Part shown: one piece after another, positions 1 to 34,520 of the stretch | Numbering within the stretch: the stretch's first letter is position 1 | Layout of the letters: every line of letters starts with the position of its first letter | Assembly: GCA_034439735.1 (NCBI GenBank) | Contig: JAWXAX010000043.1 | Span: 1-34,520 of the forward strand | Reading direction: 5' to 3' | Origin: Rhodothermales bacterium | Lineage (GTDB): Bacteria; Bacteroidota; Rhodothermia; Rhodothermales; JAHQVL01 | DNA length: 34,520 nt | Position numbers and translations under genes: made by a program | Notes under the pieces: model-generated | Database searches by the model: none | The model's input: the letters and a program-made list of their open reading frames with translations, nothing else | What the model was told of the DNA's origin: nothing

Positions 1-27
1 CGTCACCGCTACGCGCCGACGGGATTT

Positions 28-52
28 GCCCCTCCTCGGATCGAGGAGGGGC
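28..52. repeat. Perfect inverted repeat (11-bp stem, 3-nt loop)
   Basis: GCCCCTCCTCG and its exact complement are separated by GAT. It lies downstream of the minus-strand gene ending at 206 and could act as a transcription terminator, but neither side carries a T tract. The rest of 1-205 shows no supportable gene. Confidence 0.5.
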
Positions 53-205
53 CTGATCGTCAGGAACGGTCGAGCTACAAAAAGTGTCCGAAGTATTAAT
101 CTCTACACAAGGACTTTATTCACCGCACCATCTGCGGTAAATATAGCACTCAATCACCGCAACCGCCATCGATCTGGACAACGAGTCATGTGCTTCGAGG
201 TGATC

Positions 206-979
206 TTACAGCCCAAAGGCATACGTCGCGCTCACGTTCCAGATAAACGGGTCGCCGGCGATATCGGTGTTAATGGACTGATTAAACATCGCCGAGAGAG
301 AAATGGGGACGCCGGCTGTGGCCAACACGGCGCGGGAGGTGATGTAGGTCCCGGTGACCCCACCCAGGCTCAAGAAGTAGAGCTGCGGCAGGATGCTCAG
401 CGACAGCTTGTCCGTCAACGGCATACCATGCAGCCCGATGTTGAGGGCGATGAAATGCGTATTCCGGGTCGTGGTGGGGTCCACGCCATGAGAATACAGA
501 TAATAAGGACCGATGCTAACGTGCCGTGAGGGCTGGTAGGTAAACAGCACTTCACTGGCCAGGAAACGGCGCATTTCCATCAGCCGGCTAGGGCTGCCTT
601 CTCGTTCAACGTCGGTCATCCGAAAGGAAAACGCCGGGTGGGCGCCGACATGGAGACGAACCCGGTCGGCCTGGAGGACTTTGTACCGCCACCACAGGAG
701 GAACACCCAGGGCCGGCCATCGACCAGGTTGAAGCGCAGCTGGGGTTCAAAACTCAGCCGGCGACCGGCAAGGCTCAGGTCGAAGGTCGCCGCCGGCTTG
801 CCAAGCGTGAAGGTCGGGATGGTGGAGATCCCCTTGTTCGTCACGCTGACGGCGCCCGAGAACGATCGCGCCGGCGTGGAAACCGGCTCTTCCTGGGCCA
901 TTGACCAGCCGGGAGTTCCCACAGAGAGGCTTAAAAACAGCACCACGCGAAGCAAGTACCTGAACCCAATGTGTAGCAT
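206..979 (-). CDS. Probable outer-membrane beta-barrel protein, unknown function
   Basis: I do not recognise a specific family. The ATG at 979 is chosen because the longer frame begins with TTG at 1030 and the ATG places a clear Sec signal peptide at the N-terminus (hydrophobic LLRVVLFLSLSVG, then SMAQEE with likely cleavage after Ala). The mature part of the 257-residue product alternates polar and aromatic/hydrophobic residues (for example RPWVFLLWWRYKV and HVSIGPYYLYSHG) and ends in ATYAFGL, all typical of a small outer-membrane barrel. The barrel assignment is inferred from this pattern and not from a domain match. It is transcribed divergently from the quinoprotein gene at 1283, so the two may share a control region and act on the same external substrate. 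Confidence 0.7.
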   Translation of the reverse strand: MLHIGFRYLLRVVLFLSLSVGTPGWSMAQEEPVSTPARSFSGAVSVTNKGISTIPTFTLGKPAATFDLSLAGRRLSFEPQLRFNLVDGRPWVFLLWWRYKVLQADRVRLHVGAHPAFSFRMTDVEREGSPSRLMEMRRFLASEVLFTYQPSRHVSIGPYYLYSHGVDPTTTRNTHFIALNIGLHGMPLTDKLSLSILPQLYFLSLGGVTGTYITSRAVLATAGVPISLSAMFNQSINTDIAGDPFIWNVSATYAFGL

Positions 980-1282
980 CAAATTCTTGTCGATTGAGCC
1001 CGGGGACGGAGTCGAGGAATGGGCGCGCAAGGTTGCTTCGGATGGGTGAGCGTGTGCAGCGCGGCAACCCTACCCGGCCAATGAATCGGCTGAAGGTAAG
1101 GATGACCAGACTGGATGCGATAAAACGATCTTCCGGAATCGGGGCACCATTTTACTGGATGCGGTTGTGAATATTTGCCGAATCGACAGCAGGGAGTCCT
1201 TCCAGCGCTGCATCCGTCGCGTTTTCAACACGGCGCTTCTATTTTGCACGATCTACCCCGACAACAATTCCTGTAAGCATCC
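980..1282. promoter_or_regulatory. Divergent intergenic control region
   Basis: This 303-bp gap separates two divergent genes and must hold both promoters. The 10-mer ACTGGATGCG occurs exactly twice, at 1110-1119 and 1154-1163, 44 bp apart (about four helical turns, same DNA face). A TTCCGGAA palindrome lies between the copies at 1131-1138. AATATTTG at 1170-1177 is a 7/8 match to the Bacteroidota -7 box TAnnTTTG, but no convincing -33 box is present. No Shine-Dalgarno sequence precedes the ATG at 1283. Confidence 0.4.
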
Positions 1283-3448
1283 ATGCGCATCGCTCTACAA
1301 ATCCTTCCGTGGCTCATTCTTTCCGGTGCAACAATGCTGGCCGGATGTTCGGGATCAACCGATCCCTATGCCAACTGGAGCATGTACGAGGGCGACGCCG
1401 GCGCGGCGCATTACTCTTCGCTGACGCAGATCGATCGAACGAACGTAAAAGACCTCGAGATCGCCTGGACCTACCCCGCCGGATCGACCAGCCCCGCCGG
1501 CTTCAGCCCTCTCGTCGTCGACCGCACGATGTATGTCGTGGCCGACAGCGGCGCCCTCGTCGCGCTGGACGCCGGCACGGGCGAGCAACTGTGGGTCCAT
1601 GGCTTCCCGGGAGCCGGCCGGGGTGCTGGGGGCCGGGGCCTGTTGTACTGGGAAAGTGACGATCGGTCCGACCGCCGGCTTTTTGTCCCCCGCGGCCAGA
1701 ACCTCTTCGCCATCGACGCCTCCACCGGCGAGGTGATCTCGTCGTTTGGAGCAGACGGCGCTGTAGATGTGCGGGAGGGGATTCAACGCGATCCCGAAAA
1801 GATCCGAGCCGCCCCCTCGTCTCCGGGTATTGTCTTTGAGAACCTGGTGATCCTGGGCTCCGGCCCCGGCGAAGGGTACGGCTCAGGGCCGGGCGACATC
1901 CGGGCCTGGGATACCCGAACGGGCGAACTCGCCTGGGTCTTCCACACCATCCCCCACCCCGGTGAATACGGCTACGACAGCTGGGAGGACCCCGAGGTCT
2001 GGAAAACAGCCGGCGGCGCCAACGTCTGGGGCGGCATGAGCGTCGATGTCGAACGCAGCATCCTCTACCTGCCTCTGGGATCGGCGACGTACGACTTTTA
2101 CGGCGCGGACCGGCTGGGCGCCAACCTGTTCGCCAATTCGCTGGTGGCGGTAGATGCCCGCACGGGCGAGCGGATCTGGCACTACCAGACCGTCCATCAC
2201 GACCTGTGGGATTTGGACCTGGCGGCCGCGCCGGTGCTCATGACGGTGCAGCATGAGGGCGAGGAATTGGACATCGTTGTCGCCGCCGGCAAGACGGGGT
2301 ATCTGTACGTGTTTGATCGGGTAACCGGCGAGCCGCTGTGGCCGATCGAGGAGGTGCCGGTCCCCGCCTCGGACATGCCCGGCGAGGAGGCTTGGCCCAC
2401 CCAGCCGATTCCCACCTGGCCCGAGCCGTTCAGCGTGCTTTCGTTCACCGTAGACGATATCAACCCGTACATCCCTCAGAAGGAGCAGGACAGCCTCCGA
2501 CAATACGTGGCCAGCATGAACAACAAGGGGGTTTTCACGCCCCCGAGCACCACGCCCACGATGCAGATGCCGGGGAACGGCGGAGGCGCCAACTGGGGCA
2601 CCACGGCGGCCGACCCGGTCAATGCGATCTTCTATGTGCTCAATAGAAACTTCCCGACCGTCCTCACCCTCGAACGTGACATACCCGGCGTACCGGGAGC
2701 GGACGCCTTCCCGCCGGAACGCGGGGCGTTTGTCTACCGCCAGAACTGCCAGCTGTGCCATATGGAGAATCGGGAGGGCCAGCCGCCGCTCATTCCATCT
2801 ATGGTTGGTGTGATGGACCGGCTCAAACCCACGGAATTCATCCAGCAGGTGCGTCAGGGCAAGGGCACGATGCCGGCGTTCCCCGACCTGTCCGATCAGG
2901 AGATTTCCCACCTGATTTCGTATCTCTCGTTCCCAGAATTTGCGCCACCACCACCGCCACCAACGACGACCCCGGCTACCGGCGTGGAAGAGGGCCCCGT
3001 ACGTTACAAGACGGGTTACGGTTACTTCCTGGCCAGCATCGGCTACGCCATCAAACCGCCCTGGGCGACGATCACGGCGTACGACATGCATACGGGGGCG
3101 AAGCAGTGGGAGCGCCCGGTGGGTGAAGTGGATAGCCTGGCGGCCCGTGGTATCACGGACACCGGTTCGGTCGGCCTTCGCGGCGGCCCGTCCGTCACCG
3201 CCGGCGGGCTCCTCTTCCTGGCGACGGACCGGAAATTCAGGGCCTACGACAAGGACACCGGCGAGGAGGTCTGGACCTACGAATTGCCCGGGCCCGTTCA
3301 GGGAATCCCGGCCATCTATGAGGTCGACGGAAAGCAGTACGTGGCCATTGGCGCGGGGCCGGGCGGGGGCGGCCTCCTCGCGGCGTTGATGGGCGGGTCC
3401 CAGGTGCCGCTACCGCGGAATTACGTGGCGTTTGCGTTGCCGGAATGA
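1283..3448 (+). CDS. PQQ-dependent dehydrogenase lipoprotein with inserted cytochrome c domain (copy 1)
   Basis: A 721-residue quinoprotein alcohol/sugar dehydrogenase homologue. The N-terminus is a lipoprotein signal with lipobox LAGC (Cys22). The remainder is a PQQ-type propeller with repeated W-motifs (DAGTGEQLW, DARTGERIWHY, DKDTGEEVWTY). HHDLWDLDL at 305-313 and the following KTGYLYVFDR resemble the active-site Asp and Lys segments of membrane glucose dehydrogenase-type enzymes. A haem c site CQLCH is at 489-493, with likely axial Met530 in GTMPAFP; this domain is inserted before the last two blades and not appended at the end. Electrons probably pass from PQQ to the haem and on to periplasmic cytochromes. 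It is the only copy on the plus strand and is more diverged from the three minus-strand copies than they are from one another. The substrate cannot be read from sequence. Confidence 0.9.
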   Translation: MRIALQILPWLILSGATMLAGCSGSTDPYANWSMYEGDAGAAHYSSLTQIDRTNVKDLEIAWTYPAGSTSPAGFSPLVVDRTMYVVADSGALVALDAGTGEQLWVHGFPGAGRGAGGRGLLYWESDDRSDRRLFVPRGQNLFAIDASTGEVISSFGADGAVDVREGIQRDPEKIRAAPSSPGIVFENLVILGSGPGEGYGSGPGDIRAWDTRTGELAWVFHTIPHPGEYGYDSWEDPEVWKTAGGANVWGGMSVDVERSILYLPLGSATYDFYGADRLGANLFANSLVAVDARTGERIWHYQTVHHDLWDLDLAAAPVLMTVQHEGEELDIVVAAGKTGYLYVFDRVTGEPLWPIEEVPVPASDMPGEEAWPTQPIPTWPEPFSVLSFTVDDINPYIPQKEQDSLRQYVASMNNKGVFTPPSTTPTMQMPGNGGGANWGTTAADPVNAIFYVLNRNFPTVLTLERDIPGVPGADAFPPERGAFVYRQNCQLCHMENREGQPPLIPSMVGVMDRLKPTEFIQQVRQGKGTMPAFPDLSDQEISHLISYLSFPEFAPPPPPPTTTPATGVEEGPVRYKTGYGYFLASIGYAIKPPWATITAYDMHTGAKQWERPVGEVDSLAARGITDTGSVGLRGGPSVTAGGLLFLATDRKFRAYDKDTGEEVWTYELPGPVQGIPAIYEVDGKQYVAIGAGPGGGGLLAALMGGSQVPLPRNYVAFALPE

Positions 3449-3449
3449 G

Positions 3450-3519
3450 GGTTCGAGGTTTAATGTCTAAGGTCTGCTTCCTTAAACCTTAAACCTCGAA
3501 CCTTAAACCTTAAACCTTA
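3450..3519. repeat. Inverted repeat with TTAAACC heptamers between convergent genes
   Basis: GGTTCGAGGTTTAA (3450-3463) is perfectly complementary to TTAAACCTCGAACC (3489-3502). A smaller hairpin TAAGG/CCTTA (3468-3472 and 3480-3484) lies in the loop. From 3480 to 3519 the DNA is built of CCTTAAA-type heptamers. The element fills the gap between the stop codons of the quinoprotein gene (3448) and the GMC gene (3526), so it may terminate transcription from both sides. A related element occurs at 18769-18824. Confidence 0.8.
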
Positions 3520-3525
3520 TACCGC

Positions 3526-5055
3526 TCACACCATCCCCTTCAGATGATCCGACAGCCGGAGCGTCATCGCCAGCAGCGTCAGTGTGGGGTTGGCGGCGCC
3601 GGCGGTGGGGAAAACGGCCGAGCCGGCGACGTGCAGGTTGGATAGGCCGTGAACGGTGCAGTTCACGTCGACCACCCCTTGCTTGGGGTCGGGATCCATG
3701 CGGGTGGTGCCCATGTGGTGCCAGCCGGCGCCGAGGTTGGCCGGCCACATCGGCTCGTCTTTGAGGAGCCAGTCGCTGAGCTGGACGCGGCCGATGCCGG
3801 CCTTGCCGACTTCGGCGGCGAAGGTCTCGTGCAGCTGGCGGATCGAGCGTTTCTCGAGTTCACCGATTCGCCAGTCCAGCTTCACGCGCGGCATCCCGAG
3901 GGCGTCCCGCTGGTCGCTGAGCATGATCCGGGAGTCGGGATTGGGCGCCTGTTCCATGCGGACCTGCATCACATACTCGGTGCGCGGCGCCTCCTGGGTC
4001 GGAGCGCCGGCCTGGTTTTGCACCCGCGCGAGCCGTTCCTGCCGATCGCGGACGTTCTGGACAGCATCCGCCGAAAATCCGGTGACGCCGGCGGCCGCGT
4101 TCTGGGCGGCCTGCGCCCGTAGCGCCGAGGTGCCGTTGAGAATCCGGAGCTCCCGCTGTTTTGCCGCCGTGATGGCGACTTCCGCGAAGTGTCTCGTGAC
4201 ACCGAACTGGGTAGTGTAGAGCTTCATCGGGAGCGGCCGCGTAAGGATCATGCGCGCCGCGATGAGTTCCAGATGCTCCATGAAGTACCGGCCGACGACG
4301 TCCGCGTCGTTGCCGAGGCCTTTCGGGGCCTGCGTGTTCGCGGCCAGGAGCAGCCGCGCATTCTGGATGGCGCCCCCGGCGAGGACGAAGTGGCGGGCAC
4401 GCACGGTGTGCGCGTTGCCGTCGTGCGAACGGATTTCAACGTGTTCGACCCGCGAGACCGCCTCGTTGGTCCGGATGTCGCCGACGTTGGCGTAGGTGAG
4501 CAGGTGGATGTTCTCCGACTGCACGATCGCGTCGCGGTACACGTTGCCGAACCGGGTAGGCGGGCTCAGTTGCCACATCTTCGCCCAGACGGACGACTTG
4601 TCGAGGGGCAGTTCGACGAGTTCGGGGTCCTCGGCCTGATAGACCGCGGGATCGAACGTGTCCCTACCAACTTCCACATAGGGACAGGCGCGCCTGTAAA
4701 ACGGCTCGAGGTCGGCCCGGGAGATAGGCCATCCGCTGTTCGGCACCCAGTCGCGCTTCTCGAAATCCTGCGGGTCGTAGTCGGACGACCAGCCGCCCCA
4801 GTGGCCGGTCGTCCCACCGAAATAGTGCAGGCGCGAGGATTGGAGCGGGAAATAGGGCTGACCGACACTTTCGCCGGTATAGAGATCCTGCATGGCGTAC
4901 TCCACATCGAAGCCGCCGCCTTCGAGCAGGATGACGCGCCGGCCAGCGTTCTGCCACTCGAGGGCCATGCTGATGCCGGCCGCGCCGGCGCCGATGATGC
5001 AGAGATCGCCTTCGATGATGCTGCCGTTTTCGAGTGTGCGTGCGTCGGTGTGCAT
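3526..5055 (-). CDS. GMC family FAD-dependent oxidoreductase
   Basis: A 509-residue flavoprotein of the glucose-methanol-choline family, which oxidises hydroxyl groups of sugars and alcohols. The FAD-binding GAGAAG motif is at 22-27, followed by the acidic strand end VILLEGG. GGTTGHWGGW resembles the conserved segment of gluconate 2-dehydrogenase and pyranose-type flavoproteins. The C-terminal GMC domain has GWHHMGTTRMD (His446/His447) and GAANPTLTLLA (Asn489), the usual catalytic His/Asn pair. It is the last gene of a seven-gene operon, 23 bp after a DUF1080/FG-GAP gene. The N-terminus has no signal peptide or twin-arginine motif, which is odd because every other gene in the operon encodes an exported protein. 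It may act in the cytoplasm on imported product, or be exported with a partner. The exact substrate is unknown. Confidence 0.9.
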   Translation of the reverse strand: MHTDARTLENGSIIEGDLCIIGAGAAGISMALEWQNAGRRVILLEGGGFDVEYAMQDLYTGESVGQPYFPLQSSRLHYFGGTTGHWGGWSSDYDPQDFEKRDWVPNSGWPISRADLEPFYRRACPYVEVGRDTFDPAVYQAEDPELVELPLDKSSVWAKMWQLSPPTRFGNVYRDAIVQSENIHLLTYANVGDIRTNEAVSRVEHVEIRSHDGNAHTVRARHFVLAGGAIQNARLLLAANTQAPKGLGNDADVVGRYFMEHLELIAARMILTRPLPMKLYTTQFGVTRHFAEVAITAAKQRELRILNGTSALRAQAAQNAAAGVTGFSADAVQNVRDRQERLARVQNQAGAPTQEAPRTEYVMQVRMEQAPNPDSRIMLSDQRDALGMPRVKLDWRIGELEKRSIRQLHETFAAEVGKAGIGRVQLSDWLLKDEPMWPANLGAGWHHMGTTRMDPDPKQGVVDVNCTVHGLSNLHVAGSAVFPTAGAANPTLTLLAMTLRLSDHLKGMV

Positions 5056-5078
5056 GGAGGTATCGGGTTAACGGAGTG

Positions 5079-6959
5079 TTACGGCTTGCCCCATAAGATA
5101 AAGGTCCCACGGGTACCCGAAGTCAGGATGTCGATCGCACCGTCTCCGTTGATATCCTTCGCCTTGGCTTCCGAGCCGACGCCGGACTTGTTATGGACGA
5201 GATGGGGCACAAACACGACCCCGCCCGGGGCATCGGGCCGGCGGACGGTTTCGTACCAGTAGGTCACGGCCTCGCCGTCGGGGTCCGGATCGACCAACGT
5301 GTCCAGGTGGGCCCAGTGGCGTTTGCCGGTGACGAAGTCCATGATCCCGTCGCGGTTGATGTCCGCCAGGATGGCGCCGGCGTGGAGTTCGGAGAACGTG
5401 ACGTCGCCGACGTTTTTCGTCGAGAAGTCTCCCATGATGTGATGTTTCTCGAACGAGATGGCGCCGGCGGCGTTGCGCTGCTGCTCGTACCAGGCCAGCC
5501 CCCAGCCGTGGGCGCTGAGGCTGGTGATGACATCGTTCAGGCCGTCGCCGTTGAAGTCATACACCGAGATGGCGCCACCGCCGCCGATGAACGAAGCCGA
5601 CTCGCCGAAGAGCACCTCGTGGTGTTTCCAGTTGCCGCTGCCGGGGTTGGTCGCCGGCTGCTCCCACCATCCGGTGGCCTGGAGGACGTCCGTCCGGCCA
5701 TCGCCGTTGACATCGCCGGCGCCGACGCCGTGGATGCTGCAGCCGTTGAACTCAAACAGGGTGGCGGACACTTTGGTGAGGCGCCAGGGCCCGGTCGGGT
5801 TCGCGGCGTCGGGCTCGCCGTAGGAGACGCGGCTTTCGCGATCCACATACACCATTTCGTCTTCGCCGTCGCTATCGATATCGGCCTGGATGGTGATCTC
5901 GCTGCAGACATCGGGGACGACCAGGACGCGGTCCCAGCGCCGGCTTTCGCCCTGCGGGTTGATGAACATGGCGAGTTGGCGCATTTCGGACACGATCAAG
6001 TCGGTCCAGCCGTCGCCCGTCCAGTCCTTCGCAAAGGCGAGCATGTTCGGCGTGTATTCGACGCCGGGGTTAAACGTACGGGAAGGGAAATACTCGCGCC
6101 GGCGACGGAAGTCGGGGCCGAGGTAGTAGTACGGGCCCGCCACGAGGTCCTTCACCCCGTCCCCATCGATGTCGCCCGCATCGACCCCCCAGGAGTAATG
6201 AAACTCCGCGACATGTTGCCTGGAAAAGCGGTCGGAGACGTGCTCGGGCGCGACCGTGTAATGCATCCAATCCTTGACCGCGACATCCTCGAAGCGGACG
6301 CTGCCGGAACCCACGTACAGGGCGATGGGACCATAGGCTTGCGGCATGGTCTCACGTGGGGCGAAGATGCCGATGGCGGCGGACTCCGGCGTCTGCGGCA
6401 CGGCCGTGCCGCCGGCGATGGACCGGCGTACACCATTCAAATGGTTCTGGATCTCATTGGCACGCACAAAGATCTCGATGGTATTCCAGGCGTCGCGCGT
6501 GAGGGGGCTCGGGGCGTTCCGCACGCCGTCATCCTCCCGGGGCTCGCGGGCCAGTTCGCGGGTCAGGATGGCGCCGTTCACATCGAGCGTGACGCGGAAA
6601 GGGGCGACTTCGTCCTCGCGGAGCGAGATCAGGATGCCGCTCATCCCACCGTCCGTTTTTTCCAGGCGAAGGAGCACGCCGGCATCACAGGCGCCGGTGC
6701 ACTGGAAGCGAGAGAACACGGAGACGTCTTCGTAGGAGCGGTCGAATACCAGCAGGCCGCCGGCGCTGCCGCGGGCGGTGCCGGTGATGGTGCCGTTTTG
6801 CGCGCTCCAGTCGGCCGTGCCCAGCGGCTGCCATGCCGTTAGCTGCGAACCCTCGAAGAGGTAGTCCGGAATAAAGTCCGGCGCGGGGCTCTGCTGCGCA
6901 AGAGCCGGCGTGGCAACGAGCAGCGCGGCGGCGAAGAGCCAGGTCTGACGATGAAACAT
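5079..6959 (-). CDS. Exported DUF1080-like domain plus FG-GAP/VCBS seven-blade propeller protein (copy 1)
   Basis: The 626-residue product starts with a Sec signal peptide ending ALA-QQS. Residues about 27-230 resemble the 3-keto-disaccharide hydrolase/lyase domain DUF1080 (concanavalin-like fold): FEGSQLTAWQ, NGTITGT, a Cys pair in CTGACDAGVLLR, WNTIEI, LNGVRR, and a closing IALYVGSGSVRFEDVAVKD. Residues about 240-626 hold seven calcium-binding FG-GAP loops (DIDGDGVKD, DWTGDGWTD, DIDSDGEDE, DVNGDGRTD, DFNGDGLND, DINRDGIMD, DINGDGAID), enough for a complete integrin-type propeller. A weak GAGG lies upstream of the ATG. It sits between a quinoprotein gene and the GMC gene. The N-terminal domain may bind or cleave oxidised sugars, with the propeller as a binding scaffold; this is inference from family resemblance, since no catalytic residue was identified. 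Confidence 0.85.
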   Translation of the reverse strand: MFHRQTWLFAAALLVATPALAQQSPAPDFIPDYLFEGSQLTAWQPLGTADWSAQNGTITGTARGSAGGLLVFDRSYEDVSVFSRFQCTGACDAGVLLRLEKTDGGMSGILISLREDEVAPFRVTLDVNGAILTRELAREPREDDGVRNAPSPLTRDAWNTIEIFVRANEIQNHLNGVRRSIAGGTAVPQTPESAAIGIFAPRETMPQAYGPIALYVGSGSVRFEDVAVKDWMHYTVAPEHVSDRFSRQHVAEFHYSWGVDAGDIDGDGVKDLVAGPYYYLGPDFRRRREYFPSRTFNPGVEYTPNMLAFAKDWTGDGWTDLIVSEMRQLAMFINPQGESRRWDRVLVVPDVCSEITIQADIDSDGEDEMVYVDRESRVSYGEPDAANPTGPWRLTKVSATLFEFNGCSIHGVGAGDVNGDGRTDVLQATGWWEQPATNPGSGNWKHHEVLFGESASFIGGGGAISVYDFNGDGLNDVITSLSAHGWGLAWYEQQRNAAGAISFEKHHIMGDFSTKNVGDVTFSELHAGAILADINRDGIMDFVTGKRHWAHLDTLVDPDPDGEAVTYWYETVRRPDAPGGVVFVPHLVHNKSGVGSEAKAKDINGDGAIDILTSGTRGTFILWGKP

Positions 6960-7022
6960 GAGAGGCCTCGTTTGGGGTTGGTGCTGTTTGTGAATCGGAT
7001 CGGTGGAAATAGCTGCCCCCGA

Positions 7023-9182
7023 TCAGGGCAACGCAAAGGCGATATAACTGGGGTTTCGGACGGTCCCATCGGCGGGCGGAGCGCTCCGCCCCGCCGTGGC
7101 CACCACGGCTACGTATTGCCGGCCCTCCCACGCATAGATGGAAGGAATGCCTTCTCCGAGGCCCGGCAGCGGGTGGGACCACAGCTGGGCGCCGGTCACC
7201 CGGTCGAAGGCGTAGAGCCTGTCGGATGCCGACTGGAAGATCAGGTCACCGGCGGTCACAGACGGCCCTCCCCGCACGCGCATACCGGCGCCGGTATCGG
7301 TGATGCCCTCCTGGGCCAACCGCTTCACTTCGCCGACCGGCGTTACCCATTTGATCTCGCCCGTATTCATGTCGTAGGCGGTGAGGCGCAGCCACGGGGG
7401 TTTGATAGCCTGTACGCCCTCGGAATCGACGATGTGGATCCACCCGCTCTGGTACCGTTCGGGCTCTTTCGCGCCCGGCGCGGCGTTGGCGCCGGCGGTG
7501 AGCGCCAGCGCCGGGTTGGCCAGGTAAGCCACCAGCGCCGACATCTCCATTTCCGTCAGATGTGGCATGGGCGGCATCTGGTTACGCCCGCCGCGGATTA
7601 CCGCGTTCAGGTCCACGTGCGAGAGCCGATCGGTAACGCCGACCAGCGAGGCGATCCCCCCGGCGGGTTGTCCTTCCAGATTCGGCTGATGGCAGATCTG
7701 GCAATTCGCCTGATAGACGGCCTGGCCCCGATCGACGATGGTGCCTCCGGTGCCAACCACGCCGGCCGTGATCGGCTCCAGCTTGAGGACGGAAGGCAGG
7801 TTATCTCCCAGCACATAAAACGTCCCATCGCGCGGGTCGGCGGCGGTGGATCCCCAGTTGGCGCCGCCCCGGTTGCCGGGGATCTGGAGCGTGGCCTGCG
7901 TGCTGGGCGGGGTGTACAGTCCGGTGACCACCATCGAGCGGAGGAGGGTCTGGAGCGAGTCGCGGTCGGCCGGCGAGAGGTGGGGGTTCAGGTCGTTCTC
8001 GGTATCCCAGGCCAACGGGACAAACGGGGGCGGTTTCGTGGGGAACGGCTGCGTCGGCCAGGCCTGCTCGCCGGGCATCACGGAAGGGGGTACCGGGCGT
8101 TCCTCGATGGGCCAGAGCGGCTCGCCGGTCGCGCGATTGAAGGCGAAGACCATCCCGGTTTTGGTAGCCTGGGCAACGATGTCGAGCGGCTTGCCGTCGC
8201 GCTCGATCGTCAGCAGAACGGGCGTGGCGGCGAGGTCGTAGTCCCACAGGTCGTGATGGGTCGTCTGGAAGTGCCAGATCCGCTCCCCGGTGCGGGCGTT
8301 CAGCGCCACGAGCGAGTTGGCGAACAGGTTTTCGCCGTGACGGTCGACGCCGTAGAAGTCGTAGTTGGCGGATCCCAGCGGGATGTAGACGATGCCGCGT
8401 TCGGTATCCACGCTTAATCCGCCCCACGCGTTGGCGCCCCCGCCTTTGTCCGAGCGCCCTGCCGGCCAGGTGTCATAGCCATGTTCGCCGGGTTTGGGCA
8501 GGGTGTGGAAGATCCAGGCCTGCCGGCCGGTGCGGACGTCGAACGCGCGGATGTGTCCGGGGCCGGCCATGTACCCCTCACCCGGCGACGAACCCAGGAT
8601 GACGAGGTCTTCGAACACGGTCCCAGGCGACGAGGAGGTCGCGCGGGCCATCAATTCAGGCAGAATACCGAGGCCGTGCCGCAGATCGACGACGCCCTTT
8701 TCGCCAAACGAGGGCACAAAGTCCCCGGTGAGGGCATTGAGCGCGACCAACTGGTAGCTGCCCCGGTAAAAAAGCAGGCGACGATCCGACCGGTCTGTAT
8801 TCTCCCAGTACATAAACCCGCGCCCGCCCATGCGCGCGCCGGGCGAGCCTGGGTGGAACCAGATTGGCTGGCCCGTGCCGGCGTGCAGCGCCGCCACCGA
8901 GCCGCTGTCTCCGACGACGTACATCAGCGAGTCGACGACGATGGGATTGTGGATGGCGGCGTCGGGCGTCTCGTACGTCCAGGCGATCGTGAGTTGATCG
9001 ACATTGGATCGATCGATCTGATCAAGCGCCGAGAAGCTGGATGCCCCCGGCTCTCCCTCGAAGCGCGACCACCGGTAGAAACGTTCATCGAGCGCTCGTT
9101 CCGGGGCGCAGGAAGCCATCCACAGCGTTATGAATATCAGGGTAAGCCTGTACGACATCATCAGGAGGCGATCCGCGATCAT
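7023..9182 (-). CDS. PQQ-dependent dehydrogenase lipoprotein with inserted cytochrome c domain (copy 2)
   Basis: This 719-residue product is closely related to copies 3 and 4. The lipobox Cys is residue 25 (LWMASC) if the ATG at 9182 is used; ATGs at 9161 and 9158 give a shorter, more typical lipoprotein signal and are real alternatives, and none has a good Shine-Dalgarno sequence. Active-site-like HHDLWDYDLAATPVL and KTGMVFAFNRATGEPLWPIEERPVP are intact. The haem c motif CQICH is at 494-498 in a segment reading YQANCQICH, with a probable axial Met in NQMPPMP. It begins 29 bp after the stop of copy 3, so the pair looks like a tandem duplication. Predicted role: periplasmic oxidation of a sugar or alcohol with transfer of electrons to its own haem. 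Confidence 0.9.
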   Translation of the reverse strand: MIADRLLMMSYRLTLIFITLWMASCAPERALDERFYRWSRFEGEPGASSFSALDQIDRSNVDQLTIAWTYETPDAAIHNPIVVDSLMYVVGDSGSVAALHAGTGQPIWFHPGSPGARMGGRGFMYWENTDRSDRRLLFYRGSYQLVALNALTGDFVPSFGEKGVVDLRHGLGILPELMARATSSSPGTVFEDLVILGSSPGEGYMAGPGHIRAFDVRTGRQAWIFHTLPKPGEHGYDTWPAGRSDKGGGANAWGGLSVDTERGIVYIPLGSANYDFYGVDRHGENLFANSLVALNARTGERIWHFQTTHHDLWDYDLAATPVLLTIERDGKPLDIVAQATKTGMVFAFNRATGEPLWPIEERPVPPSVMPGEQAWPTQPFPTKPPPFVPLAWDTENDLNPHLSPADRDSLQTLLRSMVVTGLYTPPSTQATLQIPGNRGGANWGSTAADPRDGTFYVLGDNLPSVLKLEPITAGVVGTGGTIVDRGQAVYQANCQICHQPNLEGQPAGGIASLVGVTDRLSHVDLNAVIRGGRNQMPPMPHLTEMEMSALVAYLANPALALTAGANAAPGAKEPERYQSGWIHIVDSEGVQAIKPPWLRLTAYDMNTGEIKWVTPVGEVKRLAQEGITDTGAGMRVRGGPSVTAGDLIFQSASDRLYAFDRVTGAQLWSHPLPGLGEGIPSIYAWEGRQYVAVVATAGRSAPPADGTVRNPSYIAFALP

Positions 9183-9211
9183 AAGGTAAGTCTTGTTATC
9201 AAAGGGGTCGA

Positions 9212-11377
9212 TCAGGGGGATTCAGGGAGGGCGTACGCGATGTACTTCGGCACCCGTGGCTGTGCCGGCGCCGGCTGCCCGAAGCCGCCGGCCGTGGCGA
9301 TGGCCATCACGTATTGGCGTCCGTTCACCTCGTACACGGTGGGGATGCCCTCGCCGATGCCCGAGAGCGGCGTGCGCCACAACAGCGCGCCGGTGTCGCT
9401 ATCGTGCGCCCAGAACGTCTCGCCGGCCATCTGGAAGATCAGCCCGCCGGCCGTAATGGCCGGACCGCCGCGCAGCCAGTTGACCGCTCCCGTGCCCGTG
9501 ACGCCCTGCTCGACCAGATGCGGCACTTCGCCCAGCGGGGCCTGCCACTTGATCTCGCCCGTGTTCATATCGTAGGCCGTGAATCGGAACCATGGCGGCT
9601 TGATCACCGGCACCCCTTTGCTGTCGAGGACATGGTTCCGGCCGCTCTGGTACCGCTGCGGGCCTTCCGGCCGGCCCGTGGTCAGGTCCTGCCCGGTTGT
9701 GAGGGCCAGATCGGGATTGGCGAGATAAGCCTGAAGCGCGTCGAATTCCAGGTCGGACAGCCGCGGGAACGCCGGCATGAGGCCCCGGCCGCCTTTGATC
9801 GACAGCTTGAGTGCATCGTGGCTGAGCCGATCAGTCACGCCGACAAGCGACGGGATCCCGCTGGTGGGCGCGCCCTGCAGGTTCTCGCGGTGGCAGATCT
9901 GGCAGTTTACCTGGTAGATGGCCTGGCCCTGATCGAACATGGACTCGCCCGTGCCGACGGCGCCGGCGGTGATCGGCTCGAGCTTCAGCACGGACGGCAT
10001 GTTGTAGCTGAGAACGAAGAACGTCCCGTCGCGCGGGTCGCCGGCGGTCGAGGCGAAGTTGGCCCCGCCGCGGTTGCCTGGCACTTGCAGGGTGGGCCGC
10101 GTGTCCGGCGGGGTGAACACTCCTTTGTAGACCATGGAGCGCACAAACGCCTCGAGCGAATCCCGGTCGTGGGCGTCCATGTGCGGGTTGAAGTCGTCGA
10201 TGGATAACGTCAGCGGGATAAACGGCGCCGGTTTCGTGGGGAAAGGCTGCGTGGGCCAGGCCTGCTCGCCCGGCATGTCCGACGCCGGCACCGGGCGCTC
10301 CTCGATGGGCCAGAGGGGCTCCCCGGTCTCGCGGTTGAAGGCAAACACCTGCCCGGTCTTTGTCGCCTGCGCGACGATGTCGAGCGGCCGGCCGTCGCGC
10401 TGGATGGTCAGCAGGACGGGCGTGGCGGTGAGGTCGTAGTCCCACAAGTCATGATGCACGGTCTGGAAGTGCCAGATCCGCTCTCCCGTGCGGGCGTTGA
10501 GCGCTACGAGGCTGTTCGCGAAGAGGTTCTGGCCATGGCGATCCACGCCGTAGAAGTCGTAGTTGGCGGAGCCGAGCGGGATGTAGGCGATCCCGCGTTC
10601 GGTGTCGACGCTCATCCCGCCCCAGGCATTGGCGCCGCCGGCTTCGTCCGACCGCCCCGGCGGCCAGGTATCGTACCCGAACTGACCCGGCTTCGGGAGG
10701 GTGTGGAAGATCCAGACCTGCCGGCCCGTCACGACGTCGAACGCGCGGATGTGCCCCGGGCCGGCGTTATACCCTTCGCCCGGCGACGACCCGAGGATGA
10801 TCAGGTTCTCGAAGATGACGCCCGGACTGGGCGACGACGCGCGCTCCACGCGCAGCGGGTCGATGTCGAGCCCCGGGCGCAGATCCACCATCCCACTGTC
10901 ACCGAACGTGGTGATCAGCTCCCCCGTGAGGGCGTCGATCGCCGACAGGGTGTTGGTGTTGGCGTACATCAGGATCCTGCGATCCGTGCGGTCTTCGTTC
11001 TCCCAATACGTCATCCCGTGTTCGAAGTACCCCCGCGGCAGACCCATCAACGACACGGCATTCGGACTACGATGCTCCCAGAGGATCCGCCCCGTGCCGG
11101 CGTGTAATGCTACGACGGCGTTCGAATCCCCAAAGACGTACATCGTCGAATCGACCACGATCGGGTTGATGGAGGCGGCGCCCTCGGTCTCATAGGTCCA
11201 GGCGACCTCTAGCTGCTGCACGTTGGTCCGATTGATCTGGTCTAGCGCCGAAAAATGGGTCGCGCCAGGCTCTGCTTCATACCGCGCCCAGCGATAAAAG
11301 CGCTCGTCGAGCTCGTTGGACGATCCGGAGCAGGCGGATACGAAGATGAAGAGGGCGAAGAGAGGGCTGCGGGGCAT
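9212..11377 (-). CDS. PQQ-dependent dehydrogenase lipoprotein with inserted cytochrome c domain (copy 3)
   Basis: A 721-residue quinoprotein whose start codon directly abuts the stop codon of the preceding gene (stop at 11378-11380, ATG at 11375-11377), suggesting translational coupling. It has a very short lipoprotein signal with lipobox VSAC (Cys16). W-motifs, HHDLWDYDLTATPVL and KTGQVFAFNRETGEPLWPIEERPVP are intact. The haem c site CQICH is at 492-496, with a likely axial Met in GLMPAFP. The segment after the haem domain returns to propeller sequence (ITAYDMNTGEIKW-like, then DSDTGALLW), so the cytochrome is an insertion. It is most similar to copies 2 and 4. Divergence between copies suggests different substrates, but no pocket residue can be assigned from sequence alone. 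Confidence 0.92.
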   Translation of the reverse strand: MPRSPLFALFIFVSACSGSSNELDERFYRWARYEAEPGATHFSALDQINRTNVQQLEVAWTYETEGAASINPIVVDSTMYVFGDSNAVVALHAGTGRILWEHRSPNAVSLMGLPRGYFEHGMTYWENEDRTDRRILMYANTNTLSAIDALTGELITTFGDSGMVDLRPGLDIDPLRVERASSPSPGVIFENLIILGSSPGEGYNAGPGHIRAFDVVTGRQVWIFHTLPKPGQFGYDTWPPGRSDEAGGANAWGGMSVDTERGIAYIPLGSANYDFYGVDRHGQNLFANSLVALNARTGERIWHFQTVHHDLWDYDLTATPVLLTIQRDGRPLDIVAQATKTGQVFAFNRETGEPLWPIEERPVPASDMPGEQAWPTQPFPTKPAPFIPLTLSIDDFNPHMDAHDRDSLEAFVRSMVYKGVFTPPDTRPTLQVPGNRGGANFASTAGDPRDGTFFVLSYNMPSVLKLEPITAGAVGTGESMFDQGQAIYQVNCQICHRENLQGAPTSGIPSLVGVTDRLSHDALKLSIKGGRGLMPAFPRLSDLEFDALQAYLANPDLALTTGQDLTTGRPEGPQRYQSGRNHVLDSKGVPVIKPPWFRFTAYDMNTGEIKWQAPLGEVPHLVEQGVTGTGAVNWLRGGPAITAGGLIFQMAGETFWAHDSDTGALLWRTPLSGIGEGIPTVYEVNGRQYVMAIATAGGFGQPAPAQPRVPKYIAYALPESP

Positions 11378-13384
11378 TTATTTACTGATAAACACATTTG
11401 TCCCCCGACGGGCGGAGGTCAGGATGTCCGGGAGGCCGTCGTTGTTGAGGTCGGCCGAGATCATGTCAGTCCCGACGCCCGAGTTGTTGTTGACCAGTTC
11501 GGGGACGAAGCGGGCCTGGCCGTTTGCGCGGACGAGTCGGAACCAGTAGACGACGGGAGCGCCGAAGGCATCCGGATCCGTCGGGTTTTCGCCGAAGTGC
11601 GCCCACCAGCGTTTGCCGGTCACGATATCCTGCAGGCCGTCGCCATCGATGTCGGCCAGCGTGAGGGCGTGTAGGGCGGCGAAGACGACGCCGTTGTTGG
11701 GGTTGGCGAAGTCGTCCATGATCATGTGCCGTTCGAAGGAGATCGTGCCGGCGGCGTCGCGCTTCTGCTCGAACCACGCCAGGCCGAAGCCGTGACCTTC
11801 GAGGCTGGTGACGACATCGTTCAGCCCGTCGCCGTTGACGTCGTAGGCGAACGCGCGGGCGCCGCCACCGCCGCCCTGCTGAGAGCCCCAGCGACCAAAC
11901 GTCTCGGGGTGGTACGTCCACGGCTGCCCGTTCGGGGTAGCCGGCTGCTGCCACCAGCCATACGCCTGGATGAGATCCTTGCGCCCATCCCCATCCACAT
12001 CGCCGGTACCCAGGCCGTGGGCGTACATCGCCCCCCAGGGCCCTTTTTCGGTGACCGCGTGGAAAGTCCACATCTGCGTCGGGTCCGGCCCGGGCTCGGC
12101 GTAGCCGATGAAGCCGCCGTCGGTATAGACGTACTCGAGCTGGCCGTCGCCGTCGATGTCGTCCGCGAAGGCGACCTCGTTATCCACCGACGGGATCACC
12201 ATGTGTTTGGCCCAGCGGTGCACAGCGGCGTCTTTGCCGGGGTTCACGAAGAGGAACCCGGGCCGGCCCGGTTCGCCCGTATGCAGGACGTCCGGGTAGC
12301 CGTCGCCGGTAAAGTCGCCGGCGGAGGCGAGGAGCGGATCGGGGTACGAGGTGGGGGAATAGGTTCGTGGGACATATAGCTCATGACGCGTCGTGAATTC
12401 GGGGCCGATGAAGATATTCGGGCCGGCGATGACGTCCATATTCCCATCCAGATTCACGTCGGCGGCCGTGACGGCTTCGCTGTAGAACATGGCTTCCAGC
12501 TGCTGTTTCCGGAAGCGGGGGGATGTCACTTCGATCGGGTGGGCGTTTTTGACGTCCATCGGCTTGACGCCCACGCCGCGGAAGCGGATCTCGGTGCCGG
12601 CGGGGCCGGCGATGAAGAGGCCGACCTGCCCGTGCGCCGTGCCCGCGGCGGCGGTGACGCCGGCCTCGACCGTGCCGGCGCCATTCAACAACCCGCGCAG
12701 CGACGTGCCCACGGAGTGGATTTCGACGCGGTTCCAGCTGTTATCGAGCTTCAACGGTTCGATGCCCTGTTTGCCGCCGAGTTGCCCGGGGTACAGCAAG
12801 CCAAGACCAGGGTACTCGGCCCGGAAGTCGACCATGCTCATCGGGTACGGACTCGGGTTCGGCTCGACGACCGTGCGCTCGACCAATTTACCGGTCGCAT
12901 CCAGCACGATGTGATGACCGCCTACCTTGCCCTCGCCAAACGAATACAAGATGCCCGTCGTCCGCTCCCCTTCACTCTCCGCGTGGATCACGATCCCCGG
13001 CTCACAACCCGGCCCGCAGCGAAACGACGCCATCGCCGCCAGGTCCTGGCTGGTGATGTCCAGCAGCAGCAACGCGCTCCCGCCCTGCCCTACGACGCCC
13101 ACGTACTCCCCGGCCTGTACCCGCCAGCGTCCGCTCTGAGGCCGCACACCGTCCATGCTCGTGGCATCGAAGGTTCGGGCCGGCAAAAACGTCTGCACAT
13201 ACGCCGCGTCGAGGGTCGGCGCGAGGGCGGCGCTGGGCGATGGCGGCTCGGCCGCCTGCTGACCCAGCAGCTGGGCGAGAGGGATCGTTTCCTCCTCTTT
13301 TTTAGTGTCCTGGGCAAGTGCCAGAGCGGGTGTCAGGAGCGCGCAGAGCGCGAAAAGGACCCAACGGGGTAGGCATGATTTCAT
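11378..13384 (-). CDS. Exported DUF1080-like domain plus FG-GAP/VCBS propeller protein (copy 2, diverged)
   Basis: A 668-residue protein with signal peptide ending ALALA-QDT and an extra charged linker (KKEEETIPLAQLLGQ, residues about 28-50) absent from copies 1 and 3. The N-terminal lectin-like region keeps the DUF1080 pattern with a Cys pair (CGPGCEPGIVIH), a WNRVEIHSVG segment and LNGAGT. Seven FG-GAP calcium loops follow: DVNLDGNMD, DFTGDGYPD, DIDGDGQLE, DVDGDGRKD, DVNGDGLND, DIDGDGLQD and DLNNDGLPD. The blade sequence GWWQQPA matches GWWEQPA of the sister proteins. It lies 39 bp after copy 3 and directly abuts the quinoprotein gene downstream. Being the most diverged of the three, it may bind a different ligand. 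Confidence 0.85.
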   Translation of the reverse strand: MKSCLPRWVLFALCALLTPALALAQDTKKEEETIPLAQLLGQQAAEPPSPSAALAPTLDAAYVQTFLPARTFDATSMDGVRPQSGRWRVQAGEYVGVVGQGGSALLLLDITSQDLAAMASFRCGPGCEPGIVIHAESEGERTTGILYSFGEGKVGGHHIVLDATGKLVERTVVEPNPSPYPMSMVDFRAEYPGLGLLYPGQLGGKQGIEPLKLDNSWNRVEIHSVGTSLRGLLNGAGTVEAGVTAAAGTAHGQVGLFIAGPAGTEIRFRGVGVKPMDVKNAHPIEVTSPRFRKQQLEAMFYSEAVTAADVNLDGNMDVIAGPNIFIGPEFTTRHELYVPRTYSPTSYPDPLLASAGDFTGDGYPDVLHTGEPGRPGFLFVNPGKDAAVHRWAKHMVIPSVDNEVAFADDIDGDGQLEYVYTDGGFIGYAEPGPDPTQMWTFHAVTEKGPWGAMYAHGLGTGDVDGDGRKDLIQAYGWWQQPATPNGQPWTYHPETFGRWGSQQGGGGGARAFAYDVNGDGLNDVVTSLEGHGFGLAWFEQKRDAAGTISFERHMIMDDFANPNNGVVFAALHALTLADIDGDGLQDIVTGKRWWAHFGENPTDPDAFGAPVVYWFRLVRANGQARFVPELVNNNSGVGTDMISADLNNDGLPDILTSARRGTNVFISK

Positions 13385-13423
13385 GACGGACGCTCGTAAG
13401 AACCGTAAAGCAAAAACCGACGA

Positions 13424-15367
13424 TCACAACGTGCCCCAGAACACAAACGTGCCCCGGCTGCCGGACGTAACGATGTCCAGGGAGCCATCGCCGTCGATGT
13501 CGATGACTTTGACCTCGGAGCCGACGCCGGACTTATTGTGGATGAGGCGCGGGACAAATTCCACCCCGCCGGCGGCGCCGGGGCTCCGCACGGTCTGGTA
13601 CCAATAGATGACTCCTTCCCCATCGGGATCGGGGTCCGAGAAAGCATCGAGGTGGGACCAGTGGCGTTTGCCGGTTACGAAGTCCAACACGCCGTCGTGG
13701 TTGATGTCGGCCAGGGTGGCGCCGGAGTGGACCTGCGAGAACGTGACCCCGCCGGCGTTTTTCGTCGAAAAATCCCCCATGATGAGGTGCTCGACGAACG
13801 TGATCTTGCCGGCGGCGTCGCGCTGCTGCTCGTACCAGGCGAGGCCCCACCCGTGGGCGGAGAGGCTGGTGACGACGTCGTTGAGGCCGTCGCCGTTGAA
13901 GTCGTACACGGCGATCTCGGCGCCGCCCGGATGCTGGGGCGAGCGGGTCAGCCGGCCGAAATGGGCTTCGTGGTAGATCCACATCCCCGTATCCGCGCCG
14001 GCGGCGGGCTGCTCCCACCATCCGCGCGCCTGGAGGATGTCGACCCGGCCGTCGCCGTTGACGTCGCCGGTGCCCACGCCGTGCGTATTGCAGCCAGCGA
14101 CGACCGGCTGGGAGATCTTATGGACCTTCCACGCGCCGTTCAGGTTTGCGGGGTCAGGTTCGGCGTAGGCCACGCGACCGTCGTTGGCTACATAGACGAT
14201 CTCGGGCTTTCCGTCAGCGTCGACATCGGCGCGGACCGCCGTTTCGCTGCACACGTCTGGCAGCGCCTCAACCCGATCCCAGAAGCGTTTCTCGCCTTGC
14301 GGGTTCAGGTAGAGCACGAGCGGCCGGCGTTCGGTGACGAGGGCATCGATCCATCCGTCCTCGTTCCAGTCGTTCGCAAACGTCAACATGTCGTTGATGT
14401 ACTCGAGTCCCGGGTTGAATACCCGCGCCTCGTAATATTCGCGGCGGACGCCGAAGTCAGGGCCGAGGTAATAAAACGGACCCGAGATGAGGTCCTGCAC
14501 GCCGTCGCGGTTGACGTCCGCCACGTCGGCGCCCCAGCCGTAATAAAACTCATTCACCTGCTGAACCCGGAAGTCGCTCGAGGTCTGTTCAGGCTCAACC
14601 GTCAGCGTGTGCAGATCTTTCACCGACACGTCATCGAACTCGACCTTCCCGGAGCCGACGTACAGGGCGATCGGGCCGTAACCATGGACGTACGTCACAG
14701 GGATGATGACGGCTCCCCCGAACTCGGGCGCTTCCGCCTGTGGGAAATCCTGCGCCGTACCACCTCGGATGGCGTTGCGGACGTTGTTGAGATGGTTGAA
14801 GATGGCATTGCCGTCGACAAAGACCTCAAGCGTATTCCAGGTATCCGCTTTCGCCAGCACGGGCGCGGACATCGCCGCGGTGGCTGCATCGAGCACCGGG
14901 CTGGAAGACATCGCCGGTTGGTTGCCGCCGCCTCCGCCGCCCTGCGGGCCCCGGGCGGACGTTTTAGCGGTGATCTTCCCATTCGCGTCCAGCGTCACCC
15001 GGTAGGGGGCGACGGTTTCGCCCTCGATTGCCACAAAAATCCCCTTCATGCCCGTCGGCGTTTCCTCGGCGCGCAGCAGGATGCCGGCGTCGCACGGGCC
15101 GGCGCAGCGGAAACGGGTGAAGACGGCGGCATTTTGATACGATTCATCCAGCATCAGCCACCCGCCGTCTCGCCCGGCCGTCCCGGTGATCGTCCCAAAC
15201 TCGGCCCGCCACTGGGCCTGGCCCACCGGCTGCCAGCCGGCAAGGTCGGAGCCATAAAAGGTATAATCCGGGATAAAATCCGGCGCCGGGCTCTGTTGGG
15301 CCCGAGCCGGGGCCGCCAGTACCAGGCTCAGTGCGGCGAGCATGCCGGCGGTTTTCAGAAGCACCAT
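13424..15367 (-). CDS. Exported DUF1080-like domain plus FG-GAP/VCBS seven-blade propeller protein (copy 3)
   Basis: A 647-residue close paralogue of the protein at 5079-6959; both mature proteins begin QQSPAPDFIPDY. The signal peptide ends PARA. The DUF1080-like domain spans about 27-255 (FYGSDLAGWQP, CAGPCDAGILLR, WNTLEVFVDGN, closing IALYVGSGKVEFDDVSVKD) and contains a Gly-rich insertion (GPQGGGGGGNQ) absent from copy 1. Seven FG-GAP loops follow, from DVNRDGVQD to DIDGDGSLD. AGAGG lies 8-12 bases before the ATG. It is the second gene of the operon, 94 bp after the first quinoprotein gene. The strong similarity to copy 1 suggests that a quinoprotein plus FG-GAP module was duplicated as a unit. 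Confidence 0.87.
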   Translation of the reverse strand: MVLLKTAGMLAALSLVLAAPARAQQSPAPDFIPDYTFYGSDLAGWQPVGQAQWRAEFGTITGTAGRDGGWLMLDESYQNAAVFTRFRCAGPCDAGILLRAEETPTGMKGIFVAIEGETVAPYRVTLDANGKITAKTSARGPQGGGGGGNQPAMSSSPVLDAATAAMSAPVLAKADTWNTLEVFVDGNAIFNHLNNVRNAIRGGTAQDFPQAEAPEFGGAVIIPVTYVHGYGPIALYVGSGKVEFDDVSVKDLHTLTVEPEQTSSDFRVQQVNEFYYGWGADVADVNRDGVQDLISGPFYYLGPDFGVRREYYEARVFNPGLEYINDMLTFANDWNEDGWIDALVTERRPLVLYLNPQGEKRFWDRVEALPDVCSETAVRADVDADGKPEIVYVANDGRVAYAEPDPANLNGAWKVHKISQPVVAGCNTHGVGTGDVNGDGRVDILQARGWWEQPAAGADTGMWIYHEAHFGRLTRSPQHPGGAEIAVYDFNGDGLNDVVTSLSAHGWGLAWYEQQRDAAGKITFVEHLIMGDFSTKNAGGVTFSQVHSGATLADINHDGVLDFVTGKRHWSHLDAFSDPDPDGEGVIYWYQTVRSPGAAGGVEFVPRLIHNKSGVGSEVKVIDIDGDGSLDIVTSGSRGTFVFWGTL

Positions 15368-15461
15368 GACAGACCTCTAGGGATGATTCATGCACCGGCC
15401 GGCGCAAAGCGCTTCCGCCGGAGGGGAGCCTCAAAAGAGGCGGGACGTTCGGGGCTGGAAA

Positions 15462-17633
15462 TTACCGGGGGAGGGCAAAAGCAACGTAGCTGGGGCTACG
15501 CGGCGTGGTCAGCCGGGGAGCGCCCTGCCCGCCCTGCGTCGCCGATATCACGACAAACTGCCGGCCGCCTACCTGGTAGACGGCCGGAATGCCTTCACCC
15601 ACTCCGGGCAAAGACGTCGACCAGAGCACGGCCCCGGTCTCGCGATCATGGGCCCACAACTTTTCGCCGGCGGACACAAAGATCAGCTCGCCGGCCGTGA
15701 TGGTTGGCCCTCCGCGGACCCAGACTGTAGCGCCGGTGTTCAGGATGCCTTTTTCGACCAGGTGTGGCACTTCGCCGACAGGCACCTGCCAATCAATGTC
15801 GCCCGTGTTCATGTCGTACGCGGTGAGGCGGAACCACGGGGGCTGGATCACGGGTATGCCCTTGCTATCGAGAATGTGGTTCCATCCGCTCTGATACCGT
15901 GGCGGCGCCTCGGGCCGGCCCACGAGGTTCTGGGTAGAGGCGAGCTCCTGGCCGGTGGTGAGCGCGAGTTCCGGGTTGGCCAGGTACGCGAGGAGCGCGT
16001 CGTACTGGCCGTCGGTCATCTGCGGGAACGCCGGCATCAGGCCCTGCCCTACCAGCAGCTGCTGCTTCATGTCGTCGTGGCTCAGCCGCTCCGTCACCCC
16101 AACGAGCGACGGTATGCCGCCGAGGGGTTGCCCCTGCCGGTTGGCGCCGTGGCAGAGCTGGCAGTTCGCCAGATAAAACGCCTGCCCCTGATCGAAGGGG
16201 GATCCGCCCGTACCGACCGCGCCCGGGTAGATGGGCTCGAGCTTGAGGATGGACGGCATGTTGTAGCTGAGGACAAAAAACGTCCCGTCCCGAGGGTCGC
16301 CGGCGGTCGATCCCCAGTTGGCCCCACCTCGGTTGCCGGGCGACTGGAGCGTGGGCCGCGTATCCGGAGGTGTGAACATCCCTTTGTACACCATCGAGCG
16401 AACAAGCGCTTCCAGGGAGTCGCGGTCGCGGGTGTCCATGTGGGGGTTGAAGTCCTCGATGGCCAGGGACTGGGGGATAAATGGCGCCGGCTTCGTAGGG
16501 AACGGCTGCGTGGGCCAGGGCTGCTCGCCCGGCATGTCGGACCCCGGCACAGGCCGCTCTTCAATCGGCCAGAGCGGCTCGCCCGTCTCCCGGTTGAAGG
16601 CGAACACAAAGCCCGTCTTCGTCGCCAGCGACACGATGTCGAGCGGCCGACCCTCCCGCTCGATGGTCAGCAGGACCGGCGTGGCGGTGAGGTCGTAGTC
16701 CCACAGGTCGTGGTGGACCGTCTGGAAGTGCCATTTCCGCGCGCCGGTGCGGGCGTCGAGGGCGACGAGCGAGTTGGCAAACAGGTTTTCGCCGTGACGA
16801 TCGACGCCGTAGAAGTCGTAGTTGGCGGATCCGAGCGGGACGTACACGATGCCCCGGTGTTCATCCAGGCTTATCCCGCCCCACGCGTTGGCGCCTCCGG
16901 CTTCATCGGAGCGGCCCGGGGGCCAGGTATCGTAGCCGAACTGTCCCGGCTTGGGGAGGGTATGGAAGATCCACGCCTGCTGGCCGGTGCGGATGTCGAA
17001 GCCGCGGATGTGCCCCGGGCCGGCGGCGTAGCCCTCACCTGGCGCGGAGCCCATGATGTAGAGGTCTTCGAAGACGACGCCCGGAACCGGCGCCGTGGCG
17101 CGGTGCATGCGTAGCGGGTCGATATCCAGCCCGTTCCTCAGATCCACCTTGCCCCCGTCACCAAAGGAAGGGATGGATTCTCCCGTATCTGCATCGATCG
17201 CGACCAGGAAGTAACTGCCTCGAAAGAACAAGATGCGTCTCTCGGACCGGTCGGCGCTTTCCCAGTAGGCGATTCCGTGTTCAACGCGGCCAGTAGGCAG
17301 TGTGCTGGTATGGACCCACAACTCAGCGCCAGTGCCGGCGTGCAGGGCTACGACGGCTTTTTCGTCACCAAAGACGTACATCGTCGAGTCGATCACGATT
17401 GGGTTAAACGCTTCGACGCCTGAAGACGTGTACCGCCACACCTCCTGCAATTGCCCAACGTTTGTTCGATCGATCTGATCTAGCGAAGAGAAATGTGTGG
17501 CGCCCGGCTCGGCTTCGTAGCGCGTCCAACGGCTGTATTTCTCATCCAACCGGGTCCCTTGCGGGTTACATGCGGACAGCAACACCGCGGCAAGTACCAG
17601 AACGCAGAGGGGAAAGCGTACGGAGTGAAACAT
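15462..17633 (-). CDS. PQQ-dependent dehydrogenase lipoprotein with inserted cytochrome c domain (copy 4, first gene of operon)
   Basis: The open frame extends to 18236, but the ATG at 17633 is chosen because it starts a canonical lipoprotein signal (MFHSVRF, hydrophobic stretch, LLSAC with Cys22) and the upstream part overlaps the AraC gene on the same strand. The resulting 723-residue length matches its paralogues. HHDLWDYDLTATPVL and KTGFVFAFNRETGEPLWPIEERPVP form the expected active-site segments. The haem c motif CQLCH is at 491-495, with axial Met likely in GLMPAFPQM. It is the first gene of the seven-gene operon. A conserved element at 17694-17762 lies 60 bp upstream, and an AraC regulator gene is just beyond that, so expression is probably inducible. 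Confidence 0.92.
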   Translation of the reverse strand: MFHSVRFPLCVLVLAAVLLSACNPQGTRLDEKYSRWTRYEAEPGATHFSSLDQIDRTNVGQLQEVWRYTSSGVEAFNPIVIDSTMYVFGDEKAVVALHAGTGAELWVHTSTLPTGRVEHGIAYWESADRSERRILFFRGSYFLVAIDADTGESIPSFGDGGKVDLRNGLDIDPLRMHRATAPVPGVVFEDLYIMGSAPGEGYAAGPGHIRGFDIRTGQQAWIFHTLPKPGQFGYDTWPPGRSDEAGGANAWGGISLDEHRGIVYVPLGSANYDFYGVDRHGENLFANSLVALDARTGARKWHFQTVHHDLWDYDLTATPVLLTIEREGRPLDIVSLATKTGFVFAFNRETGEPLWPIEERPVPGSDMPGEQPWPTQPFPTKPAPFIPQSLAIEDFNPHMDTRDRDSLEALVRSMVYKGMFTPPDTRPTLQSPGNRGGANWGSTAGDPRDGTFFVLSYNMPSILKLEPIYPGAVGTGGSPFDQGQAFYLANCQLCHGANRQGQPLGGIPSLVGVTERLSHDDMKQQLLVGQGLMPAFPQMTDGQYDALLAYLANPELALTTGQELASTQNLVGRPEAPPRYQSGWNHILDSKGIPVIQPPWFRLTAYDMNTGDIDWQVPVGEVPHLVEKGILNTGATVWVRGGPTITAGELIFVSAGEKLWAHDRETGAVLWSTSLPGVGEGIPAVYQVGGRQFVVISATQGGQGAPRLTTPRSPSYVAFALPR

Positions 17634-17693
17634 GTGTCTGTTCGGGATGCGTGTAGGTATTTCGGCAACGTTGAACGAGCCTAGTTCGGGAAT

Positions 17694-17762
17694 GAAATAA
17701 TACCGGGTGGCGTTCATCGCTCCGAGTGGCAATCTTTGCGAGTCGTTGGAGGATTTTTCGCG
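17694..17762 (-). promoter_or_regulatory. Conserved 69-bp promoter-like element, copy A
   Basis: Read on the minus strand, this aligns without gaps to 32444-32512 (53 of 69 positions identical by my count). The best conserved blocks are CGCGAAAWATCC at the start, GCAAAGATT in the middle and CGGTATTATTTC at the end. TATTAT (17702-17697) matches a sigma-70 -10 box in 5 of 6 positions, and no good -35 box lies 17 bp upstream. CGCGAAAAAT and CGCAAAGATT form an imperfect direct repeat 22 bp apart, at about -72 and -50 from the implied start. That is a typical arrangement for an AraC-type activator, and such a gene ends 9 bp away. Confidence 0.6.
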
Positions 17763-17770
17763 GATCTCCG

Positions 17771-18649
17771 CTAGCGATTGACGTCGCGCCAGCCGCCCGG
17801 CGGGCTCCCAATCTCTCGCCGGAACAGCCGATTGAAGTGGGAAGGGTCCGCGTAGCCCACTTTCTCCGCGATTTCCGTGATCTTCATCTCGGTATGAACC
17901 AGCAGATGGCGGGCTTCCGTCATCCGGCGCCAGAGGATCCATTCCCCCACGGTGCGACCGGTAAGGCGGCGGATGGTGGTGGTGAGGTGCGCCGGCGAAT
18001 AATGGACAGCCTTCGCCACATCCGAGAGTGAAAGCGATTCCGCGTAGTGGGCGTCTATGACATCGAACACTTGTTTCAGGAGGGGCTGCGTATGGGCATG
18101 CGTCGAGGGATGCTCCAGTTCGGAGATGCGGCACACCTTCACCAGCAGCAACACCAGGAGGGCGTGGGCCGCCTCCTCCCAGTAGGATTCCTGCGAAAGC
18201 CGCTCCGCTTCGAGGGCACGCAGGGCGGACTCCCACTCGGGCCGGCGGTTGGGGGGCACGTTCAGGCGTAGTGGATTATGGCGGGATCCGAACGCAAATG
18301 GGGCCAGAAACGGGTGCTGAAGGATCCCCAGCAACGACCCTTTGACGTATTTAGCAGGGTCGAGGGCCGCGGCGGTAAATTCCAGGATCCAGATCGTCGC
18401 CTGCTTCTCCAACACGTCCTCCGCCCATTCATGCACCTGCCCCGGGGGGATGATCAGGAGGTCGCCGGCCGCGCTCTCCCACGTCAGATCCCCCAGCCGG
18501 TGGATGCCACCGGGCTCCTCAAAATAGACGATCTCAAAAAACCGATGCGCATGAGGGGTCAGAAAGCGCTCGGTGTGCTCTGGCTCCAGTCGGAAGGCGC
18601 GCACCTGCGGCCCGCCCATGGTGGGGGTAAAATTGAAGAGCTCTGGCAT
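17771..18649 (-). CDS. AraC family transcriptional regulator
   Basis: A 292-residue one-component regulator. Residues about 1-130 form a cupin-like ligand-binding domain (HAHRFFEIVYFEEPGGIHRL, then GDLLIIPPGQVHEW). The C-terminal ~100 residues are an AraC-type double helix-turn-helix: SLSDVAKAVHYSPAHLTTTIRRLTG is the first and ITEIAEKVGYADPSHFNRLFRREIG the second, the signature of the family. Such proteins usually activate nearby carbohydrate operons by binding direct repeats about 21 bp apart. The gene ends 9 bp before the conserved element and 137 bp before the first quinoprotein gene, on the same strand, so it is the obvious candidate regulator of that operon. The inducer is unknown but is probably a sugar or sugar derivative. 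Confidence 0.95.
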   Translation of the reverse strand: MPELFNFTPTMGGPQVRAFRLEPEHTERFLTPHAHRFFEIVYFEEPGGIHRLGDLTWESAAGDLLIIPPGQVHEWAEDVLEKQATIWILEFTAAALDPAKYVKGSLLGILQHPFLAPFAFGSRHNPLRLNVPPNRRPEWESALRALEAERLSQESYWEEAAHALLVLLLVKVCRISELEHPSTHAHTQPLLKQVFDVIDAHYAESLSLSDVAKAVHYSPAHLTTTIRRLTGRTVGEWILWRRMTEARHLLVHTEMKITEIAEKVGYADPSHFNRLFRREIGSPPGGWRDVNR

Positions 18650-18768
18650 GGCGTGATCTGCGACGCGAGGTGTCGATAAGGCGCGAGGCGCAGGTCCAAC
18701 ATCGGGGTCTATAGAATATTGAGATTCAGTCTAGCATGCAAGCGACGGCCGAGGGTTCGGCCCGTTTC

Positions 18769-18824
18769 ACGTTCAAGGTCCAAGGTTCAAGGAGTCGCCC
18801 CCTTAAACCTTGAACCCCGAACGT
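18769..18824. repeat. Hairpin-forming repeat related to the element at 3450-3519
   Basis: GGTTCAAGG (18784-18792) pairs perfectly with CCTTGAACC (18808-18816), and outer arms ACGTTC and CGAACGT extend the structure. CCTTAAACCTTGAACC at 18801-18816 closely matches the heptamer stretch at 3480-3502, so the two are members of one repeat family. It lies 10 bp beyond the stop of the MFS gene and upstream of the AraC gene, so it may be the terminator separating them. The remainder of 18650-18833 should hold the AraC promoter; I see no clear boxes there. Confidence 0.7.
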
Positions 18825-18833
18825 TAATCCACG

Positions 18834-20066
18834 TCAAGCCTGCACCGCCTCTTTCTTGTCCTTGAACATGAACCCGAAGAACACGGCCACCACGATGGCC
18901 ATGGCCCCCATGATGGTCCAGAACAGGCTCCAATTGGCCATGGACTGCGTGGTCGCCGAGCCAAGGAACGAATTAAAGAGCCGGCCCGAGAGCTGTGCGC
19001 CGATCAGCATGCCGATGCCGTACGTGGCGAACACGAGCATACCCTGGGCCTGCGAGCGGATGGCCGGATTGGCGAGCCGGTCGATATAAATCTGGCCTGT
19101 GACGAAGAAGAAGTCGTAGCAGATCCCATGCAGAATGATGCCGCCGGCGATCATCCAGAATACCGACTCGGGCGCGGCGATCGCGAACAGGGCATATCGA
19201 ACAGCCCACGCGAGCATCCCGACGAGCAGCATCCACTTCACGCCGAGCCGGCGGAAGAAGAATGGCATCAGCAGCATGAACACCATCTCCGAAACCTGAC
19301 CCAGCGTCTGTGTCGCGGCGATGTTTTCCACGCCCGTAGCCCCCAGGAACAGCTGCGTGAAGTTGTAATAGGCGGCCAGCGGGATACAGATGAGCATCGA
19401 GCTGACGATGAAAGCGATAAACGAAGGGCTCTTCAGCTGCTGGAACGCGTCGATACCGAGCAGGCTGCGGATCGACACTTTCTGCCCGGCCGCCGGAGGC
19501 GGGGTATGGGGCAGGGTAAAGCTGTAGAAGCCCAGGAGGATACCCGCGATGCCCGCGGCGTACAAGGGCAACGGCGTCTGCTCCGGCACGCCTCCGTCGA
19601 CCATCGGTTTGAGGATGAAGGGGAACATGACCAGGCCGGCGAATATCCAGCTAAACGTGCCCCAGGCGCGAATCTTCGGGAAGTCCCTCTCCGGATTTTC
19701 GATATGATGGAACGCGAGCGAGTTCGACAGACCGAGCGTCGGCGTATAGGCCAGCTGGTGCAGGATGATCATCGCGATGAACATCACCGGCGACGACTCG
19801 AACTGAGGCGCCAGCAGCAAAAACAGGCCACTCAGCAGGTGCATCACGCCCAGTACCTTCTCCGTGCTAAAATAGCGGTCGGCGATGAGGCCGAGGAAGA
19901 AGGGCGAAATGAGCGCGCCGATCGGCTGCGCCGTAAACGCCCAGAAGGTGACAGTACCCATCCCCACGGTCGACATATAGACCGCAATGCTGGTGTACCA
20001 CGCTCCCCACACAAAAAACTGGAGAAACGACAACAGGCTCAGCCGACTGGTCAGGTTCGAATGCAT
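18834..20066 (-). CDS. MFS transporter, nucleoside:H+ symporter (NupG/XapB-like) family
   Basis: A 410-residue integral membrane protein with about twelve hydrophobic helices. The N-terminus LSLLSFLQFFVWGAWYTSIAVYM followed by a loop and FTAQPIGALISPFFLGLIADRYFSTEK is characteristic of the nucleoside permease branch of the major facilitator superfamily. The C-terminus is short and charged (FKDKKEAVQA). Known members import nucleosides, but related proteins in sugar-catabolic clusters of Bacteroidota-like bacteria are often annotated only by homology, so the substrate could be a sugar or glycoside. It follows the histidine phosphatase gene by 39 bp on the same strand and precedes the AraC gene, from which a hairpin-forming repeat separates it. 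No Shine-Dalgarno sequence is visible. Confidence 0.88.
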   Translation of the reverse strand: MHSNLTSRLSLLSFLQFFVWGAWYTSIAVYMSTVGMGTVTFWAFTAQPIGALISPFFLGLIADRYFSTEKVLGVMHLLSGLFLLLAPQFESSPVMFIAMIILHQLAYTPTLGLSNSLAFHHIENPERDFPKIRAWGTFSWIFAGLVMFPFILKPMVDGGVPEQTPLPLYAAGIAGILLGFYSFTLPHTPPPAAGQKVSIRSLLGIDAFQQLKSPSFIAFIVSSMLICIPLAAYYNFTQLFLGATGVENIAATQTLGQVSEMVFMLLMPFFFRRLGVKWMLLVGMLAWAVRYALFAIAAPESVFWMIAGGIILHGICYDFFFVTGQIYIDRLANPAIRSQAQGMLVFATYGIGMLIGAQLSGRLFNSFLGSATTQSMANWSLFWTIMGAMAIVVAVFFGFMFKDKKEAVQA

Positions 20067-20105
20067 GGTTTACTCGTGCGTATGGTGAAAAAAAACCTGC
20101 GGCTA

Positions 20106-20807
20106 TCAGGACCGCAGGGCTATGGAGCGATCGCGGAACGTGATCGTGGTACCGCTTCCATCCAGGGCAAGATATATCGACTCGACCCACTCGGGTTCGC
20201 CTGGATCATGGTGAAGATATTCGGCCAGCACGGCGCGCATGACGGGTGAGTGCGTCACGCAGACGTACCGACGGGCCTGTAGGGGAGCAACGTACAACAG
20301 GCTAGTGGAGAAGGCAAGAACGCGACGTGCAACGGCCCGCGTATCCTCTCCGGGTGGGTCGGTATGCCCCAACCAGTATCCGATCCGGTCCGGGCTCCGG
20401 AAGAACGCATGAAAGAAGGCCACGGCGTCGACATCCGCGCCGGCCAGCCCGGCCTCGGGGATCTGGGCCGCCACGGCCTCCGGTGTGCTCATCATCTCGA
20501 CACGACGGCCGGCCAGGAACAGGTCCGGATTCCGGATCGCCCACTCCGCCCGCGGCGCCGGCAGGCCGACCTCGCTACCCAAACGCTCCGCCATCACGGC
20601 CCGCAGGCCGGCCGCCGTCTCCTGCGTCCGCCGCGTCGACGTGCACAAAAAATAGATCGCCTCGTCCGGCCGGATCTGTTCCGCCAGACGCACTCCCGCC
20701 GCCCGGATCTCGGCCTGGCCCTCATCCGTGACGGGCATATCGCCCTGGTGGGACGCCACGCGGCCGTGCCGGATCAGATGTACGACGATGGATGCGGTCT
20801 CGTTCAC
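20106..20807 (-). CDS. Histidine phosphatase family protein (phosphoglycerate mutase-like)
   Basis: A 233-residue member of the branch-1 histidine phosphatase superfamily. The catalytic RHG is at 13-15 (His14 is the phosphorylated residue) within VVHLIRHGRVASH; the second conserved His is in RYVCVTHSPVMRAVLAEYL. The start is GTG at 20807, supported by a strong Shine-Dalgarno sequence GGGAGGAGGG a few bases upstream, one of the few good ribosome binding sites in the window. It begins 16 bp after the small monooxygenase gene, so the two are probably cotranscribed. Family members dephosphorylate sugar phosphates, nucleotides or proteins; the substrate here is not evident. Confidence 0.88.
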   Translation of the reverse strand: MNETASIVVHLIRHGRVASHQGDMPVTDEGQAEIRAAGVRLAEQIRPDEAIYFLCTSTRRTQETAAGLRAVMAERLGSEVGLPAPRAEWAIRNPDLFLAGRRVEMMSTPEAVAAQIPEAGLAGADVDAVAFFHAFFRSPDRIGYWLGHTDPPGEDTRAVARRVLAFSTSLLYVAPLQARRYVCVTHSPVMRAVLAEYLHHDPGEPEWVESIYLALDGSGTTITFRDRSIALRS

Positions 20808-20823
20808 TCTACCCTCCTCCCGA

Positions 20824-21114
20824 TTAATCCAGGGTCGTGTATATCGCGCGCTCGCGGTGCTCCAGATGCGGCAGCGCCTGGCCGAGCACGTACTCCTTAA
20901 AATGAACGGTCTGCTTGTGGGCCTCGAAGCAGGCTTCGTCGACGTACTGCTCGTAGAGCAGAAAGGTCGCCGGATCGTCCGCGGAACGCTGGGCGATAAA
21001 GTGGATCGCGCCCGGCTCCTGGCTCGACAGGGCGGCCATCGTCCGAACGATGCCTTCGATAAAGGATTCCTTGCCCGGCTTTGCCCGCCAGGTAGCGACT
21101 ACGACGTAAGCCAT
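20824..21114 (-). CDS. Putative quinol monooxygenase (ABM domain, YgiN-like)
   Basis: A 96-residue protein covering a single antibiotic-biosynthesis-monooxygenase ferredoxin-like domain. Recognisable features are VVVATWRAKPGKESFIEGIV, QEPGAIHFIAQRSADDPATFLLYEQYVDEACFEAHKQTVHFKEYV, and a C-terminal strand. The family includes cofactor-free quinol oxygenases and dimeric proteins of unknown role. It has no signal peptide and is probably cytoplasmic. The start codon lies only 2 bp from a GCTAATC heptamer array, so no normal ribosome binding site is present. It follows the molybdenum hydroxylase genes and may act on an aromatic or quinol product of that enzyme, which is inference. Confidence 0.85.
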   Translation of the reverse strand: MAYVVVATWRAKPGKESFIEGIVRTMAALSSQEPGAIHFIAQRSADDPATFLLYEQYVDEACFEAHKQTVHFKEYVLGQALPHLEHRERAIYTTLD

Positions 21115-21116
21115 GG

Positions 21117-21160
21117 GATTAGCGATTAGCGATTAGCGATTAGCGATTAGCGATTAGCGA
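21117..21160. repeat. Heptamer tandem array, GATTAGC x 6
   Basis: Six perfect copies of GATTAGC plus two bases, followed by a degenerate unit (GATTGGC) a few bases on. It occupies the space between the 2Fe-2S gene stop (21188) and the ABM gene start (21114), directly in the translation initiation region of the latter. Copy number change would alter the spacing between these cotranscribed genes. Confidence 0.95.
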
Positions 21161-21187
21161 ATAAACGATTGGCGATCTCCCACCAGG

Positions 21188-21643
21188 TTATCCCCCCGCG
21201 TTCCCCGCCGCGAGGTGCACGGCGTCGCGGATCTTGAGGTAACAGCCGCAGCGGCAGAGGTTGCCGCCGAGAGCGGTGTCGATCTCATGATCCGTCGGGT
21301 GGGGGGTTTCCTCGAGCAGGCGTTTGGTGGCGAGGATCATCCCGGGCGTGCAATAGCCGCACTGGAAGGCGTGTGCCTCGACAAAGGCGCGTTGCACGGG
21401 ATGAGTTCCGCCGAGACCCTCGACCGTCGTGATCGATCGCCCCTGCGCCATCGGCGTGAGGTAGATACAACTGGAGATCGGCTCGGCGTCGACGAGCACC
21501 GTGCACGAACCGCAGACGCCCAGGCCGCACGTTTCGCGCACGCTCAGCAGTCCGAATCGCTCACGAAGCACGTCGAGCAGCATCTCGTCGGCGCGGACGT
21601 CGACGTCGGCCGGCGCGCCGTTCAGGGTAAACTGGACTTTCAT
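21188..21643 (-). CDS. 2Fe-2S subunit of xanthine dehydrogenase-family molybdenum hydroxylase
   Basis: A 151-residue small subunit carrying two 2Fe-2S clusters that pass electrons from the molybdenum site to FAD. The plant-ferredoxin-type cluster is bound by Cys39, Cys44, Cys47 and Cys59 (CGLGVCGSC, then SSC). The helical-bundle cluster uses Cys95, Cys98, Cys130 and Cys132 (CGYC and CRC); an extra Cys at 134 gives CRCGC where many relatives have CRCTG. Its ATG overlaps the stop of the molybdenum subunit gene in an ATGA arrangement, so the two are translationally coupled. Length and domain order match CoxS/XdhC-type small subunits. No signal peptide, so it is cytoplasmic. Confidence 0.95.
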   Translation of the reverse strand: MKVQFTLNGAPADVDVRADEMLLDVLRERFGLLSVRETCGLGVCGSCTVLVDAEPISSCIYLTPMAQGRSITTVEGLGGTHPVQRAFVEAHAFQCGYCTPGMILATKRLLEETPHPTDHEIDTALGGNLCRCGCYLKIRDAVHLAAGNAGG

Positions 21644-23808
21644 GATTTCTCCGATCGGTGGAGGCCGGCCTCCACGATGTCTCGCATTTCACGACGACGC
21701 GCCTCGTCGACAGTGCCGCCGCCGTCGATGGACGCCAGCACGCGTTCCGCCGTCATCGGCAACGCGGTCATGTGGATACCGCTCGCGGCGAGGGCGTTTC
21801 CGATCGCCGCGGGGATCGGCGGCAGGGCGGTTTCGCCCAACCCGTACACCTGGGCCCCTTCGCGCTCGACGAGGTCGTGCGTGATCCGCGGCATGTCGTG
21901 GAAGCTCGGGATGTTGTAGTCCGACAGATTGGCGTTCGTCACTTGCCCCCCGTCAAACGTGATGTTCTCAAACAGCGCCGTCCCGAGGCCCATGATGATG
22001 GAGCCTTCGTTCTGCAACTCGGCGGCGGCGCGGCGAACCACCTTGCCGGCGTAGATGGAGGCATGGACGTGCCGCACGTGCAGCTTGCCGGTCTCGACAT
22101 CCACGTCCACGACGGCGCCGGCGGCGCCCTGGTGCCAGTGCGACGAGGCGATGCCCTGCCCGGTGTCCGGGTCCAGCCCGCCCTTGTCCGTCACCTCGCC
22201 GACGCCCCGCTTGCCATTTTTCTCGAGGTCCCGCACGGCCTCGACCAGCGCCCGGCTCATCACGTGCGTCGATCGGCTGGAGGTGGTCCGGGTGTCGTAG
22301 GGGACGAGGTCGGTGTCGGGGTCCGGGTAGGTCACGCGCTCCATCGGCACCCCCAGCAGCTCGGCGGCCATCTGGCGGATCGCCGGCCGCGCGCCCTGGC
22401 CCATCTCGATCGTGGCGCAGCGGATCGTGAACGTCCCGTCGTCCTCCGCCTCGATCGCGATCGAGGCGCGGCTGGGGGTCTGCATTCCCTTCATGAGGAC
22501 GCAGACCCCTTTGCCGGCGTGATCATCGGAAGTATGGTAACCTATAGCCTCCGCGCTCCGACGCAGGCATTCCTCGAACGCGACGTCGTGCATGATTTCG
22601 CCCGTGCAGTAGGTATCCCCTTCGCGCAGGATGTTCTTCATCCGCAACGTGTAAGGATCCATGTCGAGGCGCCGCGCGAGCATGTCCATCAGGCGCTCCG
22701 AAGCCCAGATACACTGCATCTGGCCATACCCTCGGTAGGCGCCGTTTGGCGGGGTATTCGTATAGACACAGTGGGAATCCACCCACACATTCGGAATCCG
22801 ATACGGGCCCGGCGAGGCATACCCCATCTTCTGCGCCACACCCGGACCGCTGTCCGCGTGCGCACCGGTATTCGCCCAGCAGGCCACGTGTTTCGCGACA
22901 AGGGTGCCGTCCCGCATAGCGCCGATCTTCATCCACAACGTGGCCGGGTGGCGGTTCATCGTCTGCCACTCCTCGGCGCGATCCAGCACCACCTTCACGG
23001 GCCGGCCCGTCTTCCGCGCCAGCGCGGCGGCGATGGCCTCGGTACGCACAAACGTCTTCGCGCCGAACGATCCGCCCATGGGCGGGCAGACAATACGCAC
23101 CTGCTCCGGCTGGAGGCCGAAAATGCCGGCGAGGTCCATCCGGTTGTTGAAGGGTGTCTGGGTGCCAGACCACACTTCCAGCCGGCCCTCGTGCCACCGG
23201 GCCAGCGAGGCGTGCGGCTCCATCGGCACGTGCGCGGCGCTGTCGGTGGTGAAGACTTCTTCGACGACGACGTCGCACTCGGCGAACGCACGGTCCACGT
23301 CGCCGTGCCGGATACGAAAGCGGTGGCAGATGTTGGTGCCGTCGATCGGCCGCATGCCGAAGTAGGCGGCGTCGTTTTCGGAGATATAATGGCGGGGATG
23401 GACGAGCGGCGCGCCCGGAGCGATGGCCTCCATCTCGGTAAACACGGCCGGCAACTCGTCGTAATCGACATCGATCAGTGGCAGCGCCTCGTCCGCCGCG
23501 CGCCGCGTGGCCGCCGCGACGGCCACCACCGGGGCGCCGACGAACATCACTTCGTCCATCGCCAGCACGCTCTCGTCGCGGATCTGGCATCCGTACCGGT
23601 TCAGGTCGCGGATGTCGTCCCGCGTCAGCACGACGACGCCTTCGGGCACCGCCGAGGTGTCGATCCGGCGGATGCGGGCATGGGCATACGGGGAGCGCAG
23701 GATGCGGGCATGCCACATCCCCTCCATCTCCATATCCTGCGAATACCGGATCGATCCGTCGGCTCTGGGGTCAGACATCGTATCGGAAGAACGCGTGGGG
23801 TCAGACAT
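21640..23808 (-). CDS. Molybdopterin-binding large subunit of xanthine dehydrogenase-family hydroxylase
   Basis: The frame is open to 24330, but the ATG at 23808, overlapping the FAD gene by 8 bp, is chosen; 722 residues result. An ATG at 23778 is an alternative, because the 12-mer GGGGTCAGACAT occurs twice (23767-23778 and 23797-23808), duplicating the start MSDP. Family landmarks are present: RILRSPYAHARI, CPPMGGSFGAKTF, NGAYRGYGQMQ, IEMGQGARPAI and GLGETALPP with the expected active-site Glu. It lacks the AYRCSFR loop of form I CO dehydrogenase, so the substrate is probably a heterocycle, aldehyde or similar compound. The region between VEAVRDLEKNG and GVGEVTDKG looks about 60 residues shorter than in typical large subunits. 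Gene order is FAD, Mo, 2Fe-2S. Confidence 0.92.
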   Translation of the reverse strand: MSDPTRSSDTMSDPRADGSIRYSQDMEMEGMWHARILRSPYAHARIRRIDTSAVPEGVVVLTRDDIRDLNRYGCQIRDESVLAMDEVMFVGAPVVAVAAATRRAADEALPLIDVDYDELPAVFTEMEAIAPGAPLVHPRHYISENDAAYFGMRPIDGTNICHRFRIRHGDVDRAFAECDVVVEEVFTTDSAAHVPMEPHASLARWHEGRLEVWSGTQTPFNNRMDLAGIFGLQPEQVRIVCPPMGGSFGAKTFVRTEAIAAALARKTGRPVKVVLDRAEEWQTMNRHPATLWMKIGAMRDGTLVAKHVACWANTGAHADSGPGVAQKMGYASPGPYRIPNVWVDSHCVYTNTPPNGAYRGYGQMQCIWASERLMDMLARRLDMDPYTLRMKNILREGDTYCTGEIMHDVAFEECLRRSAEAIGYHTSDDHAGKGVCVLMKGMQTPSRASIAIEAEDDGTFTIRCATIEMGQGARPAIRQMAAELLGVPMERVTYPDPDTDLVPYDTRTTSSRSTHVMSRALVEAVRDLEKNGKRGVGEVTDKGGLDPDTGQGIASSHWHQGAAGAVVDVDVETGKLHVRHVHASIYAGKVVRRAAAELQNEGSIIMGLGTALFENITFDGGQVTNANLSDYNIPSFHDMPRITHDLVEREGAQVYGLGETALPPIPAAIGNALAASGIHMTALPMTAERVLASIDGGGTVDEARRREMRDIVEAGLHRSEKS

Positions 23809-24628
23809 AAGCAAGCTCCTCCAGGGCCCGACGCACTTCGACAGCGATGACGCGCCGGCGATACTCTGCCGAGCCACGTGAATCGGATATGGGTTCGATG
23901 CGGCTGGCGTACTCCTCGCCAATCTCGCGCGCACGGCGCGTACCGGAGCCGACGGCCGCGCACAGATCGGGGAAATACTGGGGCGTGCTGGTAGCGGCGC
24001 CCACGGCGAGCCGCAACTCACCTCCGCGCCGCACCGCGGCGACGGAGACGCAGGGGCGGTCCTCGCTGGACCGCGTCCGGAACTTGCGGTACACGCCGGC
24101 CTCGACGCCGCCGGGCACGCGGACTTCCACCAGCAGCTCGTCCGGCGCAAGCGCGGTTTCGTAGTAGCCAAGGATGAAGTTCTCGATCGGGACTTCCCGG
24201 ACGCCCTTCGGCCCCCGCAACACGGCGCGGGCGCCCATCGCGAGGAACATCGCCGGCGGGTCCGAGGCATAGTCGGCATCCGCCAGGACGCCGCCCACCG
24301 TGGCCTGGTTGCGCACCCGCGGACTCGCAACTTCCCCGAACGCCCGGGCGAGCGCCGGCCAGCCCCGCCGGACGTCCGGCGACAACTCCATCGCCCGGTG
24401 CGTGGTCATGGGGCCGATGCGTAACTCACCGTCGGCCCGGATGTAGCTCAGCCCGGGCACGCCGCGCAGGCTCAGCAGGGCGGCTGGCGCCATGAAGCCG
24501 ACATTCATCAGCACGCCGACAAATGTGCCGCCGGCGACGACGGTCGCTTCTTCCTGTAGCTCGGCGCGCATCCCCAACGCCTCGTCCAGCGAGGTGGGGG
24601 CCAGCCATTGAGGGCCGTTTCCTTCCAT
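23801..24628 (-). CDS. FAD-binding subunit of xanthine dehydrogenase-family hydroxylase
   Basis: A 275-residue CoxM-like subunit that takes electrons from the 2Fe-2S clusters and passes them to the final acceptor. FAD-binding landmarks are VVAGGTFVGVLMN near residues 30-42, the LRGVPGLSYI segment, TTHRAMELS, and VRNQATVGGVLADADYASDPPAM. The ATG at 24628 is preferred; an in-frame TTG at 24643 would add five residues. The start is 28 bp after the cyclase gene, and the end overlaps the molybdenum subunit by 8 bp, so cyclase, FAD, Mo and 2Fe-2S genes form one unit. Confidence 0.93.
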   Translation of the reverse strand: MEGNGPQWLAPTSLDEALGMRAELQEEATVVAGGTFVGVLMNVGFMAPAALLSLRGVPGLSYIRADGELRIGPMTTHRAMELSPDVRRGWPALARAFGEVASPRVRNQATVGGVLADADYASDPPAMFLAMGARAVLRGPKGVREVPIENFILGYYETALAPDELLVEVRVPGGVEAGVYRKFRTRSSEDRPCVSVAAVRRGGELRLAVGAATSTPQYFPDLCAAVGSGTRRAREIGEEYASRIEPISDSRGSAEYRRRVIAVEVRRALEELAYV

Positions 24629-24656
24629 GTCGGTACTCGTCAATCGGGGATGGGGG

Positions 24657-25376
24657 TCAATCTTCGATGATCGCGACGGCGCGAATCGGGGCCGCCGTCG
24701 TCCCCATCCACTTCACGGGGAATACGGAGAGTTTGAAGCCGTGGGTAGGCAGCTGGTCCAGGTGCATCAGGTTCTCGATGTGCCAGTAATCCTCGTCGAG
24801 CATGACGCGATGAGCCTCCCAGAACTTCTTCCGTTCGAACATGGCCCAGACGGGCGGGTCGAACGTGACCGCGTCGGTGCCCATCATCCGCACCCCCTTC
24901 GAGATCAGGTACCGCGTGGCCTCGCCGGTCATGCCGACATGGTCCGTCAGGTACCGCTGCTCGTGGTTGTAGGCCGACGCCCCGGTCTGGATCAGCACGA
25001 TGTCCTTCTCCTTCAACGTGTAGTTGATCTTCTTGAGCGCCTCGTCGATATCGGCGACGGTGATCCCGTAGCCTTTTTCCTTGTGGCGGAAGTCCAGCAC
25101 CACACCGTCCGAGAAGCAATACTCCAAAGGGATCCCCTCCGGGCCCGGTGCGTCCGGCCCCCGCAGGTGCTTCACGGCATCCACGTGGGTCCCTACGTGA
25201 TCGCTCGTCGCGATGTAGTAACTGGCCGTGAGCCACGTCGCACCGTGCGCGGCGGCGCCGATGCGCTCGGCAAACTGCTCCCAGCTCTCATACACCAGCA
25301 TCACCGGCGGCGGAACGCGCGGAAAGGTGACCATGTTGGGGTGGACGGGCATCGATAGATCGACAAGACGACTCAT
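24657..25376 (-). CDS. Cyclase family protein (kynurenine formamidase-like metal-dependent hydrolase)
   Basis: A 239-residue member of the cyclase/KynB family (PF04199 type). The start ATG at 25376 has GAGG about 10 bases upstream; the longer frame begins with TTG at 25391. The metal-binding motif is SDHVGTHVDAVKH (His60, His64, Asp66), close to the family's HGTHxDxPxH. Other typical segments are VDLSMPVHPNM at the N-terminus and DIVLIQTGAS in the core. These enzymes hydrolyse N-formyl, amide or lactone-like bonds and occur in pathways degrading aromatic or cyclic compounds. As first gene of the molybdenum hydroxylase unit it may open the ring or hydrolyse the hydroxylated product; the actual substrate is not identifiable. 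Confidence 0.9.
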   Translation of the reverse strand: MSRLVDLSMPVHPNMVTFPRVPPPVMLVYESWEQFAERIGAAAHGATWLTASYYIATSDHVGTHVDAVKHLRGPDAPGPEGIPLEYCFSDGVVLDFRHKEKGYGITVADIDEALKKINYTLKEKDIVLIQTGASAYNHEQRYLTDHVGMTGEATRYLISKGVRMMGTDAVTFDPPVWAMFERKKFWEAHRVMLDEDYWHIENLMHLDQLPTHGFKLSVFPVKWMGTTAAPIRAVAIIED

Positions 25377-25427
25377 GAGCACAAACCTCAAGCTTCAATC
25401 GGTGAGTAAAAAAAGGCAGCATGAAAG

Positions 25428-25455
25428 GGCAAAAGAGAAAAGGCAAAAGAGAAAA
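25428..25455. repeat. Direct repeat of a 14-mer, GGCAAAAGAGAAAA x 2
   Basis: Two perfect adjacent copies of a purine-rich 14-mer. A pyrimidine-rich stretch of roughly complementary sequence follows at about 25499-25560, so the gap between the Tm-1-like gene and the cyclase gene (25377-25561) can fold into a long imperfect hairpin. The gap contains no gene and probably separates two transcription units. Confidence 0.85.
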
Positions 25456-25536
25456 CAATGACAGAATTAACCTGGCTGTGGCGGATCACTCCTCTGCTAC
25501 TCTTTTACTTTTTGCCTTCTCCTGTTTTTCCTTTTT

Positions 25537-25564
25537 CCTTTTACCTTTTACCTTTTACCTTTTA
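25537..25564. repeat. Heptamer tandem array, CCTTTTA x 4, covering a stop codon
   Basis: Four perfect copies of CCTTTTA (TAAAAGG on the minus strand), preceded by imperfect pyrimidine-rich units. The last copy supplies the TAA stop codon of the Tm-1-like gene (25562-25564). Confidence 0.95.
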
Positions 25565-26767
25565 CTTCCCCATCATCGCCAGCAGCCCTCGGGCCATGGC
25601 GTCGGCGAAGACGGGGTCGTTGATGGTAGTGTCGAATTCGTACACGGGAATATCCTTGCGCAGGTGGGAGCGCAGCGTATCGAACAGGGCGGCATCGGCT
25701 TCGGGCCAGTGGTAAGGGCCACCTGGTTCGGAAATCACGGAAACGGCTTTCAGGGGGAAATAGACGGCGACGGGCCCCGTGGAGGCATTAAACTTTTCGG
25801 CGAATATCTTCCCCAGCTTCGCGTTGTCGTCGATGTCGGTCCGGACCAGCGTCTGCTTCGCGTTGTGGTGGTAGATCCGCCGGCTCCGCAGCGCCACGGG
25901 CACGCTCTCCGGCTCCCAGAAGTTGACGATGTCGACGCAGCCCGGCGCATACACGGCCGGCGTGCCGATCTTCGCCGCGGCATCGAGACGGGTGGGGCCG
26001 GCGGACATGACGCCGCCCAGCAGCTCGTCCGCCCATTCGGTGAGGGTCACGTCGAACACGCCGTCGACTTCGCCGGCCTCGATGAGGCTCTCCATGGTCA
26101 TCCCCCCCGACCCTACAGCGTGGAAAACCAGCAACTCGAAGCCGGCCGCCTCGAAGTGGGTCCGCGCCCGCTCGACACACTTTGTCGTATTCCCGAACAT
26201 GGACGCGGTGATCGTGGGCTTGTCGTCGCCGGGCGGTACCTCGGCTTCGACCATGCCACAGACGGCCGCGGCGGCGCGGGTGAACACCCCGCGCGCGATC
26301 CCGTTCAGGCCGCTGATGTCGACGATCGACGGGACCATGACGATGTCTTTCACCCCGACAAACGGCCGGGTGTCGCCGCTGGCGAGCGTGGACACCATTA
26401 CCTTCGGGATGCCGAGCGGCAGGGCTCGCATGGCGGCGGTGCCGACGGTCGTGCCGGCGCCTCCTCCCATCCCGATGATGGCGTCGAGCCGGCCCTCACG
26501 GTGCAGGCGCTGTACGACGGCGCGAACCCCTTCGGTCATCGCGATCACCGCTCGGCCGCGGTCGTTGTCGGCCGCCAGCTTCGCGAGGTCGGCGCCGGCC
26601 GCCGTGGCCACGTCCTGTCGGGTGACGTCGGCTCGGAAAGCCGCCTCGCCCAGCACTCCGGAATCGATCACCAGCGTCCGGTGGCCTCGCCGTTCAATCT
26701 GCTGCTTGACGAATTCCACCTCCGCGCCTTTGGTGTCGAGCGCGCCGATGATCACGATGGTAGCCAT
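25562..26767 (-). CDS. Tm-1-like ATP-binding domain protein (UPF0261 family)
   Basis: A 401-residue protein of the UPF0261 family, whose N-terminal half is related to the ATP-binding domain of tomato Tm-1. The start ATG at 26767 begins MATIVIIGALDTKGAEVEFVKQQIERRGH, a highly characteristic N-terminus; the longer frame to 26890 overlaps the upstream isomerase gene. Further family segments are GMGGGAGTTVGTAAMRALPLGIPKVMVSTLASGD, VSIVDISGLN-like PSIVDISGLNGI, and VFHAVGSGGMTMESLIEAG. The biochemical function of bacterial members is not settled. They are often next to a TIM-barrel phosphoenolpyruvate-hydrolase-like gene, which is absent here; instead two TIM-barrel sugar isomerase-like genes lie directly upstream (32-bp gap). 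Confidence 0.9.
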   Translation of the reverse strand: MATIVIIGALDTKGAEVEFVKQQIERRGHRTLVIDSGVLGEAAFRADVTRQDVATAAGADLAKLAADNDRGRAVIAMTEGVRAVVQRLHREGRLDAIIGMGGGAGTTVGTAAMRALPLGIPKVMVSTLASGDTRPFVGVKDIVMVPSIVDISGLNGIARGVFTRAAAAVCGMVEAEVPPGDDKPTITASMFGNTTKCVERARTHFEAAGFELLVFHAVGSGGMTMESLIEAGEVDGVFDVTLTEWADELLGGVMSAGPTRLDAAAKIGTPAVYAPGCVDIVNFWEPESVPVALRSRRIYHHNAKQTLVRTDIDDNAKLGKIFAEKFNASTGPVAVYFPLKAVSVISEPGGPYHWPEADAALFDTLRSHLRKDIPVYEFDTTINDPVFADAMARGLLAMMGK

Positions 26768-26799
26768 GCCGTGCGTGTTATGAGTAGGCCGGGGGAGTG

Positions 26800-27762
26800 T
26801 CAAGCACTGATATGCGCGACCAGCTGGTCGCGCATCCAGAGGGCCGCGCGGAGGGGGTCGGCCGGCGGTGGGCTGTCGGCGTCCGGCCACATCTCGATCG
26901 AGTACAGGCCGCGGTAGCCGGATACCTCCGTGGCGCGCACGAGGGCGGCGAAGTCGTAATCCGCATGCACCATCTGGTCATCGAAGCCGGTCCCCTTGGC
27001 CGACACAAACGCGAGATAGGGCAGCATCTTGTTCAGCCCCCCGATGCGGTCGTCGATGGAGCCGGCCGGCGTATTCCCGTAGTCGACCAGCGCGCGGCAA
27101 TGCGGGCTGTCCATGGTCTGGATGATGGAGACGACGATGTCGATGTCGCGGGTGAAGCCGGAGTGGTTCTCGACGAGGACGACGATGTCCTTCTCCTGCG
27201 CGTAGTCGACGATCCGTCGGTAGGAGTCGAGCGTGATTTCCGGCTGATACGTCTCGCCCGGCCGGCCGCCGGCGTCCACCCGAATGCTCGGCGCCCCCAT
27301 GGCCACGGCCCGGTCGATCCACTCCCGCGCGCCGGCGACGCCCTGGTCGCGCACGGCGGCGTCGGCGTCCGACAAGTTGGCCAGGCCGCTGACCTGGATG
27401 TTCGAGATCCGCGACCCGATGCGTTCGGCGGCGACGCGGACGCGTTCGCAGTAGGCGAGCGACGTATCGTCGAACTGCCGCTCCCACACCTCGACATGGC
27501 GCAGCCCGAGCTCGCCACGGACGAAGTCCGGAAACGTCTCCAGGGTCAGGTCCGATCCGGTGGTCGGCTCGGCCATCAGTGTCCGCGTCGTGGGGAAACG
27601 GGAGCGGAAACAGACGGACGTGACACCGATGCGCTCCAGCCGCGCCGCCGCGCCGGCAGCGTCGGCCACGGCAGCGGTTTCTGTATTTCCGGGCGTACAC
27701 GCCCAGAGCGGAGCAGCCGCCATGAAGAGGCTGCCCCGCTGAATGAACGTTCTGCGATCCAT
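26800..27762 (-). CDS. Twin-arginine lipoprotein, sugar phosphate isomerase/epimerase-like TIM barrel (copy 1)
   Basis: A 320-residue AP-endonuclease-2/xylose-isomerase-like TIM barrel. The N-terminus MDRRTFIQRG is a Tat motif followed by a hydrophobic stretch and a lipobox LWAC (Cys22), so the protein is probably folded in the cytoplasm, exported by Tat and lipid-anchored. Likely metal ligands are the Glu in VLVENHSG, the Asp in ALVDYGNTP and the Glu in LYSIEMWPD. Its paralogue lies only 5 bp upstream. Exported members of this superfamily occur next to glycoside-oxidising enzymes, where relatives cleave 3-keto-glycosides by elimination. That activity fits the GMC and DUF1080-like genes in this window but is inferred only. 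Confidence 0.88.
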   Translation of the reverse strand: MDRRTFIQRGSLFMAAAPLWACTPGNTETAAVADAAGAAARLERIGVTSVCFRSRFPTTRTLMAEPTTGSDLTLETFPDFVRGELGLRHVEVWERQFDDTSLAYCERVRVAAERIGSRISNIQVSGLANLSDADAAVRDQGVAGAREWIDRAVAMGAPSIRVDAGGRPGETYQPEITLDSYRRIVDYAQEKDIVVLVENHSGFTRDIDIVVSIIQTMDSPHCRALVDYGNTPAGSIDDRIGGLNKMLPYLAFVSAKGTGFDDQMVHADYDFAALVRATEVSGYRGLYSIEMWPDADSPPPADPLRAALWMRDQLVAHISA

Positions 27763-27767
27763 GAGGG

Positions 27768-28748
27768 TTAGGCGCTAATGTTAGCCAGAAGTTGGTCCTT
27801 CATCCAGTTGCCGGCGCGGATGGGGTCCGCCGGAGGCGGGCTGTCGCCATCGGGATACATCTCGATCGAGTAGATCCCCCGGTAGCCGGAGTCCTCGGTG
27901 GCGCGAACGAGCGCCGCGAAGTCGTAATCGGTGTGCTCCATCTGATCGTTATAGCCCGTCCCTTTGGCCGAGACGAACGAGATGTAGGGGAGGAGCTTGG
28001 AAAGTCCGGCGATGCGGATGTCGGTGGAGCCCGCCGGCGTGTTGCCGTAGTCCGCGAGGCCGCGGCAGTTCGGATGATTGACGGTTTGCAGAATGGCCAC
28101 CACGTTGTCGATGTTCATGCTGAACCCGACGTGGTTTTCGACCAGCACCGTCACGTTTTTCTCGCCGGCGTATTCGGCAATCTGGCGAAACGAATCGGCC
28201 GTTACGTCCACCAGGAACTCCTGCCCTGCCTTGCCGCCGGTGTTCACACGAAAGCTAGGGACGCCCATCGCGACGCACCGATCAACCCATTCCTTCGACT
28301 GTTTCACGCCGAGCGCGCGCTGCGCCGGGTCAACATCCGACAGATCGGCCATTCCTTCATCTACCTGTATATTTGTGATCCGGGAGCCGATGCGCTCGGC
28401 GGCGTTGCGGATCTTCTCACAATAGGCCAGGGTCATCTCGTCGAACTGGAAGTCCCACACCTCGACATTACGGAGCCCGAACCTATCGTAGATAAACTGT
28501 GGCGCCTGCTCCAGCGTGATGGTCGGCGCCGTGTTCGGCTCCGCCGCGAAGGCGCGGGTTTTCGCAAAGTAGGAGCGAATACACACGGTGGTGATCCCGA
28601 TGCGTGCGAGCAGGGCGTCGGTGGAGACGGGCGTCACGGCCGGCACAGCGGTCTCCGCCGTGTCGGTGCCGCCCGGAGCGCACGACGACCAGAGCGGCGC
28701 GGCGATCGCGACCAGGGCACTGTTCTGTAGAAACGTTCGGCGATCCAT
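27768..28748 (-). CDS. Twin-arginine sugar phosphate isomerase/epimerase-like TIM barrel (copy 2)
   Basis: A 326-residue paralogue of the next gene, clearly from tandem duplication. The N-terminus MDRRTFLQNS is a Tat motif; the hydrophobic stretch ends LWSSC (Cys23), a less canonical lipobox. Corresponding metal-ligand segments are VLVENHVGFS, GLADYGNTP and IYSIEMYPDGDSPPPADP. An ATG start at 28748 is supported by the position of the Tat signal. The two proteins share the unusual segment FVSAKGTG(F/Y)(D/N)DQM where many cytoplasmic relatives have a VHxKD segment, so they form their own subgroup. They may act together as a heteromer or on two stereoisomers. Confidence 0.88.
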   Translation of the reverse strand: MDRRTFLQNSALVAIAAPLWSSCAPGGTDTAETAVPAVTPVSTDALLARIGITTVCIRSYFAKTRAFAAEPNTAPTITLEQAPQFIYDRFGLRNVEVWDFQFDEMTLAYCEKIRNAAERIGSRITNIQVDEGMADLSDVDPAQRALGVKQSKEWVDRCVAMGVPSFRVNTGGKAGQEFLVDVTADSFRQIAEYAGEKNVTVLVENHVGFSMNIDNVVAILQTVNHPNCRGLADYGNTPAGSTDIRIAGLSKLLPYISFVSAKGTGYNDQMEHTDYDFAALVRATEDSGYRGIYSIEMYPDGDSPPPADPIRAGNWMKDQLLANISA

Positions 28749-28809
28749 AGGTATCGAGTCGGGTTGGTGGAGGGAGAGGTTGAAAGATCAAACGAACAGG
28801 GCCAGTTGG

Positions 28810-29901
28810 TCAGCCCTTATCCGGGTTGGGGATCATAATATCGCGAATCATCCCGTTCAACTCATAACAGGCTGCGATAAACTGTCGGAGCGTGCGCCGT
28901 GTCGGTGGGAACGCATCGAATTCCGCAGCGGACATCCCATCCTCGGCATACGCCCTGCGGAAATCCTCGAACCGCATGAGTTCCGAGACGATCTTCGGGT
29001 CGACGGGGGTGTCGATGCGCGATTCGACCGGGATGTCGCTCGCGTTGAACCGCACCTGCCACTTGTAAGGCGGCGAGATCACGACGTCGCCGCCGATGAA
29101 TTCCGACCAGTGCATGTGGTTGCGGAAGGCGGCCGACAGCAGGCGAAGGCGATAGCCGCGTTCGCGATACAGCGTGTAGGCTTTTTTGAAGATGGCGACG
29201 CCGGCCCACTCGAAAATGCCGGGGTCGGCCGACATGTTGCGCTGATCGGCCGCGACCTTCAACCAGTCGTCGATCCGGCCTACCATGATCGTGCAGACGG
29301 ATGCGATGCTCGCGATCTCTTTCCCCTCCCGTTCGCGGCGGACCAGCCCGCGCTCGACGGCCTCGGCCACGGCGATGGCCTGCGGTACGGAGAAGGAAAC
29401 CGTGGCGTTGATGCTGACCCCGTGGTAGGTCGCCTCCTCGATGGCGCGGACGCCGGCTTCGGTCACGGGGATTTTGACGATGATGTTGGGGGCGAGCGTG
29501 TGAAAATACCGTGCCTGGGCGACGATCGCGTCGGCGTCCCGGTAGAGGCGCGGGTCGGTCTGCACGGACAATCGCCCGTTCCGGCCGGCCTGCTGGTGAT
29601 AGATGGGCTCGAGCAGGGTAGCCGCCTTCTTCGAGATCTCCTCGACGAGTTTCCAGGCGACGGTGTCTTCGCTGGCGGTCGGCAGCTCGCGGATCAACTC
29701 GGCGATACGCCCCTTCCAGGCGCCGAACGACTGCTTCAGCACGTCGAGCACGATCACCGGATTACACGTCGCACCGACGCCGCCGTGTTCGATCGTATAG
29801 GAGAGTTCTTCCAGCGCGGCCGAGTCGTTCCAGAGCACCGTGGGGGTGCTCTGCGTCATCTCGAACAGCGGGCTTTTATACGCCGTTTTCGTTTGGCTCA
29901 T
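28810..29901 (-). CDS. Transaldolase family protein
   Basis: A 363-residue aldolase of the transaldolase/fructose-6-phosphate aldolase family, which transfers or splits three-carbon ketol units through a Schiff base. The Schiff-base lysine is Lys143 in NIIVKIPVTEAG; TCNPVIVLDVLKQ near residue 50 and GVSINATVSFSVPQAI are further landmarks. The ATG at 29901 is preceded by GGAG about 7 bases upstream, favouring it over the longer frame to 29982 that overlaps the MmsA gene. At ~360 residues it is longer than TalB (about 317) and carries an extra C-terminal region. It is 50 bp downstream of the aldehyde dehydrogenase gene. No signal peptide, so it acts in cytoplasmic central sugar metabolism. Confidence 0.9.
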   Translation of the reverse strand: MSQTKTAYKSPLFEMTQSTPTVLWNDSAALEELSYTIEHGGVGATCNPVIVLDVLKQSFGAWKGRIAELIRELPTASEDTVAWKLVEEISKKAATLLEPIYHQQAGRNGRLSVQTDPRLYRDADAIVAQARYFHTLAPNIIVKIPVTEAGVRAIEEATYHGVSINATVSFSVPQAIAVAEAVERGLVRREREGKEIASIASVCTIMVGRIDDWLKVAADQRNMSADPGIFEWAGVAIFKKAYTLYRERGYRLRLLSAAFRNHMHWSEFIGGDVVISPPYKWQVRFNASDIPVESRIDTPVDPKIVSELMRFEDFRRAYAEDGMSAAEFDAFPPTRRTLRQFIAACYELNGMIRDIMIPNPDKG

Positions 29902-29951
29902 GGCTCCATTGGATAGGGTAAGATGAGAAAAAGGGGACGAGCGGGGCGAGG

Positions 29952-31412
29952 TCAGAACGTGCGGGACCAGGCTTTCGGCCACCGCTCCACCACCACCTTC
30001 TTTTTGGTGTAGAACTCGAACGAGTCACGCCCCTGGCCATGGAGGTCCCCGAAAAAGCTCTCGCGCGCTCCGCTGAACGGGAAAAACGCCATGGGCGCCG
30101 CCACACCGATGTTGATGCCGACGTTCCCAACATCCACTTCGTTCTTGAACCGACGCGCGTTGGCCCCGCTGCTCGTGAAGAGCGACGCCTGGTTGCCGTA
30201 TGTGCCGGTGTTGACCCGTGCGATCGCCGCGTCGATGTCGTCCACATAATGCACCGAGAGCACCGGCCCAAAGATCTCGGTGGAGGCCACTTCGCTCGTG
30301 AACGGCAGGTCCTCGATGATCGTCGGAGCGACGAAGTTGCCGTTGGGAAAACCGGGGATCGTAGGCCGGCGCCCGTCGACCAGGGCGCGCGCGCCATCGC
30401 GAACGGCCTGTTCGATCAGCGTCTCGACGCGCTTGCGGCTGGCCGGCGAGATCACCGGACCCATCGCCACGCCGTCGTTGAGACCGTAGCCTGTGACGCG
30501 GGTCGTCGCTTTTTCGCGGATGGCATCGACAAACGACTTCCTGGCCTCCCCCACTACAAACGCCATCGAGGTCGCGAGGCAGCGCTGGCCGGCGCACCCA
30601 AAGGCGCTGTCCGCGATGATCTCCGAGGCGCTGACGATGTCGGCGTCCGGCAGGACGACAACCGGGTTCTTAGCCCCGCCCTGGCACTGCGCCCGTTTCC
30701 CGCTGGCCGTGGCCCGGGAATAGACGTGTTTGGCCACCGCCGTCGAACCCACGAAGCTCACCGCCTTGACCACCGGATGGTCCAGCACCGCGTTCACGAC
30801 ATCGCGTCCGCCGTTGACCAGGTTGATCACCCCGGGCGGCAGACCGATCGTTTCGATCAGGGCAAACACCTTCTGCATGGTGAGCGGCACCCGCTCGGAG
30901 GGCTTGAGCACCACCGTGTTGCCTGTCACCAGGGCATAGGGCAAAAACCAGAAGGGGATCATGCCCGGGAAGTTAAACGGGGCGATGATGGCCACGACGC
31001 CCAACGGCTGGCGGATCATGATCTCGTCGATGCCGCGGGCGATGTCTTCCGAGTTATAGCCCTGCATCATGATGGGCGCGCCACAGGCCACCTCGACATT
31101 CTCGATCGCCCGACGCATCTCCCCGCGCGATTCCGCAAGCGTTTTGCCGCACTCCAACGTGATGGTGCGGGAGATGTCCTCGAAATGGGTGTCTAGAAGC
31201 GCTTTCAGTTTAAACAGGTACTGGATCCGGTCGGTCACGGGCACGCGGCGCCAGTCCGGAAACGCGGCGGCGGCGGCTTTTACAGCCGTATCCACCTCGG
31301 CGGCCGATGAGAGGGGCGTACGCGCCAATTCTTCCCCCGTAGCGGGGTTCGTTACCGGAAACACGTCGACGGCGGTTGAACGCTGCCACTGCCCTGCGAT
31401 ATAGTTATTCAT
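29952..31412 (-). CDS. mmsA: CoA-acylating methylmalonate-semialdehyde dehydrogenase (MmsA/IolA-like)
   Basis: A 486-residue aldehyde dehydrogenase that oxidises malonate or methylmalonate semialdehyde with CoA and NAD. The catalytic Cys278 lies in [12 protein letters not shown]. The usual ALDH general-base segment is replaced by [11 protein letters not shown], as in MmsA-type enzymes that lack the glutamate and use CoA. Other landmarks: [51 protein letters not shown], and [30 protein letters not shown]. Length matches the family. MmsA serves valine catabolism and, as IolA, the last step of myo-inositol degradation; the neighbouring isomerase-like, SDR and transaldolase genes make a sugar or inositol role plausible, although no other Iol protein is recognisable here. 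Confidence 0.93.
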
Positions 31413-31476
31413 GATATTAGGGGTCGATTCGCTACTGGCGATTTCCTGGAGGTGTGAACCCTGTTACTTCGTTGCA

Positions 31477-31528
31477 TTACTGTGTGGCCTTACTGTGTGG
31501 CCTTACTGCGTGGCCTTACTGTGTGGCC
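31477..31528. repeat. 13-bp tandem array x 4 covering a stop codon
   Basis: Four copies of TTACTGTGTGGCC (GGCCACACAGTAA on the minus strand), one with a single change (TGCGT at the third copy). The copy at 31516-31528 encodes the last codons and TAA stop of the SDR gene, so the other three lie just downstream of that stop. Confidence 0.97.
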
Positions 31529-32298
31529 GTAAGCCCGCCATCGAGATAAAGTGTCTGCCCGGTGATAAAATCGGACGCCGGCGAGACAAAAAAGAGCGTC
31601 GCACCGACGATATCGCGCGTTTCGCCCACGCGGCCGGCGGGGATGCGGGAGATGACGGCGTTATAAAACTGTGGGTCCGCCAGGAAGCGGGCGGACTGTT
31701 CGGTGCGGACGAACGTCGGCGAGAGGACGTTGACGTTGATTTTCTGCGGCGCCCACTCGCCGGCCAGCTGCTTACAGAGCACGGTGAGGCCGGCCTTGGA
31801 GGCGCAATACGCGGCAAAACCGCGGCCCCGCAGAGCGAGTTGGCCGCGGACCGACCCGAAGTGCACCTGCTTCCCCCCGCCACTCGCGGCCATGTGTTTC
31901 GCGGCGGCCTGCGCTTGAAACATCGCGCTGGTCAGGTTGAGCTCCAGCACCTTGCCGAACCCTTCCTCCGTCACATTGCTCGCCAGTTCCTCATGAGTGT
32001 TTCCGCCGACCGTGTTCACCAGAATGTCCAGGCGTCCGAAATGCGCGGCAACGGCATCCGTCATGCGGTGCGTGTCGGTAGCGGAACAGGCGTCGAAGGG
32101 GGCGCCGAACGCCTTGATGCCCCGCGCGGTGAGGTCGTCCACGAAGGCCGTCACCTTGTCCGCATTGTGCCCGGCCACGGCCACGCTGGCGCCCATCTCG
32201 GCCAGCCCCTCGCATACGGCGGAGCCAAAACCACCGTAGCCACCCGTCACCAGGGCCACCTTGCCGTCCAGCCGAAACAGTTGTTCGTAAAGGTTCAT
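31516..32298 (-). CDS. SDR family oxidoreductase (gluconate 5-dehydrogenase-like)
   Basis: A 260-residue classical short-chain dehydrogenase. The NAD(P)-binding TGGYGGFG motif is at 18-25; the catalytic triad is Ser149, Tyr164 and Lys168 (HFGSVRGQ and YCASKAG). The C-terminus DFITGQTLYLDGGL is typical. The start ATG at 32298 precedes NLYEQLFRLDGKVALVTGG; a longer frame begins with TTG at 32358. The MNLYEQLFRLDGK N-terminus is typical of gluconate 5-dehydrogenase and related sugar-acid dehydrogenases, but substrate is not proven. It is the first gene after the conserved promoter-like element at 32444-32512 and stands 103 bp upstream of mmsA. Its last codons lie in a 13-bp tandem repeat. Confidence 0.9.
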   Translation of the reverse strand: MNLYEQLFRLDGKVALVTGGYGGFGSAVCEGLAEMGASVAVAGHNADKVTAFVDDLTARGIKAFGAPFDACSATDTHRMTDAVAAHFGRLDILVNTVGGNTHEELASNVTEEGFGKVLELNLTSAMFQAQAAAKHMAASGGGKQVHFGSVRGQLALRGRGFAAYCASKAGLTVLCKQLAGEWAPQKINVNVLSPTFVRTEQSARFLADPQFYNAVISRIPAGRVGETRDIVGATLFFVSPASDFITGQTLYLDGGLTATQ

Positions 32299-32443
32299 CT
32301 TCGCTCGTCGGCCGGCGTGTATCGACGCCAGCGCCAGTGGATAAAAATGTGCGGACAAAAAACGTACGGATCAACTCACCGGATAAATGGGCCGGGCGCA
32401 CGTTCGAGCCACACGGCTTCACGTAGGCGATAAGTTAATAGTA

Positions 32444-32512
32444 GAAATAATACCGAGAAGCATCCAGCCCTACGAGAGGGAATCTTTGCAACTCATGGGC
32501 GGATATTTCGCG
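32444..32512 (-). promoter_or_regulatory. Conserved 69-bp promoter-like element, copy B
   Basis: Gap-free match to copy A at 17694-17762, in the same orientation. TATTAT is at 32452-32447, giving a likely transcription start near 32440 and a leader of about 140 nt before the SDR gene. The upstream end overlaps the last 20 bases of the CoxG-like gene. The direct-repeat blocks are CGCGAAATAT and TGCAAAGATT, 22 bp apart as in copy A. A small hairpin (CCCT/AGGG) in this copy is not preserved in copy A, which argues against a conserved RNA fold. Confidence 0.6.
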
Positions 32513-33152
32513 ATCCGAACAGTCGGCGGACCCGCGACCAGAGCGCCTTAAACACAAGCGATAACACACTGACGGGCGCAGCCGGCGCAGCCAATCGGCT
32601 GGATTCGTTGATTTCGGTGCGGAGAGGGGCATCCGGCGCGGAAGCAGCGATGGTAGCCGGCGTGTCGGCGGAGCCCATCGGAAGGGGCGTCGTAACCGGC
32701 TGAACAAGCGCTTCCTGCATACTAACGCCAAACTGACGAAACAATTGGCGCGAAACATCCTCCATGAGCCCGCGGCCGAACTGAGCCATTTTGCCGGCGA
32801 CATCGATGTCGGCCACCACCTGCACCCGGGTGACTCCGTTCGCCAGGGCGCTGAGCCGGCCAACCATCGCCATTTTCGCCGACCCCGCCCCGGTAGACTC
32901 CTTGCCCTCACCGGAGAGCCGCATCACATACGCGGACTCGTCCACCTCATCCAGCCGGGCCGTCCCTTTATAGGTGGCCGTCACCGGGCCCACTTTCACC
33001 CGGACGCGGCCGGCGTAGGTACGCTCATCAATGGTGTCGGTCAGCTCGGCGCCGGGCAGGCACACCACGACCCGCCTGGGATCGATCAAAAACGCCCACA
33101 CCTGGGTGATGGGGGCCTGAATGTCGAAATTTTCCTCGATGTTGAATGCCAT
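32493..33152 (-). CDS. CoxG family SRPBCC protein
   Basis: A 219-residue protein. Residues about 1-145 match the CoxG/SRPBCC fold: MAFNIEENFDIQAPITQVWAFLIDPRRVVVCLPGAEL, YAGRVRVKVGPVTATYKGTARL, and MAQFGRGLMEDVSRQLFRQF. A variable linker rich in Ala, Pro and Thr follows (about 150-190), then a hydrophobic/basic C-terminal segment (VSVLSLVFKALWSRVRRLF) that probably anchors the protein to the membrane. In carboxydotrophs CoxG recruits the molybdenum CO dehydrogenase to the membrane, and CoxG-like proteins bind quinone-type cofactors. Here it lies about 8 kb from the molybdenum hydroxylase genes and may serve that enzyme. The ATG at 33152 is chosen because the family N-terminus begins there. 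Confidence 0.88.
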   Translation of the reverse strand: MAFNIEENFDIQAPITQVWAFLIDPRRVVVCLPGAELTDTIDERTYAGRVRVKVGPVTATYKGTARLDEVDESAYVMRLSGEGKESTGAGSAKMAMVGRLSALANGVTRVQVVADIDVAGKMAQFGRGLMEDVSRQLFRQFGVSMQEALVQPVTTPLPMGSADTPATIAASAPDAPLRTEINESSRLAAPAAPVSVLSLVFKALWSRVRRLFGSRNIRP

Positions 33153-33314
33153 ACTGCGGGGAACGGTGGGTAACCAGAAAACGGTGGGCATGCGGCCACC
33201 CGGGTACGCGATCCTCTCATCGGGATCGAACCTTACCCAATCAACATACGGATTCGGCTACACTCCCAGGAGAAATGATTTTTGTTGACACATGGAGAAT
33301 CTTTATGCGGCGTT

Positions 33315-33776
33315 TCAAGAGCGGGCAAAAAGTCCTTTGCGCTCCACGAAAACGACCGGGCACTCAAAGGTAGCATAACACGTGTCCGTCTCACGAACCG
33401 TAACTGATATGTTATGGATCTTGCGGGTACGTAGCACCTCGGTGCCCTGCTTCATCAGGTATTCGGCGGTGTACCGGGAGAGGTTTTCCGCCGTGCTATC
33501 ATAGGGCAGGAGGGCCTGGCGGGAGCCCAGTTCCTCGAGCGCGTAGCGGAGATCGATATCGTCATCCGCCACCAGGGTAGCGTGATCCCAGTCCTCAATC
33601 AACGGGGAGAGTATTTTCTTGATCTCCTTGAAGTCGATGAGCATACCCCGCTCGTCCGGGTCGCCCTCCAACTCGACCGTCATCTTATACGAATGGCCGT
33701 GCAGGTTCTTGCATGCCCCGGTATGCCATGGCAGTCGATGCGCCGCTTCCCAGGTAAATTGTTTTGCTACTTTCAT
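33315..33776 (-). CDS. queD: 6-carboxytetrahydropterin synthase (QueD)
   Basis: A 153-residue QueD/PTPS family enzyme that converts dihydroneopterin triphosphate to 6-carboxytetrahydropterin in queuosine/7-deazapurine synthesis. Zinc ligands are His13 (EAAHRL), His26 and His28 (LHGHSY); Cys22 in GACKNLHGH is the catalytic thiol with the normal Cys-x3-His spacing. Conserved downstream segments are GMLIDFKEIK, DWDHATL, STAENLSRY and VRETDTCYA, the last containing the substrate-binding Glu. It is unrelated to the sugar genes. A 162-bp gap separates it from the CoxG-like gene; CGATCC/GGATCG at 33209-33228 could form a small hairpin there. No riboswitch is recognisable upstream. Confidence 0.94.
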   Translation of the reverse strand: MKVAKQFTWEAAHRLPWHTGACKNLHGHSYKMTVELEGDPDERGMLIDFKEIKKILSPLIEDWDHATLVADDDIDLRYALEELGSRQALLPYDSTAENLSRYTAEYLMKQGTEVLRTRKIHNISVTVRETDTCYATFECPVVFVERKGLFARS

Positions 33777-34074
33777 GGTGGTCGTTTGCCAGAGATCCTT
33801 CGTGGCATGATACGCACTCCCCCCGGCGCAGGCATACGCCAGAACACCCGACCGGCATGCGCCGAGGCATGAACGACATCATCCGAGGGGGGTTTCGCCC
33901 GTATGATCCGTCGCGCCGGGAATGAAGGGACGGAAAGCGCATGGGAAAATCGTCGGATCATCACCGGCATGTCGCCCACGGGCCTTAAATTCCACAGCGA
34001 AACATGAAAAATAGGAACAGAAATCGCCCACGCTGGTTACTGCCGCCTATCACCACATCCCAAAGGGAGGACAC
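33777..34074. other. Intergenic region between divergent queD and the small orphan gene
   Basis: About 300 bp with no supportable gene. It should hold promoters for both directions, but I see no clear -10/-35 or Bacteroidota-type boxes. The only definite signal is the Shine-Dalgarno GGGAGG just before 34075. Confidence 0.5.
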
Positions 34075-34353
34075 ATGAGCGAACCCGATTCCGACACACC
34101 AGGGCGAGCCAAGCCCTCTGTGTCGACAGACAATTGGACGGCGCTTGCCGAAAAGAAGCTGACGCGCGGTTATACGCTTATCGTAAACGACACCCGGCGA
34201 ATTGCCAACTTTTTCAAGCCAGGGTCCGGTTACGAAGCCTGTTCGTTTACCGCCGCTATGAAACTGATCCAGAGCGGCAAAGTGGTCAAAAGGGGGCAAC
34301 ACGATCTGGGTACGGTATACGGTGTCGCCAGCGACGGCGCCGCTGCCGCGTAA
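34075..34353 (+). CDS. Small hypothetical protein (92 aa)
   Basis: I do not recognise the family. The start ATG is supported by a strong Shine-Dalgarno sequence (AAGGGAGGACAC then ATG), unusual in this window, and a terminator follows at 34386, so it looks like a genuine single-gene transcript. The product has a polar N-terminus (about 1-20), then WTALAEKKLTRGYTLIVNDTRRIANFFKPGSGYEACSFTAAMKLIQSGKVVKRGQHDLGTVYGV, a compact alpha/beta-like domain, and an Ala-rich tail. There is no signal peptide, membrane helix or Cys motif (one Cys). Basic residues could allow nucleic-acid binding, but this is speculation. Confidence 0.8.
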   Translation: MSEPDSDTPGRAKPSVSTDNWTALAEKKLTRGYTLIVNDTRRIANFFKPGSGYEACSFTAAMKLIQSGKVVKRGQHDLGTVYGVASDGAAAA

Positions 34354-34385
34354 CGTCGAACGCGTCATCCGAGTATGAATACCAT

Positions 34386-34416
34386 GCCGGCTTGCCTCCA
34401 GGTGAGCCGGCGTTTT
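34386..34416 (+). terminator. Rho-independent terminator
   Basis: GCCGGCT (34386-34392) pairs with AGCCGGC (34405-34411), extended inward by CC/GG and wobble pairs around a TCCA loop, and is followed by GTTTTTATTT. It lies 33 bp after the stop of the small orphan gene. Confidence 0.9.
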
Positions 34417-34447
34417 TATTTACTGACGTTACGCAACCCGGCCTGCA

Positions 34448-34485
34448 TGTCACGCTGAGCCTCGCGAAGCGTCTTTCTAGAACGC
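34448..34485. repeat. REP-like dispersed repeat (GTCACGCTGAGC...GCGAAGCGTCT type)
   Basis: The sequence around TGTCACGCTGAGCCTCGCG has inverted ends ACGCT (34452-34456) and AGCGT (34468-34472). It matches from memory the widespread family of short intergenic repeats of form GTCATGCTGAGCG...GCGAAGCATCT; here T-A is replaced by C-G on both sides, as expected for a conserved stem. Only one copy is in the window. Confidence 0.55.
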
Positions 34486-34520
34486 GATTCTGCGTTAAAA
34501 AACGCCATCGACGCGTCTTA

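Follow-up and report, generated by a model that had tools for sequence, protein, structure and literature searches.

PQQ-haem dehydrogenases paired with DUF1080-like/FG-GAP fusion proteins in a Rhodothermales bacterium: a possible oxidise-then-eliminate module for sugars

Gene content of the locus

The window, the whole stretch of 34,520 nucleotides analysed here, is contig C43 of a Rhodothermales genome of 5.13 Mb (98% complete). Seven genes lie on its minus strand at 3526-17633 and are transcribed in the order PQQ4, FGc, FGb, PQQ3, PQQ2, FGa and GMC, with gaps of 94, 39, 0, 29, 63 and 23 bp (Table 1). Coordinates and Pfam searches confirm this seven-gene, same-strand operon as described in an earlier note on this DNA, with the same order and gaps of 0-94 bp; that inventory had missed a fourth quinohaemoprotein, PQQ1. 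The three operon PQQ proteins share 64-73% pairwise identity, and PQQ1 is 52-54% identical to them. Given these values for the operon PQQ proteins and the 59% identity of FGa and FGc, it is likely that the operon expanded through duplications in place. Scans for promoters and terminators returned nothing exceeding chance, and Pfam searches of the window found neither an adjacent SusC/SusD pair nor an SMP-30 gene. The window additionally has molybdenum-hydroxylase and cyclase-family genes.

Table 1. Features of the window relevant to the operon
Feature	Coordinates	Strand	Evidence and remarks
PQQ1, 4th quinohaemoprotein lipoprotein, convergent with operon (GMC end)	1283..3448	+	PF01011 1e-171; haem c domain
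GMC flavoprotein, without signal peptide	3526..5055	-	GMC_oxred_C 3.7e-24
FGa, DUF1080-like/FG-GAP, 59% to FGc	5079..6959	-	PF06439 57.4 bits; FG-GAP_3 1.6e-22
PQQ2, quinohaemoprotein, probable lipoprotein	7023..9182	-	PF01011 1e-170; CQICH
PQQ3, quinohaemoprotein lipoprotein	9212..11377	-	PF01011 3.5e-173; CQICH
FGb, architecture as FGc, more diverged (38% to FGc)	11378..13384	-	PF06439 25.9 bits; FG-GAP_3 2e-21
FGc	13424..15367	-	Sec signal; DUF1080-like/CBM66-like ~27-262; 7-bladed FG-GAP propeller 263-647; Pfam, AlphaFold2, fold searches
PQQ4, quinohaemoprotein	15462..17633	-	PF01011 E 2e-169 + Cytochrome_CBB3; CQLCH haem motif; lipoprotein signal LLSAC
AraC-type regulator, directly upstream of operon	17771..18649	-	HTH_18 5.6e-25
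Nuc_H_symport MFS transporter	18834..20066	-	PF03825 1.4e-100
TIM1, exported xylose-isomerase-like TIM barrel	26800..27762	-	PF01261 1e-21
TIM2, TIM1 paralogue	27768..28748	-	PF01261 5.6e-23
Aldehyde dehydrogenase	29952..31412	-	PF00171

Besides its PQQ domain, which matches at E 1e-169 to 1e-173, every quinohaemoprotein contains an inserted cytochrome c (Cytochrome_CBB3, 1e-11 to 1e-12), and the haem motifs, CQLCH or CQICH, are intact. Lipoprotein signals, read by eye, are clear in PQQ1, PQQ3 and PQQ4 and plausible in PQQ2. Across 22 relatives, D309 (of HHD) and K339 (PQQ4 numbering), which we assign by motif, after the E. coli enzyme, as catalytic residues of the PQQ site, are invariant, and the haem CXXCH is nearly so. 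The nearest named family is glucose/quinate/shikimate dehydrogenase (TIGR03074), with scores of 358-371 bits against a cut-off of 833 and matches beginning at model position 152-156. The PQQ propeller and catalytic Asp and Lys are shared with the quinoprotein glucose/quinate dehydrogenase family (TIGR03074/PF01011), but the window proteins are lipoproteins without its membrane anchor domain, and their haem c interrupts the sequence of the propeller.

The host probably imports its PQQ, as PqqC was not found in its genome. Eleven of 12 genomes carrying the cassette likewise had no PqqC above the cut-off; the search is valid because the remaining one, a Granulicella, scored 320 bits. The PqqE model was uninformative, matching many radical SAM proteins, none above the cut-off.

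The GMC flavoprotein has FAD-glucose and fructose dehydrogenases and pyranose oxidases as its nearest solved enzymes (weak best matches). Its relatives occur in 23 of 395 genomes and most are preceded by a small Tat-signal gene, which the window copy is not; the operon contains no Tat-signal small subunit, and PF13618 genes are found only on contigs C122, C121, C35 and C170. A glycoside 3-dehydrogenase of the LacABC type needs such a subunit beside the GMC protein, and separate LacA-like loci exist elsewhere in this genome. The earlier note included the GMC enzyme in the system, but this type is carried by none of the 25 fusion loci examined in other genomes, so it does not belong to what is conserved. 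Export, also proposed there, is supported for the PQQ lipoproteins and for the FG-GAP proteins, on which Sec signals were read by eye; it is unproven for the GMC protein, as no signal peptide was seen by eye and the small Tat-signal partner is missing.

Conservation of the pairing and partner genes

Full-length fusions of a DUF1080-like domain with an FG-GAP propeller were found in about 27 proteins of a larger named collection, from Acidobacteriota, Bacteroidota and one Gemmatimonadetes MAG. No other was present among 395 sampled genomes of the host's own phylum; the idea that the fusion is unique to this genome was rejected, as named Bacteroidota in the larger collection carry it. A PQQ-haem dehydrogenase of the window family occurs at 17 of 25 fusion loci versus 1 of 53 FG-GAP-only loci (Fisher p 3e-10), the paired loci being phylogenetically non-independent and the control loci mostly from other phyla. 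Requiring equal windows of +-5 kb gave 12/17 versus 0/23 loci (p 1e-6). The neighbourhood described in the earlier note is therefore conserved across phyla as a pairing of PQQ with DUF1080/FG-GAP proteins. No paper joining PQQ-dependent with DUF1080 or with FG-GAP was found in the literature searched, and the neighbourhood, which is real and conserved, is apparently undescribed there. Its recurrence suggests an overlooked oxidise-then-cleave form of sugar breakdown.

A second operon in the same genome (C302) encodes a two-domain DUF1080 protein, DUF6807, a quinohaemoprotein and an FG-GAP protein, followed by a GMC protein 52% identical to that of the window. Around quinoproteins of the C302 type, 12 of 40 neighbourhoods contained ordinary DUF1080 genes, compared with 1 of 20 random ones (p 0.02; own phylum); this is modest evidence of association, since a single family supplies many of the twelve. 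The tightest case is locus L205, where PQQ, cytochrome c and DUF1080 genes overlap; at L194 an MFS transporter that by eye looks similar to the Nuc_H_symport transporter of the window lies beside PQQ/DUF1080 genes.

Besides TonB receptor/SusD genes (with a Pfam-confirmed SusC/SusD pair at L083), related loci carry exported TIM barrels, SMP-30 (5 of 24 loci) and a cupin accompanied by a transketolase-like gene. Only a minority of loci have the TIM and SMP-30 partners. Homologues of TIM1 and TIM2 adjoin PQQ/FG-GAP genes at L087, L088 and L125, and both proteins are possibly in the same pathway as the operon. Locus L072 carries FG-GAP/PQQ genes together with an aldehyde dehydrogenase 80% identical to that of the window, hinting that the window genes at 25-32 kb act in that pathway as well. 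A pattern HxH...D...H...E, similar to that reported for AtOGE (PMC10628242), is present in the TIM barrels of L074 and L091, and the L091 protein matches the inosose dehydratase IolE.

Two domains of the fusion proteins

The N-terminal domain of the fusion proteins is, by sequence, homologous to PF06439 (3keto-disac_hyd). FGa (57.4 bits) and FGc (55.4 bits) pass the cut-off of 26.8 bits and FGb, at 25.9, falls 0.9 bits short; the corresponding domains match DUF1080 in 28 of 28 fusion relatives (E<=0.01), which bears out the DUF1080 assignment of the earlier note. The domain profile also matches BT3469 (5e-20) and, with less significance, known 3-keto hydratases (1e-4 to 1e-5). Alignment with ordinary DUF1080 copies of the same genome showed that YQxE and LQxH, conserved polar motifs of those copies, are absent from the fused domain. 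Full FGc was modelled with AlphaFold2 at pLDDT 82. A model of the N-terminal domain alone (pLDDT 81) places this domain nearest to CBM66 (Z 18.9, rmsd 2.2), with the two-domain DUF1080 protein BT3469 close behind (Z 18.0); the 3-keto hydratases/eliminases of solved structure score less well (Z 14.8-16.5, rmsd 3.6-3.9). The earlier note suggested that the DUF1080-like proteins bind or cleave an oxidised product; cleavage by the fused domain is doubtful, because the motifs of ordinary copies are lost and the fold is nearest to CBM66.

The FG-GAP domain (E 1e-21 to 1e-26 in the three operon proteins) is a seven-bladed VCBS/FG-GAP propeller according to the fold search. FG-GAP propellers are often non-catalytic. 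The best structural match among 996 chains was aldos-2-ulose dehydratase (Z 27.4, rmsd 3.6, 333 residues), ahead of integrins and ADAM22-LGI1 (Z ~23). That enzyme acts on keto-sugars downstream of a GMC pyranose oxidase, a subject on which PMC11650716 cites a title by Koths (1992), and Claesson et al. (2012, cited in PMC8023676) reportedly found that its propeller binds zinc and that it eliminates water from keto-sugars. The Phanerochaete structures (4a7k/4a7y/4a7z) share the propeller fold, the comparison being at the level of the fold. A profile search did not list the dehydratase even at E<=10. It differs in having fused cupin domains, which are absent here, and in the placing of the lectin-like domain, which is N-terminal in the window protein. 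Three related loci have a separate cupin gene; the dehydratase was not among the 60 matches listed for it.

The strongest invariance of the fusion protein lies in the propeller rather than in the N-terminal domain. Nine polar residues (E375, H429, H466, H505, E513, Q514, H547, K567 and R568) are identical in 28/28 fusions, and at least five of them (E375, H429, H505, H547 and K567) are still invariant once FG-GAP-only relatives are added. In the blade register, E375 and H429 lie six residues and H547 seven residues before the DxDxDG loop, which would put all three where inner strands begin, on the same side of the channel. By fold match and invariance, the propeller is a better catalytic candidate than the DUF1080-like domain.

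A possible pathway and its alternatives

The best explanation of these observations, advanced tentatively, is a periplasmic oxidise-then-eliminate module, whose substrate and chemistry we infer. Lipoprotein quinohaemoproteins anchored in the membrane would turn a ring hydroxyl, at a presumptive position on a glycoside or similar sugar, into a ketone, with the several PQQ paralogues perhaps serving different sugars or positions. Two electrons would pass from PQQ through the built-in haem c into the respiratory chain. The FG-GAP protein, once secreted, may hold the oxidised product through its CBM66/DUF1080-like domain, and an elimination beside the ketone (dehydration or glycosidic C-O cleavage) might take place in the seven-bladed propeller at a putative bound metal, as in aldos-2-ulose dehydratase. 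Further processing could fall to TIM-barrel proteins, to SMP-30 where related loci have it, and to enzymes of the cytosol; the GMC enzyme is a presumed accessory. The oxidise-and-cleave idea of the earlier note is thereby supported in outline, with the propeller preferred to the DUF1080 domain as the cleaver.

The principal alternatives concern which domain cleaves and what is oxidised. If the quinoproteins make 3-keto-glycosides, the DUF1080 domain could itself be the hydrolase or hydratase and the propeller a scaffold, as would fit the PF06439 match in all 28 relatives, the profile matches to BT3469 and to 3-keto hydratases, and the ordinary DUF1080 genes in PQQ operons; the lost YQxE and LQxH motifs, a fold that resembles CBM66 more closely than it does the solved hydratases and the concentration of invariance in the propeller make this the least probable of the readings considered. 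Membrane glucose dehydrogenase oxidises C1 to a lactone, and the quinoproteins might similarly convert aldoses or oligosaccharides to lactones that SMP-30 opens, with the FG-GAP protein only binding glycan. The nearest named family (TIGR03074) and the SMP-30 genes at related loci favour such chemistry, but it is unlikely, as the window has no SMP-30 gene, the invariant His/Glu/Lys set of the propeller would go unexplained, and one TIM barrel among the partners at related loci looks like a dehydratase of keto-cyclitols rather than a lactone enzyme. Oxidation of a cyclitol, anhydrosugar or aromatic alcohol, followed by dehydration by the FG-GAP or TIM protein, is consistent with quinate as a substrate of the PQQ family (by family name), the IolE match at L091 and the molybdenum-hydroxylase and cyclase-family genes of the window; a carbohydrate-binding-module-like N-terminal domain, SusD/TonB receptors near some loci and the DUF1080 association render it distinctly unlikely.

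Known oxidative glycan breakdown uses flavin or NAD enzymes. The proposed oxidise-then-eliminate module shares with the Caulobacter system, a LacABC-type glycoside 3-dehydrogenase with a periplasmic DUF1080 3-keto-glycoside hydrolase (PMC9007349), periplasmic sugar oxidation followed by a DUF1080-type protein, with a GMC gene nearby. The oxidant there is an FAD enzyme with a Tat small subunit, whereas a PQQ-haem c lipoprotein is proposed here, and the DUF1080 domain of the window has diverged and is joined to an FG-GAP propeller. The pathways for levoglucosan (PMC7676230) and of AtOGE (PMC10628242) follow the same oxidise-eliminate-hydrate logic with isomerase-annotated or TIM-barrel enzymes; they begin with an NAD- or flavin-linked dehydrogenase, in contrast to the PQQ and exported proteins proposed for the window.

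A broader reading, which seems somewhat unlikely at present, is that fusions of this propeller with a carbohydrate-binding domain constitute a novel class of metal-dependent enzymes in bacteria, acting as lyases or dehydratases on keto-sugars, and form with the quinohaemoproteins a PQQ-driven exported glycan-cleavage route common to several phyla. With most of the carriers tested having no PqqC above the cut-off, the route would depend on PQQ from neighbours. If correct, a PQQ-haem version with exported proteins would couple cleavage directly to respiration. It could account for some of the many soil-bacterial quinoproteins that have no assigned substrate, and a widespread FG-GAP family, so far annotated simply as repeats, would gain a function open to testing.

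Other genes in the window

The open reading frame near the window start has no Pfam match and is possibly an outer-membrane barrel. Cyclase, UPF0261, and transaldolase genes lie between the molybdenum-hydroxylase, CoxG-like, and 6-pyruvoyl-tetrahydropterin synthase-homologue genes; these genes, on the same strand, represent a possible catabolic cluster.

Features of the window and of other contigs of its genome
Feature	Location	Coordinates	Strand
274-aa ORF, signal-like start	window	206-1030	-
Molybdenum-hydroxylase genes (Fer2, MoCo, FAD subunits), CoxG-like gene, 6-pyruvoyl-tetrahydropterin synthase homologue	window	21188-24643, 32493-33191, 33315-33776	
Second operon: two-domain DUF1080, DUF6807, quinohaemoprotein, FG-GAP, GMC	L058 (G000:C302)	3343-11627	
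Fourth DUF1080-like/FG-GAP fusion, solitary	L057 (G000:C39)	4580-6454	
LacA-like GMC, Tat-signal PF13618 subunit, DUF1080 gene; separate locus	L155 (G000:C35)	2238-5234	

Neighborhoods of FG-GAP genes

The solitary fusion is adjacent to a beta-lactamase-fold gene and regulators, and a PQQ gene is absent there. In other bacteria, genes for a Gfo/Idh oxidoreductase and MFS transporters, and sometimes also DUF1080 genes, are found near FG-GAP-only propeller relatives (L065, L069, and L148).

GMC partners and the flavin route

GMC genes of the window's subtype are usually preceded by one for a ~130-aa Tat-signal protein (loci L279, L282, L284-L287, and L291-L295), which looks like an unnamed small subunit. 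The genome with the PQQ operon also has the classical flavin route, at L155.

Follow-up and report, generated by a model that had tools for sequence, protein, structure and literature searches.

Three diverged DUF1080-propeller proteins encoded among PQQ dehydrogenase genes of a Rhodothermales bacterium: possible keto-sugar eliminases

FG-GAP propellers are usually annotated as binding or adhesion modules. At a locus of a Rhodothermales bacterium, three of them are each joined to a DUF1080-like domain and encoded among PQQ dehydrogenase genes, and the question is which of the two domains, if either, does the chemistry. An earlier note on this DNA had assigned it to the DUF1080-like domain, with the propeller holding the polymer. 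The present analysis of the window (the whole stretch of 34,520 nucleotides) suggests that this division of labour is probably reversed and that the propeller, not the N-terminal domain, may be the active part. The genes concerned are as follows.

1283 to 3448, plus strand: fourth PQQ dehydrogenase with cytochrome c domain, on the opposite strand to the others
3526 to 5055, minus strand: GMC FAD oxidoreductase, 23 bp downstream of A, kin of FAD-glucose/fructose dehydrogenase and pyranose oxidase
5079 to 6959, minus strand: protein A, 626 aa, signal peptide, DUF1080/CBM66-like domain and AUDH-like seven-blade FG-GAP propeller
7023 to 9182, minus strand: PQQ dehydrogenase with cytochrome c domain, lipoprotein-type N-terminus as judged by eye
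9212 to 11377, minus strand: PQQ dehydrogenase carrying a cytochrome c domain, with 0 bp between it and B
11378 to 13384, minus strand: protein B, 668 aa, architecture as A, most diverged copy
13424 to 15367, minus strand: protein C, 647 aa, architecture as A, 58% identical to A
15462 to 17633, minus strand: PQQ dehydrogenase carrying a cytochrome c domain, lies upstream of C and probably begins as a lipoprotein at 17633

Seven of these genes form a close run on one strand in the order PQQ-C-B-PQQ-PQQ-A-GMC, and the three copies are not consecutive, since A and B are separated by two PQQ dehydrogenase genes. The window holds four of about nine PQQ dehydrogenase genes of the genome. By eye, no signal peptide was seen on the GMC protein, and no Gluconate_2-dh3 partner gene for it was found within the window. 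A phage origin was considered and set aside, the two proteins scanned, A and B, having no counterpart in PHROG, as was spread on plasmids, A giving no tblastn match. An Rfam scan of the window for structured RNA returned no match, and promoter and terminator scans performed no better than on shuffles.

The order of parts described for all three proteins in the earlier note, namely a signal peptide, a DUF1080-like domain with a CxxxC pair, seven calcium loops and a GWW[EQ]QPA motif, was borne out by the open reading frames, Pfam and the motif positions. Signal peptides, judged by eye, agree with the periplasmic or surface location that had been suggested. B is 37% identical to both A and C. Outside the window the genome encodes a fourth copy, C39, which shares the CxxxC, and C27, a propeller without the N-terminal domain. 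The propellers match PF13517 FG-GAP_3 (E 1.6e-22 for A, 2.1e-21 for B and 3.2e-26 for C) and carry the seven DxDxDG-type AB loops of FG-GAP/VCBS propellers (PF13517/PF01839), with DxxxDG at residues 263, 312, 360, 416, 468, 533 and 602 of A, 309, 357, 409, 462, 515, 578 and 645 of B, and 284, 333, 381, 435, 489, 554 and 623 of C; an extra DPDPDG lies outside the blade loops at A 557 and C 578. Chance was ruled out as the origin of these motifs by 2000 shuffles per protein, in which D-x-[DNT]-x-DG occurred on average 0.06–0.07 times and at most three times, as compared with eight, seven and eight occurrences observed in A, B and C. GWW[EQ]QPA is found once in each protein (A 430, B 476, C 449).

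The N-terminal domain of A is supported by its profile match and a fold search of the isolated domain, and the cysteine pairs were located by motif scan.

6255 to 6881, minus strand: A, DUF1080-like domain, residues 27–235 (PF06439, E 2.5e-15)
6687 to 6701, minus strand: A, CxxxC pair C87/C91, just ahead of GVLLR
13004 to 13018, minus strand: B, CxxxC pair C123/C127, just ahead of GIVIH
15092 to 15106, minus strand: C, CxxxC pair C88/C92, just ahead of GILLR

With a curated cut-off of 26.8 bits, PF06439 (3-keto-disaccharide hydrolase/3-keto-2-hydroxy-glucal hydratase) recognises A (57.4 bits) and C (E 1e-14, 55.4 bits); B scores 25.9 bits as a protein (E 1.2e-5), below the cut-off, and 29.1 bits in the genome search. 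The fold search likewise gave a DUF1080/ConA-like fold, and the PF06439 structures (BT2157 3OSD, 8TDA, 8V31 and 8RR2/9FBE) match with Z of about 15–19. The best VIA-align match of the isolated domain was, however, CBM66 of Bacillus subtilis (4AZZ, 4B1M; Z 19.6 over 154 residues), a likeness of fold at 14–15% identity, as compared with 18.9 for 4jqt, the best DUF1080 entry, 16.8 for 9fbe and 15.7 for 8v31. The domain thus has the DUF1080 fold and is structurally at least equally close to a sugar-binding module. With PF06439 related by sequence and DUF1080 structures among the fold matches, the searches did not place it in an unrelated laminin-G or concanavalin family. The suggested link to keto-sugar chemistry gains support. 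Unlike the PF06439 enzymes, A, B and C have the extra CxxxC, the propeller fusion and replacements at two motifs. In a comparison set of 19 ordinary DUF1080 domains, an LQxH motif close to the C-terminus shows Q in all 19 and H in 18 of them, whereas A, B, C and C39 lack the motif and carry Y/F and G/A at the two positions; the NSG triplet of ordinary domains reads DAG, EPG or NAG in the same comparison. A and C retain scaffold residues and the Arg in the GVLLR strand. A figure in PMC9765024 marks three DUF1080 positions, for which the available part of the text gives no residue names.

For the propeller, VIA-align returned an enzyme as best match. When the model of A was compared with 993 chains, aldos-2-ulose dehydratase/isomerase (AUDH) of Phanerochaete chrysosporium (4A7Y, 4A7K and 4A7Z) took the best three places, with Z 26.2–26.1 over 334–335 residues of its seven-bladed FG-GAP/VCBS propeller (rmsd 3.7–3.8), followed by LGI1 (22.9) and integrin alpha-V (22.5). 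The AUDH propeller holds a catalytic zinc, and its substrate is a keto-sugar. Foldseek ordered the matches differently, with CRTAC1 (1.6e-9) and integrins above AUDH (5.1e-7, rank 19). In a PDB profile search with 29 family propellers, AUDH (E 4.4e-6, 262 of 361 positions) ranked tenth, after CRTAC1 (6.8e-9), one lectin and several integrins, and gave the longest single matched stretch among the 60 matches listed; single-sequence searches did not find it. AUDH is fungal whereas A, B and C are bacterial, and the identity is 16%. In contrast to AUDH, the bacterial proteins have the DUF1080-like domain in place of cupin domains: AUDH_Cupin (PF18637) does not appear in the Pfam results of the three proteins at E<=10, and a scan of 296 genomes gave no match, control genomes giving none either. 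The PL11 rhamnogalacturonan lyases YesW and YesX belong to the same VCBS propeller supercluster (PMC8023676), and their profile matches to the propeller family are weak (E 0.0015 and 0.02, about 30 residues around one loop).

An alignment of the bacterial propeller family then located residues that may form a site.

5079 to 6236, minus strand: A, propeller, residues 242–626 (best VIA-align rows AUDH)
5898 to 5900, minus strand: A, E354, invariant in 28 of 28
5730 to 5732, minus strand: A, H410, invariant in 28 of 28
5508 to 5510, minus strand: A, H484, invariant in 28 of 28
5382 to 5384, minus strand: A, H526, invariant in 28 of 28
5307 to 5324, minus strand: A, K546-R547...H551 (GKRxxAH motif), R547 in 27 of 28 and H551 in 28 of 28

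One Glu and four His are thus invariant in the 28 members counted. The alignment has 29 rows, near-duplicates from the same genera being omitted, and the outlier L073 (E 1.4e-24) was kept out of the count. With L073 included, E354, H410, H484 and H551 are found in 28 of 29 and H526 in 29 of 29; this outlying FG-GAP protein keeps the calcium-loop Asp and has D, S, E, H and E at the five sites and M for R547. The motif HGx[GA]x[GDV]D occurs in none of the 12 other FG-GAP open reading frames of the genome. According to secondary structure, the invariant residues are spread over different blades, each being confined to one; within a blade they open strand A, immediately precede it or lie in the connection from strand B to strand C, whereas DxDxDG of VCBS propellers forms loop AB (PMC8023676). 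These positions would fit a single asymmetric site better than lectin sites repeated from blade to blade, and secondary structure and topology place the five residues on the predicted face opposite the calcium loops. By analogy with AUDH, E354, H410, H484, H526 and H551 are a candidate metal site, the metal possibly being zinc.

As its closest likeness by VIA-align is to a fungal keto-sugar dehydratase, the propeller may be the catalytic part. A, B and C would then be secreted two-domain proteins of a sugar system that oxidises and then eliminates, a reading to which we give somewhat less than an even chance. Periplasmic quinohaemoproteins, perhaps together with the GMC enzyme, would turn a hydroxyl group on a glycoside or glycan into a ketone, a metal held by the top-face cluster would polarise it, and the propeller would catalyse an elimination in which water or the glycosidic leaving group departs. 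The N-terminal domain would be a disarmed DUF1080 relative now serving as a CBM66-like carbohydrate-binding module, perhaps braced by a CxxxC disulphide, and the three copies might serve different linkages or keto positions.

Other functions have to be weighed against this proposal. The propeller could be a non-catalytic PVL-like carbohydrate binder, with the His/Glu cluster as a sugar or structural metal site and the three proteins capturing glycan for the PQQ dehydrogenases. VCBS propellers do include PVL-type lectins with sugar pockets from the DA' loop (PMC8023676). Foldseek returns the lectins 4tqm, 4up4 and 2bwm, and the N-terminal domain resembles CBM66. However, the sugar sites of PVL are repeated between blades, whereas the invariant residues occur once each in a single blade; VIA-align ranks an enzyme first, and related propellers are repeatedly fused to LQxH-bearing DUF1080 domains, which makes a pure binder rather unlikely.

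The arrangement of the earlier note, with the DUF1080-like domain keeping a lyase or hydratase activity on keto-sugars through other residues, draws on the PF06439 scores of A and C, on their preserved strand Arg and scaffold, and on the 3-keto-glycoside eliminase/hydratase 9fbe and 8rr2 among the fold matches. It is improbable given the equal or slightly better CBM66 match and the loss of LQxH, to which the altered NSG triplet and the AUDH-like propeller add. Docking scaffolds without chemistry of their own, linking the PQQ-cytochrome dehydrogenases to one another or to the outer membrane, would suit the interleaved genes and the fold matches to CRTAC1, integrins and ITFG2 (KICSTOR), which are interaction proteins; but strict invariance of one Glu and four His across families would be unusual for an interaction surface, and this explanation appears very improbable.

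An oxidation preceding cleavage has parallels elsewhere. In Caulobacter lactose use (LacABC), as far as the available part of the source describes it, a sugar dehydrogenase is encoded next to a periplasmic DUF1080 protein, the proposed hydrolase, and periplasmic oxidation precedes glycosidic cleavage; no propeller is described there, whereas at the present locus PQQ-cytochrome dehydrogenases dominate (PMC9007349). The 3-keto-glycoside beta-eliminases AtOGE/CGE follow, in the accessible portion of their report, the logic that is inferred for A, B and C, with oxidation, metal-assisted elimination, hydration and reduction, but are TIM barrels with Mn2+ instead of propellers (PMC10628242).

Beyond this locus, the tree of the family requires three changes to account for the joining of propeller and DUF1080, forced by starred branches, and LQxH-bearing DUF1080 domains are present in two of three fusion types (L019/L025, and the tandem pairs L064, L069, L075 and L077). 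Of the 16 propeller loci, drawn from 11 genomes, 13 have a TIGR02604 gene no more than about 5 kb away, as compared with 0.42 expected, and the other three have none. None of the five propeller genes of the source genome has such a neighbour, and the genes adjoining C27 and its relative in G002 have no evident sugar role. The neighbour lists for C27 and for the tandem-form loci are incomplete where antisense open reading frames were chosen (C in the window; L050, L052 and L104). The literature searches found no paper pairing DUF1080 with FG-GAP, and those on a non-hydrolytic pathway and on TIGR02604 with FG-GAP gave nothing useful.

Tentatively, and with clearly less than even likelihood, the family may comprise, in bacteria of this phylum, undescribed metal-dependent beta-propeller eliminases or dehydratases of keto-sugars that correspond to the AUDH propeller, fused to DUF1080 on three separate occasions and wired to haem or quinoprotein dehydrogenases for a periplasmic oxidise-eliminate(-hydrate) cutting of glycans without a glycoside hydrolase; in the window it would have three tuned copies and a hydratase turned binding domain. 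Were the family catalytic, many secreted "FG-GAP repeat proteins" beside TIGR02604 would become candidate keto-sugar eliminases, and the non-hydrolytic step of glycan breakdown would gain another fold beyond TIM barrels and DUF1080. The repeated fusion makes this claim testable, as the tandem forms (L064, L075 and L077) should eliminate and hydrate within one chain. ThuA-GSDH genes border two of the four tandem-form loci examined, and at one of the two there are aldo-keto reductase and GFO/IDH genes as well.

Most of the features treated here lie on the minus strand:

15462-17633, minus, PQQ dehydrogenase with cytochrome c domain
13424-15367, minus, C, DUF1080-like/propeller fusion
11378-13384, minus, B, DUF1080-like/propeller fusion
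9212-11377, minus, PQQ dehydrogenase with cytochrome c domain
7023-9182, minus, PQQ dehydrogenase with cytochrome c domain
5079-6959, minus, A, DUF1080-like/propeller fusion
3526-5055, minus, GMC oxidoreductase
1283-3448, plus (opposite strand), fourth PQQ dehydrogenase with cytochrome c domain

Along PQQ-C-B-PQQ-PQQ-A-GMC, the genes are separated by 94, 39, 0, 29, 63 and 23 bases. By eye, A, B and C carry Sec-type signal peptides and the three minus-strand PQQ proteins lipoprotein-type N-termini. The earlier description of A, B and C as three diverged fusions of a DUF1080-like domain to a seven-blade FG-GAP propeller was confirmed by Pfam matches, motif counts and pairwise identities (A-C 58%; A-B and B-C 37%). 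Two further copies are encoded in the same genome: contig C39 carries a fourth fusion of this kind, and contig C27 has a propeller that lacks the N-terminal domain.

With A as query, at E<=1e-30 and with no more than five candidates scored in each genome, relatives of the propeller were identified in 14 of 244 class genomes; with profile A2 at E<=1e-20, they were identified in 21 of 395 genomes sampled across the phylum. Many are solo secreted proteins of ~400 aa. Residues E354, H410, H484, H526, K546, R547 and H551 (numbering of A) are identical across 19 aligned rows; in a more diverse alignment, E354, H410, H484, H526 and H551 were each found in 28/28 rows and R547 in 27/28. The outlier L073, set apart from this count, keeps the calcium-loop Asp, has D, S, E, H and E at the invariant positions and M in place of R547. 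None of the 12 other FG-GAP ORFs of the source genome contains the motif HGx[GA]x[GDV]D. In a protein model including the propeller (pLDDT 76.8), the invariant residues lie before or at the start of strand A or after strand B, and thus on the DA/BC face; loop AB is the DxDxDG motif (PMC8023676). Each invariant residue is confined to a single blade, which points to one asymmetric site.

The fungal aldos-2-ulose dehydratase/isomerase AUDH was already a candidate before the VIA-align structure search, in which its three entries came out on top (Z 26.1-26.2), followed by LGI1 (22.9) and integrins (22.5). Foldseek instead ranked CRTAC1 first and AUDH 19th, and in a profile search CRTAC1 (6.8e-9), lectin 2 and integrins ranked above AUDH (4.4e-6), which gave the longest single stretch. 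AUDH reportedly holds zinc in its propeller and catalyses elimination on 1,5-anhydrofructose or glucosone. It has cupins, which A, B and C lack, and the three proteins are therefore not AUDH; by analogy, their propeller may nevertheless work like that of AUDH. Mentions of AUDH occur in PMC8023676, PMC4795551 and PMC4425051.

For the N-terminal domain, the PF06439 score exceeds the cut-off in A and C and is slightly under it in B. Modelled by itself (pLDDT 83.8), the domain had its best fold match in CBM66 (VIA Z 19.6, 154 residues), followed by BT3469 (18.9), the 3-keto-glycoside eliminase/hydratase 9fbe (16.8), hydratase 8v31 (15.7) and legume lectins (14.5-15.0). Compared with 19 ordinary DUF1080 domains, the scaffold is mostly retained in A, B, C and the C39 copy, which all share the CxxxC pair. 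In these four, the Q of LQxH (19/19 ordinary domains) is replaced by Y/F, its H (18/19) by G/A, and NSG by DAG, EPG or NAG. LQxH, a conserved motif that may be catalytic, is missing from these proteins, and the domain is probably a disarmed DUF1080 relative and putative carbohydrate binder.

A TIGR02604 gene lies within ~5 kb of 13 of 16 propeller loci from 11 genomes (0.42 expected; Poisson-binomial P ~1e-18, the true weight being smaller because the loci are related), and none was found at the propeller loci of the source genome. There, three propellers lie among four of the genome's ~9 PQQ genes. GFO/IDH oxidoreductase genes of one family stand beside 7 of the 15 loci fetched first, in three genera, and ThuA-GSDH genes adjoin two of four fetched tandem-form loci (L038, L103, L104, L105). 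Three of four close GMC paralogues have a PF06439 match within 8 kb (chance ~6e-4, a rough, post hoc estimate).

Some single loci may be mentioned. Parallel to the window, L048 (G000:C302:18000-36000) combines a GMC paralogue, an out-of-family FG-GAP propeller, a PQQ dehydrogenase and two DUF1080 domains. At L047 (G000:C256), a DUF1080 gene and the gene of a GFO/IDH protein are found no more than 7 kb from another GMC paralogue; the best match of the GFO/IDH protein is the glycoside 3-dehydrogenase family BT_2158 (133 bits, under its cut-off). A DUF7133-type neighbour of the TIGR02604 kind (L039, 3553-6555) has an N-terminal plastocyanin/azurin-like copper domain.

The best account, held tentatively and by analogy, is that quinohaemoproteins and/or the GMC enzyme would oxidise a sugar hydroxyl, the propeller would then perform metal-assisted elimination, and the N-terminal domain would meanwhile bind the glycan. 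With different folds, the same logic is established for AtOGE/CGE (PMC10628242) and proposed for LacABC with DUF1080 in Caulobacter (PMC9007349). Against this account count that no signal peptide is visible on the GMC protein and that the C27 copy and a relative in genome G002 have unrelated neighbourhoods. That the propellers serve purely for binding is less likely than this account. The earlier note had the DUF1080-like domain act while the propeller holds a polymer, which seems improbable, and a role of A, B and C as scaffolds is somewhat more improbable still.

A tree of 30 propellers requires three architecture changes, which well-supported branches make unavoidable. They correspond to the window type, with four rows that all come from the source genome, to L019 and L025, which have an N-terminal LQxH-bearing DUF1080 domain, and to six rows with DUF1080 domains in tandem at the C-terminus. 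L064, L069, L075, L077 and L080 are secreted proteins of ~880-900 aa in which two DUF1080 domains come after an AUDH-like propeller, and are candidates for two-step enzymes in a single chain.

Elsewhere in the window, the minus strand encodes a molybdopterin xanthine-dehydrogenase-type large subunit and a [2Fe-2S] subunit, with a CoxG-like protein farther along (21188-24330 and 32493-33191). Also on the minus strand, 24657-31412 looks like a sugar catabolic cluster, with a cyclase family protein, UPF0261, two AP_endonuc_2 TIM-barrel (sugar isomerase-like) proteins, a transaldolase and an aldehyde dehydrogenase; the 3-keto-glycoside eliminase AtOGE (PMC10628242) carries a sugar phosphate isomerase/epimerase annotation too.
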